NCBI RefSeq assembly: GCF_030419005.1
Contig: NZ_CP106951.1
Span: 2,170,001 to 2,234,000, forward strand
From: Eleftheria terrae
GTDB taxonomy: Bacteria > Pseudomonadota > Gammaproteobacteria > Burkholderiales > Burkholderiaceae_C
Reading direction: 5' to 3'
Length of the DNA stretch: 64,000 nt
Of the stretch, positions 1 through 64,000 are shown piece after piece (position 1 is the first letter of the stretch; each line of letters opens with the position of its first letter). Below the pieces are notes generated by a model. It was not told where the DNA came from and did no database searches. It saw nothing but the letters and a program-made list of their open reading frames with translations. The translations under genes and the position numbers were made by a program.

Positions 1-223
1 AGCTCGCCGAGATGCGCTGGAACGGCAGCAGCACCGCCCGCAGTTGCGAGTACGGCCGCTTGGCGCCCTTGGCCACCACCGCGACCCGGCCATGCTCCCG
101 GGTGAAAAGGTCGAGGATCAGGCTGGTCTCGCTCCAGTCGTAGCGATGCAGCACATAGGCTGGCTCGGCCGTGACCCGGAAGCCCGGACGTGCCGAGGCA
201 CTGCGACCCCGCGAGGCGGCCAT
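1..223 (-). CDS. recO: DNA repair protein RecO, N-terminal part (cut by window edge)
   Basis: The N-terminal 74 residues of RecO, the recombination mediator that helps RecR load RecA on SSB-coated single strands. The visible part reads as the RecO OB-fold: a residue run with [12 protein letters not shown], then a stretch with LFTREHG and VVAKGAKRP, which is the family's typical first beta-barrel. The start ATG is at 221-223. It lies 28 bases after the era stop, in the order rnc-era-recO normal for proteobacteria. The rest of the gene lies beyond position 1. Identity rests on motif reading plus context. Confidence 0.85.
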
Positions 224-251
224 GGCCGGTCAGCCTGCCCTTGCGGCAGCG

Positions 252-1217
252 TCACTCGTAGCCATAGCTGCGCAGGCGCTGCTCGTCATCGGCCCAGCCG
301 GAGCGGACCTTGACCCACAGTTCGAGGAAGACCTTGCCGTCCATCAGGGTCTCGAGTTCCTGGCGGGCTTCGGAGCCGATGCGCTTGAGCCGCTCGCCGC
401 CCTCCCCGATGACCATGCCCTTGTGGGCGTCGCGCTCCACCACGATGGTGGCCGAAATGCGGCGCAGCGCGCCTTCTTCCTCGAACTTGTCGATCACCAC
501 GGTCGAGGTGTAGGGCAGCTCGTCACCGGTGAGGCGGAACAGCTTTTCACGCACGATCTCACTCGCCAGGAAGCGCTCACTGCGGTCCGTCAGCGCATCC
601 TCGTCATGCCACCACGGCTGATGCGGCAGGTAGGGGCGCACGATCTCCAGCAGGCGCTGCACGTCCTCGCTGCGCTTGGCGGTCAGCGGGACGAACTCGG
701 CAAACGGGTGGCGTTCCTGCATGTCCTTCAGCCAGGGCGCCAGCTCGGCCCGGCGCAACACCTTGTCGAGCTTGTTGGCCACCAGGAAGACCGGCTTGCC
801 CTCAGGCACCAGCGACAGCACCTTGGCATCGTCGAGCCCGAAGCGGCCCGCCTCCACCACGAACAGCACCACGTCCACGTCGCTCAGCGAGGACAGCACC
901 GCGCGGTTGAGGGTGCGGTGCAGCGCGTTGCCGCGCTTGGTCTGGAAGCCCGGCGTGTCGACGAAGATGAACTGCGAGTCGCCCACCGTGCGGATGCCGG
1001 TGATGCGGTGGCGGGTGGTCTGCGCCTTGCGGGAGGTGATGCTCACCTTCTGGCCGACCAGCGCGTTCAGCAGGGTCGACTTGCCGACATTCGGCCGTCC
1101 GACGATGGCCACCATGCCGCAGCGCTGCTCGGGGGAAGGGGTGGCGGGGTCACCGGCCGGCGGCACGGGGGGAAGATCGACGTTCACGTTGGCAATCCAT
1201 CGCAGCGGATGCTGCAT
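252..1217 (-). CDS. era: GTPase Era
   Basis: Ribosome-associated GTPase that binds 16S rRNA and is needed for 30S assembly. From the ATG at 1217 the protein has 321 residues, slightly longer than the roughly 300 usual because of a Pro-rich N-terminal extension. The G1 motif GRPNVGKS is at about 40-47, G3 DTPG at 87-90 and G4 NKLD at 148-151. A C-terminal KH domain carries [12 protein letters not shown]. The frame stays open upstream into rnc, but the upstream part is out-of-family low-complexity sequence. Internal GTG starts closer to the G domain are possible. It follows rnc by 17 bases, so the two are probably cotranscribed. Confidence 0.95.
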
Positions 1218-1234
1218 TGCGAGATTCGGGGCGT

Positions 1235-1921
1235 TCAGCGGCCTGCTGATGCCTTCAGTGTAGCGAGCACGGCCTGTGCTGCCACTTGTTCGGCGGCGCG
1301 GCGCGAGGCACCTTCGCCTTGGCCTGCGACGGCCAGCGCCGGCACCGTGCAGCTGACCACGAACTGCTGCTGGTGCGCATGGCCGCGTGTCGCGACGATG
1401 GCATAGGTCGGCACTGCCAGCTTGCGCGCCTGCAGCCATTCCTGCAGTTCGGTCTTGGCATCCTTGGCACCGCTGCGCAGGTCGGGTTCGGTCAGCACCG
1501 GGGCAAACAAGCGCTGCACCACGGTGCGGGCCGCCTCGAAGCCGCCGTCCAGGTAGATGGCGCCGAACACGGCCTCCACCGCATCGGCCAGGATGGAGGG
1601 GCGCTGGGCGCCGCCGCTGCGGGCCTCGCCCTCGCCCAGCCGCAGGCAGCCTGGCAACTCAAGGAGCAACGCGATGCGGTGCAAGGAGTCCTGCTTGACC
1701 AGATTGGCACGCACGCGGGAGAGGTCGCCCTCGTCCGAGCCGCCGAAGCGTTCGTAGAGCAAGCCGGAGATGGCCAGGCCCAACACCGAGTCGCCGAGGA
1801 ATTCGAGCCGCTCGTTGTGGTCGGCGCCGAAGCTGCGGTGCGTCAGGGCGCGCGACAGCAGCGCCGGGTGGCGAAACCGGTAGTCCAGCCGGCGCTCGAG
1901 CGCCTTGGCAGCCTCGGTCAC
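1235..1921 (-). CDS. rnc: Ribonuclease III
   Basis: Double-strand-specific endoribonuclease that processes rRNA precursors and structured mRNAs. The 228-residue protein has the normal family length. The RNase III signature ERLEFLGDS is at about 37-45 and supplies the acidic metal ligands. A C-terminal double-stranded RNA-binding domain spans about 153-225, with a TELQEWLQ start and a [16 protein letters not shown] end. It sits between a DUF4845 gene and era, within the lepA-lepB-rnc-era-recO run. The ATG at 1921 begins [12 protein letters not shown], as expected for the family. Confidence 0.96.
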
Positions 1922-1976
1922 GGCCGGGCCGCCTCCGCGGCCGCCAGGGTGGCCGGCACCGGGCTAGGCAGCGATG

Positions 1977-2348
1977 TCATTCAGAGCTGCCCGAGTACTT
2001 GATGAGCAGGTACACCGGCTCGACCAGCACGACTTCCTTGTCGTAAGCGAACCTCACCACCACCTTGTCGTTCACCTTGGTGATTTCGAGGTCGCCGCTG
2101 GAGACGGCGTCCATATTGCTTTCGACCGCCTTCTGCTTCTCGAAGGCCATGCGGATCTCGGGCACCGAGGTACCGCCTTCCTGGGCGACCTTGTGAACGG
2201 CCCGCTTGATGGCCCAATACTCCGTCAGCGTCGGGAAAACCTTCATCGCGACGAGTGCGACGATGCCGACCAGGATGGCCCAGAACAGCAGGCCCATCAT
2301 GGTCACGCCACGTTGCTGGCGTCGACGGATACGGGATGCAGGCGTCAT
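1977..2348 (-). CDS. DUF4845 family membrane protein
   Basis: A small protein of 123 residues with an Arg/Gln-rich cytoplasmic N-terminus, one membrane helix (about residues 17-37, containing GLLFWAILVGIVALVAMKVF) and a short periplasmic domain. This matches the DUF4845 family, found between lepB and rnc in many beta- and gammaproteobacteria. Its function is unknown. Placement 45 bases after lepB and 55 bases before rnc suggests the same transcript. The N-terminal start resembles a type IV pilin-like hydrophobic segment, but no prepilin cleavage motif is clear. Assignment is by pattern and context. Confidence 0.8.
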   Translation of the reverse strand: MTPASRIRRRQQRGVTMMGLLFWAILVGIVALVAMKVFPTLTEYWAIKRAVHKVAQEGGTSVPEIRMAFEKQKAVESNMDAVSSGDLEITKVNDKVVVRFAYDKEVVLVEPVYLLIKYSGSSE

Positions 2349-2393
2349 GTGTGGTGCTCCTTGAGCATGTTGTTCTTGCCCCTCAGGCGGGCT

Positions 2394-3365
2394 TCAGTGG
2401 AATGACCCGATGCGGCCGAGATTACCCAAATTCATCCAGACCACAAAGGCCTTCCCGACGATGTTTTCGTCCGGCACAAAGCCCCAGTAGCGGGAATCCT
2501 GAGAATTGTCACGGTTGTCGCCCATCATGAAGTAATGGCCGGGGGGCACCTTGCAGGTCACGCCCTCGCCGGTATAGCGGCAGTTTTCCTTGAATCGGAA
2601 ATCGGTCGCCCCGGCCACGAAGGGCGGGGCTTCCCGGGTCGTCAGGATGCTGTGCTCGACCTGGCCCAGCTTCTCGGTGAACCGCTGGCGGTAGCGCGCA
2701 TCGTCCTCGTCGTAGTACTCGCCCTGTGCCGTGGTCGGCACCGGCTGCCCGTTGATGAAGAGGCGCTTGTTCAGGTAGGCCACCTCGTCGCCCGGCACGC
2801 CGACCACCCGCTTGATGTAGTCGATGCGCGGGTCCTCGGGGTAGCGGAACACCATCACGTCGCCACGCTGCGGGTCGTTGTTGGCGATGATCTTCTTGTT
2901 GATCACGGGCAACCGGATGCCGTAGTGGTACTTGTTCACCAGGATCAGGTCGCCCACCAGCAGGGTCGGCACCATGGAACCCGACGGGATCTTGAACGGC
3001 TCGAACAGGAAGGAGCGCAGCAGGAAGACCGCGCAGATGACCGGAAACAGCCCCGCCGTCCAGTCCAGCCACCATGGCTGCATCAGCAGGCGACTGCGCG
3101 CCTCCTCGACATGGGCCGGGTTGTCGACTTGCGTGATGCCCTGGCGGGCCAGTTCACCCTGGCGCTCAGCCTGCTGCGCCTGCAGCGCCGCGGCTGCACG
3201 CTCGCGGGCCGGCCGGAAGCGATAGCGCTCGGCCAGCCAGAAGCCCAGCGTCACGAGGGTCAGAATGAACAGCAGCAGCGAGAAATTGCCGTGCCATTCG
3301 CCGAGATACCAGCCACCGAGGTAAACGGCCAGGCAGGCGTACAAAGCTCCAGTGAGCAGTCCCAT
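2394..3365 (-). CDS. lepB: Signal peptidase I (LepB)
   Basis: Inner-membrane serine protease that removes signal peptides from exported preproteins. The ATG at 3365 gives 323 residues and is preceded by a GGAG ribosome site; the frame continues upstream only as GC-rich noise. Two N-terminal membrane segments (about 5-20 and 27-45) come first, and a third hydrophobic stretch (about 101-118) precedes the catalytic domain. The nucleophile is Ser130 in IPSGSMVPTL and the general base is Lys185 in YIKRVVGVPGD. The C-terminal GDNRDNSQDSRYWG box is intact. It follows lepA by 140 bases. Confidence 0.96.
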   Translation of the reverse strand: MGLLTGALYACLAVYLGGWYLGEWHGNFSLLLFILTLVTLGFWLAERYRFRPARERAAAALQAQQAERQGELARQGITQVDNPAHVEEARSRLLMQPWWLDWTAGLFPVICAVFLLRSFLFEPFKIPSGSMVPTLLVGDLILVNKYHYGIRLPVINKKIIANNDPQRGDVMVFRYPEDPRIDYIKRVVGVPGDEVAYLNKRLFINGQPVPTTAQGEYYDEDDARYRQRFTEKLGQVEHSILTTREAPPFVAGATDFRFKENCRYTGEGVTCKVPPGHYFMMGDNRDNSQDSRYWGFVPDENIVGKAFVVWMNLGNLGRIGSFH

Positions 3366-3441
3366 CCAAGCTCCAGTAAGAGTGGGAATCAGAAGTGGCA
3401 ACGACCGGCACGGCAAGGCGCCGTCACCGGTGCGCCGCCGA

Positions 3442-3460
3442 CCGGCCGTCCAACGGCCGG
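3442..3460 (-). other. Stem-loop in the lepA-lepB spacer
   Basis: A perfect 8-base inverted repeat (CCGGCCGT / ACGGCCGG) with a 3-base loop lies in the 140-base gap between the lepA stop and lepB. It has no T-run after it on the minus strand, so it is not a standard terminator. It may stabilise or separate the lepA and lepB parts of the message. Nothing else was recognised in this gap apart from the lepB ribosome site. Confidence 0.4.
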
Positions 3461-3505
3461 CGCCACTGGCCGGCGGCAGGCCACGGCATGCAGGCAGCGC
3501 ATCGC

Positions 3506-5314
3506 TCAGTCGTCGACCTGAAGGATGGCAAGGAAGGCTTCCTGCGGCACCTCGACACTGCCGATCTGCTTCATCCGCTTCTTGCCGGCCTTCTGTTTCT
3601 CCAGCAGCTTGCGCTTGCGGGAGATGTCGCCGCCGTAGCATTTTGCCAGCACGTTCTTGCGCAGCGCCTTGATGGTCTCGCGCGCGATGATGTTCGCGCC
3701 GATGGCCGCTTGGATCGCCACGTCGTACATCTGGCGGGGGATTTGCTCGCGCATCTTGGCTGCCACCGCGCGGCCGCGGAACTGGCTCTGGCTGCGGTGC
3801 ACGATGATGGACAGCGCGTCGACGCGATCGCCATTGATCAGGATGTCGACCTTCACGACATCGGCCGCACGGTATTCCTTGAACTCGTAGTCCATCGAGG
3901 CATACCCGCGCGAGACCGACTTCAGCTTGTCGAAGAAGTCGAGCACGATCTCGGCCAGCGGCAGCTCATAGGTCAGCATGACCTGGCGACCGTGGTAGGC
4001 CATGTTGATCTGCACGCCCCGCTTCTGGTTGGCCAGCGTCATCACCGGGCCGACGTAGTCCTGCGGCATGTACAGGTGCACCGTGACGATCGGCTCGCGG
4101 ATCTCGCGGATGCGGCCCAGGTCCGGCATCTTCGAGGGGTTCTCCACCTGGATCACCTCGCCGCTGTTGAGCTCGACTTCATAGATCACGCTGGGCGCGG
4201 TGGTGATCAGGTCCTGGTCGAACTCGCGCTCCAGCCGCTCCTGCACGATCTCCATGTGCAGCAGGCCCAGGAAGCCGCAGCGGAAACCGAAGCCCAGCGC
4301 CTGCGACACCTCCGGCTCGAAGCGCAGCGAGGAGTCGTTGAGCTTCAGCTTCTCGAGCGCGTCGCGCAGCTGGTCGTATTCGCTCGCCTCGGTCGGGTAG
4401 AGCCCCGCGAACACCTGGGGCTGGATTTCCTTGAAGCCCGGCAGCGGCTCGGCGGCGCTGCCCAGGTTGTTGGGCAGCTTCTTCTCGAGCGTGATCGTGT
4501 CGCCGACCTTGGCTGCCTGCAGCTCCTTGATGCCGGCAATGACAAAGCCCACCTCGCCGGCCTTCAGCACGTCGCGCGGCAGCGACTTCGGCGTGAACAC
4601 GCCCAGCTGCTCGGCGTTGTAGACGGCATTGGTCGCCATCATCTTGATGCGCTCGCCCTTCTTCAGCTCGCCGTCCACCACCCGCACCAGCATCACGACA
4701 CCGACATAGTTGTCGAACCAGGAGTCGATGATCACCGCCCGCAGCGGCGCGTCGGTCTTGCCGCGCGGTGCCGGCATGCGCTGGATGACCGCTTCCAGGA
4801 TGTCGTCGATGCCCTCGCCCGTCTTGGCGGAGCACGGGATGGCGTCGGTCGCGTCGATGCCGATGACGTCCTCGATCTCGGACTTGGCGCGGTCCGGGTC
4901 GGCCTGCGGCAGGTCCATCTTGTTGAGCACCGGCACCACTTCCACACCAAGATCCAGCGCGGTATAGCAGTTGGCCACCGTCTGCGCTTCCACGCCCTGG
5001 CTGGCATCGACCACCAGCAGCGCGCCTTCACACGCCGACAGGGAGCGGCTCACTTCGTAGCTGAAGTCGACGTGACCGGGCGTGTCGATCAGGTTCAGGT
5101 TGTAGACCTTGCCGTCGCGCGCGGTGTACTGCAGCGCTGCGGTCTGGGCCTTGATGGTGATGCCGCGCTCGCGCTCGATGTCCATCGAGTCAAGCACCTG
5201 GGCTTCCATCTCGCGATCGCTCAGACCACCGCATCGCTGGATGAGGCGGTCGGCAAGCGTCGACTTGCCGTGGTCGATGTGGGCGATGATGGAGAAGTTG
5301 CGAATGTGGTTCAT
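3506..5314 (-). CDS. lepA: Elongation factor 4 (LepA)
   Basis: Ribosome-associated translational GTPase that acts on stalled or mis-translocated ribosomes and in 30S biogenesis. The protein has 602 residues, the usual size. The P-loop AHIDHGKST is near residues 11-19, RGITIKAQ is switch I, DTPGHVDF is G3 and NKMDLPQAD is G4. The LepA-specific C-terminus is present ([17 protein letters not shown]). The ATG at 5314 begins [17 protein letters not shown], typical of the family. Its ribosome site is weak and a three-codon frame (ATG AGC CTC TAG) lies just upstream. The leader from 5315 to 5425 contains several GC-rich hairpins. Confidence 0.97.
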
Positions 5315-5425
5315 GAGAGCGAGCTAGAGGCTCATGCGAGCGTCGTGGTGGTGCCCACCACCGGTGGGCGCGCGGCACTGCGCGCGCAGCAGGATGCCTG
5401 CGGCGGGACCGGCCCGCCGAGACCT

Positions 5426-5457
5426 AAAAAAAAGGCGCGTCGAATCGGCGACGCGCC
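5426..5457 (-). terminator. Rho-independent terminator upstream of lepA (minus strand)
   Basis: A perfect 9-base stem (GGCGCGTCG / CGACGCGCC, 5434-5442 and 5449-5457) with a 6-base loop. On the minus strand it is followed at once by eight T residues (5433-5426). It ends transcription 111 bases before the lepA start codon, so lepA must use a promoter downstream of it, or depend on read-through. Confidence 0.85.
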
Positions 5458-5492
5458 TTCCAACAAAAAGGTATGGCAACTGCTTTGTTGGA
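5426..5492 (-). ncRNA. Candidate small RNA or lepA leader attenuator
   Basis: Read on the minus strand, a TACAAT box (5503-5498) is followed six bases later by a 9-base stem (TCCAACAAA at 5492-5484, TTTGTTGGA at 5467-5459) closing a 16-base loop. The intrinsic terminator at 5457-5426 follows directly. A transcript starting near 5492 would be about 67 bases, made of two hairpins and a U-tail, and would hold no credible reading frame. This is the shape of a free-standing small RNA. It could instead be an attenuated leader for lepA. No known RNA family was recognised. Confidence 0.5.
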
Positions 5493-5497
5493 CCTTC

Positions 5498-5503
5498 ATT
5501 GTA
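5498..5503 (-). promoter_or_regulatory. -10 box for the candidate small RNA
   Basis: The minus strand reads TACAAT, one mismatch from TATAAT, six bases before the predicted 5' end of the two-hairpin transcript. At 16-18 bases upstream no good TTGACA match is visible (GTTCTC is closest). The promoter would therefore be weak or activator-dependent. Inference from position only. Confidence 0.35.
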
Positions 5504-5587
5504 GCCAAAAGCCCCCGACAGAGAACCGCAGTCGGACACCCGGGTAGCACGTTGCACCTCGCCAACAGCACAGTTTATAAACAGCTT

Positions 5588-5607
5588 GTCCACAGCGCGT
5601 TGTGGAC
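5588..5607. repeat. Inverted repeat, 7-6-7
   Basis: GTCCACA and TGTGGAC are perfect complements separated by six bases. The geometry suits a dimeric regulator binding site. It lies about 85 bases upstream, on the minus strand, of the -10 box of the candidate small RNA. The regulator is unknown. Confidence 0.45.
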
Positions 5608-5720
5608 TGTCTGGGGATAGTTGCAAAGCGGCGCCACTACTGCCGAAGCGGCGGTGTAAAGCCGCTGCGCTTCCCGACGATTTTATCGAAAGCGGCCGGG
5701 AATCGCCGCTTCTCAAAAAA

Positions 5721-5742
5721 TGTTTGTGGGCGCACACAAACA
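5721..5742. repeat. Inverted repeat, 8-6-8
   Basis: TGTTTGTG and CACAAACA are perfect complements separated by six bases, the same spacing as the repeat at 5588-5607. As DNA it could be an operator. It is unlikely to be a terminator on the minus strand because no T-run follows at the right distance there. Confidence 0.45.
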
Positions 5743-5815
5743 TCTAAAGTCGAACTTATCAACATCGGCGCTGCGGCACACCGAGGACCGAAGCGGCTGC
5801 TTATTGCACAACATG

Positions 5816-5846
5816 AAAAAACCCGACAACTGGGTCGGTTGCCGGG
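5816..5846 (-). terminator. Rho-independent terminator after mucD
   Basis: Read on the minus strand, CCCGGCAAC and GTTGTCGGG form a 9-base stem with one G-U pair around a 7-base loop (5846-5822), followed by six T residues (5821-5816). It lies 49 bases past the mucD stop and probably ends the rpoE-rseA-rseB-mucD transcript. Confidence 0.8.
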
Positions 5847-5895
5847 TGTTGCCAAAGTGACGCATTGACGAGAGGCGGCGCAGGCCGCCTCCTGG

Positions 5896-7389
5896 TCAGC
5901 GGGCTGGACGAATCACGGCGTACTGGGCCCACTCGCCGCGGCGGAACAAGATGTTGAACGGCTTGCTGCGATCCATGCGGGCCAGCACCGCCTCGAACTG
6001 CCGGGCGTCCTTGATTTCGGTATTTGCCACTGCCAGGATCACGTCGCCCTCCCGCAAGCCCGCCCGCGCGGCGACGCCCTCGGCGGCATCGACACGCACG
6101 CCACCGCGCAGGTTGAGTTCGCGCTGCTGGGCTTCGGTGAGCTCGCTGACCACCAGGCCGATGCTTTGGGTCGCGGCACCGGCGCCCGGGCTGCTGGAAC
6201 GCGGCTCGCCGGCAGATGCCCGGCGGGGGCGGTCCTGCTCGAACTCCGCCACCAGCACGGTCAGGTCGCGGTAGCTGCCGCGCCGGAAGACCTGCAGGCC
6301 CAGCTTGCTGCCCGGCTTGCTGTTGCCGACGATGCGCGGCAGGTCGGCCGCACGTTCGATCGGTTTGCCATCGAAGCGGGTGATGATGTCGCCCGCTTCC
6401 ACGCCGGCCTTCTCCGCCGGGCCGCCGGGCTCCACGCTGCGCACCACGGCGCCGATGGGCTTGCCCAGGCCGATGGACTCGGCGACTTCCTTCGTCACCT
6501 GGTCGATCTGCACCCCGATGCGGCCGCGAATGACCCGGCCGGTGGCGCGCAGCTGGTCGGCCACCCGCATCGCCTCGTCAATCGGGATCGCGAACGAAAT
6601 GCCCATGAAGCCGCCAGAGCGGCTGTAGATCTGAGAATTGATGCCCACCACCTCGCCTCGCAGGTTCAGCAGCGGACCGCCTGAATTGCCCGGGTTGATG
6701 GCCACGTCGGTCTGGATGAACGGCAGGTAGTCGCCGGTGTCGCGCTGCTTGGCGCTCACGATGCCGGCGGTCACCGTGTTGTCGAGGCCGAAGGGCGAGC
6801 CGATGGCCATCACCCATTCACCGACCTTGAGCTTGCCCACATCGGCAATGCGCACGGCCGGCAAGCCGGCCGCATCGATCTTCACCACGGCGACGTCGGT
6901 GCGCTTGTCGGCACCGACGATCTTGGCCTTGAACTCGCGCTTGTCGGTGAGGGTGACATAGACCTCGTCGGCGCCTTCGACCACATGGGCGTTGGTCATC
7001 ACGAAACCGTCGGCGGTCAGGATGAAGCCGGAGCCGACGCCACGCGGCTGCTCTTCCTCGGGCGCCGGCTTCGAGCCGCGCCGCGGGTCCTGCCGCGGCA
7101 TCGGCTGGCCCGGCATCGGCACACCGAAGAACCGCCGGAAGAACTCCTGCATGTCTTCATCCATCTGTGGGCCGGCACCCTGGGATGCGCGGGCTCGCTC
7201 GGTGGTGCGGATATTGACGACGGACGGGCCGACCCGCTCCACCAGCTCGGTGAAGTCGGGCAGCTCGCGTCCCGGCTGGGCCAGGCTGGGCGCCGGCAGG
7301 GCCAGCACCAGGCTGGCGGTCGCGATGAGGGCGGCCAAGGCAGGGCGAAGCGAGGGCCACCGTCCACGAGTACGGGTTCTAGCAGTCAT
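5896..7389 (-). CDS. mucD: Periplasmic serine protease DegP/DegQ/MucD type
   Basis: Periplasmic HtrA-family protease and chaperone that degrades misfolded envelope proteins and damps the sigma-E response. The 497-residue protein has an Arg-rich start and a signal peptide ending near the AQPG at about 37-40. The trypsin-like domain has the triad His135 (TNAHVV), Asp165 (TDVAVV) and Ser236 (GNSGGPL). Two PDZ domains follow (about 275-365 and 400-490). It is the last gene of the rpoE-rseA-rseB-mucD set, 57 bases after rseB, and a terminator follows. The name mucD is chosen from context; degP or degQ are equivalent by sequence. Confidence 0.93.
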   Translation of the reverse strand: MTARTRTRGRWPSLRPALAALIATASLVLALPAPSLAQPGRELPDFTELVERVGPSVVNIRTTERARASQGAGPQMDEDMQEFFRRFFGVPMPGQPMPRQDPRRGSKPAPEEEQPRGVGSGFILTADGFVMTNAHVVEGADEVYVTLTDKREFKAKIVGADKRTDVAVVKIDAAGLPAVRIADVGKLKVGEWVMAIGSPFGLDNTVTAGIVSAKQRDTGDYLPFIQTDVAINPGNSGGPLLNLRGEVVGINSQIYSRSGGFMGISFAIPIDEAMRVADQLRATGRVIRGRIGVQIDQVTKEVAESIGLGKPIGAVVRSVEPGGPAEKAGVEAGDIITRFDGKPIERAADLPRIVGNSKPGSKLGLQVFRRGSYRDLTVLVAEFEQDRPRRASAGEPRSSSPGAGAATQSIGLVVSELTEAQQRELNLRGGVRVDAAEGVAARAGLREGDVILAVANTEIKDARQFEAVLARMDRSKPFNILFRRGEWAQYAVIRPAR

Positions 7390-7446
7390 CAGTCACCTCA
7401 AGGAGAAACAGGCTGCGGAGCGCCGCAGCAGATCACGGCGAGCGCC

Positions 7447-8493
7447 TTACTTCTTGCGCTCCAGGCCCTGCACGAACAGTCGCAGGGTGGTCGGGGGCAC
7501 TTCGCCCACCGCGGTGATCCACCAATCCTGGTAGCGCCGCGACAGGGTTTGCGTGGCCCCCATGTTCATCAGCATCTCGGCGCGATGCCGCCCGGCGTCG
7601 TAGGGCTCCACAAAGATCGAGACATGCGCCAGTCCGTCCGAGAAGATGCTCTGCAGCAGCTGGTGCGGCGGCGCACCGGCCGGGCGGCCGGCCGGCTCGT
7701 TGCCGAGCTCCCGCTTCACGCAGTTGACGTGCCGGAAGCCCGGCACCTTGTGCTTGTAGACCCAGCCTTCCTGTTCGTAGGTGGTCTTGCTGAGGGCCGG
7801 CCGATCGACCCGATAGCCCTCGAGCCGCTTCATCGGCTGGATCACCGCCTCGGGCTGCGGCTTCACGCCGATGTCCACATCCGAGAACGCGGACGACTCC
7901 AGCACTTCCTCCTCGCCGTTGAGCACCTCGGCCCGCAGCAACAGGCCGCTGACCTTCTCGGCCCACAGCCGGTAGCCATAACGATAGCCGTCACGCGGGC
8001 GCACCAGCAGCACGTCGGCCTCATGCCCCGCCACCCGCTCGCCGCCCTGCTGGCGCATCTCGTAGTGGTCCCAGAGGCGGTCGCCGTCGGTATGCAGCAG
8101 GGCCGGGAAGCTGCGGAGCGTCTCCCGATGTTCCAGCACCGCCACCTTGGAGGCGGGCCAGACGGTGGCCACCAGGTCGTTGTGCCGGAACACGCGGCGC
8201 ATCTGGCCGTCGAGCGACTCGATGCGCTCGTACTGGTTCACGCCGTCACAGTAGTGGGCAATGCGCGAACTGGCCACCTGGCCACCGGCGCTGACGACGA
8301 AGGTGCCACGGAAGTTGCGCTGCTGGGCCGCTTCATGGATGCGCAGCAGCCAGCTGCGCACTTCCGCCCGCTGCACGGGAACGTCCTGGGTCTGCGCCAG
8401 GGCCTGGAAGCTCATGAAGGCGGCCATCCCCAGGCAGAGCCAGGGAGCGAACCAGCGTCGCGCTTGCATCGGGCTCGCTTGCATAGGGATCAT
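7447..8493 (-). CDS. rseB: Sigma-E regulator RseB/MucB
   Basis: Periplasmic protein that binds the anti-sigma factor RseA and shields it from cleavage until lipid or lipopolysaccharide signals displace it. It has 348 residues from the ATG that directly abuts the rseA stop (TGAATG). Internal Met codons at residues 4 and 9 are alternative starts. A signal peptide ends near ALAQTQD. The MucB/RseB pattern is clear: NFRGTFVVSAGG, HYCDGVNQYERIESLDG, a central VAGHEADVLLVRPRD and a C-terminal domain ending VQGLERKK. The abutting start suggests translational coupling to rseA. Confidence 0.92.
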   Translation of the reverse strand: MIPMQASPMQARRWFAPWLCLGMAAFMSFQALAQTQDVPVQRAEVRSWLLRIHEAAQQRNFRGTFVVSAGGQVASSRIAHYCDGVNQYERIESLDGQMRRVFRHNDLVATVWPASKVAVLEHRETLRSFPALLHTDGDRLWDHYEMRQQGGERVAGHEADVLLVRPRDGYRYGYRLWAEKVSGLLLRAEVLNGEEEVLESSAFSDVDIGVKPQPEAVIQPMKRLEGYRVDRPALSKTTYEQEGWVYKHKVPGFRHVNCVKRELGNEPAGRPAGAPPHQLLQSIFSDGLAHVSIFVEPYDAGRHRAEMLMNMGATQTLSRRYQDWWITAVGEVPPTTLRLFVQGLERKK

Positions 8494-9195
8494 TCAGCGC
8501 TTCGGACCTTCATAGGTGGAGCTGCGCAGGAACCCGGACGGCACACCGAGTGCGGAACTGCCGGCGAATTCCTTGTGCGCGTTCAGGTATTGGTCGAGCC
8601 GGGCATCGCGCAGCAGCGCGCCATTGCCAACGATGAGGGCAGGCTCGGCGGCATCGGCCGATGCCGAGGCCGACAGCGCCACCGGCTGGAGCGCCGACGC
8701 GGCCGACGAAGCTTGCGCCAGTTGCGCACCCTCGCCGGCCCCCGGGGGCACCGACAGCCGGGTCACGACCAGCACACCAGCCACCGCCATCACACCTGCC
8801 ACGGTGGCCATCGGCGCCACCCAGGATCGGCGCCGCGCCGGCACCGGGGTGCCGTTGGCGACCTGCACCGACGGCTGAAGCAGCTGGGGCTGCGCCGCCA
8901 CCGGGGCCGCCATGGGGGCGACCACCACCGGTTCTGCGGCCAGCCGCTCGCGCAGGCGGCTGAGGAAGACGTCGTCCCGGCCGCTGCCGCAGAGGTCTTC
9001 CGAGCGCATCACGTCGCCGATCAGGTGATAGGCATGCCAGGTTTCACAGGTTCCGGCGCGCGCACGCGCATCGTCCCGCCAGGCCGACAAGGCCAGGTGC
9101 AGTTCGTCGGCCGAAGCCTCGCCGTCGCTCAGCGCCGAAAGGCGTTCACGGGCTTCGGCGCTCAGGCCGCCTACTCGCAATCGATCCATAGACAT
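8494..9195 (-). CDS. rseA: Anti-sigma-E factor RseA/MucA
   Basis: Membrane-spanning anti-sigma factor that holds RpoE inactive. The ATG at 9195 was chosen because a GAGGAG ribosome site lies seven bases upstream, giving 233 residues; an earlier in-frame ATG at 9210 lacks a site. The N-terminal cytoplasmic RseA domain (about 10-85) shows LSALSDGEAS and ETWHAYHLIGDVMRSEDL. A single membrane helix lies at about 126-146, and the periplasmic part is short and Ala-rich. It lies 15 bases after rpoE and abuts rseB. The LxDGE-type start and context make the identity firm. Confidence 0.92.
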   Translation of the reverse strand: MSMDRLRVGGLSAEARERLSALSDGEASADELHLALSAWRDDARARAGTCETWHAYHLIGDVMRSEDLCGSGRDDVFLSRLRERLAAEPVVVAPMAAPVAAQPQLLQPSVQVANGTPVPARRRSWVAPMATVAGVMAVAGVLVVTRLSVPPGAGEGAQLAQASSAASALQPVALSASASADAAEPALIVGNGALLRDARLDQYLNAHKEFAGSSALGVPSGFLRSSTYEGPKR

Positions 9196-9210
9196 CACTG
9201 CACTCCTCAC

Positions 9211-9816
9211 TCACCAACGCCTGCCGTCCGGCGTGTCCAACAGCGGCCGCAAGCGCTCGGCAATGGCCTCGCGGGCACGAAAGATACGCGAACGGACTGT
9301 TCCGATCGGGCAATTCATCACTTCGGCGATCTCGTCATAGCTCAGGCCTTCGATCTCGCGCAGGGTGATGGCCTGGCGCAGATCCTCGGATAGCGCCTCG
9401 ATCGCTGCGTTCACCGTCGAGGCGATTTCCTTGCTCGCAAGCACGGCCTCCGGTGTTTCACCATCGCTTAGTTCGTTCTCGACGCGGGAAGTTTCGTCTT
9501 CGTCGTCAGCCGACGACAACGCCGTCTCGGTCACCAGCGGATCGCGCTTGAGTTCGACCAGCGACTTCTTCGCGGTGTTGACCGCGATGCGGTAGAGCCA
9601 GGTGTAGAACGCGCTCTCACCACGGAACTGCGGCAAAGCCCGGTAGGCCCGGATGAAGGTTTCCTGGGCAATGTCCTGGATCAGGTCGGCATCGCGCACC
9701 ATGCGGGCGATCAGGCGCTCGATCTTGCGCTGGTACTTGATCACCAGCAGCTCGAAAGCTTTCTGGTCACCGCGCTTGACGCGCTCAATCAACAAGACAT
9801 CGGCGTCAGCGCTCAT
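9211..9816 (-). CDS. rpoE: RNA polymerase sigma factor RpoE (ECF family)
   Basis: Extracytoplasmic-function sigma factor for the envelope-stress regulon. The protein has 201 residues. Sigma-2 (about 25-90) contains DLIQDIAQETFIRAYRALPQF and YTWLYRIAVNTAK. Sigma-4 (about 140-190) contains LREIEGLSYDEIAEVM and the GTVRSRIFRAREA recognition helix. Between them lies an acidic linker rich in Asp and Glu. The start overlaps the preceding membrane-protein gene by 11 bases. No clear sigma-E type promoter was found directly upstream, so it may be expressed from a promoter within or before that gene. Confidence 0.96.
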   Translation of the reverse strand: MSADADVLLIERVKRGDQKAFELLVIKYQRKIERLIARMVRDADLIQDIAQETFIRAYRALPQFRGESAFYTWLYRIAVNTAKKSLVELKRDPLVTETALSSADDEDETSRVENELSDGETPEAVLASKEIASTVNAAIEALSEDLRQAITLREIEGLSYDEIAEVMNCPIGTVRSRIFRAREAIAERLRPLLDTPDGRRW

Positions 9817-10306
9817 CCGTTGCGGGCTTCATTGCGGCCAGGGGGTCGGCCACGTGAGTGGGCGAATATAACGCACGGCGCAGGGCATGCCAGGCGAGCC
9901 CCGCCTGGGCGGCCTGCAACGGCAGCCAGGCGTCGCGCCCGCGAGCCCGGCCCGGTTCGGCCTGGGGCCGCAACCGCAGCAGCATCCACCCTTGCAGGTC
10001 GGCCACCACCTCTGCCCGGCCGCGATACAGCGGAGCATCGGGCTCCGCCAGGGACTGCCAATGCCAGCAGGCGCCGTCCCAGCGGAGGCGCAGGCCGGGC
10101 CGGCGCCACTCGGCGAGCACCGGCCAGCACACCAGCAGGACCGCCGCCGCAGCCGCCACCATGCCGAGGCCTGCCGGCATCCGGGGCCACACGCCGGACA
10201 GCCAGGCCATGCCAGATGCCAGTGCCGCAAGCGCCAGCACCGACACCATCACCCGGCAACGGATGCCCGGCTGGACCGTCAGCTCGAGTGCAGGTGCCGT
10301 GCGCAT
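9806..10306 (-). CDS. Hypothetical membrane protein overlapping rpoE
   Basis: A 166-residue frame (from the ATG at 10306; an upstream ATG at 10327 is possible) with two adjacent hydrophobic segments near the N-terminus, containing VMVSVLALAALASGMAWL and GLGMVAAAAAVLLVCWPVLA. A Trp/Arg-rich cytoplasmic tail follows (CWHWQSL, DLQGWMLLRLRP). The two short helices plus tail resemble YgfX/CptA-like proteins, but this is only a shape match. It starts 28 bases after fabF and overlaps the start of rpoE by 11 bases, so its translation may set sigma-factor synthesis. Confidence 0.65.
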   Translation of the reverse strand: MRTAPALELTVQPGIRCRVMVSVLALAALASGMAWLSGVWPRMPAGLGMVAAAAAVLLVCWPVLAEWRRPGLRLRWDGACWHWQSLAEPDAPLYRGRAEVVADLQGWMLLRLRPQAEPGRARGRDAWLPLQAAQAGLAWHALRRALYSPTHVADPLAAMKPATDER

Positions 10307-10333
10307 GCGGCGGCACGCTGTTGGCAAACGACC

Positions 10334-11578
10334 TCAGACTCGCTTGAAAACCAGCGAGCCGTTGGTGCCACCGAAACCAAAGTTGTTCTTCAGCGCCACG
10401 TCGATCTTCATCTCCCGCGCGGTGTTTGCGCAGTAGTCCAGGTCGCACTCGGGATCCTGGTTGAAGATGTTGATGGTCGGCGGCGACACCTGGTGATGCA
10501 GGGCCAGCACCGTGAAGGCCGACTCGATGCCCCCCGCGCCACCGAGCAGGTGGCCGGTCATGGACTTGGTCGAGTTCACCACCAGGCTGCGGGCAGCATC
10601 GCCAAACGCCGCCTTGATGGCATTGGTCTCGTTGACGTCGCCCAGCGGTGTGGACGTGCCGTGCGCATTCAGGTACTGCACCTGGTCGGCATTGATGCCG
10701 GAGTTGCGCAGTGCCGCCTGCATGGCCCGGCGCGGGCCCTCCACGTCGGGCGCCGTCATGTGGAAGGCATCGGCGCTCATGCCAAAGCCGGACAGCTCGG
10801 CGTAGATCTTGGCGCCGCGCTTCTTTGCGTGCTCGTATTCTTCGAGCACCAGCACGCCGGCACCCTCGCCTAGCACGAAGCCGTCGCGGTCCTTGTCCCA
10901 GGGGCGCGAAGCCGTCTTGGGATCGTCATTGCGGGTCGACAGGGCCCGTGCAGCCGCGAAGCCACCCACGCCCAGGGGCGAAACGGTGGATTCGGCGCCG
11001 CCGGCGATCATCACGTCGGCGTCACCGTATTCAATCAGGCGGCCTGCCTCGCCAATGCAATGCAGGCCGGTCGTGCAGGCGGTCACGATCGCCAGATTCG
11101 GCCCCTTGAAGCCGTACTGGATCGACACATGCCCGGAGATCATGTTGATGATGGACGCCGGCACGAAAAACGGCGAGATGCGCCGCGGGCCGCGGTTGGT
11201 CATCTCGGCGTGGGTTTCCTCGATCATCGGCAGGCCGCCGATGCCCGACCCGACCAGGCAGCCGATGCGCTCAGCCAGTTCCTCGCTCAGTGCATCGCCG
11301 GTGGGCAGGCCGCTGTCCCGCACCGCCTGTATGGAAGCCGCCAATCCGTAATGGATGAAGGTGTCCATGTGGCGGGCGTCCTTGCCCGGGATGTAGTCCT
11401 CGATGTTGAAGCCCCTCACCTCACCCGCGAAACGGCAGGAGAGGCTGCTGGCATCGAACTTGGAAATGCTGTCGATGCCGGACTTGCCAGCAAGGAGATT
11501 GGACCAGGACTCGGCCACCGTGTTGCCCACGGGGGTGACAAGGCCCAGGCCGGTCACGACGACACGACGACGGCTCAT
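10334..11578 (-). CDS. fabF: 3-oxoacyl-ACP synthase II
   Basis: Condensing enzyme of fatty-acid elongation: it adds malonyl-ACP to acyl-ACP, including the temperature-responsive elongation of unsaturated chains. The 414-residue length is typical. The nucleophile is Cys168 in VTACTTG. The two His residues follow in [11 protein letters not shown] and [12 protein letters not shown], and the C-terminal [11 protein letters not shown] is conserved. It lies 40 bases after acpP at the end of the fab cluster. Confidence 0.97.
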
Positions 11579-11618
11579 GCGCTGGAATACTCTGTTCGGT
11601 CGGGAACCAGGGGGCCGA

Positions 11619-11876
<258 letters not shown>

Positions 11877-11892
11877 TCAAAAACAGCCCGTG

Positions 11893-11898
11893 ATTTTA
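11893..11898 (-). promoter_or_regulatory. -10-like box in the acpP leader
   Basis: The minus strand reads CGTAAAATC 35 bases upstream of acpP. The same word, with TAAAAT as core, stands before ychF and a close variant before lysS. No good -35 is visible at 17 bases. A separate acpP promoter would explain the high demand for the carrier. Confidence 0.35.
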
Positions 11899-11966
11899 CG
11901 GCCGATGCGGAGGCAGCTCGAAGTGCTCCGTCAAGCCGTGAACCCGGACGGGCTCTAGCCGGTTCG

Positions 11967-11983
11967 GCGCCGCGTTGCGGCGC
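11967..11983 (-). other. Hairpin directly after the fabG stop
   Basis: A 7-base perfect stem (GCGCCGC / GCGGCGC) with a 3-base loop begins at the base after the fabG stop codon. No T-run follows. It may be a processing or stability element between fabG and acpP, or a partial transcription block. Confidence 0.35.
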
Positions 11984-12733
11984 TCAGTTCATGTACATCC
12001 CGCCGTTGACGTGCAACTCGGTGCCCGTCACGTAACCGGCCTGCGGCGACGCGAGGAAGGCCACCGCATGTGCGATGTCCTCGGCACGGCCGAGCCGGCC
12101 CAGCGGAATCTGCCCCATCAGCGCTTCAGTCTGCTGCTGCGACAGGGCCTTGGTCATGTCGGTCTCGATGAAGCCGGGCGCGACACAGTTCACGGTGATG
12201 CCTCGGCTGCCCAGCTCACGCGCCAGCGAGCGCGTCATGCCTGCCACGCCGGCCTTGGCCGCTGCGTAGTTGGCCTGGCCGGGGTTGCCGCTTGCGCCCA
12301 CCACCGACGTGATGTTGACGATGCGCCCGTAGCGTTGCTTCATCATCGGCCGGATCACTGCACGGCTCAGGCGGAACACCGCCTTCAGGTTGGTGTCGAG
12401 GACCGCGTCCCAGTCATCGTCCTTCATGCGCATCGACAGGGTGTCGCGCGTGATGCCGGCATTGTTCACCAGCACATGCAGCGCGCCGAATTCCTTGACG
12501 ATGCCATCGACGGCCGCCTCGACGCCCGCGGCGTCGTTGACGTTCAGGCACAGGCCCCGGCAGCCGGCAAAGGCGCCGAGCGTGTCGCCAATGGTCGCTG
12601 CGCCGGCCTCGGACGTCGCCGTGCCCACCACCTTCATGCCCTTGCGCGCGAGCTCCAGCGCAATGGCGCGGCCGATGCCGCGTGTTGCGCCGGTGACCAG
12701 CGCCACCTGGCCGGTGCTGTCGATTTCGTTCAT
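11984..12733 (-). CDS. fabG: 3-oxoacyl-ACP reductase
   Basis: NADPH-dependent reductase of the fatty-acid cycle, a short-chain dehydrogenase. It has 249 residues. The cofactor motif TGATRGIG is at about 14-21 and the NNAG motif at 90-93. The catalytic set is Ser143, Tyr156 and Lys160 (YAAAK). The C-terminus ends with VNGGMYMN. Its start overlaps the fabD stop by four bases (ATGA), so translation is coupled. Confidence 0.97.
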   Translation of the reverse strand: MNEIDSTGQVALVTGATRGIGRAIALELARKGMKVVGTATSEAGAATIGDTLGAFAGCRGLCLNVNDAAGVEAAVDGIVKEFGALHVLVNNAGITRDTLSMRMKDDDWDAVLDTNLKAVFRLSRAVIRPMMKQRYGRIVNITSVVGASGNPGQANYAAAKAGVAGMTRSLARELGSRGITVNCVAPGFIETDMTKALSQQQTEALMGQIPLGRLGRAEDIAHAVAFLASPQAGYVTGTELHVNGGMYMN

Positions 12734-13668
12734 TGCAGCCCCCCCTTCACCTCGGCGAGCGACGCCGGGTCATAGACCGTGCCGGTGGTCAGCTCGGCAT
12801 CGATGCGTTTCACCATGCCGGCCAGGACCTTGCCCGGACCGCATTCGTACACCTGTCGAAGGCCACGGGCCTTGAGCGCCTGGATGGTCTCCACCCAGCG
12901 CACCGCGCCATAGGCCTGACGATACAGTGCATCGCGGATGGCGGCCGGCTCGGTCTCGATCCGCACGTCCACATTGTTGAGGACGTCGATGCCGCCCGCA
13001 TTGAAGTTGGTGCTTGCCAGCCGTTCGCGCAGCCGCACGGCGGCCGGCTCCATCAGGCTGGAATGGAAAGGCGCGGACACCGGCAGCGGCAACGCACGCT
13101 TGGCTCCCTTGGCCTTCAGCACCTCGCACGCCTTCTCGACCGCTGCCTTGGTACCGGCGATCACCGTCTGCTTGGGATCGTTGAAATTGACCGCCTCGAC
13201 GGCTTCGCCGACGGCAGCGGCCGCCTCGGCACACCCCTCACGCACCAGCGCGGCGTCAAGGCCGAGGATGGCTGCCATGCCGCCTGTGCCCACCGGCACT
13301 GCTTCCTGCATCGCCTGGGCGCGGAAGCGCACGAGCGGCAGCGCATCGGCCAGCGCCAGCGTGCCGGCGGCCACCAGTGCGGTGTACTCGCCGAGCGAGT
13401 GGCCGGCCATGATGGCCGGGCGCAAGCCGGTTTCCGCCAGCCAGGCGCGGTAGCAGGCGATGCCCGCGGTCAGCATGACCGGCTGCGTGTTGGTGGTGAG
13501 GTCGAGCGATTCCTTGGGGCCTTGCGCGATCAGCTGCGCGATGTCTTGCCCCAGGGCGTCGGAGGCTTCCTGCAGGGTCTCACGCACGGCCGGGTGGTCG
13601 CCCCAGGCATCGAGCATGCCGACGGATTGCGATCCCTGGCCGGGAAACACGAAGGCGAATGGACTCAT
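12730..13668 (-). CDS. fabD: Malonyl-CoA:ACP transacylase
   Basis: Transfers malonyl from CoA to ACP, supplying extender units for fatty acids. It has 312 residues. The N-terminus reads FVFPGQGSQ, the nucleophile is Ser91 in GHSLGEY, and the catalytic His lies in VSAPFHSSLM. The C-terminal AGMVKRI is also typical. It is followed by fabG with a four-base overlap and preceded by fabH after a 53-base gap. Confidence 0.97.
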   Translation of the reverse strand: MSPFAFVFPGQGSQSVGMLDAWGDHPAVRETLQEASDALGQDIAQLIAQGPKESLDLTTNTQPVMLTAGIACYRAWLAETGLRPAIMAGHSLGEYTALVAAGTLALADALPLVRFRAQAMQEAVPVGTGGMAAILGLDAALVREGCAEAAAAVGEAVEAVNFNDPKQTVIAGTKAAVEKACEVLKAKGAKRALPLPVSAPFHSSLMEPAAVRLRERLASTNFNAGGIDVLNNVDVRIETEPAAIRDALYRQAYGAVRWVETIQALKARGLRQVYECGPGKVLAGMVKRIDAELTTGTVYDPASLAEVKGGLQ

Positions 13669-13721
13669 CTCGGTTCAGTCGTTGAATCGGAGCGGGATGA
13701 AAGATGGAGGCGGGGTCCGGC

Positions 13722-14714
13722 TCAGAAATCGAGCAGCACCGCTCCCCAGGTGAAGCCACCGCCGACACCTTCCAGCATCACGGTGTCGCCGCGCCGGATG
13801 CGGCCGCCGCGCACGGCATGGTCGAGGGCCAACGGAATCGAGGCAGCCGAGGTGTTGCCATGTTCGTCCACCGTGGCCACGAGCTTGTCCATCGGCAGCT
13901 TGAGCTTCTTGGCGGTGCCTTGCATGATGCGGATGTTCGCCTGGTGCGGAATCAGCCAGTCGATGTCCGCTTCGGTGCGGCCCGCCTTCTCGAGCACGGA
14001 ACGCGCCACCTGCTCCAGCACGCCAACGGCCAGCTTGAACACGGCCTGCCCGTCCATCTTGAGCAGGGGATCACCGAGCACCGCGCCCCCGGCCACCGTG
14101 CCGGGCGTGCACAGGATGCCGACATGGCGGCCGTCCGCGTGCAACTCGCTGGCCAACAGGCCAGGTGCAGTGCTGGCTTCCAGCACCACCGCCCCCGCAC
14201 CATCGCCGAACAGCACGCAGGTGGTGCGGTCGTTGAAGTCCAGGATGCGCGAGAAGACCTCGGCACCGATCACAAGCGCCTTGCGTGCCGCGCCCGACTT
14301 GATCATCGAGTCGGCCACCGTCAGTGCGTAGACGAAGCCCGAGCAGACCGCCTGCACGTCGAAGGCGGCACAACCGTGCACCCCGAGCTTCTGCTGCACC
14401 AGACAGGCGGTGGACGGAAAGATCATGTCCGGCGTGGAAGTCGCGACGATGATCAGGTCGATGTCCGCGGCGCTGACGCCTGCGGCTTCCAGCGCATGAC
14501 GGGCCGCCTGCGTGGCCAGGTCACTGGAGGCGACGCTCGGCTCGGCGAAGTAGCGGGCACGGATGCCGGTGCGCTCGACGATCCACTCGTCGGACGTCTC
14601 GATGCCCCGCTTGGCGAGGTCGGCCGCGAAGTCCGCATTGCTGACACGCTTGGGCGGCAGATAGCTGCCGGTGCCGGCGATGCGGGAATATATGGAAGAT
14701 GAAGAAACGGTCAT
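13722..14714 (-). CDS. fabH: 3-oxoacyl-ACP synthase III
   Basis: Initiates fatty-acid synthesis by condensing acetyl-CoA (or another short acyl-CoA) with malonyl-ACP. It has 330 residues. The active Cys124 is in [11 protein letters not shown], the His in PHQANIRIM and the Asn in EHGNTSAAS. The family start [13 protein letters not shown] is near residue 14, so the first dozen residues are an extension and a later start is possible. It overlaps the plsX stop by four bases (ATGA). Confidence 0.97.
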
Positions 14715-15820
14715 GCAGTAGAGGCGACCCGTACCGGATCCTCTGCAGCCGCCGATGACGGCAAGGCCTGCAGAGTCTCCAGGATCTGGTCATGCACCCG
14801 GTCGAGCAACCGGTTTCGGGCCGCATCATACGCCCGATTCAAGGCTTGCTCGAAAGCGAAGGCGTCTGCCGAGCCATGGCTCTTGAAGACCAGCCCACGC
14901 AGACCCAGCAGCGCCGCGCCGTTGTAGCGTCGGTAATCGACGCGATTCTTGAAGTGCTTCAACACCGGCAGCGCGACGATGGCAGCCAGCTTGGTGAAGA
15001 CGTTGCGGGTGAATTCCTGCTTGATGAAGCTCGACAGCATCGACGCCAGGCCCTCGGAGGCCTTCAGCACCACATTGCCGACGAAGCCGTCGCAAACGAC
15101 GATGTCGGTGGTGCCCTTGAAGATGTCGTTGCCCTCGACGTTGCCGTAGAAGTTCACATGACCGGCCTCGGCCACCGAACGCAGCAACTCCCCGGCACGC
15201 TTGATCGTGTCGCTGCCCTTGATCGCCTCTTCGCCGATGTTCAGCAGGCCGACCGTCGGACTGGCCTTGCCTTCGACGGCGGCCACCAGCGCACTGCCCA
15301 TCAGGGCAAACTGCAGCAGGTGGTGCGGCTCGCAATCGACATTGGCGCCCAGGTCCAGCACCGTGGTGTAGCCGTCCTTTTGGTTCGGCATCACGGTGGC
15401 AATGGCGGGTCGGTCGATGCCGTCCAGCGTCTTCAATAGATAGCGGGACACCGCCATCAGGGCGCCAGTGTTGCCGGCAGAGACGCAAGCGTCGGCCGCC
15501 GTGGCACCGCCCTCACCCGGCTTGACCTGGGTGATGGCGACACGCATGGACGAATCCTTCTTGCGGCGCAGGGCCACCTCGACGGGATCGTCCATCTCGA
15601 CCACTTCACTGGCCGCGACCACAGTGCAACGCGCCCAGCCCCGCGCAAGCGCCAACGCCTCGGGGCGGCCGACCAGGATCAGCTCGACACCGGGATGCGC
15701 GCGCAGGAAGGCTTCGCAGGCAGGCAGGGTCACCGACGGACCAAAGTCGCCACCCATGCAGTCCACGGCAATGCGCACGGAACGCATTGCCCGCGGAGAA
15801 ACATCAGCAGAGGAATTCAT
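14711..15820 (-). CDS. plsX: Phosphate acyltransferase PlsX
   Basis: Converts acyl-ACP to acyl-phosphate, the acyl donor for glycerol-3-phosphate acylation in phospholipid synthesis. From the ATG at 15820 the protein has 369 residues. The family start is [12 protein letters not shown], followed by [37 protein letters not shown] and [14 protein letters not shown] second ATG beginning MRSVRIAVD is an equally plausible start, since neither has a strong ribosome site. It lies between rpmF and fabH. Confidence 0.95.
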
Positions 15821-15993
15821 CGCTGGAACCGGAGATACCGGAAAAGGTCGGCCCTCAGGCCCACCCCGCCGCGCCCCGAGCAGCGCTCGCCGGGCCCACC
15901 AAAGCAAGGACTGCAACAGGCAGCGACCCGCTGAAACATCGCCTCAAAGGCCGCATGCTCCGGCAGGCCGACCCGCCGCCCCGATCGCACGGA

Positions 15994-16176
15994 TCAGGCG
16001 TCAGCCTTGGTCTTGAGGACCTTGCGACCGCGGTAGAAACCGTTCGGGCTGATGTGGTGACGGAGATGGGTTTCGCCGGTGGTCGGCTCGATCGCGGTCC
16101 CCGGGGTCTCCAGGTGTTGGTGGGCGCGGTGCATACCACGCTTAGACGGCGATTTTTTGTTCTGTTGAACGGCCAT
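15994..16176 (-). CDS. rpmF: 50S ribosomal protein L32
   Basis: Small ribosomal protein of 60 residues with the family pattern [18 protein letters not shown] at the start. It has no cysteines, so it is the zinc-free type. The ATG at 16176 has an AAGGAG ribosome site. It lies between the DUF177 gene and plsX, the usual arrangement linking ribosome and lipid synthesis. The frame remains open upstream but only as GC-rich noise. Confidence 0.97.
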
Positions 16177-16200
16177 GGCTCGCTCCTTGGAAAACCCGAG

Positions 16201-16206
16201 ATTGTA
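16201..16206 (-). promoter_or_regulatory. -10-like box upstream of rpmF
   Basis: The minus strand reads TACAAT 25 bases before the rpmF start codon. The -35 region is poor (GGCGTT at 17 bases). It may give rpmF its own start of transcription in the 175-base gap after DUF177. Apart from this and the rpmF ribosome site nothing was recognised in that gap. Confidence 0.35.
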
Positions 16207-16351
16207 GCAGCTGTGAAGCAAACAACGCCAGTGGCAAATCGCGCCGAAACGCGAGACGCGGGGCAGGAGTGCACAACACCGGCCCCGGACGCGGGCGCAC
16301 GCTTGCATGCCAACCGGCCCCATGCCGCCGCCCGTGGCCGCGGCGCGCGGC

Positions 16352-16918
16352 TCACGACGGCTTCTTGTTCTTCAGTTGCGCCAGCACCGCAAAGGGATTC
16401 TTTTTCTCGCCCGGGGCGTCGGCTTCCGGCGCCAGGGACTCGGGGTCGGTGCTGGCCTGCAGTGGCGCGGGACAGACTTCATGGCGAGGCACCAGAGGCA
16501 GCGCCAGGATCAACTCGTCCTCGACCAGTTCTTGCAGATTGAGGCTGCGCGAGATGGCCAGCACGTCTTCCTCGCTGTCGGCATCCACCTCGGCTGCCAG
16601 CCGCTCGTCGGCCACGAAGCGGAAGTCGCGCTCGACCTCGAGCTCCGCCTCCACCGGCTTCAGGCAGCGCTGGCATTCCAGCGAGATGCGAGTGTGGGCC
16701 CGCAGGTGCATCCACAGCTCCGGCTCGCCGCCGCGCCGTGGCACCTGCTTGCCGGCCGCCGACCAATCCACCGGTTGGTCGCCGGCAGGCGCATCGGAAT
16801 GGGCCTCTTCTGCCAGCCGGGACAGCGAGGCCAGCGGCCACTGGCCCTGCAAGGCGGCCTCGTCCTGGATGAATGCCTGGACGTCCAGGCGCAACGGATT
16901 GAACTCTCTTGCCTTCAT
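16352..16918 (-). CDS. DUF177 (YceD-type) protein
   Basis: A 188-residue protein of the DUF177 family, which almost always precedes rpmF. Members have been linked to 23S rRNA or ribosome accumulation, but the molecular role is not settled. The signature [20 protein letters not shown] is at about 84-103 with two Cys, followed by an acidic stretch ([12 protein letters not shown]) and the C-terminal [13 protein letters not shown]. The start [13 protein letters not shown] at 16918 fits the family. It is divergent from maf, with 48 bases between the two starts. Confidence 0.88.
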
Positions 16919-16966
16919 CCGGGCAGTGTAGCCTTGCCGCCCTTGGCCGCCGCGACGTGAAGGACA

Positions 16967-17611
16967 ATGCCGCCCATGTCTGCTTCCGACTTCCCCACGG
17001 CGCCCGTGCGCGCCCTCATCCTGGCCTCCACTTCCCGTTATCGGCGAGAACTCCTGCAGCGGCTGGGCCTGCCGTTCGACGTGCAAGCGCCGCAGGTGGA
17101 CGAGACGCCGGGCGCCGGCGAAGCCCCCGCGGCGCTGGCCGAACGCCTGGCCCTGGCAAAGGCAGCCGCCGTCGCTGCGCTGCATCCCCAGGCGGTGGTC
17201 ATCGGCTCCGACCAGGTGGCGGACCTGGCCGGTGAGCCCATCGGCAAGCCGGGCGACCATGCCCGCGCCGCCGAGCAATTGCGCCGCATGAGCGGCCAGG
17301 CGGTGGTGTTCCACACCGGCGTGGCGGTGGTGTGCGCAGCCAGCGGCCTGCAAGCGGTGCGGCGGGTGCCGGTGACGGTGCGCTTTCGCGCGCTGGGGCA
17401 TGCCGAGATCGAACGCTACCTGCGCGCGGAGCAACCCTATGACTGCGCCGGCAGCGCCAAGGCAGAAGGCCTGGGCATTGCCCTGCTCGACGCGATCGAG
17501 TCCGACGACCCGACGGCCCTGATCGGCCTGCCGCTGATCCAGACCTGCGCCCTGCTGCGCACCGCGGGCCTCGACCCCCTGGCCGCCGCGGGATCGGGAG
17601 CGAGCGAATGA
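16967..17611 (+). CDS. Maf-like nucleotide pyrophosphatase
   Basis: Nucleoside triphosphate pyrophosphatase of the Maf/YceF subgroup, which removes modified nucleotides such as 7-methyl-GTP. The protein has 214 residues from the first ATG (16967); the ATG at 16976 (MSASDFP) may be the true start. The substrate loop ASTSRYRRELL is at about 20-30, QVDETPGAGE follows, and the acidic catalytic region reads IGSDQVADLAGEPIGKPG. The C-terminal GIALLDAIESDDPTALIGLPL is typical. It overlaps the next gene by four bases. Confidence 0.88.
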   Translation: MPPMSASDFPTAPVRALILASTSRYRRELLQRLGLPFDVQAPQVDETPGAGEAPAALAERLALAKAAAVAALHPQAVVIGSDQVADLAGEPIGKPGDHARAAEQLRRMSGQAVVFHTGVAVVCAASGLQAVRRVPVTVRFRALGHAEIERYLRAEQPYDCAGSAKAEGLGIALLDAIESDDPTALIGLPLIQTCALLRTAGLDPLAAAGSGASE

Positions 17612-18393
17612 CAGGCAAGCTCTACCTCGTGCCGACGCCGCTCGATTTCGGCACCCTGGGCAGCGACACCGCCGCGCCCGACCTGCGGGACGTCCTGCCC
17701 CTGCAGACGCTGCAAGTCGCAGCGAGGCTGGGCCACTGGGTGGCCGAGAACGCGAAGACAACCCGTGCCTTCTTGAAGCGGGTGCATGCGGTGGTGCCGC
17801 TGGCGCAGGCGCTGCAGGACATCCGCATCCAGGAGCTGCCGCGTCCGCCGAAGGGAGGCGCGGCCAGCCGCCAGGCGGCGCCGGCCGCCGACGTGCTCGA
17901 CGGCCTGCTCGCCGCAGCCCTGCAGGGCCATGATGTCGGGCTGGTGTCGGAGGCCGGCATGCCGGCCATCGCCGACCCGGGCGCGGAGCTGGTGCGGCGG
18001 GCCCACGAGCTGGGACTGCAAGTGCTGCCGCTGGTGGGCCCCTCGGCCTTGCTGCTGGCGCTGGCGGCCAGCGGCATGAACGGGCAGAGCTTTGCCTTCG
18101 TCGGCTACCTGCCGGTGGAAGAGGCGGCACGCGCTGCGCGCATCCGCGAGCTGGAGGCACTGGCGCGGCGCAGCGGGCAGACGCAGATGATGATCGAGAC
18201 CCCCTACCGCAACCCGGCGCTGCTGGCCGCGCTGCTGGCGAACCTGCAAGCGGCCACCCGGCTGTCGGTGGCCTGCGGGCTGACGCTTGCCTCAGGCTGG
18301 AACCGTTCGATGACGGTGCAGGGGTGGAAGCAGCCGGGGGCACCTGCCCTGCCGGCCGACGTACCGGCCGTCTTTGCGATCCACGGCGCCTGA
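17608..18393 (+). CDS. RsmI-like SAM-dependent methyltransferase
   Basis: Tetrapyrrole-methylase-fold protein of 261 residues, related to RsmI, which 2'-O-methylates 16S rRNA C1402. Family marks are KLYLVPTPL at the start, GLVSEAGMPAIADPGAELV in the middle, LVGPSALLLALAASGMNGQ and FAFVGYLPVE. The region between residues 25 and 90 differs from classical RsmI, so it belongs to a YraL-like side branch; the exact substrate is unproven. It starts on the last bases of the Maf gene (ATGA). It is convergent with rhlE, with a 97-base gap in which no terminator was seen. Confidence 0.8.
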   Translation: MTGKLYLVPTPLDFGTLGSDTAAPDLRDVLPLQTLQVAARLGHWVAENAKTTRAFLKRVHAVVPLAQALQDIRIQELPRPPKGGAASRQAAPAADVLDGLLAAALQGHDVGLVSEAGMPAIADPGAELVRRAHELGLQVLPLVGPSALLLALAASGMNGQSFAFVGYLPVEEAARAARIRELEALARRSGQTQMMIETPYRNPALLAALLANLQAATRLSVACGLTLASGWNRSMTVQGWKQPGAPALPADVPAVFAIHGA

Positions 18394-18490
18394 CCGCGCC
18401 GGGCTGGCCTGGGCTCTGCGACCGCGGTGGCAGCCGCTGGATTCAGGCGGCCTCAGGCAACCTCGGGCGGCTGCCGGACCGGGCTCCGGC

Positions 18491-19939
<1,449 letters not shown>

Positions 19940-19988
19940 AAGTAGCACATTATCGTCCAGGCTGCCGTGCCATGGCTTTTCTGGGTGC

Positions 19989-21869
19989 TTAGGGGCGCCG
20001 GCGACCGGTGGCTTGTGCGTACTCCGGCACGCAAGCAGCCAGCCAGGTCTTGACGGCCTCGTCGCCCTGGGCAGCGTCCAGAGCGGCCAGCACCTCGGGG
20101 GCGCGCTGCAGCCAGCCAGCATCCTCGTCGCGGTGCAGGCGCGCCACGCGCAGCCGCGCGATGGGGGTGGGCAGCGTGGTGTCGGCGTCGGCCAGCAGCT
20201 CCTCGTACAGCTTTTCGCCGGGGCGCAGCCCGGTGTAGACGACCGGCATTTCCTCCGGCGTGTGGCCGGACAGGCGGATCAGGTCGCGCGCCAGCTCCGC
20301 GATACGCACCGGCTCCCCCATGTCGAGCACGTAGACCTGGCCGGTCTCGCCCAGCGCGGCCGCCTGGATCACCAGGCGGGCGGCCTCCGGGATGGTCATG
20401 AAATAGCGGGTGATGTCGGGGTGGGTCACGGTGACCGGGCCGCCGCGGGCGATCTGCTCCTTGAACTTCGGGATCACGCTGCCGCTGGAGCCCAGCACGT
20501 TGCCGAAGCGCACCGCCATGTAGCGGGTGCCGGCATGCTGCCTCGACAGGTAGGAGATCACCATCTCGGCCGCCCGCTTGGTGGCCCCCATGACATTGGT
20601 GGGGTTGACCGCCTTGTCGGTGGAGATCAGCACGAAGCGCTCGACGCCGGCGTCGCCGGCCGCGGTGGCCGCCAGGTAGGTGCCGAGGGTGTTGTTCTGC
20701 AGGGCCGCCCAGCTGTTGTCTTCCTCCATCAGCGGCACATGCTTGTAGGCCGCGGCATGAAACACCACTTGCGGCTTCCAGCGGCCGAAGGTGTGGCGCA
20801 GGTGCGCGAGATTCTTGACGTCGCCGATCAGGCGCACGAGCGAGATGTGCGGGAACTGCTCGCTCAGCTCCTGCTCGATGCGGTAGAGCGCGAACTCACT
20901 CAGCTCGTAGAGCACCAGCCGGCTGGGGCCGTAGCGGGCGACCTGGCGGCACAGCTCGGAGCCGATGCTGCCGCCGGCGCCGGTGATCAGCACGGTCTTG
21001 CCGTTGAGGCAGTCGGAGATGCCGGCCTCGTCGAGCTTCACCGGCTCGCGGCCGAGCAGGTCGTCGGGCTCGATCTCGCGCACCCGGCTCACCTGGGAGC
21101 CGGCCCGCAGCTCCTGCGCCGAGGGCACGGTGAGCACCGGCAGGCCGGTGCGGGCAGCCGTCTCGATGATGCCGCGCCGCCGCGCGGGCGGCAGCGAGGG
21201 CATGGCGACGATGAGGTGCGTGATCTGCTGCTGCGCGACATGCCGGGGCAACTGCTCCAGCGGGCCCAGCACCGGCACGCCGCCGATGCGGGCATGGTGC
21301 TTGGAGACGTCGTCGTCCAGCAGCCCGACGATCACATACCCGTGGTGCTGGATGCCCGCCAGCAGCAGCCGTGCTGCCTCGCCGGCGCCCAGCACCAGGG
21401 CGCGACGGGTTTCCACGCTGCTGCCGGCGATGCGGGCACGCAGGTGCTCGTACAGCATGCGGTAGCCGATGCGCACGCCGCACAAGGCCATCAGGCAGAC
21501 CACCGGATGCAGCGCCAGCACCGCCCGGGGCACCTGATCGAGCTGGGCCATCAGCACCACCACCGCGCCGAGCAGGCCGGCGCCGCCGCAGGCCAGCGTC
21601 AGCCGCTTGACCTCGCCGAAACCCGAGAAGCGCCACAAGCCACGCGGCACGCCGGCCAGCCAGAACACCACCAGGTACAGCAGCACCAGGCCCGCCATCA
21701 CCCAGGCGTCGTAGCCGGGGCGGGCGCTGAACCAGCGGTCGAAGCCCAGGCGGAACAGATAGGTGATGTTCCAGCACAGGGCGATGACCACCCCGTCGGT
21801 CAGCAGCGACAGCGGCTGGCGGTGCGGGCGGGCGCGGGTGAGGAAAGCGTCGACGGAATGCCAGAACAT
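19989..21869 (-). CDS. Membrane-bound nucleotide-sugar 4,6-dehydratase (WbpM/PglF/CapD type)
   Basis: A 626-residue polytopic protein: four membrane helices in the first 130 residues, a CoA-binding-like nucleotide fold (about 155-250), then an extended short-chain dehydrogenase domain. The NAD motif TGAGGSIGSE is at 296-305. The active-site run TDKAVNPTNVMGATKR is at 417-432, with Met427 in the place of the usual catalytic Tyr and Lys431. That substitution is the known hallmark of the long membrane-bound dehydratases. The likely reaction is UDP-GlcNAc to its 4-keto-6-deoxy form. It is the last gene of the glycan operon and lies five bases after the sugar transferase. Confidence 0.9.
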   Translation of the reverse strand: MFWHSVDAFLTRARPHRQPLSLLTDGVVIALCWNITYLFRLGFDRWFSARPGYDAWVMAGLVLLYLVVFWLAGVPRGLWRFSGFGEVKRLTLACGGAGLLGAVVVLMAQLDQVPRAVLALHPVVCLMALCGVRIGYRMLYEHLRARIAGSSVETRRALVLGAGEAARLLLAGIQHHGYVIVGLLDDDVSKHHARIGGVPVLGPLEQLPRHVAQQQITHLIVAMPSLPPARRRGIIETAARTGLPVLTVPSAQELRAGSQVSRVREIEPDDLLGREPVKLDEAGISDCLNGKTVLITGAGGSIGSELCRQVARYGPSRLVLYELSEFALYRIEQELSEQFPHISLVRLIGDVKNLAHLRHTFGRWKPQVVFHAAAYKHVPLMEEDNSWAALQNNTLGTYLAATAAGDAGVERFVLISTDKAVNPTNVMGATKRAAEMVISYLSRQHAGTRYMAVRFGNVLGSSGSVIPKFKEQIARGGPVTVTHPDITRYFMTIPEAARLVIQAAALGETGQVYVLDMGEPVRIAELARDLIRLSGHTPEEMPVVYTGLRPGEKLYEELLADADTTLPTPIARLRVARLHRDEDAGWLQRAPEVLAALDAAQGDEAVKTWLAACVPEYAQATGRRRP

Positions 21870-21874
21870 GGGTT

Positions 21875-22471
21875 TCAACGGGTCACGATGACGTGCAGGG
21901 TGCGCAGCAGCAGGCGCAGGTCGCCCCAGAAGGTGGCGCCGTCCACATACTGCTGGGCATAGCGCAGCTTGGCCGGCAGCACCTCCTCGACATAGGCGCG
22001 CTCGGGATCGTGGGCCGCGGCCAGCAGCTCGCTCTCGCGGCGGTATTCGATGGAAGCGAGGTCGGTGATGCCGGGGCGCACCGACAGCACCTTCTCGCGC
22101 ACCCCGGGTGGGTAATGCGGCAGGTAGCGGGGCACCTCGGGGCGCGGCCCCACCAGGCTCATGCTGCCACACAGCACGTCGAGCAGCTGCGGCAGCTCGT
22201 CGAGCTTGGTGCTGCGCAAGAAGGCGCCCACCCGGGTGATGCGTGGGTCGGCGCCCACTGTGATGAGCGGGCCGCCGTCCTGCGGCTGATGGCGCATGGT
22301 GCGGAATTTGCGAATGCGAAACGGCACGCCGAAGCGCCCCACCCGCTCCTGGCGGAACAGCACCGGCCCGGGCGAGTCGAGCTTGATCGCCACGGCCACC
22401 ACCAGCAGCAGCGGCGACAACAGCAGCAGACCGAGGGCCGAGGCCACCAGATCGAACAGGCGCTTGGCCAT
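21875..22471 (-). CDS. Initiating sugar-phosphate transferase (PglC-like)
   Basis: Small monotopic phosphoglycosyl transferase of 198 residues that puts the first sugar phosphate on undecaprenyl phosphate at the inner membrane. It has one N-terminal hydrophobic segment (about 5-30), then [15 protein letters not shown], the catalytic Asp-Glu pair at 91-92 ([12 protein letters not shown]) and [10 protein letters not shown] at about 107-115. The length fits the minimal PglC class rather than the large WcaJ class. The ATG at 22471 was chosen because it starts MAKRLFDL, the family beginning. Context suggests the dehydratase and aminotransferase product as donor. Confidence 0.92.
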
Positions 22472-22482
22472 GCGACGGCGGC

Positions 22483-23661
22483 TCAGCCCTGCAGCAGGCG
22501 GCGCACGGTGGCGACGACGCGCTCCACGTCGGCGTCGCACATGCGGGTGTAGAGCGGCAGGCTGAGCATGCGCTCGTAGGCGCGCTGGCTGTGCGGGAAC
22601 TGCGCCGGCTGGAGGCCGTAGCGGTCGCGCCAGTAGGGGTGCAGGTGCAGCGGGATGTAGTGCACGCTGCAGCCGATGCCGGCCTGGAAGAGCCGCTCGA
22701 TGAAGACGTCGCGCGACAGCGGCGCAGCGTCGGCCAGCCGCACCACATAGAGGTGCCAGGCATGCCGGTCGCCGGCGGCGGGCTCGGGCGGCAACAGCAG
22801 GGGCAGGTCGGCGAAGGCCTCGCTGTAGCGCCGGGCGATGGCAACGCGGCGCTGCTGGAAAGCCTCGACCCGCTTCAGCTGGTGCAGGCCCAGTGCGGCC
22901 GCGATGTCAGTCAGGTTGTACTTGAAGCCGGGGGCCACGATCTCGTAGTACCAGCTGGGCACGGTGGCGGTGAAGCGGTCGAAGGCATCGCGGCTCATGC
23001 CGTGCAGGCGCATCACCTTGGCGCGGCGTGCCAGCTCGGCGTCGCGCGTCACCAGCATGCCGCCCTCGCCGGTCGTGATGGTCTTGTTGGCATAGAAGCT
23101 GAACACGGTGGCGTCCGACGCGAGGGTGCCCACCAGCTGGCCCTGCACGGTGGTGGGCAGGGCATGCGCGGCGTCTTCCACCACCTTCAGGCCATGTCGC
23201 CGCGCCAGTGCCAGCAGGGCCGGCATGTCGGCCGCCAAGCCGGCGTAGTGCACCGGGACGATGGCCTTGGTGCGGGGGGTGATGGCCGCCTCGACCGCCG
23301 CGGGGTCGATGTTGAGGGTGGCCGGGTCGATGTCGACCAGCACCACGTCGGCGCCCAGGTAGCGCACCACCTCGGCGGTGGCGGTGAAGGTGTGGGTGGT
23401 GGTGATGACCTCGTCGCCCGGGCCGATCCCCAACGCTTCGAGCGCCAGGTGCAAGCCGGCCGTGGCCGAGTTCACCGCGATGGCCTCCAGCCCGGTGGCC
23501 GGGCCGCCCAGGAAGTCGATGAAGTCGGCCTCGAAGCGCTTGGCCTTGGGGCCGGTGGTGACCCAGCCGGAGCGCAGCGTGTCGATCACTTCGGCGATCT
23601 CCTCCTCGCCGATCTCGGGCAGGGCGAAGGGCAGGAAGGGCAAGGCAGTGTCGGATGTCAT
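22483..23661 (-). CDS. DegT/DnrJ/EryC1 sugar aminotransferase
   Basis: PLP-dependent aminotransferase of 392 residues that aminates keto-sugar nucleotides. The PLP lysine is Lys193 in [13 protein letters not shown] and the ring-contacting Asp163 is in VEDAAHALP. The family C-terminal motifs are [14 protein letters not shown] and PLYTRM. The likely partner is the 4,6-dehydratase two genes downstream, giving a 4-amino-4,6-dideoxy sugar. It overlaps the upstream methyltransferase by four bases. The final product could be different if the dehydratase acts on another sugar. Confidence 0.92.
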
Positions 23662-24434
23662 CGGTTGGTTTTTTCTATCCAGGCCAGCACGTGGGTGCGC
23701 AGCCACGGCATGGTATTGAAAACGGCGTAGAGCGCCGGGTGCAGCCGCACCACCGCACGCGCCAGCGGCGGTGCAAGCGTGATGCGCCGCACGCTCAGCC
23801 GGCCCTCGGGAAACAGGCGGCGCAGCCGCGCCACCGGCACGCCGCGCACATCGGGGTTGCGCGGGTTGTCGTAGGTGAAGTCGTACCACAGCACCCCGCC
23901 GCCCGGGCGCACCCAGCGCCACATGGCCTCGGCCAGGCGAGCCTGGAAGGCATCGTCCAGCAGCGAGGAGAACACGGTGGACTGCAGCACCACGTCCTGG
24001 CTGCCCGGCGCGATCGCCTCCTGCAGCGCCAGCGCATCACCGCAATGCAGCTGCAACGCGGCTGGCAGCACCCGGCGGGCCTGGGCGGCGCGCGCCTCCA
24101 GCAGCTCGATGCCCTGCAGGTGCTCGGGCGCCCAGCCGAGCCGCAGCAGGTCGAGCAGGTTGCCGCCGGCACCGCAGCCCACCTCCAGCAAGCGGCGCTG
24201 CTCCAGGTCGGCCCAGCCCAGCCGGGCGAACAGCGCCGCGATGGCGCGCAGGCGCTCCTGGGCCGGCAGCAGGGCCGACGGGTTCAGCAGGCTGTAGCGC
24301 GGGTCCTGCACCGCACGACGGGCATAGCGCGCCCGTACGGCGACGGCCTCGGCGGCCGCGTTGGCAGCGCCGTCCCCGGCCATGCCGTGGGCGACCTTGG
24401 CCTTGCCCTGCGCGCCTTCCGCCTCGCGTGTCAC
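23658..24434 (-). CDS. Class I SAM-dependent methyltransferase
   Basis: A 258-residue methyltransferase. Motif [12 protein letters not shown] is at about 82-92, followed by [17 protein letters not shown] and a [15 protein letters not shown] motif. Later marks are [19 protein letters not shown] and a C-terminal basic region. The N-terminal 45 residues (Ala/Gly-rich) may be overcalled; a start nearer to [19 protein letters not shown] is possible. It is within the glycan operon and probably methylates a sugar hydroxyl or amino group. The target is not visible in the sequence. Confidence 0.8.
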
Positions 24435-24449
24435 GATGCAGCCTCCTTG

Positions 24450-25529
24450 CTAGCGGGTCAGCCGGGCGAAACGGCGGCGCCCGGTACGGGCCCCGCGCAA
24501 GACATCCGCCCAGCCCCACAGCGAGCCGATGCCGTAGCCGAAGTGGTAGGCAGCGATGACGGCCGGCAGCCGCCACGCCAGCGACCAGCCGGACGCCGCA
24601 GCGATCGCCACCGACGCCCCCAGCGCCGCTGCCCCGTACAGGCCGAGCAGGGCCAGCGCCGGCAGCCAGCCCGCCCCCAGCGCGCCGAGCAGCGCCGCCA
24701 CGGCCAGCGCCAGCACGAACAGCCCTGGCACCAGCTGGCGCAGCGAGGCAGCCTGGCCGTGCTTCTTCATCACGAACGGCTTCCAGTAGCCATACTGCAG
24801 GTACTGCCGGAACAAGGCCCCGAGCGAGCCACGCGGGCGGTAGGAAGAGCGGATGGCGGCCGACTGCCAGACCCGCCCGCCGCCCTTGACGATGCGCAGG
24901 TTGTGCTCGTCGTCCTGGTTGCGCACCAGCTGCTCGTCGAAGCCGCCGAAGCGCTCCAGGCTGGCGCGCGGCCAGCAGCCCAGGTAGACAGTGTCGACCC
25001 AGCCGTTGTAGTCGAGCTGGCGCGAGCGCGCGCCGCCGGCCAGCCAGCGTGACTGGAAGGCCGCGGCGATGGCCCGCTGCATCGGCCCCTCGCCTTCGGC
25101 ACGCCAGGGGCCGCCCACGTTGTCGGCACCGCTGTGCTGCAGCGCCAGCAGGCACTGCGCGATGTAGTCGGCCGCATAGCGGGTGTGCACGTCCATGCGC
25201 ACCACCACCTCCCCACGCACCCGGGCCAGCGCCTGGTTGAGCCCGGTGGAGACGATGCCGCCCGGGTTGTCGATGACGGTGAAGCGCGCATCACGCCCGG
25301 CCAGCGCCTGCAGGCGCTCGAGGGTGCCGTCGTCGCTGCGGCCGTCGGCGATCAGCACCTCCAGCTCCCAGCCGGGCGGCAGTTGCTGAGCGGCGGCGCT
25401 GGCGCAGAAGGCCTCGATGTGGTCGCGCTCGTTGCGGCAGGGCACGATGACGGACACCCGGCGTGACGCGCCCGCCGTCGCGGCGGCCTCGGACGCGCGT
25501 GCCGTGCCCAGGTCCCCGGCACCGCTCAT
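24450..25529 (-). CDS. Glycosyltransferase family 2 (ExoA-like) membrane protein
   Basis: A 359-residue GT-A enzyme. The nucleotide-sugar site VSVIVPCRNERDHIEAF is at about 25-41, then LIADGRSDDGT and the metal-binding region VVRMDVHTRY. Central marks include DNVGGPW and RNQDDEHNLR. The last 90 residues contain two or more membrane helices. The layout resembles ExoA-type exopolysaccharide transferases. The start overlaps the end of the upstream GT4 gene by four bases. Donor and acceptor sugars cannot be told from sequence. Confidence 0.87.
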   Translation of the reverse strand: MSGAGDLGTARASEAAATAGASRRVSVIVPCRNERDHIEAFCASAAAQQLPPGWELEVLIADGRSDDGTLERLQALAGRDARFTVIDNPGGIVSTGLNQALARVRGEVVVRMDVHTRYAADYIAQCLLALQHSGADNVGGPWRAEGEGPMQRAIAAAFQSRWLAGGARSRQLDYNGWVDTVYLGCWPRASLERFGGFDEQLVRNQDDEHNLRIVKGGGRVWQSAAIRSSYRPRGSLGALFRQYLQYGYWKPFVMKKHGQAASLRQLVPGLFVLALAVAALLGALGAGWLPALALLGLYGAAALGASVAIAAASGWSLAWRLPAVIAAYHFGYGIGSLWGWADVLRGARTGRRRFARLTR

Positions 25530-26596
25530 CGGCCGCCCCCCGCCTGCCGCAGCAGCCCGCGGTACAGCGCATCCATGCGGTCCATCTGGTGCCGGCGCGA
25601 CGCCTCCGGCTCGACGCGCGCCCGGTTCGCGGCGCCGCGCGCCGGCAGGCTCGCGGGGTCGGCCATCAGGCTGGCCAGCGCGCCGGCCAGCGCAGCCGCA
25701 TCGCGCGGCGGCAGCAGCACCCCCCCGGCGGCATCCACCCACTGCCGGTTGGCCGGCAGGTCCGACACCACCACCGCCAGGCCGGCGGCCATGGACTCGA
25801 GCAAGGCCACCGAGGTGGCGTCGCTGCTGGGGATGGACACGCTCACATGCGCTTGATTCACCAGCGCGGCCATGCGGTCCTCGTCGACCCGGCCGTGGAA
25901 ATGCGCCACGCCGTCCAGCCCCAGCGAGCGGGCCTGTGCCCGCAGCTCGGCTTCCAGCGGGCCGCCTCCCAGCAGGTGCAACTCCAGCGCCTCGCCCGGC
26001 AGCCGCTGGCGCAGCAGGGCCACCGCCTGCAGCACGACATCGATGTTGTAGAGGCGGTCCCAGGCGCGCAGGCTGACGATGCGGAACGGCCGCGCCGGGC
26101 GGGGCATCGGGCGGAATTTGGAGGTGTCTGCCCCCCAGTAGATCTGCTGCAGGGGCGCGCGTGGGCGGTAGTGCCGGATCTCGTCCAGCATGTCCTGGCT
26201 GTCGGCGGTGATCAGCCGGGCCCGGCGCAGGCTCCAGCCGGTGATGGCCCGCACCAGCCGGCTCTGGCGCGGCGAGAGCAGGATGTCCGAGCCCCAGCCG
26301 GTCAGCACGCACGGCCCCTGCCCGCAGGCCGCGGCCCACAGGCCATAGGACGTCACATAGTGGCCGTGCACCAGGTCGGGTCGCAGGCGGGCGGCCAGCG
26401 CGCGCACCCGCGGCAGCGCAGTGAACCAGGGCAGCTTGCCGTCCGGCGTGCCGAGCGCATGCACCTGGGCACCGGCAATCTCGTGCGGCAGCCGCGACAC
26501 CACGCTGCAGCGCCAGCCACGCTCGGCCATCGCGCCGACCCAGCGCTGGGTGTGCACGCTCTGCGCGTCGGCAAAGAACAGCAGGTGGCCGCTCAT
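25526..26596 (-). CDS. Glycosyltransferase family 4 (GT-B)
   Basis: A 356-residue retaining GT-B transferase. The N-terminal half starts [19 protein letters not shown] and contains VHGHYVTSYGLW. The C-terminal half carries FRIVSLRAWDRLYNIDVVL, HLLGGGPLEAEL and the donor-binding SIPSSDATSVALLESMAAGLAVV, with the family's EX7E-like pattern. It overlaps both neighbours by four bases. It probably adds a middle sugar of the repeat unit on the cytoplasmic membrane face. Confidence 0.88.
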   Translation of the reverse strand: MSGHLLFFADAQSVHTQRWVGAMAERGWRCSVVSRLPHEIAGAQVHALGTPDGKLPWFTALPRVRALAARLRPDLVHGHYVTSYGLWAAACGQGPCVLTGWGSDILLSPRQSRLVRAITGWSLRRARLITADSQDMLDEIRHYRPRAPLQQIYWGADTSKFRPMPRPARPFRIVSLRAWDRLYNIDVVLQAVALLRQRLPGEALELHLLGGGPLEAELRAQARSLGLDGVAHFHGRVDEDRMAALVNQAHVSVSIPSSDATSVALLESMAAGLAVVVSDLPANRQWVDAAGGVLLPPRDAAALAGALASLMADPASLPARGAANRARVEPEASRRHQMDRMDALYRGLLRQAGGGR

Positions 26597-27189
26597 CGCG
26601 GCCCCTTGGACGCGGGCATCCAGCCGCTGCCGCAGTAGTGGCGGGCCAGGTCGGGGTACTGCTCGATCCAGGCGGCGTCGAGCGTGCGCACGTCGCCCAG
26701 CACCCGGGCCGGCTGGCCACCGACCACCGCATAGTCGGGAAAGTCGCCGTCCACATAGCTGAAGGCCCGCACCAGCACGCCGCGGCCGAGCCGGCTGCCC
26801 GGCATGATGACGCTGCTGGCACCAATGAAGCAGTAGGGGCCGATGCGGGTCTCGCCGCGGGTGACGCCCACCGGCTCGGCATGGCCCCAGTACTGAGGGC
26901 CCATCAGCCGGGTGGCGATGTGGCTGGAATGCGTCAGCACCGAGACATGGTTGGTGATCTGGGTGCCTTCGCCAATGCTCAGGCCGCCGGCGGCATCGAT
27001 CAGGTTGAAGTGGCCGATGAACACATGGTCCTCGATCTGCAGGTGCTCGGCGCCCTGCACTTCCGCCGCGGTGCTGACACGGGTGTGCGGTAGCCAGCGG
27101 CCGTCGTGCCGCCGCCAGCCGTAGAGCAGGCGCGGCCGCACCAGCCGGCGCAGCAATTGGGACACGAGGAACTTGAGCATCGAGGGCAA
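26593..27189 (-). CDS. Left-handed beta-helix acyltransferase (WbbJ-like)
   Basis: A 198-residue hexapeptide-repeat acyltransferase. Repeats are visible from about 45 to 165 ([86 protein letters not shown]). An insertion with [16 protein letters not shown] matches sugar O-acetyltransferases acting on polysaccharides. A second ATG at 27180 (MLKFLVSQ) is an alternative start. It lacks the N-terminal nucleotide-binding domain of PglD-type N-acetyltransferases. It overlaps the GT4 gene by four bases. Confidence 0.82.
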
Positions 27190-27222
27190 CAGGACAGCGG
27201 GGGATCGACCGCGGCTCGCAGT

Positions 27223-28515
27223 CTAACGGCCCGCACGTCGCAATGGGGCGAGGAGATCGGCCAGCAGCCGCCCCGGGTGGGGCCGCAGCACCTCGGCCCA
27301 GCGCAGGCCCGCATGGCGGCGAAACAGCACCAGCCCCCACACGATGGCCAGCAGGTAGGACGCCGAGGTGGCGAGCGCGCCGCCAGCCGCCCCCAGACGT
27401 GGCACCAGCCAGGCGCACACGGCGATGTTGATCAGCAGCGACACGCCGGCCACCGCCGCCGACAACTGCGGCCGGCCCAGGAAGTTGGTATAGAAGGCCG
27501 ACAGCGTGGACGCCGCCGCATAGGCCCAGGTGCCGGGCAGCAACAGCAGCAGCAAGGGCACCGAGCGGCCATAGGCCGGCCCGAGCAGTGCCGGCAGCAG
27601 CCAGGCGGCCACCGCCACCAGCACCGGCGAGGCCAGCAGCAGGATGGCCAGGTTGAGGTGCACCACCCGCACCGTCAGCTGCGCGGCCTGGGCCGCGTCC
27701 GGCGCGCCGATGCGTGCATAGGTGGCCGCACTGACCGAGGACGAGACGAACCACAGCAGCTCGGCCGCCGTCACCGCCACCGAATAGATGCCCGCCTCGC
27801 CCAGCCCGGCAAAGCGCTCCACCACGAACAGGTCGACGCGATAGTTGAGCCAGCTCACCAGGTTGGTCAGGCCCACCACCACGCAGAAGCCGGCCTGTGC
27901 CCGCCAGGCCGCGCGCCCCTGTGGCGCCGGACCGCCGGCGCGCAACGCCAGCAGGGCCGCGGCCACCCCCACCACGGCGCGGGCGGCCAGCCAGACGCCG
28001 GCCACCGCCAGCAGCCCCAGACCCTGCCCGCCGAGCGCGAGACCACCGAGCAACAGCAGCGCCAGGGCAGGTGGCGCGATGCTGAGTCCGTTGATGGGAC
28101 CCATGCGACCCTGCCCCAGGTACAGGCCGGACACGGTGGAGGTGAGCAGCAGCAGCGGCGCCGCGAGCGCCAGCAGCGGCAGGAAACGGTAGGCCGGGTC
28201 GCCGCGCAGGCCCCAGGCCGCGGCAGCAAAGGCCGCACTGCCCGCCAGACCGCCCGCCACCGCGAGGGCGAGCGCGCCTGGCAGCCAGGCCGCGGCCGCC
28301 TCACGGTGGTGCGAGACCTGCCGGGCGATCACCAGCCCCAGGCCCGAGAACAGCGCGACGAAAACCGCCTCGGTGGCCACCAGCAGCGAGAAGGCGCCCT
28401 GCTGCTGCGGCCCCTGGCGCGCCACCACCACGACGATGGCCAGGCCCAGCGCCACCGAGACGAGCCGGGCGGCAAAGTGGCCGAGCGCACTGCGCGAAAG
28501 CGGGGAGGTGGACAT
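27223..28515 (-). CDS. Polysaccharide flippase (Wzx/MATE-like)
   Basis: A 430-residue integral membrane protein with about 12 hydrophobic helices across its length and the polysaccharide-transport fold: [18 protein letters not shown] at the start, [31 protein letters not shown] near the middle and [24 protein letters not shown] later. It would move the lipid-linked sugar unit across the inner membrane. It is the first gene of the minus-strand glycan operon, divergent from lysS with 108 bases between. No polymerase of the Wzy type lies in the window. Confidence 0.88.
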
Positions 28516-28589
28516 GGAAGGCAGCAGGAATCGGCGACCGGGGCACGGCGCAGGGCCGCAGATCATACGGCGCGGGCGGCGCGGGCCGG

Positions 28590-28595
28590 TAAAAT
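28590..28595 (+). promoter_or_regulatory. -10-like box upstream of lysS
   Basis: TAAAAT in the context GGTAAAATCG stands 28 bases before the lysS start, in the 108-base divergent spacer with the flippase gene. A close -35 match is not visible. A similar word precedes ychF and acpP, which supports a real start site. Confidence 0.35.
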
Positions 28596-28623
28596 CGCAG
28601 GCTTTTCACGCCCTGAGCCCGTC

Positions 28624-30147
28624 ATGACCGATCGCGCGACGCCGCCCTCCGCCACGGAGCCGCCTGCCCCCGACCAGAACCAGCTGATCGCCGAACGCCG
28701 CGAGAAGCTGGCCCACATCCGCCAGCAAGGCGTCGCCTTCCCGAACGACTTCAAACCCAGCCACCGGGCCGGCGCGCTGCATGCCGAATACGGCTCACTC
28801 AGCAACGAGGAGCTGGAGCCGCAGCAGATCAAGGTCAGCGTGGCCGGCCGCATGATGCTCAAGCGCCTGATGGGCAAGGCCAGCTTCTGCACGCTGCAGG
28901 ACGCGGCCGGCCGCATCCAGCTGTTCGTCACCAACGACGGTGCCGGCGAAGCCGCGCATGCTGCCTTCAAGCACTGGGACCTGGGCGACATCATTGGTTG
29001 CGAGGGCACCCTCTTCAAGACCCGCACCGGCGAGCTGTCGGTGCGCGTCACTTCGCTGCGCCTGCTGACCAAGAGCCTGCGGCCGCTGCCGGACAAGTTC
29101 CACGGCATGACCGACCAGGAGCAGAAGTACCGCCAGCGCTATGTCGACCTGATGACGGACGAAGAGGCCCGCAAGCGCTTCGTGGCCCGCAGCAAGGCCG
29201 TGTCGTCGATCCGCAACTTCATGGCGGACAACGGCTTTCTCGAAGTCGAGACGCCGATGCTGCACCCCATCCCGGGCGGCGCCAATGCCAAGCCCTTCGT
29301 GACGCACCACAATGCCCTGGACCAGGAGATGTTCCTGCGCATCGCGCCCGAGCTGTACCTGAAGCGGCTGGTGGTGGGCGGGTTCGAGCGGGTCTTCGAG
29401 ATCAACCGGAACTTCCGCAACGAAGGCATCTCGGTGCGCCACAACCCCGAGTTCACGATGATGGAGTTCTATGCCGCCTACTGGAACTACCACGACCTGA
29501 TGGACTACACCGAGGCCATCCTGCGCCATGCCGCGCGCGAAGCCACCGGCTCCGCCACGTTGAGCTACCAGGGCCGCCCGGTGGACCTGGAGCAGCCGTT
29601 CGCGCGACTGAGCATCCGCGACGCCATCGTGAAATACGCGGCCAGCGTGGGCGCAGCCCACATCGACGACGCCGAGCACCTGCGTGGCGTGCTCAAGCAC
29701 CTCGGCAAGGAAGCGCCGGCGCACTGGGCGCTGTCGCAGCTGCAGTTCGCGGTGTTCGAGGAACTGGTGGAAGAGCAGCTCTGGGAGCCGACCTTCATCG
29801 TCGACCATCCGGTGGCGGTGTCGCCCCTGGCCCGCGCCTCCGACCGCAATCCCGAGATCACCGAGCGCTTCGAGCTCTACATGACCGGCCGCGAGATCGC
29901 CAACGGCTTCAGCGAGCTGAACGACGCCGAGGACCAGGCCGCCCGCTTCCAGGCCCAGGTGGCCAACAAGGACGCCGGCGACGAGGAGGCGATGTACTTC
30001 GACGCCGACTTCATCCGCGCGCTCGAGTACGGCATGCCGCCCACCGGCGGCTGCGGCATCGGCATCGACCGGCTGATCATGCTGCTCACCGATTCGCCCA
30101 ACATCCGCGACGTGATCCTCTTCCCGGCCTTGCGCAAAGAGCAATGA
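28624..30147 (+). CDS. lysS: Lysyl-tRNA synthetase (class II)
   Basis: Charges tRNA-Lys. It has 507 residues from the ATG at 28624. The N-terminal OB-fold anticodon-binding domain (about 50-170) is followed by the class II catalytic domain. Motif 2 reads [22 protein letters not shown] and motif 3 [12 protein letters not shown] near the C-terminus. Other family marks are [16 protein letters not shown] and [13 protein letters not shown]. The stop overlaps the start of the next gene (ATGA). Confidence 0.98.
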
Positions 30148-30701
30148 GCGACGCTGAACCGATGGCCACGCTGGAGCAGGTCGAACACGCGATCTGGCAG
30201 GAGCTGGCCCTATCGGTTCACGACAAGGCCCATGCCTGGCGCACCCCGGTGCTGGCCACCGCTGGCGCCGACGGGCCCAATGCCCGCACGGTGGTGCTGC
30301 GCGAGGTGCAGCAGCCGCAGCGGCAGCTGCTCGTCTACACCGACACGCGCGCAGCCAAGGTGGCCGAGATCGGCCACTGCCCGCACGGCATGCTGGTGTT
30401 CTGGTCGCCCGGGCTGGGCTGGCAGCTGCGCTGCAAGCTGGGCCTGCAGGTGCAGCACAGCGGGCTCGACGTGTCCTCCCGCTGGGCCCGCATCAAGCTG
30501 TCGCCGGCTGCGCACGACTACCTGTCGGCCCTGCCGCCTGGCACGCCGCTGGACCTCGGCATGCAGGCTGCACGCGCCACCCGCGAGCATTTCGGCGTGA
30601 TCCGGGCCGAGGTGACCTCGCTCGACTGGCTGGAGCTGGGCACCGGCCGGCAGCGCCGGGCCCGCTTCGACGCGGCCGGCGCACGCTGGCTGCAACCCTG
30701 A
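30144..30701 (+). CDS. Pyridoxamine 5'-phosphate oxidase-family flavoprotein
   Basis: A 185-residue protein of the split beta-barrel flavin fold. [10 protein letters not shown] and [15 protein letters not shown] are the usual FMN-contacting strands. The C-terminal [28 protein letters not shown] matches the short PNPOx-like group rather than true PdxH. The physiological substrate is unknown. It overlaps lysS by four bases, so the two are probably cotranslated. It is convergent with the crotonase gene, with only seven bases between stops. Confidence 0.78.
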
Positions 30702-30708
30702 GCCGCCT

Positions 30709-31497
30709 TCAGCGGTGCTTGAAGCTGGCGGGGCGCTTGTTCAGGAAGGCGTCCATGCCTTCCTTCTGGTCTTCCGAGGCGAACAGCGAGTGGAACACCC
30801 GCCGCTCGAACAGCATGCCCTCGTTGAGCGGTGCCTCGTAGGCGCGGTTGACGCATTCCTTGGCTGCCATCAGCACCGGCAGCGACATCGCGCAGATCGC
30901 CTCGGCCGCGGCGAAGGCCTCCTTCAGCAACTGCTCGGCCGGCACCACGCGCGAGACCAGGCCGGCGCGCTCGGCTTCGGCGGCGTCCATCATGCGGGCC
31001 GTCAGCACCAGGTCCATCGCCTTGGCCTTGGACACCGCGCGCGGCAGCCGCTGCGTGCCGCCGGCGCCGGGGATGACGCCCAGCTTGATCTCGGGCTGGC
31101 CAAACTTGGCGGTGTCGGCCGCAATGATGAAGTCGCACATCATCGCCAGCTCGCAGCCGCCGCCCAGGGCATAGCCGGACACCGCCGCGATCACCGGCTT
31201 GCGCACGCTCTTCAGCGCTTCCCAGTTGCGGGTGATGAAGTCGGACTTGTAGACCTCCATGTAGGTCCAGCTGGCCATCGCCGAGATGTCGGCGCCGGCC
31301 GCGAAGGCCTTCTCGTTGCCGGTGATGATGATGCAGCCGATGCCCTCGTCGGCATCGAAGGCCTTCACCGCCGCCCCGAGCTCGTCCATCAGCTGGTCGT
31401 TCAGCGCGTTGAGCTGCTTGGGCCGGTTCAGGGTGATGAGGCCGGCCTTCAAGGCCGCTTCGCCGCGGGTCTCGGTCAGTATCAGTTCGTAGCTCAC
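30709..31497 (-). CDS. Enoyl-CoA hydratase/isomerase family protein
   Basis: Crotonase-fold enzyme of 262 residues that adds water to 2-enoyl-CoA in fatty-acid or related acyl-CoA breakdown. The GTG at 31497 is taken as start because AAGGAG lies six bases before it; an upstream ATG frame has no site. Family marks are [24 protein letters not shown] (oxyanion hole), [15 protein letters not shown], and [16 protein letters not shown] with the catalytic Glu region. A -10-like TATAGT is on the minus strand at 31527-31522. The exact pathway cannot be named. Confidence 0.93.
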
Positions 31498-31652
31498 ATC
31501 GATCTCCTTGAGAAGTCCCGCACTATACGGACCTTGCAAGTGTGAAATAAGCCGCGCCAGGTCACTGCACCCCTGTCGTCTTCATCAGGTCTTGCCGATG
31601 GCGCCGTCGCCGCACGGGCAGTAAGCTTCATGTCAGAACAATGGAAGCAGCG

Positions 31653-32159
31653 ATGGGTACGGTATACCGAAAGACGGAGAAGGGACAGTCCGAGATCGCC
31701 ACGCGCCAGAATCGCCTGGCACCCAAGTTCCGCTCGGGCTTGATCGTGGTGGACGGCAAGCGCAATGAACACGAGCTGATGCGCCTGATCCCCAACCATC
31801 CCGAGGAGGTGCTGCAGACGCTGCTGGCCGAGGGCTACATCGAGATCATCGGCCTGGCCGCCCACCGCCCGGCCGCCAACCGGCCGCGCGAGGAAGACAG
31901 CGGCCCGCCGTCGCAGCCCTTCCGTGTCTCGCAGCCCCCCGGTGGGCGTTCCCTGGAGCTGCTGAGGGTGCAGGCGGTGCGTTTCATGAGCGAGCAGCTC
32001 GGCCCGCTGGGCGACAGCCTGGCCATGCGCATGGAGAAGTCGCGCTCGTGGGAGGAGCTGCAGCCCCTGCTCGTCACGGCCCACCGCATCGTGGCCGATA
32101 ACCGCGGCGGCGCCACCGCCGAGGCCTTCAAGGCGGCGTTCCTGGAGTCCGGGACGTGA
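31653..32159 (+). CDS. Conserved hypothetical protein
   Basis: A soluble, basic 168-residue protein starting MGTVYRKTEKGQSEIATRQNRL. The ATG at 31653 is preferred over one 12 bases upstream because GGAAG lies just before it. It has no signal peptide or membrane helix and no recognisable catalytic motif. A central disordered Pro/Arg-rich part (about 75-105) separates an N-terminal helix-rich part (ELMRLIPNHPEEVLQTLLAEGYIEII) from a C-terminal helical part. The first part loosely resembles a winged-helix or PilZ-neighbour regulator, without proof. The last 32 bases overlap the convergent DUF3108 gene. Confidence 0.7.
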   Translation: MGTVYRKTEKGQSEIATRQNRLAPKFRSGLIVVDGKRNEHELMRLIPNHPEEVLQTLLAEGYIEIIGLAAHRPAANRPREEDSGPPSQPFRVSQPPGGRSLELLRVQAVRFMSEQLGPLGDSLAMRMEKSRSWEELQPLLVTAHRIVADNRGGATAEAFKAAFLESGT

Positions 32160-33348
32160 GCGGCACGGCCTGCTCCGGCAGGCGCGAGATCATCAGGTCG
32201 ACATAGGTCTCGGCGTCCTGGCGGATGCGGATGCGCACCGGCAGGTACATCAGGCTGGGGGCAAACCAGATCTCGGCGGACAGCTCGTTGCGCAGCGGCA
32301 GCTCGCGCCGCGGCTTCAGGTGGAAGGCCGGCAGCCGGCCAAAGGGCGTGTCGAGCGTCTCCTCGCCGAGCACATCGTAGTACCAGCGGTCCTGCCGCCG
32401 TGGCAGGGCCAGCGGCACCTCCAGCACCTGGCCCTGCCGCAGCAGCCCCGGCTGGCGCATGAAGCGCTGGGTCAGCTGCACGAACTGGCTGGCGCTGTCC
32501 TGCACCCCGGGCAAGGCCGGAAACTGCCGGCCATTGTGCAAGGTGACGGTGTCGCCGTCGAAGCGCACCTGGGTCTGCCGCCGGCTGAAGCCGAAGCGGG
32601 TCACCTCGTCGTAGCGCATCGGCGCCAGGCCGTCCGGTGTGATGAGGCCGTCGCTGCTCATGCGCCGGCTCATCAAGGGCGCGAAGCTGGGGCCGATCAT
32701 CACCTCCACATGCACCTGGTAGTGCTCGTCCTGCTTGACCCATTCGACCTGGGCGCTGCCATGCACGTCACCCCGGTAATAGCCGAACAGCTTGTAGCTC
32801 ATGCGGGTGGAGGGCGGCCATTCGAAGGCCGGGCCGCTGGCACTGGCCGCATCGGCGACCGCGGGCACGGCGGCCGGCTCGCTGGCAGCCTCCTCGGCCA
32901 TGGAGGCCGAGGCCTCCGGCTGTGACGCAGCGGGCGGCGCCTGCGCCACCGCTGTGCCGTCGCTGGCGGCCGGCTCGGTCGGCACCGGTTCGGCTTCGCT
33001 GGCCGGCGGTTCCGGCCTGTCGGCGGGTTCAGCGTCCGCGGCGCTGGCCACGGCCGCCGGGGCAGCCGCCGGCGTCTTGACAGCGGCCGGTGGCCGCGGG
33101 GCCGGCGGTAGCGCCGCGGGTGCCGCGGGCGGGGGTGGCGGGGCAGTGGGCGTCAACTGGCGGGTGTACATCGCCTGCAAGCGATCCGGCCCGTTCGACT
33201 GGCCCGGCGCCGGCAGGCGTTGCGCCAGCTCGCGGGTGAGCCACAGGTGCAGCAAGGCCACCACCAGCACCAAGGGCAACAGGCCCCAGCGGCGGCGGGC
33301 CCGCCGCAGCGGCGCCGAGGCCGGGGGGCTCAACGGCCCTTCAGCCAT
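32128..33348 (-). CDS. DUF3108 domain protein with N-terminal anchor
   Basis: A 406-residue protein: a basic N-terminus, one membrane helix (about 22-38, WGLLPLVLVVALLHLWL), a long Pro/Ala-rich linker (about 65-170) and a C-terminal DUF3108 domain (about 175-390), with SYKLFGYYRGDVHGSAQVEW and VLGEETLDTPFGRLPAFHLKP. The linker and anchor look like a TonB- or LysM-type periplasm-spanning tether. DUF3108 proteins are periplasmic and of unclear function. It overlaps the M61 gene by 19 bases and is convergent with the 168-residue hypothetical. Confidence 0.82.
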   Translation of the reverse strand: MAEGPLSPPASAPLRRARRRWGLLPLVLVVALLHLWLTRELAQRLPAPGQSNGPDRLQAMYTRQLTPTAPPPPPAAPAALPPAPRPPAAVKTPAAAPAAVASAADAEPADRPEPPASEAEPVPTEPAASDGTAVAQAPPAASQPEASASMAEEAASEPAAVPAVADAASASGPAFEWPPSTRMSYKLFGYYRGDVHGSAQVEWVKQDEHYQVHVEVMIGPSFAPLMSRRMSSDGLITPDGLAPMRYDEVTRFGFSRRQTQVRFDGDTVTLHNGRQFPALPGVQDSASQFVQLTQRFMRQPGLLRQGQVLEVPLALPRRQDRWYYDVLGEETLDTPFGRLPAFHLKPRRELPLRNELSAEIWFAPSLMYLPVRIRIRQDAETYVDLMISRLPEQAVPLTSRTPGTPP

Positions 33349-35069
33349 GCCTCTCGCAAGGCCTGTGCGTCGGCCCCGGCCGAGGATGCCGGCGCCAGCA
33401 CCACCGGACCGGTCTGCCGTGCCTCAGGCAGCTGCAGGCGCAGGCGCAACAGGCGCTGGTCGCGGGCCACCAGCAGCTCCATGGGCTGGCCTTCGCGCGC
33501 CAGCAGCGGCAGGTCATCGAGCTTGCGCAGGCGCCAGTCGCCCACGCCGAGCACTTCGTCGCCCGCCGCCAGTCCGGCCTGCTCGGCCGCACCGCCCCGC
33601 ATCACCGCCTTGACCTGCACGCCACCCGCCGTATCGGCCGACCGCAGGCCCAGGCGTTGCGCCAGCGGCGCCGGCTGCAGGCTCCAGCCGACGGCCACCG
33701 CCTTCAGCAGCGGCTCCAGCGGCAGGTCCTGCGTGCCATGCACCCAGCGCGACAGCTCGCGGGCATACGAGCGGCCCGCCACCTGCTTCAGCGCTGCGGC
33801 GATGTCGGCTTCCGACACCGGCCCCCCGGCCGAGCGCTGCCACAGCTCGGCCATCACCTGGTCGAGCGAGCCGCGGCCTTCGCTGCGCAGGCTCAGGTCC
33901 AGCGCGAGCGCCACCAGCGAGCCCTTGGTGTAGTAGCTGACGGTGGCATTGACGCTGTTCTCGTCCTGCCGGTAGTACTTCACCCAGGCGTCGAAGCTGG
34001 CCTGCGCGACGCTCTGCACCTCGCGCCCGGGCGTGGCGAGCACGCCGCTCACCGTCTTGGCCAGCAACTTCAGGTAGCGCGCCTCGTCGATCAGCCCGGC
34101 GCGCACCAGGAACAGGTCGTCGTAGTAGGAGGTGAAGCCTTCGAAGAACCACAGCAGCTCGGTGTAGTTCTCGCGCGTGTAGTCGTAGCGCGCGAACTCG
34201 GCGGGCCGCAGGCGCTTGACGTTCCAGGTGTGGAAGTACTCGTGGCTGATCAGGCCCAGCAGGGTCACATAGCCTTCGCTCTGGCTGCTGTCGCCCAGCC
34301 GCGGCAGGTCGCGCCGCCCGCAGATCAGCGCGGTACTGGCGCGGTGCTCCAGGCCGCCATAGCTGTCGTCCACCGCGTTGAGCAGGAAGACGTAGCGCTT
34401 GAACGGCGGGCGCTTGCGGCCATGCCAGAAGGCGATCTGCGCTTCGCAGATGCGGCGCGCGTCCTGCAGCAGCCGGCTGCCGTCAAAACCGGGCAGCGCC
34501 CCCGCGACCACGAACTCGTGCGGCACGCCGCCGGCCTTGAATTCACCCCGCCAGAAGCTGCCCAGTTCCACCGGGTGGTCGACCAGCTCGTCGTAGTCGG
34601 CCGCCTCGTAGCTGCCCTGGCCGCGGCCGTCCACCTGCAGTGCCGGCAGCGCGGTGGCCACTTGCCAGCCACGCGGCAGGCCGCGGATCTCGACGCGCTG
34701 GGGCTCTTGCTCGCGGCCCTCCACTCTCAGGAAGACGCTGGTGCCGTTGAAGAAGCCGCGGCTCGCGTCGAGGAAGGCCGCCCGCACCGAGGTGTCGAAG
34801 GCGTAGACCTGGTAGCTGATGTCGAGCGCCGCGCGGCCTTGGCAGCGCAGCAGCCAGCTGGTCTTGTCGAGCTGCTCGGGCACCAGCTCCTGGCGGCCCT
34901 GGCGGGCGCTCAGCTGCTGCAGGTGGCGGCCGAACTCCCGCACCAGGTAGCTGCCGGGAATCCACACCGGCAGCGACACGCGCTGCTCGGCAGCCGGTTG
35001 CTCGATGCGCAGGCTGACGCGGAACAGGTGCGCGTTCAGGTCCAGGGGTTCGATGCGGTAGGCGATCAT
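33330..35069 (-). CDS. M61 family metallopeptidase with PDZ domain
   Basis: A 579-residue peptidase of the M61 (glycyl aminopeptidase) family, probably cytoplasmic since no signal peptide is seen. The N-terminal domain begins MIAYRIEPLDLNAHLF. The zinc site HEYFH is at 276-280, followed by TWNVKRLRP, and the third ligand region reads ENYTELLWFFEGFTSYYDDLFL. A C-terminal PDZ-like domain (about 480-560) is visible in VQVKAVMRGGAAEQAGLAAGDEVLGV. It sits between DUF3429 and DUF3108 on the minus strand with a 19-base overlap on the latter. Confidence 0.9.
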   Translation of the reverse strand: MIAYRIEPLDLNAHLFRVSLRIEQPAAEQRVSLPVWIPGSYLVREFGRHLQQLSARQGRQELVPEQLDKTSWLLRCQGRAALDISYQVYAFDTSVRAAFLDASRGFFNGTSVFLRVEGREQEPQRVEIRGLPRGWQVATALPALQVDGRGQGSYEAADYDELVDHPVELGSFWRGEFKAGGVPHEFVVAGALPGFDGSRLLQDARRICEAQIAFWHGRKRPPFKRYVFLLNAVDDSYGGLEHRASTALICGRRDLPRLGDSSQSEGYVTLLGLISHEYFHTWNVKRLRPAEFARYDYTRENYTELLWFFEGFTSYYDDLFLVRAGLIDEARYLKLLAKTVSGVLATPGREVQSVAQASFDAWVKYYRQDENSVNATVSYYTKGSLVALALDLSLRSEGRGSLDQVMAELWQRSAGGPVSEADIAAALKQVAGRSYARELSRWVHGTQDLPLEPLLKAVAVGWSLQPAPLAQRLGLRSADTAGGVQVKAVMRGGAAEQAGLAAGDEVLGVGDWRLRKLDDLPLLAREGQPMELLVARDQRLLRLRLQLPEARQTGPVVLAPASSAGADAQALREAWLKGR

Positions 35070-35100
35070 CGTCTTGGCACTCGCTTCACGACCCGCGGGC

Positions 35101-35556
35101 TCAAGTGCCCGCGGCAGCCAGGAAACAGCTCAGGCTGCCGACCGCCGTCTGGCGAAAACGCAGCACAAGCCAGGAAGCCGCGCCATGGCGCGGATAGACG
35201 CGGCGGTCCACCGCGTAGCAGGCGACCAGCATGACACCCAGCACCACCAGCCCGGCATGGGGCGGCATGACCACTGCCACCCAGCCCACCAGCGCCGGCA
35301 CCACGCCCCAGGCATACAAGGCGGGCGAAGGCACCGCCTGGCGCATGCCCAGGCCCCAGTGCACGCCGCCCAGGCTGGCCAGCACCATGCCGGCATAGAC
35401 CGCCAGCGGTCCCGCGACATGTGGCACCACCTGCCGGTGCACCAGCCACACCAGCGCGGCCCCCAGCACAAACGGAAGCAGGCCGGCGTAGCCCAGCTTC
35501 AGGGCGACGGGGTTGGGCCCCTGCGGGGCGGCCGCCCGGTTCGCTGCACCACTCAA
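35101..35556 (-). CDS. DUF3429 membrane protein
   Basis: A membrane protein of about 151 residues with four or five hydrophobic helices (LGYAGLLPFVLGAALVWL, GPLAVYAGMVLASLGGVHWGL, ALYAWGVVPALVGWVAVV, HAGLVVLGVMLVACYAV). GVHWGLGMR and YAWGVVPALVGW match the DUF3429 family. Its function is unknown. No ATG is suitably placed; the TTG at 35556, preceded by GGAGA six bases away, is the best start. A 207-base gap separates it from the upstream dsbC terminator. Confidence 0.75.
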   Translation of the reverse strand: MSGAANRAAAPQGPNPVALKLGYAGLLPFVLGAALVWLVHRQVVPHVAGPLAVYAGMVLASLGGVHWGLGMRQAVPSPALYAWGVVPALVGWVAVVMPPHAGLVVLGVMLVACYAVDRRVYPRHGAASWLVLRFRQTAVGSLSCFLAAAGT

Positions 35557-35763
35557 TGCGCTTCTCCATGGATGACAAGGTGGAGCCGATTGTCGCCGCT
35601 GCGCTTGGGCCCTGCCACCGACGCCGCGATGGCGGCGACGCGCCGGCGCGACGCCCGGCTGCCTGGCCGTGGCCGCCGGTCGGGCAGCCGAGGGGCCGAA
35701 GCCGCCGGCCAGCCCATGGGTCAGCGATGCCGGCGATGGGCTGCGGGAGCCAGGCAGGAGCAC

Positions 35764-35791
35764 AAAACAAAACCGCGCCCCAGGGCGCGGT
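35764..35791 (-). terminator. Rho-independent terminator after dsbC
   Basis: ACCGCGCCC and GGGCGCGGT form a perfect 9-base stem with a 2-base centre (35772-35791). On the minus strand it is followed by TTTTGTTTTG. It lies 21 bases after the dsbC stop, which marks the end of the ubiH-like and dsbC pair. Confidence 0.82.
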
Positions 35792-35812
35792 CGTGCCGGC
35801 AGGACCTCGGGA

Positions 35813-36535
35813 TCAGGGATTGGCGACCTGGGCCAGCTGGGCCTCGATCTGCTCGGTGCTCATCGCGCCGGGCACACGGGTGCCGTCCTCGAACACCAGC
35901 GCCGGCGTGCCGTTGACACGGTGCTTGCGGCCCAGCTCGGTGTTGCGCGCCACCGGCGTGTTGCAGCCAGCCGGCGCGGCGGCCGGCGCAACGCCGCGGA
36001 TCATCCAGTCCTGCCAGGCCTTGGTGCGGTCCTTGGCACACCAGATCGCGTTGGACTTGGTGGTGGAGTCGGGCGCGAGGATGGGGAACAGGAAGGTGTA
36101 GACGGTGACGTCCTTGACGTTCTGCAGGTCCCGCTCGAAGCGTTTGCAGTAGCCGCAGTTGGGGTCCGCGAAGACGGCGATCTTGCGCTTGCCGGAGCCG
36201 TTCTTCCAGACGATGGCGTCCTGCAGCGGCAGGCTGGCGAAGTCGATCGCGGTGAGCTTGTTGACGCGCTCCTGGGTCAGGTTCTTCTTCGCGCGGGTGT
36301 CGACGATCTCGCCCTGGATCAGGTAGTTGCCCTCGGCGTCGGTGTAGACCACCTCGTTGCCGAGCCGCACCTCGTACAGCCCGTTGACCGCGGTCTTGCT
36401 GACTTCGTCGATCTTCGGCAGGTTGGGCAGGCGCTCGGCCAGGTTCTTGCGGATGGTGGCCTCCTGCGCAATGGCAGTGGTCGCAAGAAGAAGCAGGGAG
36501 GCGGTGGCGACCGCACGGCGCAGCGTCATGGGCAT
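35813..36535 (-). CDS. dsbC: Periplasmic disulfide isomerase DsbC
   Basis: Corrects wrong disulfides in periplasmic proteins. From the ATG at 36535 the protein has 240 residues, with a signal peptide ending near AIAQE (about 23). The N-terminal dimerisation domain is at about 25-85. A thioredoxin-like domain follows, with the active CGYC at 127-130 in VFADPNCGYCKRFE. A second Cys pair is in NAIWCAKD and PAGCNTPV, as in DsbC. The next gene upstream is the UbiH-like hydroxylase, 14 bases away, and a terminator follows. Confidence 0.93.
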   Translation of the reverse strand: MPMTLRRAVATASLLLLATTAIAQEATIRKNLAERLPNLPKIDEVSKTAVNGLYEVRLGNEVVYTDAEGNYLIQGEIVDTRAKKNLTQERVNKLTAIDFASLPLQDAIVWKNGSGKRKIAVFADPNCGYCKRFERDLQNVKDVTVYTFLFPILAPDSTTKSNAIWCAKDRTKAWQDWMIRGVAPAAAPAGCNTPVARNTELGRKHRVNGTPALVFEDGTRVPGAMSTEQIEAQLAQVANP

Positions 36536-36549
36536 TGCTGGAGCTTTCG

Positions 36550-37659
36550 TCAGGAGTCGAGCGCGCGGCCGGTCAGCCAGCGCTTCAGGGGGGTGAGGTG
36601 ATTGACTAGAGTCAGGCCGCGGTTGCGGAGTTCCCGCCATGGTGCCGCCTCCGCGGCGAAGAGGTGCAACAAGCCGTCGGTGACACGGCCCATCGCCCAG
36701 GTCGGCACGGTGCGCGCACGCTCGTAGCGCCGCAGCAGCTTCTCGTCGCCACAGGAGCGCCAGGACTCGCGCTCGCGCAGCACGCGCGTCAGCACTTCGA
36801 CATCGGCCAGACCCAGGTTGAGGCCCTGCCCGGCGAGCGGGTGCACCACATGCGCCGCATCGCCCAGCAGCACCCAGCCCGGGCCGCTCCAGCGATCGGC
36901 CTGTGCCAGCGCCAGGGGCCAGGCCGCCCGCGGCGACTGCAGGCGCAGCCGGCCGGCGCCGTCGCCGCAGGCCGCCTGCAGTGCCTCGGTGAAGGCATCG
37001 TCGTCGAGGGCCATGAGGTCCGCGGCGCGCTGCTCCGGCAGCGACCACACCAGGCCGTAGCTGCGCTCCGGCTCCGGCAGGCCGAAGGGCAGCAAGGCGA
37101 GGATGTCGGGCGAGCGGAACCACTGCCTCGCGACGCCGCGGTGCGGTTGGTCCGAGACCAGGCGGGCAGCAATCGCGGTCTGGCCATAGCCATGGCGCTG
37201 CCACTGCACGCCGCGCGCCTCGCGCTCGGCCGAGGCCTTGCCTTCGCAGATGGCGGTCAAGGCGGCGCGCGGCGCGGCCTCGACCTCGGTGACATGGGCC
37301 TGGAAGCGGACCGCCTGCGACAGCGCGGCCTCCAGCGCCGCCGCATCGGCAATCCAGGCCAGCTCACCGACACCCTGCTCCCAGGCGGTGAACTCGAGCA
37401 GCCCGCCCGGCGACGCATCGCCCGCGACGCGCATCTCGTAGACCGGCGTGGCGGCATGGGCCGGCAGCCCGTCCCAGACCTTGAGCGCCCGCAGCAACGC
37501 GACCGACTTCGCACTCAGCGCGTAGGCCCGCACGTCCGGCTCGGCCGGCGGTGCCGACGGACGGCTCAGCGCCACATGCAGCCCGAGCCGGGCAAGGCTG
37601 AGCGCCAGCGTCTTGCCGACGATGCCGCTGCCCTGTATCGAAACGTCATATGCGTTCAT
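36550..37659 (-). CDS. UbiH/UbiF/Coq6-family FAD monooxygenase
   Basis: Flavoprotein hydroxylase of 369 residues, related to those that hydroxylate the ubiquinone ring. The FAD-binding start reads VSIQGSGIVGKTLALSLARLG (GxGxxG near 10-15) and the second FAD motif is GDAAHVVHPLAGQGLNLGLAD. The middle part is somewhat shortened and diverged from UbiH. Which ring position it acts on cannot be told. It is 14 bases upstream of dsbC and divergent from the AsmA gene, with 83 bases between the two starts. Confidence 0.85.
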   Translation of the reverse strand: MNAYDVSIQGSGIVGKTLALSLARLGLHVALSRPSAPPAEPDVRAYALSAKSVALLRALKVWDGLPAHAATPVYEMRVAGDASPGGLLEFTAWEQGVGELAWIADAAALEAALSQAVRFQAHVTEVEAAPRAALTAICEGKASAEREARGVQWQRHGYGQTAIAARLVSDQPHRGVARQWFRSPDILALLPFGLPEPERSYGLVWSLPEQRAADLMALDDDAFTEALQAACGDGAGRLRLQSPRAAWPLALAQADRWSGPGWVLLGDAAHVVHPLAGQGLNLGLADVEVLTRVLRERESWRSCGDEKLLRRYERARTVPTWAMGRVTDGLLHLFAAEAAPWRELRNRGLTLVNHLTPLKRWLTGRALDS

Positions 37660-37742
37660 TGCGAGGCATTGTAGGCGGGCGGTCGCTGTCTGCCGACGGA
37701 GCGCGTGGCGCCTTGCACCCGGCTCTCGGCACAATAAGCCGC

Positions 37743-40190
37743 ATGCAAGGAAAACAAAGAACGTGGATCAAACGGGCCCTGCTGGCCCTCGGTGCGCTGC
37801 TGCTGGTGCTGCTGGCGGTGGCGGCCTGGCTGGTGGCGACCTTCGACGCGAACCGGTACAAGGGCACCCTCGTCGAATGGGTGCGCGAACACAAGCAGCG
37901 CACGCTGGCCATTGACGGCCCGGTGGCGCTGAGCGTCTTTCCGCGCCTGGAAGTCACGCTGCGCCAGGTCTCCCTGAGCGAGCACCGCCGGGCCGACGAA
38001 TTCCTGCGGGTGGAGGAGGCGGCACTGGCGGTGGAGGTGCTGCCGCTGCTGCGCCAGCAGCTGGTGGTCGAGCGCATCGCGGCACGCGGCCTGCGCCTGA
38101 GCTACACCCGCGATGCCGAGGGCCGGCGCAATATCGACGACCTGTTGCGCCCGGAGCAACCCGACTCGCCCGATGAGCCGCGCGACCGCCCACCGCCGCA
38201 GTTCGACATCAAGTCGGTCCAGCTCGACGATGTGCGCCTGCGCATCGGCGACGTGCCGGCCAAGCTGCGCGGCGAAGTGGGCCTGCACTCGCTTTCGCTC
38301 GGCCGCCTGGCCGACCGCACCGAATCGCCGCTGCAGCTCGACGCCCAGCTGGGCCTGCAGGAGCCCGCGGTGGAGGGACGGCTGAAGCTCGACACCCGCC
38401 TGTGGCTGGACCTGGCCACCGGATCCATCGACCTGCGCGGCACCGAGTTGAACTGGCAAGGGCATGCGTTCGGCGTGCGCGACCTCGACACCCGCCTGAG
38501 CGGCACCCTGTCCTACCAGGGCCAGCAAGGCGCCGTGCGCGCCGAAAACCTGCAGCTGGAGAGCCGCGCGCTGCTGGGCGGGCTGCGGCTGGAACCCGCC
38601 ACGCTCACGCTGGCGCGCTTCGGCTACGAGCCCCAGGCCAAGGTGCTGACCATCGAGCAGCTGGCCCTCAAGCTCAAGGCGGTGCGCGACAAGCAGCCCA
38701 TCGACGCCAGCCTGCAATGGCCGCGGCTGCAGGTGCAGGGCCAGTCGCTCAGCGGCAGCGCATTGTCGGGCGAGCTGGCGCTGGGCGGCGCCCAGCCTTG
38801 GAAGGCCAGCTTCCGCTCGGCCGCCCCGAGCGGCAACTTCGATGAGCTGCGCCTGCCGGGCTTCGAAGCCACGCTGGCCAGCAGCGGCAGCCGGCAGCTC
38901 TCCGGCACGGTGCACGCCGAAGTGGGCATCCAGCCGGCCAAGGCGGCGCTTGCGCTTGAAGCGCTGAAGGTGCAGGCACGGCTGCAGGACCCGTCGCTCA
39001 AGCCCCTGGCGGTCACGCTGGAGGGCCGCCTGGCCGGCTCGACGCAGTCGGCGCAATGGCGACTGGCCGGCGCTTTGAACGACAACCGCTTCCACACCGA
39101 AGGCCAGGCCCTCTTCGCCGGCACCGTGCCGACGCTGAAGGCCAGCGGCGACTTCACCAGCCTCGACCTCAACACCCTGCTGCCCGAGCCGGCGCCGGCC
39201 CCCGCCGCGCAGCCGGCCCCCAAGGCGCCGGCCGCTGTGGCCGATACGCCAGTGGACCTGTCGCCGCTGCGCCAGCTGCAGGGCAGCCTGTCGCTCAAGG
39301 CGGGCAGCCTGGTGTGGCGGCCCTACGAGTTGAAGGACGCCCGCATCGAGGCCACGCTCGAAGGCGGCATGTTGCGCGTCAGCACGCTGGCCGGGCGCAT
39401 CTGGGGCGGCAGCATCGCCGCCAGCGCATTTGCCGATGCACGGGCGCAGCGGGTGATGCTCAAGGGCAGCGGCGAGAACATCGACATCGATGCCGCCTTG
39501 CGCGACGTCGCCCGCAAGGACCTGATGGAAGGCCGCGGCCGCATCACGCTGGACCTGGAGGCCGCCGGCAAGAGCGTCAACGAGATGAAGTCGCGCCTGG
39601 CCGGCCAGGCGGCGGTGCAGCTGCGTGACGGCGCCATCAAGGGCATCAACCTGGCCCGCACGCTGCGCGAGGCCAAGGCGGCCCTTGGCGCCCGCCAGGA
39701 CCGCCAACAGCAGGCCCGCCAGACCGAGAAGACCGACTTCTCCGAACTGAGCGCCAGCTTCCAGGTGGCCGAAGGCGTGGCGCGCAACCGCGACCTGGAC
39801 GTCAAGAGCCCCTTCCTGCGCCTGGGCGGCGAGGGCGCGATCGACATCGGCCGCAGCAGCATCGACTACCTGCTGCGCGCCAGCGTCGCCAACACCAGCA
39901 AGGGTCAGGGCGGCGACGATCTGGCGGCGCTGCGCGGCCTGACCGTGCCGGTGGCCCTCAGCGGCCCGCTGCAGGCACCGGCGTGGCAGGTGCAGTGGTC
40001 GGCGGTGGCCGCCGCGGCCGCGGAAGCCGCAGTGAAGAACAAGCTGGAGGACAAGCTCAGGGACAAGCTGGGCCTGGAGGCCGCACCACCGCCGCCGGCG
40101 GCCGCGTCGTCGCCAGGCGGCAAGCAGGACGCCAGGAAGGCGGCTCGTGAACAGCTGAAGGAACAACTCCTCAAGGGGCTACTCAAGTGA
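37743..40190 (+). CDS. AsmA family protein
   Basis: An 815-residue inner-membrane-anchored protein with one N-terminal helix (about 9-31, RALLALGALLLVLLAVAAWLV) and a large periplasmic body of beta strands, as in AsmA and other members of the lipid-transfer group that affect outer-membrane lipid balance. The AsmA start DANRYKGTLVEWVREHKQRTL and a C-terminal region (about 560-720) with SLVWRPYELKDARIEATLEGG and DLMEGRGRITLDLEAAGKSV fit. Its Ala/Pro-rich stretch at about 480-505 is low complexity. It overlaps the MOSC gene by four bases (GTGA). Confidence 0.9.
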   Translation: MQGKQRTWIKRALLALGALLLVLLAVAAWLVATFDANRYKGTLVEWVREHKQRTLAIDGPVALSVFPRLEVTLRQVSLSEHRRADEFLRVEEAALAVEVLPLLRQQLVVERIAARGLRLSYTRDAEGRRNIDDLLRPEQPDSPDEPRDRPPPQFDIKSVQLDDVRLRIGDVPAKLRGEVGLHSLSLGRLADRTESPLQLDAQLGLQEPAVEGRLKLDTRLWLDLATGSIDLRGTELNWQGHAFGVRDLDTRLSGTLSYQGQQGAVRAENLQLESRALLGGLRLEPATLTLARFGYEPQAKVLTIEQLALKLKAVRDKQPIDASLQWPRLQVQGQSLSGSALSGELALGGAQPWKASFRSAAPSGNFDELRLPGFEATLASSGSRQLSGTVHAEVGIQPAKAALALEALKVQARLQDPSLKPLAVTLEGRLAGSTQSAQWRLAGALNDNRFHTEGQALFAGTVPTLKASGDFTSLDLNTLLPEPAPAPAAQPAPKAPAAVADTPVDLSPLRQLQGSLSLKAGSLVWRPYELKDARIEATLEGGMLRVSTLAGRIWGGSIAASAFADARAQRVMLKGSGENIDIDAALRDVARKDLMEGRGRITLDLEAAGKSVNEMKSRLAGQAAVQLRDGAIKGINLARTLREAKAALGARQDRQQQARQTEKTDFSELSASFQVAEGVARNRDLDVKSPFLRLGGEGAIDIGRSSIDYLLRASVANTSKGQGGDDLAALRGLTVPVALSGPLQAPAWQVQWSAVAAAAAEAAVKNKLEDKLRDKLGLEAAPPPPAAASSPGGKQDARKAAREQLKEQLLKGLLK

Positions 40191-41041
40191 GCGAACCGAA
40201 CTTCGTCGTCTCGGGCCTGTACGTCTACCCGATCAAGTCATGCGCGGGCGTGTCGCTGCCCGAGTCCCTCATCGTCGAGACCGGCCTGGAATTCGACCGG
40301 GCCTGGATGGTGGTGGACGACCGCGGGCACTTCGTCAGCCAGCGCGAGCTGCCCCGCATGGCACTGATCCGCCCCACCCTGCGGCACGCCGACATGGTGC
40401 TGCGGGCGCCCGGCATGCTGGCGCTGCACGTTGCCTACGACAGCGTGGAGGCCGCCTGCACGGTGCGGCTGTGGAACGAGATGGTGCGTGCCTATGACAT
40501 GGGCGACCTGGCGGCGCAGTGGTTCAGCGACTTCCTGGGCCGTCCGCTCCGGCTGGTGCGCTACGACCCGGAGCACAAGCGCCTGTCGGACGCGGCCTGG
40601 ACCGACGGACGCGAGGCCGAGAACCAGTTCAGCGATGGCTTTCCCTATCTGGTGGTGTCGCAGTCCTCGGTGGACGAACTCAACCGCCGGCTGCAGGCTC
40701 GCGGGCAGGCGCCGGTGTCGGTGGAGCGCTTCCGGCCCAACATCGTGATCTCCGGCGACCTCGACCCCAATGCCGAGGACTATTTCGACGAACTGCAGAT
40801 CGAGACGCCGCAGGGCCTGGTGCGGCTGCAGATGTGCAAGCCCTGCACGCGCTGCAACATTCCCAACGTGGATCCTCAAACCGGCGCCACCGGCCATGAA
40901 CCGGGCGACACGCTGTCGCTCTACCGGCAGGACATGCGCCTCAACGGTGCCATCACCTTCGGCATGAACGCGATGCTGCTGCAGGGGCTGGAGCACCTGC
41001 TGGGCATCGGCGCCCGCGGCCGCGCGACGCTCGACTTCTGA
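40187..41041 (+). CDS. MOSC domain protein (MOSC N-terminal + MOSC)
   Basis: A 284-residue protein of the YcbX/mARC-like group that binds molybdenum cofactor and may reduce N-hydroxylated compounds. The N-terminal MOSC_N domain starts LYVYPIKSCAGVSLPE. The MOSC core contains RFRPNIVISGDL and the cofactor-binding Cys region MCKPCTRCNIPNVDPQTG. The start is GTG overlapping the AsmA stop. No ferredoxin domain is fused. The redox partner and substrate are not evident. Confidence 0.88.
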   Translation: MSEPNFVVSGLYVYPIKSCAGVSLPESLIVETGLEFDRAWMVVDDRGHFVSQRELPRMALIRPTLRHADMVLRAPGMLALHVAYDSVEAACTVRLWNEMVRAYDMGDLAAQWFSDFLGRPLRLVRYDPEHKRLSDAAWTDGREAENQFSDGFPYLVVSQSSVDELNRRLQARGQAPVSVERFRPNIVISGDLDPNAEDYFDELQIETPQGLVRLQMCKPCTRCNIPNVDPQTGATGHEPGDTLSLYRQDMRLNGAITFGMNAMLLQGLEHLLGIGARGRATLDF

Positions 41042-41154
41042 AAGCCGCCGGGAGGCCGCGCGCCCAGGCCCGCACGGCAGCGTCCGGGCGCGCTGGCGGC
41101 GAGGTCAAGAAGGGCGGCGCTGCCGCCACGGCGGCCCGCCCCCGTAAAATCGGC

Positions 41155-41160
41155 GCTTTC
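41155..41160 (+). promoter_or_regulatory. -10-like box upstream of ychF
   Basis: TAAAAT in the context CGTAAAATCG lies 23 bases before the ychF start codon. The -35 position is GC-rich with no good match. The 142-base gap after MOSC contains only this and a GC-rich imperfect hairpin region without a T-run. Confidence 0.4.
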
Positions 41161-41183
41161 CCTCCTACCCCGGAACGCCCGCC

Positions 41184-42278
41184 ATGAGCCTCAAATGCGG
41201 CATTGTCGGCTTGCCCAACGTCGGCAAGTCCACGCTGTTCAACGCCCTTACCAAAGCCGGCATCGCCGCCGAGAACTACCCGTTCTGCACGATCGAGCCC
41301 AATGTCGGCGTGGTGGAGCTGCCCGACCCGCGCCTGGCGGCGCTGTCGGCCATCGTCAAGCCGGAGCGGGTGGTGCCGGCCATCGTCGAGTTTGTCGACA
41401 TCGCCGGCCTGGTGGCCGGCGCCTCCAAGGGCGAGGGCCTGGGCAACCAGTTCCTGGCCCACATCCGCGAGACCGACGCCATCGTCAACGTGGTGCGCTG
41501 CTTCGACGACCCGAACGTGATCCACGTGGCCGGCAAGGTCGACCCCATCTCCGACATCGAAGTCATCCAGACGGAGCTGTGCCTGGCCGACCTGGCCACC
41601 GTCGAGAAGAGCCTGCAACGCTACACCAAGGTGGCGCGGGCCGGTGGCGACAAGGAAGCGCAGCGTCTGGTGGACGTGCTGAAGCAGTGCGAGGTCTCGC
41701 TGAACGAAGGCAAGCCGGTGCGCTCCATCAGCTTCAGCAAGGAAGAGCAGGCCGTGCTCAAGCCCTTGTGCCTGATCACCGCCAAGCCGGCGATGTTCGT
41801 CGGCAACGTGGATGAAAGCGGCTTCGAGAACAACCCCTTCCTCGACCGGCTGCGCGAGTACGCCGCGCAGCAGAACGCGCCGGTGGTGGCCATCTGCGCC
41901 AAGACCGAAGCCGAGCTGGCCGACATGGAAGAAGAAGACCGGCTGATGTTCCTGCAGGAGATGGGTCAGGACGAGCCGGGCCTGAACCGCCTGATCCGCG
42001 CCGCCTTCAAGCTGCTGGGGCTGCAGACCTACTTCACGGCCGGCGTGAAGGAAGTGCGCGCCTGGACGGTGCCCATCGGCGCCACCGCCCCGCAGGCCGC
42101 CGGCGTCATCCACACCGACTTCGAGCGCGGCTTCATCCGCGCCCAGACCATCGCCTACGACGACTACATCGCCTACAAGGGCGAGCAGGGCGCGAAGGAC
42201 GCGGGCAAGATGCGGGCGGAAGGCAAGGAGTACGTCGTGAAGGACGGGGACGTGCTGCATTTCTTGTTCAACGTCTGA
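41184..42278 (+). CDS. ychF: Redox-regulated ATPase YchF
   Basis: Obg-related P-loop protein of 364 residues that prefers ATP and associates with ribosomes and stress control. The P-loop GLPNVGKST is at 9-17, [17 protein letters not shown] is switch I and [21 protein letters not shown] is G3. The G4 position is altered ([10 protein letters not shown]), as is normal for YchF. The C-terminal TGS domain includes [12 protein letters not shown] and [12 protein letters not shown]. The expected start and end are present. Confidence 0.97.
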
Positions 42279-42791
42279 GGACCATGGACCTGGAGCGCGG
42301 TGGCAGCCTGCGCCGCCGCTCCCAGGGCCACCGAAGCGGGCGAGCGGGCATGCGGCGCAAGGCACCGTTCCGCCACCGCGGTGTCGCAGACCTACCATAC
42401 GCATCGCCGGGCTTTTCGAAGCTCGACGATGATGCGTCTGCTACTCTGTTCTGCACCATCCGCCCAGGAATTTATGGCAGGCCACAACAAGACTTCGAGC
42501 GATTGCCCGCTGCTTGCTCGCCCGGCACCCGCCGGAAATGGCCTGCCCCCCGCGATTTCGGAATCTGAATCGCTTTCTTTCTGTGCCTGCTCCCCCAGGC
42601 GCAACCGCATGCACTCCCCGCGTGCGCCTTGTTGAGCGCCGCCTCTCGCCGGTGTCGGCCATGAGGAGCCAGGCCTCTCCCTGCTCTCTCGGCGTCCGCT
42701 GGGATGCTGCACACACGGCGCGACGTCGCACGGCCATCAGGACATGAGCCCGATCGTGAGCGGACTTTGACGCGAAGCTCCGGAGTGACAG
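42279..42791. other. 513-base intergenic region before the deacetylase cluster
   Basis: No convincing gene, promoter or terminator was found. It is less GC-rich than the flanking genes. A 53-codon plus-strand frame (42474-42635) begins with an ATG after CCAGGA and encodes a Ser/Pro/Arg-rich peptide, but nothing supports it further. A TTTGAC word is at 42766-42771, too close to the start codon to serve as a normal -35. It is likely the upstream control region of the cluster. Confidence 0.4.
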
Positions 42792-44318
42792 ATGCAAATT
42801 TGCTTGCCGGCAGATGACGAGATTCGGTCCCTGCAGTCGCAGGAACAAGGGTTCTACTGGAGCGCCTGCTGCGACAACCTGCTGCGCAAGCATGGCGTCA
42901 TTCCCTGGCCGCCTGCCACATCACCCGGCACAGCGAGCTTGCGCATCTTCACCCGCGGCGGAGAGCCGGGCGACTGCACCGACCCTGTCTTGCTCGAAGG
43001 ACCCTTGTCTGCATCCGCGCTGAGGCAATGGGGGCTGGTCGCACAGAACCACGAGGCATCGTCGCTGCAACTGCATGCGGCCGCGGGACGCAAACTTTCG
43101 CCGTTCGAATATCCACGGGCGATGTTGCTCGCCAAGCATCCGGTCACCGGCGCCCGGGGTGAGCCATATCTGCATGTGCCAGCCGAGCGCCGGCACCACC
43201 GGGTGTCGTTCCAATTCCAGTCATTCGAACCCGCAAACGGTTGGAAGCCGGTGCTGTTCGCCTCGCAAGGCGAGGCGGACGAGCGGCTACTTGCGGTGGC
43301 GGTCACCGACGGCCGTCGATTGGCGCTCGGCATTCCGCTGATCGATCTTCTATGCTCGATGATGGCCTGGCCACCCCTTCCGGACGGCTACTTCCGGATG
43401 GCCAGCGAATTGCCCAGCACCAGCCTCGAGCTGTGGCTCGTCGATGCCCTGCACCGTCTTGCGACGGACAACCGCGTGCCCTGGATCCGGGTTGCTCCCT
43501 GGCCCGGCGGCAGCAAGTGGGCATGCACCGTGCGGGCTGACTACGACAGGCCGATCACCGACACTCAACTGAGGCGGCTACTGGCCGTATATGAACGCCA
43601 CCATATCCGGGCAAGCTGGTGCTTTCTCGAGTGGAACTGCCCGGCACATCAAACCCAGCTGCTGGCGCGCGCCGGCCATGAAGCGGCCCTGCACACCGGT
43701 GCCAGAACGCAGCAGGACTTCGACGCGGAAATCGCATCCATCGAGTTGGAAACCGGGCTCTCCCTCGCAGGCGTCACATCGCATGGCGGGGACTATGTCG
43801 GCTTCCTCGGCGACATGCAGTACCAGTGGGCCGAGCAGGCCGGCATGCGCTGGAGCGAGTCCATCGGCCGGGTCAGCCGATGGCCGAACCGGGTCGTGCA
43901 CATCGTGGACGGCATTCCGCGCACCAGCCGCCTGATGCTGATGCCGACCCACTCCAGCCTCGATGCCGGCACGAAGCCCGACCAGCATTACCTTGACCGA
44001 GTGATCCGGGCACGGAAATCCGCCGTTGCCGAGGGCGGCCATTTCGTGTTCATGAACCACCCCGACCTGCATGAAGCCCAAGTGGTCGAGGCCCTGCACT
44101 TGACCGGCCTGCCCCAGCCCTGGTCGGCGACTTTCGATGAGGTCGCCCGCTGGGCCGGCAGCAGCAAGTACGACATCGAACTGCAAGTAGCCGCCGATGG
44201 AGTGCATGCGGTGTTTGCCGAGCCGGTCGGTTTCGATTTCAGTATCGAATCAGAAAGCGGTGCCGGTCGGCGGGTCGTGCCCGTCGCAGCGGGCGCTACC
44301 CGTATCAAGGTGATTTGA
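42792..44318 (+). CDS. Divergent polysaccharide-deacetylase-like protein A
   Basis: A 508-residue protein with no signal peptide or membrane helix, so probably cytoplasmic. The N-terminal 240 residues form an unassigned domain (QEQGFYWSACCDNLLRKHGVI, LLEGPLSASAL, PVLFASQGEADERLLAVAV, LGIPLIDLLCSMMAW). The C-terminal half reads as a NodB-like domain: CTVRADYDRP (Asp250, Asp252), GHEAALHTG (His296, His301), GVTSHGGDY (His331) and VFMNHPDLHE (His423, His427). The usual TFDDG and HSxxH motifs are altered, so activity is uncertain. It shares the same order of motifs with the gene at 45686, so the two are paralogues. Possible roles are glycan or amino-sugar modification. Confidence 0.75.
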   Translation: MQICLPADDEIRSLQSQEQGFYWSACCDNLLRKHGVIPWPPATSPGTASLRIFTRGGEPGDCTDPVLLEGPLSASALRQWGLVAQNHEASSLQLHAAAGRKLSPFEYPRAMLLAKHPVTGARGEPYLHVPAERRHHRVSFQFQSFEPANGWKPVLFASQGEADERLLAVAVTDGRRLALGIPLIDLLCSMMAWPPLPDGYFRMASELPSTSLELWLVDALHRLATDNRVPWIRVAPWPGGSKWACTVRADYDRPITDTQLRRLLAVYERHHIRASWCFLEWNCPAHQTQLLARAGHEAALHTGARTQQDFDAEIASIELETGLSLAGVTSHGGDYVGFLGDMQYQWAEQAGMRWSESIGRVSRWPNRVVHIVDGIPRTSRLMLMPTHSSLDAGTKPDQHYLDRVIRARKSAVAEGGHFVFMNHPDLHEAQVVEALHLTGLPQPWSATFDEVARWAGSSKYDIELQVAADGVHAVFAEPVGFDFSIESESGAGRRVVPVAAGATRIKVI

Positions 44319-44333
44319 CCTGAGGTGAAGACG

Positions 44334-45665
44334 ATGACCACAGACCCGATCCACGGCCCCATCGGCCTCGTGCTTTCCGACAGTTCTCACCGGGACCTGG
44401 AGATCAAGAAGCTGAAAGAAGTGGCTCCCGAGCTGACCCGACGCTCGACACGCATCTTCGCGCAGAACATGGGCATCGCGATGTACCCGCCCGACCAGGC
44501 GGTCGTCGGTTCCTTCTACTACCCCGACGGCGCCGCCGGCTTCGACCTGCTCGCCCTGGGCACCAACAACCGCATATTCCGGGGGCCGTGGGGACATGCC
44601 TTCTACCGCCGGTTGAACACGATGCTGTCCCCCGGTGGGCGCCTCGTGTTGCCTTTGACGCCAAGGGCGAGCGAGCGGGGCTACTGGACGATGGAGGAAC
44701 TGCGAGAGCTGTTCCGCAACGAAGGGCAGGTCTCCGAGTCAGGCGCCTTCATCACCTTCCCAAAGTGCCCGGACATGGCGCCCAGCGATTCCCTGCTGGA
44801 CTGGTATTTCGACAACTATGCGCAGCTGATCTGCGGCGACATGGTGAATCGCCTCATCGGCCAGGCGGCACATGTGCAGCGTTTCGACGACCTGTTTCTG
44901 GAACTGGCCCTGGACGGTGCGGCCACACTGGTCGATGCCCCTCGACGCTGGGTGACGCAGGGCGAGGTGCTGAAAGACACCCGCTGGTTCGACAGCGCCG
45001 AAGCCAACGAGAAAAATCCGTCCAAGACCCTCGGGTCCGAACTGTCGGCCAGCCTGAAGGTGGCCAGCTACCTCATCTCCGGGCTCAGCTACAAGGCTGC
45101 GGTGATGGAGTACATCATCCGCACATATTGCCGTGCCAAGGGCCCGCTGTCGTATGTGGACTTCGGCGGCGCATTCGGCCAGCTGGTCATCGAGCTGCTG
45201 CTCGACCCGCGGACCCGGCTGCAGAAAGGTGTCTGCTGCGACTTCAACAATCTTTACATCGCGAGTGCCTACCGGATCTACCGCGGGCTGCGCGACAAGC
45301 TGTACAACCGCTTTTTCGTCAGCGGCAGCAAGATGCAGGACTTCCGGTTCGACCAATCCTATTCGGTCATTTCGTCCTTCTCGACGCTGCTGTATGTGCC
45401 GAGGGATCAACGCATCCCGACCCTCGAGCGATGCTGGGAACATCTGGCGCCAGGCGGAGTGATGGTGATCTTCGAGGCACCGAAGGCGAATCCCAAGAAC
45501 AAGGACTACGGCGTGCAATTCACCGCCGCCGAACTCGACGACGTTCTGGGCCGCTTCGGTGAAGTGCACAGAGTGGGGGCCACGGAGATTTGCACCATCT
45601 CCGCCGAGGAGGCGAAGGAGAACTCGGTGTTTCGCGTCGTCGCCAAGCCGCCATCGGATGGTTGA
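44334..45665 (+). CDS. Two-part methyltransferase-like protein
   Basis: A 443-residue soluble protein. The C-terminal half is a class I SAM methyltransferase: motif I YVDFGGAFGQLVIELLLD at about 274-291, an acidic strand end in GVCCDFNNLYIASAYRI, then SVISSFSTLLYVPRDQ and LAPGGVMVIFEAPK. The N-terminal half (about 65-145) has late methyltransferase motifs (FDLLALGTNNRIF, MLSPGGRLVLPLTPRASERGYW, MEELRELFRNEG) but no SAM-binding glycine motif. That suggests a decayed or accessory domain. The ATG at 44334 has a GAGGTG site. It lies 15 bases after deacetylase-like A and 20 bases before B. Confidence 0.75.
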   Translation: MTTDPIHGPIGLVLSDSSHRDLEIKKLKEVAPELTRRSTRIFAQNMGIAMYPPDQAVVGSFYYPDGAAGFDLLALGTNNRIFRGPWGHAFYRRLNTMLSPGGRLVLPLTPRASERGYWTMEELRELFRNEGQVSESGAFITFPKCPDMAPSDSLLDWYFDNYAQLICGDMVNRLIGQAAHVQRFDDLFLELALDGAATLVDAPRRWVTQGEVLKDTRWFDSAEANEKNPSKTLGSELSASLKVASYLISGLSYKAAVMEYIIRTYCRAKGPLSYVDFGGAFGQLVIELLLDPRTRLQKGVCCDFNNLYIASAYRIYRGLRDKLYNRFFVSGSKMQDFRFDQSYSVISSFSTLLYVPRDQRIPTLERCWEHLAPGGVMVIFEAPKANPKNKDYGVQFTAAELDDVLGRFGEVHRVGATEICTISAEEAKENSVFRVVAKPPSDG

Positions 45666-45685
45666 CTGGCAGGGAGTCCTCCAGA

Positions 45686-47227
45686 TTGATCGAAATCATC
45701 ATCCCCGATCTGCCAGCCACCCGGCAACTTCAGGAGACGCAAGGGCGCTACTACTGGAGTCGCGCGGCGGAGTTGCTGTTTCGCAGGGAGGGCGTCATCT
45801 CGGTGCGCCGCACGTGCAGGCCGTCTGCCGACACATCCACCCTGCTCATCTGCCGTGACACGGCAGCGCCGTCCGACAGTGGCAAGCAGCCGCGGGTCTT
45901 CGAAGGCCCCTTGCCGGCAGACACGCTGGACACCCTGGGGCTGCAGCCGACCTGCTGTGAGGCTCAGACCTTGATGGTCGACCACAACAGCTCGCTTGCC
46001 CTCCACCTGCCCGAGATCCTGGTCCGCAGGGCGGACAAGACGACAGCTGCGCTCGATTTCGACGACAGCGCCGCAAAGTGGCGGAACTCGCCTTTCCAGG
46101 TCCAGTTCCTGAGCGGTGCCGGCTGGACGCCGGTGCTGTACGCGACCGAGCCGACCCGTGGCCTGGAAGGCGCCATCGCCGTGCGGCGCGGCCGGGATCT
46201 CGTCATCGGCGTGTCGGCTTTCGACCTGTTGGCTCGCTGGCTCGCGGTGCCGCCGCTGGCAGCCCGCTACGGCGGCTTCTCGCGCATGATGCGCCACGAT
46301 CTCTTGAGCGAGCGTTTCGTATCGCTCGTGCTCGAGCATGCGGGCAGTACCGGCGGCACGCCGGCACTCGTCATTGATCGCTGGCCACGGGGCCATTCCT
46401 CGGCATTGACTGTTCGCCACGACTATGACCGGCAGGCCGATCCTTCGCTCATCCAACACCTGCTTCAGCACTACGACGACCTGGGCGTGCGCGCCAGCAT
46501 CGGTTTCCTGCCCTACTTCCTGGAGCAAGACACCATCGCAGCATTCGAGGCCCGCGGTCATGAGATCCAGGGGCACGTTGCATCGCCGACACGGATCGAT
46601 CTGCGGGAAGACCTGCGGCGGCTGCGCAACGAGTCTCGCGGGCCCGTGCTCGGCGTCACGATCCACGGGGGCCCGCAGGGTATCGGGTTTCGTGGCCAGA
46701 CGCACTTCGAGTGGTTCGACGACAACGGCCTCGGGTACTGCGAGACGTTCGGCATCCGGGACACCATTCCGGTGCCGGTGTGCCGGCTCTATGACGACGT
46801 GCCGGACTGCTCCCGGATGATCGCCACCCCGGGCCACCTGAGCCTGGACGGCTCGACCGCCCCTGACGACCACCGTCTCGACACCCTGCTCGTTTCGGTG
46901 CCGCGCAGCCTCGAGCGCGGTAACCACACCATCATCATGAACCATCCCGATGTACATCACGACCAGCTGTGCACGCTGTTGTCGCGGATTCGATGGCGTG
47001 GTGTGTGGCGGGCCACAACCGCGGAGGTCATCCAATGGCACCGGGTCAGCCGCTATGAGAGCGTCGCACGCTGGACCGCAGCGGGGTACGAGGTGTCGTT
47101 CCCGCAGTCGCTCCCGCATGTCGCCACACTGTCCGCCGGCCATGCGCGGTTCGAGCTGGAGGTGCAGGCGCAGCCGCAACGCTGCCCGATGCCTGCACCG
47201 GCCGGCGTGGCCGGCCAGGGAGGCTGA
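45686..47227 (+). CDS. Divergent polysaccharide-deacetylase-like protein B
   Basis: Paralogue of the product at 42792. No ATG fits; a TTG at 45686, after CAGGGAG, gives 513 residues whose start (IEIIIPDLPATRQLQETQG) lines up with the start of A. The same pattern follows: VFEGPLPADTL, PVLYATEPTRGLEGAIAV, LTVRHDYDRQ (Asp246, Asp248), GHEIQGHVAS (His292, His297), GVTIHGGPQG (His327) and IIMNHPDVHHD (His420, His424). There is no signal peptide. By eye, identity to A is moderate at the motifs and low between them, so the duplication is not recent. It is the last gene of the three; a hairpin follows. Confidence 0.74.
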   Translation: MIEIIIPDLPATRQLQETQGRYYWSRAAELLFRREGVISVRRTCRPSADTSTLLICRDTAAPSDSGKQPRVFEGPLPADTLDTLGLQPTCCEAQTLMVDHNSSLALHLPEILVRRADKTTAALDFDDSAAKWRNSPFQVQFLSGAGWTPVLYATEPTRGLEGAIAVRRGRDLVIGVSAFDLLARWLAVPPLAARYGGFSRMMRHDLLSERFVSLVLEHAGSTGGTPALVIDRWPRGHSSALTVRHDYDRQADPSLIQHLLQHYDDLGVRASIGFLPYFLEQDTIAAFEARGHEIQGHVASPTRIDLREDLRRLRNESRGPVLGVTIHGGPQGIGFRGQTHFEWFDDNGLGYCETFGIRDTIPVPVCRLYDDVPDCSRMIATPGHLSLDGSTAPDDHRLDTLLVSVPRSLERGNHTIIMNHPDVHHDQLCTLLSRIRWRGVWRATTAEVIQWHRVSRYESVARWTAAGYEVSFPQSLPHVATLSAGHARFELEVQAQPQRCPMPAPAGVAGQGG

Positions 47228-47294
47228 CTTCTGCCACATTAACGCCCACGCCCTCGGGCAGTGAGCGGGCGTCGCGGCGCCGCACAGGCTGGAT

Positions 47295-47328
47295 CCGGCT
47301 AGACTCGACTGTTATCTAGTCCGGTTTT
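47295..47328 (+). terminator. Possible terminator after the deacetylase cluster
   Basis: CCGGCTAGA (47295-47303) pairs with TCTAGTCCGG (47315-47324), with one bulged base and an 11-base loop, followed by TTTT. It lies 68 bases past the stop of deacetylase-like B and 38 bases before the next gene. The short T-run makes it moderate. The CTAGA/TCTAG arms could instead be an operator for the aldo/keto reductase gene. Confidence 0.4.
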
Positions 47329-47365
47329 GAGACAGCCGGCGCTGCTTTGCCCTCCATCACCGACC

Positions 47366-48298
47366 ATGAGCGCCTTCTCTCCTTCGCCTTCCGCCACCAA
47401 GGCGCCCCTCACCCCCCTCTCCCCCACCGGCGGCCACCTTTCCCGCATCGTCGCCGGCGCCTGGCGCATGGATGCCTGGGGCTGGACGCCGCAGCAGCGG
47501 CTGCGCTGGATCGAGCAGAACCTGGAGCTGGGCGTCACCAGCTTCGACCATGCCGACATCTACGGCGGCTACACCGTCGAAGGCCTGTTCGGCGAAGCCC
47601 TGGCCCTGGCCCCCGCGCTGCGCCAGCAGATGCAGCTGGTCAGCAAGTGCGGCATCCAGCTGGTGGCCCCCATGCGGCCCGAGCACCGGCTCAAGGCCTA
47701 TGACACCAGCCGGGCCCACATCGTCGCCTCGGCCGAACGCTCGCTGCAGGAACTGCGCACCGACCACCTCGACCTGCTGCTCATCCACCGCCCCGACCCG
47801 CTGATGGACGCCGACGAAGTGGCCCGCGCCTTCGACGACCTGCGCCAGGCCGGCAAGGTGCGGCATTTCGGCGTCTCCAACTTCACGCCCGCGCAGTTCA
47901 GCCTGCTGGCCAGCCGCACCGAGCTGGTCACCCACCAGGTGGAATGCTCCCCCCTGCAGCTCGGCGTGCTGCACGACGGCACCCTCGACCAGGCGCAGCA
48001 ACTGCGCTTCAAGCCAATGATCTGGTCGCCGCTGGCCGGCGGCCGCCTGTTCACCGCCGACGACGAGCGCAGCCGCCGTGTGCGCGCCTGCCTGGAGGCT
48101 GTCGGCCAGCGCCTGCAGTGCAGCGCGGCCACCGCCGCCTATGCCTGGCTGCTGCGCCATCCCTCCCAGCCGCTGCCCATCGTCGGCTCCAGCCGCGTCG
48201 AGGCGCTGCGCGAAGCCGTCGCGGCCCTCGGCCTGTCGATGGACGCGCCCACCTGGCATGAAATCTGGACCGCCAGCACCGGCCACGAAGTGCCCTGA
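47366..48298 (+). CDS. Aldo/keto reductase (YdhF-like)
   Basis: NADPH-dependent oxidoreductase of 310 residues. Family marks are IVAGAWRMDAWGW near the start, SFDHADIYGGYTVEGLFGEAL with the catalytic Asp and Tyr, LVSKCGIQL with Lys, and DLLLIHRPDPLMD with His. Also present are RHFGVSNFTPAQF and IVGSSRVEAL for cofactor binding. It belongs to the group containing E. coli YdhF. The ATG at 47366 was chosen by alignment with the family; an earlier frame start exists but has no support. Substrate unknown. Confidence 0.9.
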   Translation: MSAFSPSPSATKAPLTPLSPTGGHLSRIVAGAWRMDAWGWTPQQRLRWIEQNLELGVTSFDHADIYGGYTVEGLFGEALALAPALRQQMQLVSKCGIQLVAPMRPEHRLKAYDTSRAHIVASAERSLQELRTDHLDLLLIHRPDPLMDADEVARAFDDLRQAGKVRHFGVSNFTPAQFSLLASRTELVTHQVECSPLQLGVLHDGTLDQAQQLRFKPMIWSPLAGGRLFTADDERSRRVRACLEAVGQRLQCSAATAAYAWLLRHPSQPLPIVGSSRVEALREAVAALGLSMDAPTWHEIWTASTGHEVP

Positions 48299-48347
48299 GC
48301 CGGCAACTTCCCCCACCGCCCCCACCCGCGCTGCCGACCACCGCAAG

Positions 48348-49487
48348 ATGACCACGACGCTGAGCCCCGAGCTGCTGCGCGCCTGCCTCTCGGTCTATCC
48401 CCGGCTGGCCTTCGTCGACCTGGAGACCACCGGCAGCCGCTGCGGCACCGACCGCATCACCGAGGTGGCCATCATCCAGGTCGATGAAGACGGCGTGCGC
48501 GAGTGGAGCAGCCTGGTGCAGCCGGGCATCCCGATCCCGCCCTTTATCCAGTCGCTCACCGGCATCGACGACCAGATGGTGGCCGAGGCGCCCACCTTCG
48601 ACCGCCTCGCCGCCGACATCCATGCCCGGCTGCAGGACCGGGTGTTCATCGCCCACAACGTCGGCTTCGACCGCGGCTTCCTGCAACAACAACTGCAGGA
48701 GGCCGGCTTCGATTTCCGCCCGGCGGCGGCCTGCACCGTCCAGCTCTCGCGCCGCCTCTATCCCGAGCAGGACCGGCACAACCTCGACAGCCTGATCGCC
48801 CGCCATGGCCTGCGGGTGTCCGGCCGCCACCGTGCGCTGGACGACACGCGGTTGATCTGGCAGTTCTGGCAGATCGTCTGTCGGGACTTCAGCCCGGTGC
48901 AACTGGCCGCCGCGCTGCCCGCGCCACGGCCCCGCCCACCCGCTGTGGCGCCGCTGCAGCTTGATGCCACCCTGCCCGACGGCCACGGCGTCTGGCTGCT
49001 GCATGGTGAAGACGACACGCTGCTGCAGGTCGGCCGCGCGACCCGGCTGCGCCAGCAGCTGATGACGCTGCTGCGCACCGACCAGGGGCTGACGCCCGGC
49101 ACCCGCTTGTCGGCGCAGGTCCGACGCATCGACTGGCTGGCCACCGAAGGGGCCCTGGGCGCCCAGCTGCAGGAGATCGTCCTCGTCAAGGCGCGCCAGC
49201 CCCGCCACCACCGCTTGCCGCAGCACCGCGATCTGCCGGCGCCGGCAGCCTGGCCCTATCCCGGCCCCATCGGCGTGCGCGAGGGCCAGCACAGCCTGCA
49301 CGTGCTGGACGACTGGTGCTACCTCGGCACCGCCCGCGGCGACGCCGAGATCTGGCCGCTGCTGGCGCTGCCCCGCCGGTTCGACCACGACATCCACCTG
49401 CTGCTGCTCAAGCGGCTGCCGCGCCTGCCCAAGCGGTCCCTCATGCTGTTGGGCAGCCAGCTCGACTTCAACGCCCCGGCCGCCTGA
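48348..49487 (+). CDS. DnaQ-like 3'-5' exonuclease with UvrC-like nuclease domain
   Basis: A 379-residue protein with two parts. The N-terminal part (about 18-185) is a DEDDh exonuclease: FVDLETTG with Asp24 and Glu26, IAHNVGFDRGFL, and HRALDDTR. The C-terminal part (about 205-300) resembles a GIY-YIG domain of the UvrC/Cho type (GVWLLHGEDDTLLQVGRATRLRQQL, EGALGAQLQEIVLVKARQP), but the GIY and YIG residues are poorly kept. Such exonuclease/nuclease fusions are known and named as polymerase III epsilon-like or excinuclease-cho-like. A repair role is likely; activity of the second part is doubtful. Confidence 0.85.
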   Translation: MTTTLSPELLRACLSVYPRLAFVDLETTGSRCGTDRITEVAIIQVDEDGVREWSSLVQPGIPIPPFIQSLTGIDDQMVAEAPTFDRLAADIHARLQDRVFIAHNVGFDRGFLQQQLQEAGFDFRPAAACTVQLSRRLYPEQDRHNLDSLIARHGLRVSGRHRALDDTRLIWQFWQIVCRDFSPVQLAAALPAPRPRPPAVAPLQLDATLPDGHGVWLLHGEDDTLLQVGRATRLRQQLMTLLRTDQGLTPGTRLSAQVRRIDWLATEGALGAQLQEIVLVKARQPRHHRLPQHRDLPAPAAWPYPGPIGVREGQHSLHVLDDWCYLGTARGDAEIWPLLALPRRFDHDIHLLLLKRLPRLPKRSLMLLGSQLDFNAPAA

Positions 49488-49584
49488 GGCCACCGTTCCG
49501 GGGCGGTTCCGGCATCCAGGCGGCCCGGCAGGGCTGCTAGCATGGCGCCACCTCCGACCCTCCCCCGGGCCCCGCCCGACACCG

Positions 49585-50337
49585 ATGAGCCAACACTGGT
49601 TTTCCGTGCTGCCTGGATCGCGGGCGCCGCTCTGCCGCCTCTACTGCCTGCCTTATGCCGGCGCCGGCCACACGGCCTACCGCCACTGGCGGCCGCTGCT
49701 GTCCGATCAACTGGAACTGGCCCTGGCAAAGTTGCCAGGCCGTGGCGACCGCTACAAAGACCCCCGCCCGGCCAGCATTGCCGAACTTGCCGACCAGATT
49801 GCCGACGCCATCGCGTCCCAGGGGCCGCACCGCTTTGCCTTGTTTGGCCACAGCATGGGCGCGCTCACCGCCTTCGAGGTGGCACGCCGCCTGGTGCAGC
49901 GCCACGGCCTAGCGCCGGAGGCCCTGTTCGTCTCGGGCCGCCGCGCCCCCACCGCGCCAGGCAGCCTGAGCAAGGTGCTGCAGCTCGATGACGACGGCTT
50001 CCTGGCCCATGTCCGTGCCATGGGCGGCTTCCCCGACGAGTTGCTCGCGCATGAGGAGGCCGTCGCGTTTTTCCTGCCCATCATCCGGGCTGATTTCTTC
50101 TGGGTCGACCAGCACCGCCACCAGCCGGGCCCGCCGCTGCCCTGCCCCATTGCCGTCTTTGGTGGAACCAACGATGGCAGCGCGCCCGTCGAGCTGCTGG
50201 CAGGCTGGAGCCAGGAAACGAGCGCCGGCTGCAGCACCGAGCTCTACGAAGGCGGCCACTTTTTCCTGTTCCCCCACCAACAGGCAGTGCTCGCCCGGGT
50301 GCAACAGCAGCTGGGCCTGGCGGCGGTGCCCGCCTGA
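49585..50337 (+). CDS. Type II thioesterase (alpha/beta hydrolase)
   Basis: A 250-residue thioesterase of the kind that proofreads polyketide or nonribosomal peptide synthases by removing wrong acyl groups from carrier domains. The family start CLPYAGAGHTAYRHW and AKLPGRGDRY are present. The nucleophile is Ser90 in GHSMGALTAF, the acid is likely in GGTNDGSAPVE and the base is His in EGGHFFLF. No synthase gene is in the window, so it may serve a remote cluster. The next gene is an Ntn-type acylase, 159 bases away. Confidence 0.88.
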   Translation: MSQHWFSVLPGSRAPLCRLYCLPYAGAGHTAYRHWRPLLSDQLELALAKLPGRGDRYKDPRPASIAELADQIADAIASQGPHRFALFGHSMGALTAFEVARRLVQRHGLAPEALFVSGRRAPTAPGSLSKVLQLDDDGFLAHVRAMGGFPDELLAHEEAVAFFLPIIRADFFWVDQHRHQPGPPLPCPIAVFGGTNDGSAPVELLAGWSQETSAGCSTELYEGGHFFLFPHQQAVLARVQQQLGLAAVPA

Positions 50338-50496
50338 CCGCCAGCCGCCGCAGGGCGGTGCGCTTCTTGCCCGGCCCCAGCGCCGCACTTCCTGACGGGC
50401 CCGGCCCGCATCGGGAAGCACCGGCAAGGTGTCGCCGCGGCGGACCGCTCTGTTGCCGGGCTGCGGCGACGTCCGTTTCCATTCGGGAGGACGCCC

Positions 50497-52962
50497 ATGC
50501 CAGCCCTGTCACGCCCCTTGCTGTTGCTCCTGTTCTCCGGCGCCGCCATCGGCGCGCCCATCGCCACGCCACCGAAGGCGGCGCCCCCGGCGGCCTTCAA
50601 CACGGGCCAGCCGACCTACCGGGTGCTGGTGCGGCGTACGGCCGACGGCATTCCGCACCTGCGCGCGCAGGACGCGCCCAGCCTCGGCTACGGCCAGGGC
50701 TATGTGCAGGCGCAGGACAACCTGTGCACCCTGGCCGAGCTTTTCCTCACCCTGCGCGGCGAGCGTTCCCTGCACTTCGGTGCACAGGCGCGGCCCGCCA
50801 CCGAATCCACCTTCGGCCAGCCGGCCAACCTGGAACTCGACTTCTTCTTCCGGCATGTGGCCGACGAGCCCACCGTGGAGCAGTACCGCCGCCAGGTCTC
50901 GCCCCTGCTGCAGCAACTGGTGCACGGCTGGACCGCCGGGTACAACCGGCTGGTGCGGGACTGGCGACAGGGCCGCCTGCCCGGGGCTCACCAGGCCTGC
51001 CAGCAGCAGGCGTGGGTGCGCGAGATCGACGAGTCCGATGCCTGGCGTCGCCTGCTGGCCCTCAGCGCGGCCGGGGGCTGGAGCGTGTTTGCCGAGCAGA
51101 TTGCAGGCGCCCAGCCACCCGGGGCAGCGGGCGACGTGCTCCGGCGGGCCACCGCCGCCCTCGACCCGGCCGCCTTCTTCAGCCCGGGCCGTGGCCGTGG
51201 GCTGGGCAGCAACGGCCTGGCTTTCGGCGGCCAGGCCACCGGCACCCGCCACGGGCTGCTGGCCGGCAACCCGCACTGGTTCCTGCGCGGGCCCGACCGC
51301 TTCTACCAGGCCCACCTGAGCTTGCCGGGCACGCTCGATGTCGCAGGTGCCGGCATCCTCGGCGTGCCGCTGATCCTCATCGGCTACAACGCCCACCTGG
51401 CCTGGACCCACACCACGTCCACCGCCCGCCGCTTCGGCTTCTATGAACTGAGCCTGGCTCCGGGCTCGGCCACGTCCTATCTCTACGAGGGCCGGGTGCT
51501 GCCGATGACGGCCCACCGCATCACCGTGCCGGTGCAGCCGGTGGCACCGCGCTTCGAGGCCTCGGTCACCCGCACGCTCTACCGCAGCCATGCAGGCCCG
51601 CTCGTCGACCTGTCGGGCTTCTCGCCCGCGCTGGCCTGGACCCGCGACAAGGCCTTTGCCATCCGCGACGTCAGTGCCACCCACCCGCGCTCCTTCAGCC
51701 CCTTCCTGCGCTGGGCCGCCGCGCGATCGCTCGACGAGTTCATTCGCATCCAGACCGAAGAATGCTCGGTCCCCTGGAACAACACGCTGGCCGCCGCACG
51801 CGGGGACACCCGCGTCTGGTATGCCGACATCGGCGCGGTCCCGCATGTCACCGATGCGCACGCCGCCCGCTGCACGACGGACCTGGGCCGCGCCTTCGCG
51901 CCATTCGCGCCCGGCGTGCCCTTCCTGGACGGCTCGCGGGCCGACTGCGAGTGGGCCCGTGACGCCGACTCGCCCGTGCCCGGCACTTTCGGCGCCAGCC
52001 GGATGCCGAGCCTGCTGCGGCAGGACTATGTCGCCAACATGAACGACAGCCACTGGCTGAGCCAGCCCGCCGAACCGCTGACTGGCTTCGACCGCATCAT
52101 CGGCCCGGAAGGCGCCCCGGTGTCGCTGCGCACGCAACTCGGCCACGCCATGGCGCAGGCCCGCCTGGCTGGCACCGATGGACACGGTGGCCGGCGAACC
52201 GACGCATCAAGCGTGCAGCACCTGCTGCTGGACAGTCGATCCCTCTCGGCCGAGCGGTTCAAGGCACAGGCGCTCGCGCTGGCCTGCGCCGAGCCCCAGG
52301 TGGCCCTGAGCGACGACAGCCTGAACGGCGAGCACTTCGAGCCACCTCGGCGCATTGCGGTGCAGGCGGCCTGCCGGCAGCTCGCGGCCTGGAACAACAC
52401 CGGCACCCGCCACGCCCGCGGCGCCCACCTGTGGGACGAGTTCTGGGCCCGGCTGCGCCGCATCCCGGCCGAGCAGCTCTACGCCGATGCCTTCGACCCC
52501 CGGCGGCCCTTGAGCACCCCGCAGGCGCTGAGGCCCGACGCGCGCATTCCGCAAGCCCTCGCCGCTGCGGTGCTGCGCGTGCAGCAGAGCGGCTACCCGC
52601 TCGACGCAGAGCGCGGCGACACGGTCTTCCTGCGCCGCGGCAGCGAGCGGCTGCCGCTGTACGGCGGCTGCGAAGAACACGGCTACTTCACGCTCGCCTG
52701 CTCGGCCTACCGCATCGAGCAGGGCGGCTATGCGGTGGAGGGCCAGCGGTTCAACAACAGCTATCTCCAGGTGGTGGCCTTCACCGACGCAGGGGTGCAG
52801 CCCTGGACGCTGCTCAGCCACTCGCAGTCCGACGATCCGGCCTCGCCCCACCATGCCGATGCCAGCCGCCGCTACAGCGCGGGCCGGTGGTTGCGGGTGC
52901 CGTTCACGGAAGCCGAGATCACCGCGGCCCGGCCGCCGGTCGCGCTGTGGCTGTCGGAATAG
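50497..52962 (+). CDS. Penicillin acylase / acyl-homoserine-lactone acylase family protein
   Basis: A secreted, self-processing Ntn hydrolase of 821 residues with an N-terminal signal peptide (about 1-20) and a GGGAGG ribosome site. A pro-alpha chain (about 35-235) contains DGIPHLRAQDAPSLGYGQGYVQAQDN. The cleavage and catalytic Ser is Ser238 in GLGSNGLAFGG. The beta chain holds HTTSTARRFGFYEL and LPLYGGCEEHGYF. Relatives such as PvdQ and QuiP cleave long-chain acyl-homoserine lactones or mature siderophores. Substrate not shown by sequence. Its neighbour is a type II thioesterase, which hints at a link to secondary metabolites. Confidence 0.88.
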   Translation: MPALSRPLLLLLFSGAAIGAPIATPPKAAPPAAFNTGQPTYRVLVRRTADGIPHLRAQDAPSLGYGQGYVQAQDNLCTLAELFLTLRGERSLHFGAQARPATESTFGQPANLELDFFFRHVADEPTVEQYRRQVSPLLQQLVHGWTAGYNRLVRDWRQGRLPGAHQACQQQAWVREIDESDAWRRLLALSAAGGWSVFAEQIAGAQPPGAAGDVLRRATAALDPAAFFSPGRGRGLGSNGLAFGGQATGTRHGLLAGNPHWFLRGPDRFYQAHLSLPGTLDVAGAGILGVPLILIGYNAHLAWTHTTSTARRFGFYELSLAPGSATSYLYEGRVLPMTAHRITVPVQPVAPRFEASVTRTLYRSHAGPLVDLSGFSPALAWTRDKAFAIRDVSATHPRSFSPFLRWAAARSLDEFIRIQTEECSVPWNNTLAAARGDTRVWYADIGAVPHVTDAHAARCTTDLGRAFAPFAPGVPFLDGSRADCEWARDADSPVPGTFGASRMPSLLRQDYVANMNDSHWLSQPAEPLTGFDRIIGPEGAPVSLRTQLGHAMAQARLAGTDGHGGRRTDASSVQHLLLDSRSLSAERFKAQALALACAEPQVALSDDSLNGEHFEPPRRIAVQAACRQLAAWNNTGTRHARGAHLWDEFWARLRRIPAEQLYADAFDPRRPLSTPQALRPDARIPQALAAAVLRVQQSGYPLDAERGDTVFLRRGSERLPLYGGCEEHGYFTLACSAYRIEQGGYAVEGQRFNNSYLQVVAFTDAGVQPWTLLSHSQSDDPASPHHADASRRYSAGRWLRVPFTEAEITAARPPVALWLSE

Positions 52963-53043
52963 GCCGGCACGGCCTTTGCCGAAGTGCGGCTCGTGGGCGC
53001 GCGGTGCCGGGCGCCCACCGCCTTCCCTACTTCAAGGAGTCCC

Positions 53044-54141
53044 ATGTCCGCCCCTGCCTCCTACCTCCGCTACAGCGAGCAGCTGGAGCAGCGCCAGCCG
53101 AATGAAGAGCAGCTCATCGAGCAGATCGTCGCCTCGATGGGCCGGGTCAATCGCATCGTCTTCGACCGCCACCGGCATGCGGTGCGCGACGCGCATGCCA
53201 AGAGCCACGGCATCCTCAAGGGCCGCCTGACCGTGCACGACGGCCTGCCCGGCTTCCTGCGCCAGGGCGTGTTCGCCGAGCCCCGCAGCTACCCGGTGGT
53301 GGTGCGCCTGTCGAGCGCGCCGGGCGAGCTCATGAGCGACCGAGTGCCTTCGCCACGCGGCATGGCCATCAAGCTCATCGGTGTCGACGGCCCGCGCCTG
53401 CTGCCGCAGGCCCGGCCAGCCCGCACCCAGGACTTCCTGCTGGTCAACCATCCGGTGATTCCCTTCGGCCATGTGCAGGCCTACTGGGAAGCGCAGCAGG
53501 CCATGGAGAAGCACATCGACGACCCCGAGCTGCTGCGCCGCACCGTCGCGGCCCTGGCCCGTGGCGCCGGCAAGGTGGCCGACCTGCTGGGCGTGGAGAA
53601 CCCGACGCTCGACACCCTGGCCACCCCGCGCGACCACCTGCTGGGCGACACCTACTACAGCATGGCCGCGCTGCGCTACGGCGATCACGTGGCCAAGGTC
53701 AGCGCCGCCCCCTTGTCCGCCAGCGTGCGCCGGCTCGCCGGCCAGCCGCTGCCCGGCGAAGGCGACTCGGCCCTGCGCGACGCGGTGGTCGACTTCTTCA
53801 GCCGCGAGTCGGCCGAATACCAGCTGAGGGTGCAGCTGTGCACCGATCTCACCCGCATGCCGATCGAGGACGCCTCCATCGAATGGCCGGAATCCGACTC
53901 GCCCTGGCTGCCGGTGGCCACCCTCTCGCTGCCGCAACAAGACGCCTACAGCCCCGCGCGGCGCGTCTGCGGCGACGACATCCTGTCCTTCAACCCCTGG
54001 CAGGGCATCGAGGCGCACCGCCCGCTCGGCTCCATCATGCGGGTGCGCATCAAGGCCTACGAGCAGTCCTCGCGCTTTCGCCACGAGATGAACCTGCAGC
54101 CGCGGGTGGAGCCCGACGCGCTCGACCAGATTCCCGACTGA
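53044..54141 (+). CDS. Catalase family protein (SrpA-like)
   Basis: A 365-residue member of the small catalase-related group. The distal His is likely His55 in [11 protein letters not shown], with [10 protein letters not shown] and [19 protein letters not shown] following. The proximal Tyr region is [18 protein letters not shown], which fits the RxxxY heme-ligand motif. It lacks the C-terminal parts of full catalases. It probably acts as a heme peroxidase or low-activity catalase. It has no signal peptide. It lies 81 bases after the acylase gene and 32 bases before a lipoprotein gene, which may be cotranscribed. Confidence 0.85.
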
Positions 54142-54173
54142 GGCGCAAGCCGCCCCGCTTCCAGGAGATCCGC

Positions 54174-55574
54174 ATGATCCACACGCCCCTGTTTCCGACC
54201 GCGCGGCACGCGCTGTCCCTGGCACTGCTGGGCCTGCTGGCCCTGGCCGGCTGTGGCGAGACCGCCCGCCTGCCGGTGTCGGCCGGCACCGGCCCGCAGC
54301 CCCAACTGCCCGAGCCCCGGCGCACACTGCTGCCCACCGTGCACATCGCCCCCGCCAAGGGCTGGCCGGCCGGCGGCAAGCCGGTCGCTGCCGAAGGCCT
54401 GGTGGTCGACCGCTTCGCGGACGGCCTGGAGCACCCGCGCTGGTTGCATGTGCTGCCCAATGGCGACGTGCTGGTCGCCGAGACCAACGCGCCGCCCAAG
54501 CCCGAAGGCAGCGGTGGCGGCCTGCGCGCCTGGGTGATGCAGCGCGTCATGTCGAAGGCCGGCGCTGGCGTGCCCAGCGCCAATCGCATCACTCTGCTGC
54601 GCGACGCCGACGGCGACGGCGTGGCGGAGACCCGCTCGGCCTTCCTGGAGCGGCTGAACTCGCCCTTCGGCATGGCGCTGGTGGGGCAGGATGTCTATGT
54701 CGCCAACACCGACGCGGTGCTGCGCTTCCCCTACCGAGACGGCGAGACCCGCATCACCGCGCCCGGCACCAAGCTGGTGGACCTGCCGGCCGGCCCGCGC
54801 AACCATCACTGGACCAAGAACCTGATTGCCAGCCGCGACGGGACCAAGCTCTACGTCACCACCGGCTCCAACAGCAACGTCGGCGAAAACGGCCTGGACG
54901 AGGAAGTGGGGCGGGCCGCCATCTGGGAAGTCGACCTCCGCAGTGGCCAGCACCGGCTGTTCGCGACCGGCCTGCGCAATCCCAACGGCCTGGCCTGGCA
55001 GCCCGACACCGGCGCGCTGTGGACCGCCGTCAACGAGCGCGACGAGATCGGCAGCGACCTGGTGCCGGACTACATGACCTCGGTGCGCGACGGCGGCTTC
55101 TACGGCTGGCCCTACAGCTACTACGGCCAGCATGTGGACCGGCGGGTCGAGCCGCAGCAGCCCGACCTGGTGGCCCGCGCCATCGTGCCCGACTATGCAC
55201 TCGGCCCGCACACGGCCTCGCTCGGCCTGGCATGGTCGGGCGGCACCTCGCTGCCGGAGCGGTTCCGCAGCGGCATGTTCATCGGCCAGCATGGGTCCTG
55301 GAACCGCCAGCCGCGCAGCGGCTACAAGGTGGTGTTCGTCGCCTTCCAGGGCGGCAAGCCGGTGGGCCAGCCGCAGGACGTATTGACCGGCTTCCTGAAC
55401 GACACCGGCGAGGCGCAGGGCCGGCCGGTGGGCGTGGCGCTGGACAAGACCGGCGCACTGCTGGTGGCCGACGATGTGGGGAATGTGGTGTGGCGAGTGC
55501 GGGCCGGCACAGCGGCCGCACCGGCCTCCGCGCCAGCAGCCTCGGCCGCAGCGAACCCTGCGGCACCGCAGTAG
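54174..55574 (+). CDS. Sorbosone dehydrogenase-like lipoprotein
   Basis: A 466-residue lipoprotein: signal peptide with the lipobox LALAGC, lipid-carrying Cys27, then a six-bladed beta-propeller of the glucose/sorbosone dehydrogenase (GSDH) type. Marks are [79 protein letters not shown] and DNVVWRV-like endings. The PQQ-binding His and Arg pattern appears partly kept. Substrate is unknown; it is probably a periplasmic sugar or aldehyde oxidase. The gap to groES (284 bases) holds the groE control region and nothing else recognised. Confidence 0.87.
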
Positions 55575-55722
55575 CCAGTCCGGGGACTCCAGCCACCCCT
55601 GGATCGCACAGCCCGTCAACAGACTCGCCCCAAGCGCCTGCAGCCTCTCCTGGTGCAGGCCGCCCGCGCTGGCTCGTGCCGGCGCTGAACGGGCCGGCCT
55701 CTACATTCCCCTGTCCCTCCCT

Positions 55723-55751
55723 CTTGAATCGCCTTCGGCCGTCCCTATAAT
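55723..55751 (+). promoter_or_regulatory. groESL promoter, overlapping sigma-32 and sigma-70 elements
   Basis: CTTGAA (55723-55728), 14 bases, then CCCTATAA (55743-55750) fits the heat-shock sigma-32 layout. In the same bases TTGAAT (55724-55729), a 16-base spacer and TATAAT (55746-55751) make a good sigma-70 promoter. The expected start of transcription is near 55758, at the edge of the CIRCE element. Confidence 0.75.
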
Positions 55752-55759
55752 TGGTCCTG

Positions 55760-55786
55760 TTAGCACTCAACAGTAGCGAGTGCTAG
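55760..55786. promoter_or_regulatory. CIRCE element (HrcA operator)
   Basis: TTAGCACTC, nine bases, GAGTGCTAG. This is one base short of the perfect CIRCE consensus TTAGCACTC-N9-GAGTGCTAA. It overlaps the likely transcription start, so HrcA binding should block groESL expression under normal conditions. The gene for HrcA is not in the window. Confidence 0.93.
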
Positions 55787-55858
55787 TTGATGTCAACGAG
55801 CGCTCACTTGGCGCTCGTTCCTTCTCAGAAGTGCCTTCTCAGAATCCAAGGAGATGCA

Positions 55859-56149
55859 ATGAAACTTCGTCCGTTGCACGATCGCGTGATCGTCAAGCGC
55901 CTCGAGAACGAAACCAAGACCGCTTCGGGCATCGTGATCCCCGACAACGCTGCCGAGAAGCCTGACCAAGGCGAAGTGCTGGCAGTCGGCGCGGGCAAGC
56001 GCAACGAGAAGGGCGACTTCGTGGCCCTGAACGTCAAGGTCGGCGACCGCGTGCTGTTCGGCAAGTACAGCGGCCAGACCGTCAAGGTCGACGGCGACGA
56101 ACTGCTGGTCATGCGCGAAGAGGATCTGTTCGCCGTCATCGAGAAGTGA
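55859..56149 (+). CDS. groES: Co-chaperonin GroES
   Basis: 10-kDa lid of the GroEL cage. It has 96 residues from the ATG at 55859, which has AAGGAG five bases upstream. The pattern [18 protein letters not shown], the mobile-loop region [16 protein letters not shown] and [21 protein letters not shown] are all typical. It is followed by groEL after 58 bases. The upstream in-frame extension lies in the leader and is not coding. Confidence 0.98.
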
Positions 56150-56189
56150 TTCTCTGACCCGCGACACCTCTCATCCAACCAGTTCATAG

Positions 56190-57848
<1,659 letters not shown>

Positions 57849-57878
57849 TGTCCGCCTGAGCTTCTCGCTCACTAAAAA

Positions 57879-57904
57879 GGGCCGCTGCACAGCGGCCCTT
57901 TTTT
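57879..57904 (+). terminator. Rho-independent terminator of groESL
   Basis: GGGCCGCTG and CAGCGGCCC form a perfect 9-base stem around two bases (57879-57898), followed by six T residues (57899-57904). An A-run precedes it. The position after groEL makes this the end of the operon. The remaining gap to 58031 shows nothing else clear. Confidence 0.93.
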
Positions 57905-58030
57905 CATGGGGCTGCGGGCTTCGGCAGGCTGCCTGCCATGGTCGCGCTCCGAAGCCCCTAGGTATTTGGCTTAGGGGGCGCTAGTCGAACCTCGCATGAA
58001 GCACGGCCCTGGGCTGCCGAAATTGCTCTC

Positions 58031-59233
58031 ATGCCCGCCCCGATCGCCCCCTCCCCGCTTCCGCAGCCGCCTGCGGCTTCCTCCCGGCGCGCTCGGCTGT
58101 GCGTGGCCCACGCTCCGCTGCTGGGCATGGCCGGGGCGGCCGCCGTGCTGATGGCGGCCGCCAGCCACCCGGCCGCCTGGGCGGCCGCCGTGCTGCTGAG
58201 CGCGCTCGGCCTGCTGGCCGGACGCGAGCTCGCCGTTGCACGGCGTGCCGAACAGGCCATGCTCAACCGCTACCTGGCCGAGCGCGAAGGGTTCGCCCAG
58301 GCACTCGCGCCGGTCTGGAGCGGCCACATCGAATCCTCCCGCGCGCAGATGGAATCGGCCATCTCCGCACTCGCCGAACGCTTTGGCGGCATCGTCGACA
58401 AGCTCGACCAGACCGCCCGTGCCACCACCGCCACCACCGGCAGCCGCGACAGCGGCGACCAGGGGGTGGTGGCCGTGTTCGCACGCAGCGAACACCAGCT
58501 CGACGCGGTCATTGCCTCCATGCAGGCCGTGATGCGCAGCAAGGCAGCGGTGCTCAATGAAGTGCAGGGCCTGACCCGTTTTGTCGCCGAGCTGCAGCAG
58601 ATGGCCGGCGATGTCGCCAGCATTGCCGGGCAGACCAACCTGCTGGCCATCAACGCCGCCATCGAAGCCGCGCATGCCGGCGAGCACGGCCGCGGCTTCT
58701 CGGTACTGGCGCAGGAAGTGCGCAAGCTCTCCGCCCTGTCCGGGGACATGGGCCGCCGCATCGCCGACAAGGTGGCCCTGGTGAACGCCGCCATCGAGGC
58801 GACGCGCCAGCATGCCGAAGCCTCCTCGGCCGAAGAGGACGCTTCCATCTGTGCCTCGCAACGCCACATCGGCGAGGTGCTGGCCGAGATGCGTGGCGTC
58901 ACCGAGGCACTGGCCGCCACCACCAGCCAGCTGGAACAGGACAGCCTGGGCATCAAGAACGACATCGGCGAAGCCCTGGTGCAACTGCAGTTCCAGGACC
59001 GCGTCAGCCAGGTCATGACCCACGTCAAGGCCAACATCGAACGGCTGCCGACGGTGCTGGCCGAGCACGGCCGCGCCTGTGCGCAGGCCGGCACGCTGGA
59101 GCCGCTGGACGCCACCGCCCTGCTGTCGGAACTGCAGGCCACCTACGCGATGGCCGAGGAACACGCGCTGCACCGCGGCGAACGCCAGGCCGCTGCCACG
59201 CCGGCACCGGCCGAAGAAGTCACATTTTTCTGA
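58031..59233 (+). CDS. Receptor-like chemotaxis protein without a sensing domain
   Basis: A 400-residue protein with two adjacent hydrophobic stretches (about 23-64) and no periplasmic domain between them, then a long coiled-coil body. The MCP signalling tip is clear near residues 198-240: [34 protein letters not shown]. The C-terminal part ([25 protein letters not shown]) is unlike a usual adaptation helix. It stands first in the chemosensory operon, eight bases before cheY. It may sense cytoplasmic or membrane state, or link receptor arrays to another output. Confidence 0.82.
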
Positions 59234-59241
59234 GGAACACC

Positions 59242-59610
59242 ATGGCAAAGACCATCATGATCGTGGACGACTCCGCCTCGCTGCGGATGGTCGTCGGCAT
59301 CGCGCTCAAGGCCGCGGGCTACGACGTCCTTGAAGGCAGCGACGGCCGTGATGCGCTGGCGAAGCTGGCCGGCCAGAAAGTGCACCTGATCGTCAGCGAC
59401 CTCAACATGCCCAACATGGACGGCCTGAGCTTCGCCAAGGCCGTCAAGGCACTGCCCAGCTACAAGTTCACGCCCATCGTCATGCTGACCACCGAGTCGG
59501 CCGACGAGAAGAAGCGCGCCGGCCAGGAAGCCGGCCTCAAGGCCTGGGTGGTCAAGCCCTTCAAGCCCGAGCAACTGCTCGCAGTGGTCCAGAAGCTGGT
59601 GCTGCAATGA
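59242..59610 (+). CDS. cheY: CheY-like response regulator
   Basis: Single-domain receiver of 122 residues. The acidic pair Asp9-Asp10 and the phosphorylated Asp53 (IVSDLNMPNMDG) are present, with the Thr in VMLTTES and Lys104 in VVKPFKPEQ. It has no output domain, so it should work by binding a flagellar switch or another protein. It overlaps the STAS gene by four bases (ATGA). Confidence 0.93.
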   Translation: MAKTIMIVDDSASLRMVVGIALKAAGYDVLEGSDGRDALAKLAGQKVHLIVSDLNMPNMDGLSFAKAVKALPSYKFTPIVMLTTESADEKKRAGQEAGLKAWVVKPFKPEQLLAVVQKLVLQ

Positions 59611-59957
59611 CGCAGGAACACGGCGCGATCAGCGGGCAGGCGGCGGGCGCCCCGTGCGCCGGCACGCTGCGCATCGAAGGCGAGATGACCATCTATCGCG
59701 CCGCCGAACTGGCCGCGCAGCTGCTGGCCAGCCTGGGCAGCGACGGCTGCCTGCGGCTGGACCTGGCCGAGGTCAGCGAGGTGGACAGTGCCGGGCTGCA
59801 ATTGCTGGTGGCGACCCAGCAGGCCGCCATGGCGCGCGGCGGCCATGTGCACCTGGTCGCAGCCAGCCCGGCCGTGGGCGACATGCTGGCCCTGCTCGAG
59901 CTGGCACCGCACTTCGGTCCCACTGCCCTTCCCATGACGCAGGACACACCGGCATGA
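59607..59957 (+). CDS. STAS domain protein
   Basis: A 116-residue protein of the STAS (anti-sigma antagonist) fold. CAGTLRIEGEMTIYRAAELAAQLL and LRLDLAEVSEVDSAGLQLLVATQQAA match, with the potential phosphosite Ser in EVDSAGLQ. It lies between CheY and CheA with four-base overlaps on both sides, so it is made in step with them. It may relay or buffer the signal; its partner is not shown. Confidence 0.88.
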   Translation: MTQEHGAISGQAAGAPCAGTLRIEGEMTIYRAAELAAQLLASLGSDGCLRLDLAEVSEVDSAGLQLLVATQQAAMARGGHVHLVAASPAVGDMLALLELAPHFGPTALPMTQDTPA

Positions 59958-61969
59958 ACCTCGACCAGGCCCTGCACACCTTCATCGCCGAAAGCCGCGA
60001 CCTGCTGGCTGAGATGGAGACGGCACTGCTCGGACTCCAGGCCGCCGAGGGCGAGGCGCGCAGCGAGGCCGTCAACGCGATCTTCCGTGCGGCGCACACC
60101 ATCAAGGGCTCGGCCGGGCTGTTCGGGCTGGACCGCGTGGTCGCCTTCACCCACGGGGTGGAAAGCGTGCTCGATGAAGTGCGCGCCGGCCACCATGCGA
60201 TCGACGAAGCGCTGGTGACGCTGATGCTCGCCTGCGGCGACCACATGCGCGCCCTGATCGATGCCGCCGAACTCCAGCGCGGTGACCCGGACGCGACAGT
60301 GGCCGCCCCTGGGGAACCGCTGCTGCGGCGGCTCGCGGCCTACCTGGAGCCGCAGGCCGAAGTGCTCGCCGCTGCGCCGCCGCCATGCGAGCCGGCCGAC
60401 GCCGAGACGCGCTGGCAGCTGTCCGTGGGCTTCGGCACCGAGGTGCTGCGCCAGGGCATGGACCCGCTGGCCTTCATCCGCTACCTCGGCACCCTGGGCA
60501 CGCTGCGCCGCGTGCACCTGCGGACCGCTCAGGTGCCCCCGCTGACCGAGCTGGACCCGGAGAGCTGCCACCTCGCCTTCGACATCGAGATCGACAGCAC
60601 CGCGCCTCGCGAAGCGCTGGAAGGCGCGTTCGAGTTCGTTCGCGACGACTGCGAGCTGACGCTGCAACCGGTCGGCGCCGGCCAGCCCGCCGCCGCGGCG
60701 AACCCCGCCGCCCCTGCGGCCTCTGCGGCCTCTGCCGCTCCTGCCACATCGGCCCCCAGCGAAGCGGCGCAGCCCGCCTCCCGCACACCGCGCGCCGGTG
60801 AGCGCAGCTCGGTGCGGGTCGACGCCGACAAACTGGACCGCCTGATCGACCTGGTCGGCGAGCTCGTCACCGCCTCCGCCGGCGCCCACCTCGTGGCCCG
60901 CAGCGTGCGGGTGCCGGCACTGCTCGAGAGCCATTCCACGTTGGCCGCACTGGTGGAGCAGGTGCGCGACACCGCGCTGCAGCTGCGCATGGTCAAGATC
61001 GGCACCACCTTCAGCCGCTTCCAGCGCGTGGTGCACGACGTGTCCCGCGAGATCGGCAAGGACATCGCCCTGGTGGTCAACGGCGAGGACACGGAACTGG
61101 ACAAGACGGTCGTGGAGCGCATCGCCGACCCGCTCACCCACCTGGTGCGCAATGCGATGGACCACGGCATCGAGCCGGTGGAGCAGCGCCTGGCGCGCGG
61201 CAAACCGGCCCGCGGCACGGTGGGGCTCAATGCGTACCATGACTCGGGCAGCGTCGTCATCGAGGTGAGCGACGACGGCGGCGGGCTCCACCGCGAACGC
61301 ATCCTCGCCAAGGGCATCGAGCGTGGCCTGGTCGAGGCAGGCAAGAGCCTGAGCGACACCGAGATCTTCAACCTCATCTTCGAGCCGGGCTTCTCCACTG
61401 CCGAGCAGGTCACCAACCTGTCGGGCCGCGGCGTCGGCATGGACGTGGTCAAGAGCAACATCGCCGCGCTGCGCGGCAGCGTGCAGATCCGCAGCACCGA
61501 AGGCGCCGGCACCACGGTGACGGTGCGGCTGCCGCTCACGCTGGCCATCATCGACGGCTTCCAGGTGCGCGTCGGCCATTCGGTCTTCGTGGTGCCGCTG
61601 GACATGGTGGAGGAATGCGTGGCCTTCACCGAGGACGAGGCGCGCGACTACATCGACCTGCGCGGCCAGGTGCTGCCAGTGATCCGCCTGCGCGACCTGT
61701 TCGAGCTGCAGGGCCCGCGCGGCTCGCGCGACAACCTGGTCGTCGTGACCCATGCCGGGCAGAAGGCCGGCCTGGTGGTGGACGCACTGCTCGGCGAAGT
61801 GCAGACCGTCATCAAGCCCTTGAACAAGATGTTCGGCCGCGTGACGGGCGTCGGCGGCTCCAGCATCCTCGGCAGCGGCGAAGTCGCGCTGATCCTTGAC
61901 GTGCCCGGCCTGCTGCAGCAGGCCCGGGCTTCCACGGTCGCCCACGGTGCCCCCCTGGCGGCGGCCTGA
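59954..61969 (+). CDS. cheA: Chemotaxis histidine kinase CheA
   Basis: A 671-residue kinase. The P1 HPt domain has His48 in FRAAHTIKGSAG. A domain at about 155-235 (MDPLAFIRYLGTLGTLRRVHL, LDPESCHLAFDIEID) stands in the P2 place but looks unlike the E. coli P2. An Ala-rich linker (about 245-280) is followed by P3 (LDRLIDLVGELVTA) and the ATP-binding P4 with HLVRNAMDHGIE, SDDGGGLHRERI and SGRGVGMDVVKSNI. The P5 CheW-like domain is at about 530-660. It overlaps the STAS gene by four bases. Confidence 0.95.
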   Translation: MNLDQALHTFIAESRDLLAEMETALLGLQAAEGEARSEAVNAIFRAAHTIKGSAGLFGLDRVVAFTHGVESVLDEVRAGHHAIDEALVTLMLACGDHMRALIDAAELQRGDPDATVAAPGEPLLRRLAAYLEPQAEVLAAAPPPCEPADAETRWQLSVGFGTEVLRQGMDPLAFIRYLGTLGTLRRVHLRTAQVPPLTELDPESCHLAFDIEIDSTAPREALEGAFEFVRDDCELTLQPVGAGQPAAAANPAAPAASAASAAPATSAPSEAAQPASRTPRAGERSSVRVDADKLDRLIDLVGELVTASAGAHLVARSVRVPALLESHSTLAALVEQVRDTALQLRMVKIGTTFSRFQRVVHDVSREIGKDIALVVNGEDTELDKTVVERIADPLTHLVRNAMDHGIEPVEQRLARGKPARGTVGLNAYHDSGSVVIEVSDDGGGLHRERILAKGIERGLVEAGKSLSDTEIFNLIFEPGFSTAEQVTNLSGRGVGMDVVKSNIAALRGSVQIRSTEGAGTTVTVRLPLTLAIIDGFQVRVGHSVFVVPLDMVEECVAFTEDEARDYIDLRGQVLPVIRLRDLFELQGPRGSRDNLVVVTHAGQKAGLVVDALLGEVQTVIKPLNKMFGRVTGVGGSSILGSGEVALILDVPGLLQQARASTVAHGAPLAAA

Positions 61970-62011
61970 TCGATCCCCCACCCGTTTTCTTTGCACAAGG
62001 ACCCCTCCATC

Positions 62012-63682
62012 ATGTTCGGCAATTTCAGGATCGGCACCCGGCTGATCGCCGGCTTCCTGCTGGTCACGGCCATCAGCGCAGGCATCGGATTCATCGGCAT
62101 CTCCAATGCCGGCAAGCTCAACGCGATGGCCGACCGGCTGTACGGCACCGAATTGCTCGGCCTGTCGTATGTCAAGGAGGCCAACATCAACCTCATCTAT
62201 GTGGCGCGTGCGCGGGCCGAGTACATGCTTGCCACCACCCAGGAGCAGCGCGACAAGCAGCTCTCCATCATGGAGAAGAGCAGCACCACGATGAAGGACT
62301 ACTTGGAGAAAGCCAAGCCGCTCTTCTACACCGAGGAAGCCAAGCGCAACTTCGCCTCCATCGCCAGCACGGCGGACGAATACGACCGCCTGCTGCGCGA
62401 GACCAAGGCCATGGTGGCCACCACCAAGCTGCAGGAGCGCGACAGCGCACTGGCCGCCCTGCTGGGCCGCCTGGCCGAGACCAACGGCCGGCTCGACACG
62501 CTGATGACGGAGCTGAGCGAGCGCAAGGAAGCCAACGCCCGGCAGGCCTCGCAGGACGCGACCGAGGTCTACCAGGCCAGCCGCTCGGCCATGCTGACCG
62601 CCATCGGCATCGGCGTGCTGCTGGGCGTTGCGCTCGGCTTCCTGATCAGCCGCAGCGTGACGCGCCCCCTGCGCCGCGCGGTGGAAGTGGCCAACCGCCT
62701 GGCCGCCGGTGACCTGACCGTGCAGGTCGAGGCCACCAGCCGCGACGAGACCGGCCAGCTGCTGCAGTCGATGCAGCACATGATCACCAAGCTCTCCCAG
62801 GTGGTGAGCGAGGTCAACAGCGGCGCCGAAGCACTGGCCGGTGCCTCGGAGGAAGTCAGCGCCACCGCGCAGGCTCTCTCGCAGGCCGCCAGCGAGCAGG
62901 CCGCCGGCGTCGAGCAGACCAGCGCCTCCATCGAGCAGATGACCGCCTCGATCTCGCAGAACACCGAGAACGCCCGCGTCACCGACGGCATGGCCACCAA
63001 GGCGGCCGGCGAGGCCACCGAGGGCGGCGAAGCCGTCAAGGCCACCGTCAGTGCGATGAAGCAGATCGCGCAGAAGATCGGCATCATCGACGACATTGCC
63101 TACCAGACCAATCTGCTGGCCCTCAATGCCGCCATCGAGGCCGCTCGCGCCGGCGAGCACGGCAAGGGCTTCGCGGTGGTGGCGGCCGAGGTGCGCAAGC
63201 TCGCCGAACGCAGCCAGGTGGCAGCGCAGGAGATTGGCACCGTTGCCAGTGAGAGCGTGGAGCTGGCCGAGAAAGCCGGCACGCTGCTCGACGAGATCGT
63301 GCCCAACATCCGCAAGACCTCCGACCTGGTGCAGGAGATCACCGCGGCGAGCGAGGAGCAGTCGTCCGGCGTCGGCCAGATCAACGCCGCCGTCGGCCAG
63401 CTCAGCCAGACCACCCAGCAGAACGCCTCCAGCTCCGAGCAGCTGGCCGCCACCGCCGAGGAGATGAGCAGCCAGGCAGAGCAGCTGCAGCAGAGCATGG
63501 CCTTCTTCCGCCTGGCCGGCAGCCAGTCGCGCCCGGCGGCGCAGGCGGCGCAGGCGGCGCCCGCTGCCACAGCGCGCCGCGCTGCGGCAGTGCCGTCCCG
63601 CAAGGGCGGCCTGGGCCTGCGCGCACCGGCCCTGGCCACCGCTGGCGATGGCCCCGACGAATCGCAGTTCGTCCGGTTCTGA
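62012..63682 (+). CDS. Methyl-accepting chemotaxis protein
   Basis: A 556-residue transmembrane receptor: helix 1 at about 9-31, a periplasmic four-helix-bundle sensing domain (about 32-188) with [18 protein letters not shown], helix 2 at about 190-212, a HAMP domain ([28 protein letters not shown]) and the signalling domain with the tip [37 protein letters not shown]. The C-terminal tail is Ala-rich and lacks an NWETF-type pentapeptide. It lies 42 bases after cheA. The ligand is unknown. Confidence 0.93.
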
Positions 63683-63698
63683 GCGGAGGCCTGACGTG

Positions 63699-64000
63699 AT
63701 GAACCCGTCCGAGCGCCGCGCCGCCCTGCCCCAGGAGCCGACGCAGTACCTCACCTTCATGCTGGCCGGCGAGGCGTTTGCCCTCGGCATCCTCGCAATC
63801 AAGGAGATCATCGAGTACCACAGCCTGACGACGGTGCCGATGATGCCGGAGTGCGTGCGCGGCGTCATCAACCTGCGCGGTGCCGTGGTGCCGGTGATGG
63901 ACCTGCAGGCCCGCTTTGGCCGGCCACCCTCGCCCGTCAGCAAGCGCACTTGCATCGTCATTGTCGAGGTCGCCGCACAACACGCGCAGCAGGACCGCCA
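63699..64000 (+). CDS. cheW: CheW-type coupling protein (cut by window edge)
   Basis: The first 100 residues of a CheW-like adaptor that joins receptors to CheA. The pattern YLTFMLAGEAFALGILAIKEIIEY, TTVPMMPECVRGVINLRGAVVPVMDLQARFG is the family core. A GTG one codon before the ATG at 63699 is an alternative start. It is 16 bases after the receptor gene. The C-terminus lies beyond the window. Confidence 0.93.
   Translation, partial: MNPSERRAALPQEPTQYLTFMLAGEAFALGILAIKEIIEYHSLTTVPMMPECVRGVINLRGAVVPVMDLQARFGRPPSPVSKRTCIVIVEVAAQHAQQDR

What the first reader, a model, noticed from the sequence alone, without database searches (positions are those of the whole stretch)
42792..47227. Deacetylase-like / methyltransferase-like / deacetylase-like gene set of unknown function
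Three close co-directional genes encode soluble proteins: two diverged paralogues with a new N-terminal domain plus a degenerate NodB-like domain, and between them a methyltransferase-like protein with an extra half-domain. They follow a 513-base gene-poor, less GC-rich stretch and end at a hairpin. I recognise no described system with this order. Duplicated deacetylase-like enzymes around a methyltransferase suggest stepwise modification of one substrate, possibly a nucleotide- or lipid-linked glycan, or a small metabolite. The substrate is inference only.
Basis: partly seen in the sequence, partly recalled or inferred. Interest (0 to 1): 0.75.

Follow-up and report, generated by a model that had tools for sequence, protein, structure and literature searches.

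The report
Sugar deacetylase and methyltransferase gene set
Three neighbouring bacterial genes look like a rare, undescribed toolkit that strips acyl groups from sugars of a cell-surface polysaccharide and methylates it; in two unrelated bacteria the stripping and methylating enzymes are fused into one protein.

Summary
A (42792-44318), MT (44334-45665) and B (45686-47227) are close co-directional genes for soluble proteins; A and B are paralogues (30% identity, E 4e-53). No Pfam or NCBIfam model fits A or B. The model of A (pLDDT 90) is an alpha/beta domain, a NodB/CE4-type deacetylase barrel and a small beta domain; it aligns over its whole length with the polysaccharide deacetylase PelA, and over 1-461 (poor rmsd) with heparan N-deacetylase NDST1. 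MT is a class I methyltransferase behind a degenerate half methyltransferase. The set is rare but recurs: 3 of 3 other genomes found carry both families, fused in a Geminicoccaceae and a Desulfovibrionales MAG, separate in Caenimonas sedimenti, all beside glycan genes. Here it is an orphan at a variable ychF/aldo-keto-reductase junction. The host also has an MT paralogue in a capsule locus with WbpA/B/D/E-like genes, companions shared with Caenimonas. Best reading: cytoplasmic amine unmasking plus methylation of amino sugars in an ABC-exported polysaccharide. Substrate, metal and methylated atom are untested. New variant of a known kind.

The parts
42792..44318 (+). Gene A: NodB/CE4-fold deacetylase-like protein, 508 aa
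   Evidence: invariant residues
42792..43499 (+). A residues 1-236: N-terminal mixed alpha/beta domain, counterpart of the domain before the deacetylase in PelA and NDST1
   Evidence: not folded or searched alone
43500..44171 (+). A residues 237-460: NodB-type barrel with R248, D250, D252, H301, H331, E356, H423
44175..44315 (+). A residues 462-508: C-terminal beta strands
44334..45665 (+). Gene MT: class I SAM methyltransferase-like protein, 443 aa
44334..44813 (+). MT residues 1-160: degenerate half methyltransferase domain
   Evidence: secondary structure; hhalign to the C-terminal half, probability 46%, E 3.2e-5
45021..45662 (+). MT residues 230-443: catalytic methyltransferase domain with motif I DFGGAFG
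45686..47227 (+). Gene B: paralogue of A, 513 aa from TTG 45686
   Evidence: not modelled
42279..42791 (.). 513-base gap after ychF, with a terminator-like hairpin at 42552-42573
47295..47324 (+). Hairpin (9 pairs) followed by TTTT, downstream of B
   Evidence: the stretch is not better than shuffles
41184..42278 (+). ychF, left anchor of the variable junction
47360..48298 (+). Aldo/keto reductase, right anchor of the variable junction

Best explanation
A-MT-B is a horizontally acquired glycan-tailoring module that works in the cytoplasm on an amino-sugar polysaccharide before ABC-transporter export. A and B are NodB-superfamily hydrolases that remove N-acyl (most likely N-acetyl) groups: D250 as base, oriented by R248, a divalent metal on D252, H301 and probably H331, and H423 as acid. 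The N-terminal domain helps to guide the glycan, as proposed for PelA, Agd3 and NDST1. MT then methylates the same residue, most likely on the unmasked amine (as NodS follows NodB in Nod factors; recalled), otherwise on a neighbouring hydroxyl. Two deacetylase paralogues would serve two N-acyl positions or two sugars. The natural candidate substrate is the 2,3-diacetamido-uronic acid expected in the host's own capsule. Shown: fold, residue conservation, co-occurrence and fusion, glycan-locus context of relatives, presence at a variable site. Inferred: catalysis, metal, substrate, order of steps, methylated atom, action in trans on the host capsule.
For: A has the deacetylase fold with high confidence and 12 of 12 rows keep R248, D250, D252, H296, H301, H331, E356, S389, H399, N422, H423, P424, D425. 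A-family and MT-family sequences are adjacent or fused in 3 of 3 other genomes; P0007 joins an A-like part to another methyltransferase; two more A/MT pairs share contig lengths. Deacetylase parts are also fused to hexapeptide acyltransferases in L008 and L009. Relatives sit beside glycosyltransferases, nucleotide-sugar enzymes and, in L009, an ABC permease and ATPase. WbpB, WbpD/WlbB-type and WbpE proteins occur both in the Caenimonas locus and in the host capsule locus with the MT paralogue. No export signal or membrane stretch fits SAM-dependent chemistry in the cytoplasm.
Confidence: 0.45

Rival explanations
1. Same glycan setting, but MT is an O-methyltransferase that caps the chain or decorates a hydroxyl (as WbdD caps the E. 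coli O9a chain), while A and B deacetylate other residues; there is no N-methyl product.
For: In L009 the set directly follows an ABC permease and ATPase, as expected for ABC-dependent polymers, whose chain length WbdD regulates in O9a (start of the abstract of PMC3482155).
Against: Fusion of A to MT in L008 and L010 suggests coupled steps; no kinase-like model was found in MT.
Confidence: 0.22
2. A and B hydrolyse an amide of a small or lipid-linked molecule (deformylase like ArnD, or PuuE-like) and MT modifies the same small molecule; the glycan loci are only where that sugar precursor is used.
Against: The N-terminal domain pairs with that of polymer-acting PelA; neighbours are assembly and export genes as well as nucleotide-sugar genes.
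Confidence: 0.15
3. A and B are non-catalytic glycan-binding pseudoenzymes that present substrate to MT.
For: Loss of the second metal histidine in 12 of 12 rows; an inactive CE4 relative is known among the fold matches (BA3943).
Against: Base, first metal pair and acid candidates are invariant in 12 of 12 rows across several phyla, unlike a decaying active site.
Confidence: 0.1
4. The genes are variable-junction cargo with another role, for example phage defence.
For: The same junction holds unrelated inserts in G002 and G006.
Against: PADLOC: no match for A or B; for MT only mads_2 at 1.4e-6 with no stretch passing on its own. The three relatives whose surroundings could be read lie among glycan genes.
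Confidence: 0.05

Closest known systems
PelA deacetylase (CE21; 9cgy)
   Different: 11% identity; PelA is periplasmic, has a glycoside hydrolase domain and an HxxxH metal pair that A lacks; no methyltransferase partner in the passages seen
NDST1 (heparan N-deacetylase/N-sulfotransferase) and Agd3 (CE18)
   Different: rmsd 10.4; the transferase is a sulfotransferase; metal site D320-H389-H393 differs; Agd3 was not among the rows shown
CE4/NodB deacetylases and PuuE-like proteins (3rxz, 1z7a, 3cl6)
   Different: 14-18% identity; no methyltransferase partner is recalled for them
NodB-NodS-NodA of Nod factor synthesis (recalled)
   Same: Logic: deacetylate an amino sugar, then N-methylate or N-acylate it; relatives here are fused to methyltransferase or acyltransferase
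   Different: No sequence match of MT to the Pfam NodS model; substrate here unknown; literature searches gave no usable paper
TylM1/DesVI/CalS10/KedS8 sugar N-methyltransferases
   Different: 14-16% identity, tied with many other methyltransferases; they lack the N-terminal half-domain as far as the rows show

Membership tests
NodB/CE4-type deacetylase superfamily (A, B) | deformed (beta/alpha) barrel deacetylase fold | tested here: met
   A: model; B by homology only
NodB/CE4-type deacetylase superfamily (A, B) | motif 1 acidic base and metal ligand (DxD or DD) | tested here: met
   D250 and D252 in 12 of 12 rows
NodB/CE4-type deacetylase superfamily (A, B) | motif 2 HxxxH metal pair | tested here: not met
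   H301 12 of 12, but position 305 is His in 0 of 12; so not filed as a canonical CE4 member
NodB/CE4-type deacetylase superfamily (A, B) | catalytic acid histidine of motif 5 | tested here: met
   H423 in MNHPD, 12 of 12 rows; aligned to NHP of 3rxz
NodB/CE4-type deacetylase superfamily (A, B) | deacetylase activity | not testable with these tools
   needs an assay
PelA (CE21) family | whole-length domain order shared with PelA | tested here: met
   9cgy aligned over model 1-508, at rmsd 5.8
PelA (CE21) family | H526-type histidine before the base and HxxxH metal pair | tested here: not met
   R248 in place of the histidine and no second histidine (PelA residues from PMC12022489)
NDST/Agd3 (CE18) architecture | N-terminal domain plus deacetylase in one fold | tested here: inconclusive
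   9f6z aligned over 1-461 but rmsd 10.4; Agd3 not in the rows shown
Class I SAM methyltransferase (MT) | Rossmann-like fold with motif I | tested here: met
Class I SAM methyltransferase (MT) | SAM-dependent methyl transfer and its acceptor atom | not testable with these tools
   needs an assay
NodB-NodS tailoring logic | methylation of the amine freed by the deacetylase | not testable with these tools
   inferred from fusion and co-occurrence only
WbdD-type chain terminator | kinase plus methyltransferase acting on the non-reducing end | tested here: inconclusive
   no kinase model in MT; capping without a kinase is not excluded

The most novel reading that the evidence does not exclude
A cytoplasmic acyl-to-methyl exchange system: paired NodB-like deacetylases plus a fused or adjacent methyltransferase replace N-acetyl by N-methyl (and, through the hexapeptide-deacetylase fusions, by other acyl groups) on 2,3-diamino-uronic acids of ABC-exported capsules. 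It would be a bacterial counterpart of NDST in logic, with methyl instead of sulfo transfer and a new metal-ligand arrangement (H331 for the second histidine of HxxxH).
Probability: 0.2. Interest if true: 0.65.

Novelty: new variant of a known kind. Interest (0 to 1): 0.5.

Why it matters
If right, it adds a deacetylase family outside current Pfam and NCBIfam models and shows deacetylases repeatedly joined to the enzyme that would modify the freed position (methyltransferase, hexapeptide acyltransferase). It predicts N-methylated or re-acylated sugars in capsules and O-antigens, and the question is testable because the host also carries a capsule locus with the same companion genes as the Caenimonas relative.

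Tried and rejected
Rejected: ordinary named pathway genes (no Pfam or NCBIfam model reaches A or B at E <= 1; MT stays below every cut-off). Virus or plasmid origin: in viral contigs 9 stretches matched a pattern and none encodes a relative; MT and B give no match in plasmids (A was not tried there, and phage records were not searched); the viral structure library gives 10 matches at E <= 0.001, several named tail proteins and one a polysaccharide deacetylase, taken as the shared fold. Defence. PHROGs: nothing for A or B, a tRNA methyltransferase family for MT at 4.8e-6. Rfam and tRNA: none. A repeat of the ychF 3' end bordering the window's insert: nothing above background.

Limits. Profile A3 was too diverse for the genome-contig scan, so A5 was used. 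In the profile searches of genomes only the best 3 or 4 first-look candidates per genome were scored, so a miss there is weaker than it looks. The protein searches scored only the 7,997 best candidates each; B itself did not come up, and B was never a query alone there, so relatives of B may have been missed. Profile E-values for sequences that are rows of the profile are high by construction. The PDB profile search for MT also listed antibody and solute-binding chains, taken as chance. Literature searches for such a system found no description; that speaks only of those searches in an open-access library.

Rows dropped: P0006, P0007 and P0009 from A3, A5 and A6 (fragment; fusion; N-terminal part probably out of frame); also P0003, P0012 and P0013 from A5; P0007 and P0018 from A4 and A7. 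P0006 and the first 480 residues of P0007 are in the tree, P0009 is not.

Full report
What is there. Three + strand genes follow one another with gaps of 15 and 20 bases: A 42792-44318, MT 44334-45665, B 45686-47227. A and B are paralogues (E 3.8e-53). None of the three proteins has a membrane-like stretch. A and B match no Pfam or NCBIfam family at E <= 1; MT reaches Methyltransf_12 at 2.7e-5, 25.2 bits against a cut-off of 30.

How rare it is. Among 5.8 billion clustered proteins A finds 10 relatives besides itself and MT finds 6 (the 7,997 best candidates were scored in each); profile A3 returns the same 10. A pattern scan of the genome collection (84,980 species) gives 47 stretches, of which 3 encode a relative: a Geminicoccaceae MAG (L008), Caenimonas sedimenti (L009) and a Desulfovibrionales MAG (L010). 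With profile A6 at E <= 1e-9 only the host matches among 399 genomes of its family, 369 of its class and 398 of its phylum, own genome included each time and only 3 or 4 candidates per genome scored. In 399 order genomes at E <= 1e-3, 61 match; the 60 others score no better than 2.9e-8 and match only within profile positions 227-359, the NodB core. That is evidence of remote homology to ordinary NodB deacetylases, not of the family. MT is found in 1 of 60 relatives, the host.

Association. In 3 of 3 other genomes MT-family sequence lies next to or fused with A-family sequence. L008 9806-12820 (1,004 aa) and L010 1545-4451 (968 aa) are fusions. L009 has A 7372-8907, a second MT-like ORF 8873-10180, MT about 10192-11418 (start not settled) and A' 11420-12799. 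L009 and L008 also carry an 858- and an 883-aa protein with a hexapeptide domain in front of an A-like part, 38% identical to each other; the host has no such fusion. P0007 joins an A-like part to a different methyltransferase. For P0004/P0015 and P0005/P0016 co-location is inferred from equal contig lengths. For P0006, P0008, P0009 and P0011-P0013 the neighbourhood is unknown; P0010 is the A' of L009.

Neighbourhoods. L008: glycosyltransferases, two sulfotransferases, an MBOAT protein, a KAS III gene and an aaRS-core protein just below its cut-off. L009: nucleotide-sugar dehydrogenase, oxidoreductase, hexapeptide acetyltransferase, DegT aminotransferase, methyltransferase, ABC permease (just below cut-off) and ATPase, then the set, then a glycosyltransferase. 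L010: part of a UDP-GlcNAc 2-epimerase, methyltransferase, cytidylyltransferase, two glycosyltransferases, a B12 radical SAM protein, an oxidoreductase. By closest solved relative the L009 oxidoreductase is WbpB (1.3e-143), the aminotransferase WbpE (4e-115) and the acetyltransferase 3mqg (7e-96; recalled as WlbB). WbpA/B/D/E make UDP-2,3-diacetamido-2,3-dideoxy-glucuronic acid (recalled).

The host's capsule locus. The host has an MT paralogue (8e-26 and 32% identity over residues 245-440; G000:C2:3353972-3355330) beside a C5-epimerase-like gene, two Capsule_synth proteins (L011, L066), an export protein, a KpsM-like permease (below the NCBIfam cut-off) and an ABC ATPase, and a nucleotide-sugar dehydrogenase, an oxidoreductase (3q2i, 2e-187), an acetyltransferase (3mqg, 6e-99) and WbpE (2e-129). 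The acetyltransferase and aminotransferase are 75% and 64% identical to those in L009; the host oxidoreductase does not match the L009 one at 1e-8 but matches one in L010 (45%); L008 and its fetched surroundings match none of the four. No A-like gene lies there: in the host the profile finds A, B and one stretch at E 0.02 elsewhere. That the orphan set acts on this capsule is inference.

Acquisition. ychF is followed within 70 bases by the aldo/keto reductase in G003, G004 and G005; the two lie 17.9 kb apart in G002 and 8.2 kb apart in G006; G001, G007 and G008 have no reductase match at E <= 1e-60. The G002 insert holds a 5,068-aa ORF (RHS-like by eye), an IS-like ORF (by eye), a PIN-domain gene and a second, 48-base copy of the ychF 3' end; the window has no such copy. 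Third-position GC of A, MT and B (0.77-0.83) is below the 0.92-0.94 of the nearest neighbours. Loss in the relatives instead of gain in the host is possible, but the spread of the family makes gain likelier.

Active site. Against PelA's H526-x-D528-x-D530 the family has R248-x-D250-x-D252 in 12 of 12 rows; PMC12022489 describes a mostly conserved arginine that activates the base in CE4 and CE18 enzymes. H301 stands for the first metal histidine, H423 for the acid. The second metal histidine is absent (0 of 12). H331, invariant and just after a barrel strand, is my candidate substitute. H387 is kept in 11 of 12. Distances were not measured: no coordinates were available.

Paralogues. In a tree of 16 rows Caenimonas A groups with window A (81/82, below the star threshold), Caenimonas A' with P0011 and P0007 (starred); B is a long unresolved branch. 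So deacetylase plus MT is a recurring unit; the exact triple is not shown to be conserved.

Verdict. A real, rare, uncharacterised set. Glycan tailoring is likely (about 0.8 by my judgement); N-deacetylation followed by N-methylation is the single most likely chemistry but unproven. Interest is moderate: unusual fusion logic and an unlisted deacetylase family, but of a known kind.

Noticed in passing
L009:12831-15407 and L008:17220-19871: A hexapeptide acyltransferase-like domain in front of an A-like deacetylase part in one protein, 38% identical between the two: a possible acyl-exchange enzyme.
   Followed up: partly
L051 (G002:C4:9300-28700), second copy at 17187-17234: The ychF/aldo-keto-reductase junction holds a 17.9 kb insert with a 5,068-aa RHS-like ORF (by eye), a PIN-domain gene and a 48-base second copy of the ychF 3' end, as if ychF were an integration site.
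   Followed up: partly
L052 (G006:C1:5322900-5332600): An 8.2 kb insert at the same junction in which no clear long gene stood out; possibly decayed.
   Followed up: no
L008:13797-14999 and 14945-16324: An aaRS-core-like protein (just below the Pfam cut-off) and a 459-aa protein without Pfam match in the Geminicoccaceae glycan locus, near a KAS III gene and sulfotransferases.
   Followed up: no
L011:9575-12520 (host G000:C2 near 3.353 Mb): MT paralogue with a divergent motif I (EHGGNAG) next to a D-glucuronyl C5-epimerase-like gene in the host's capsule locus.
   Followed up: partly
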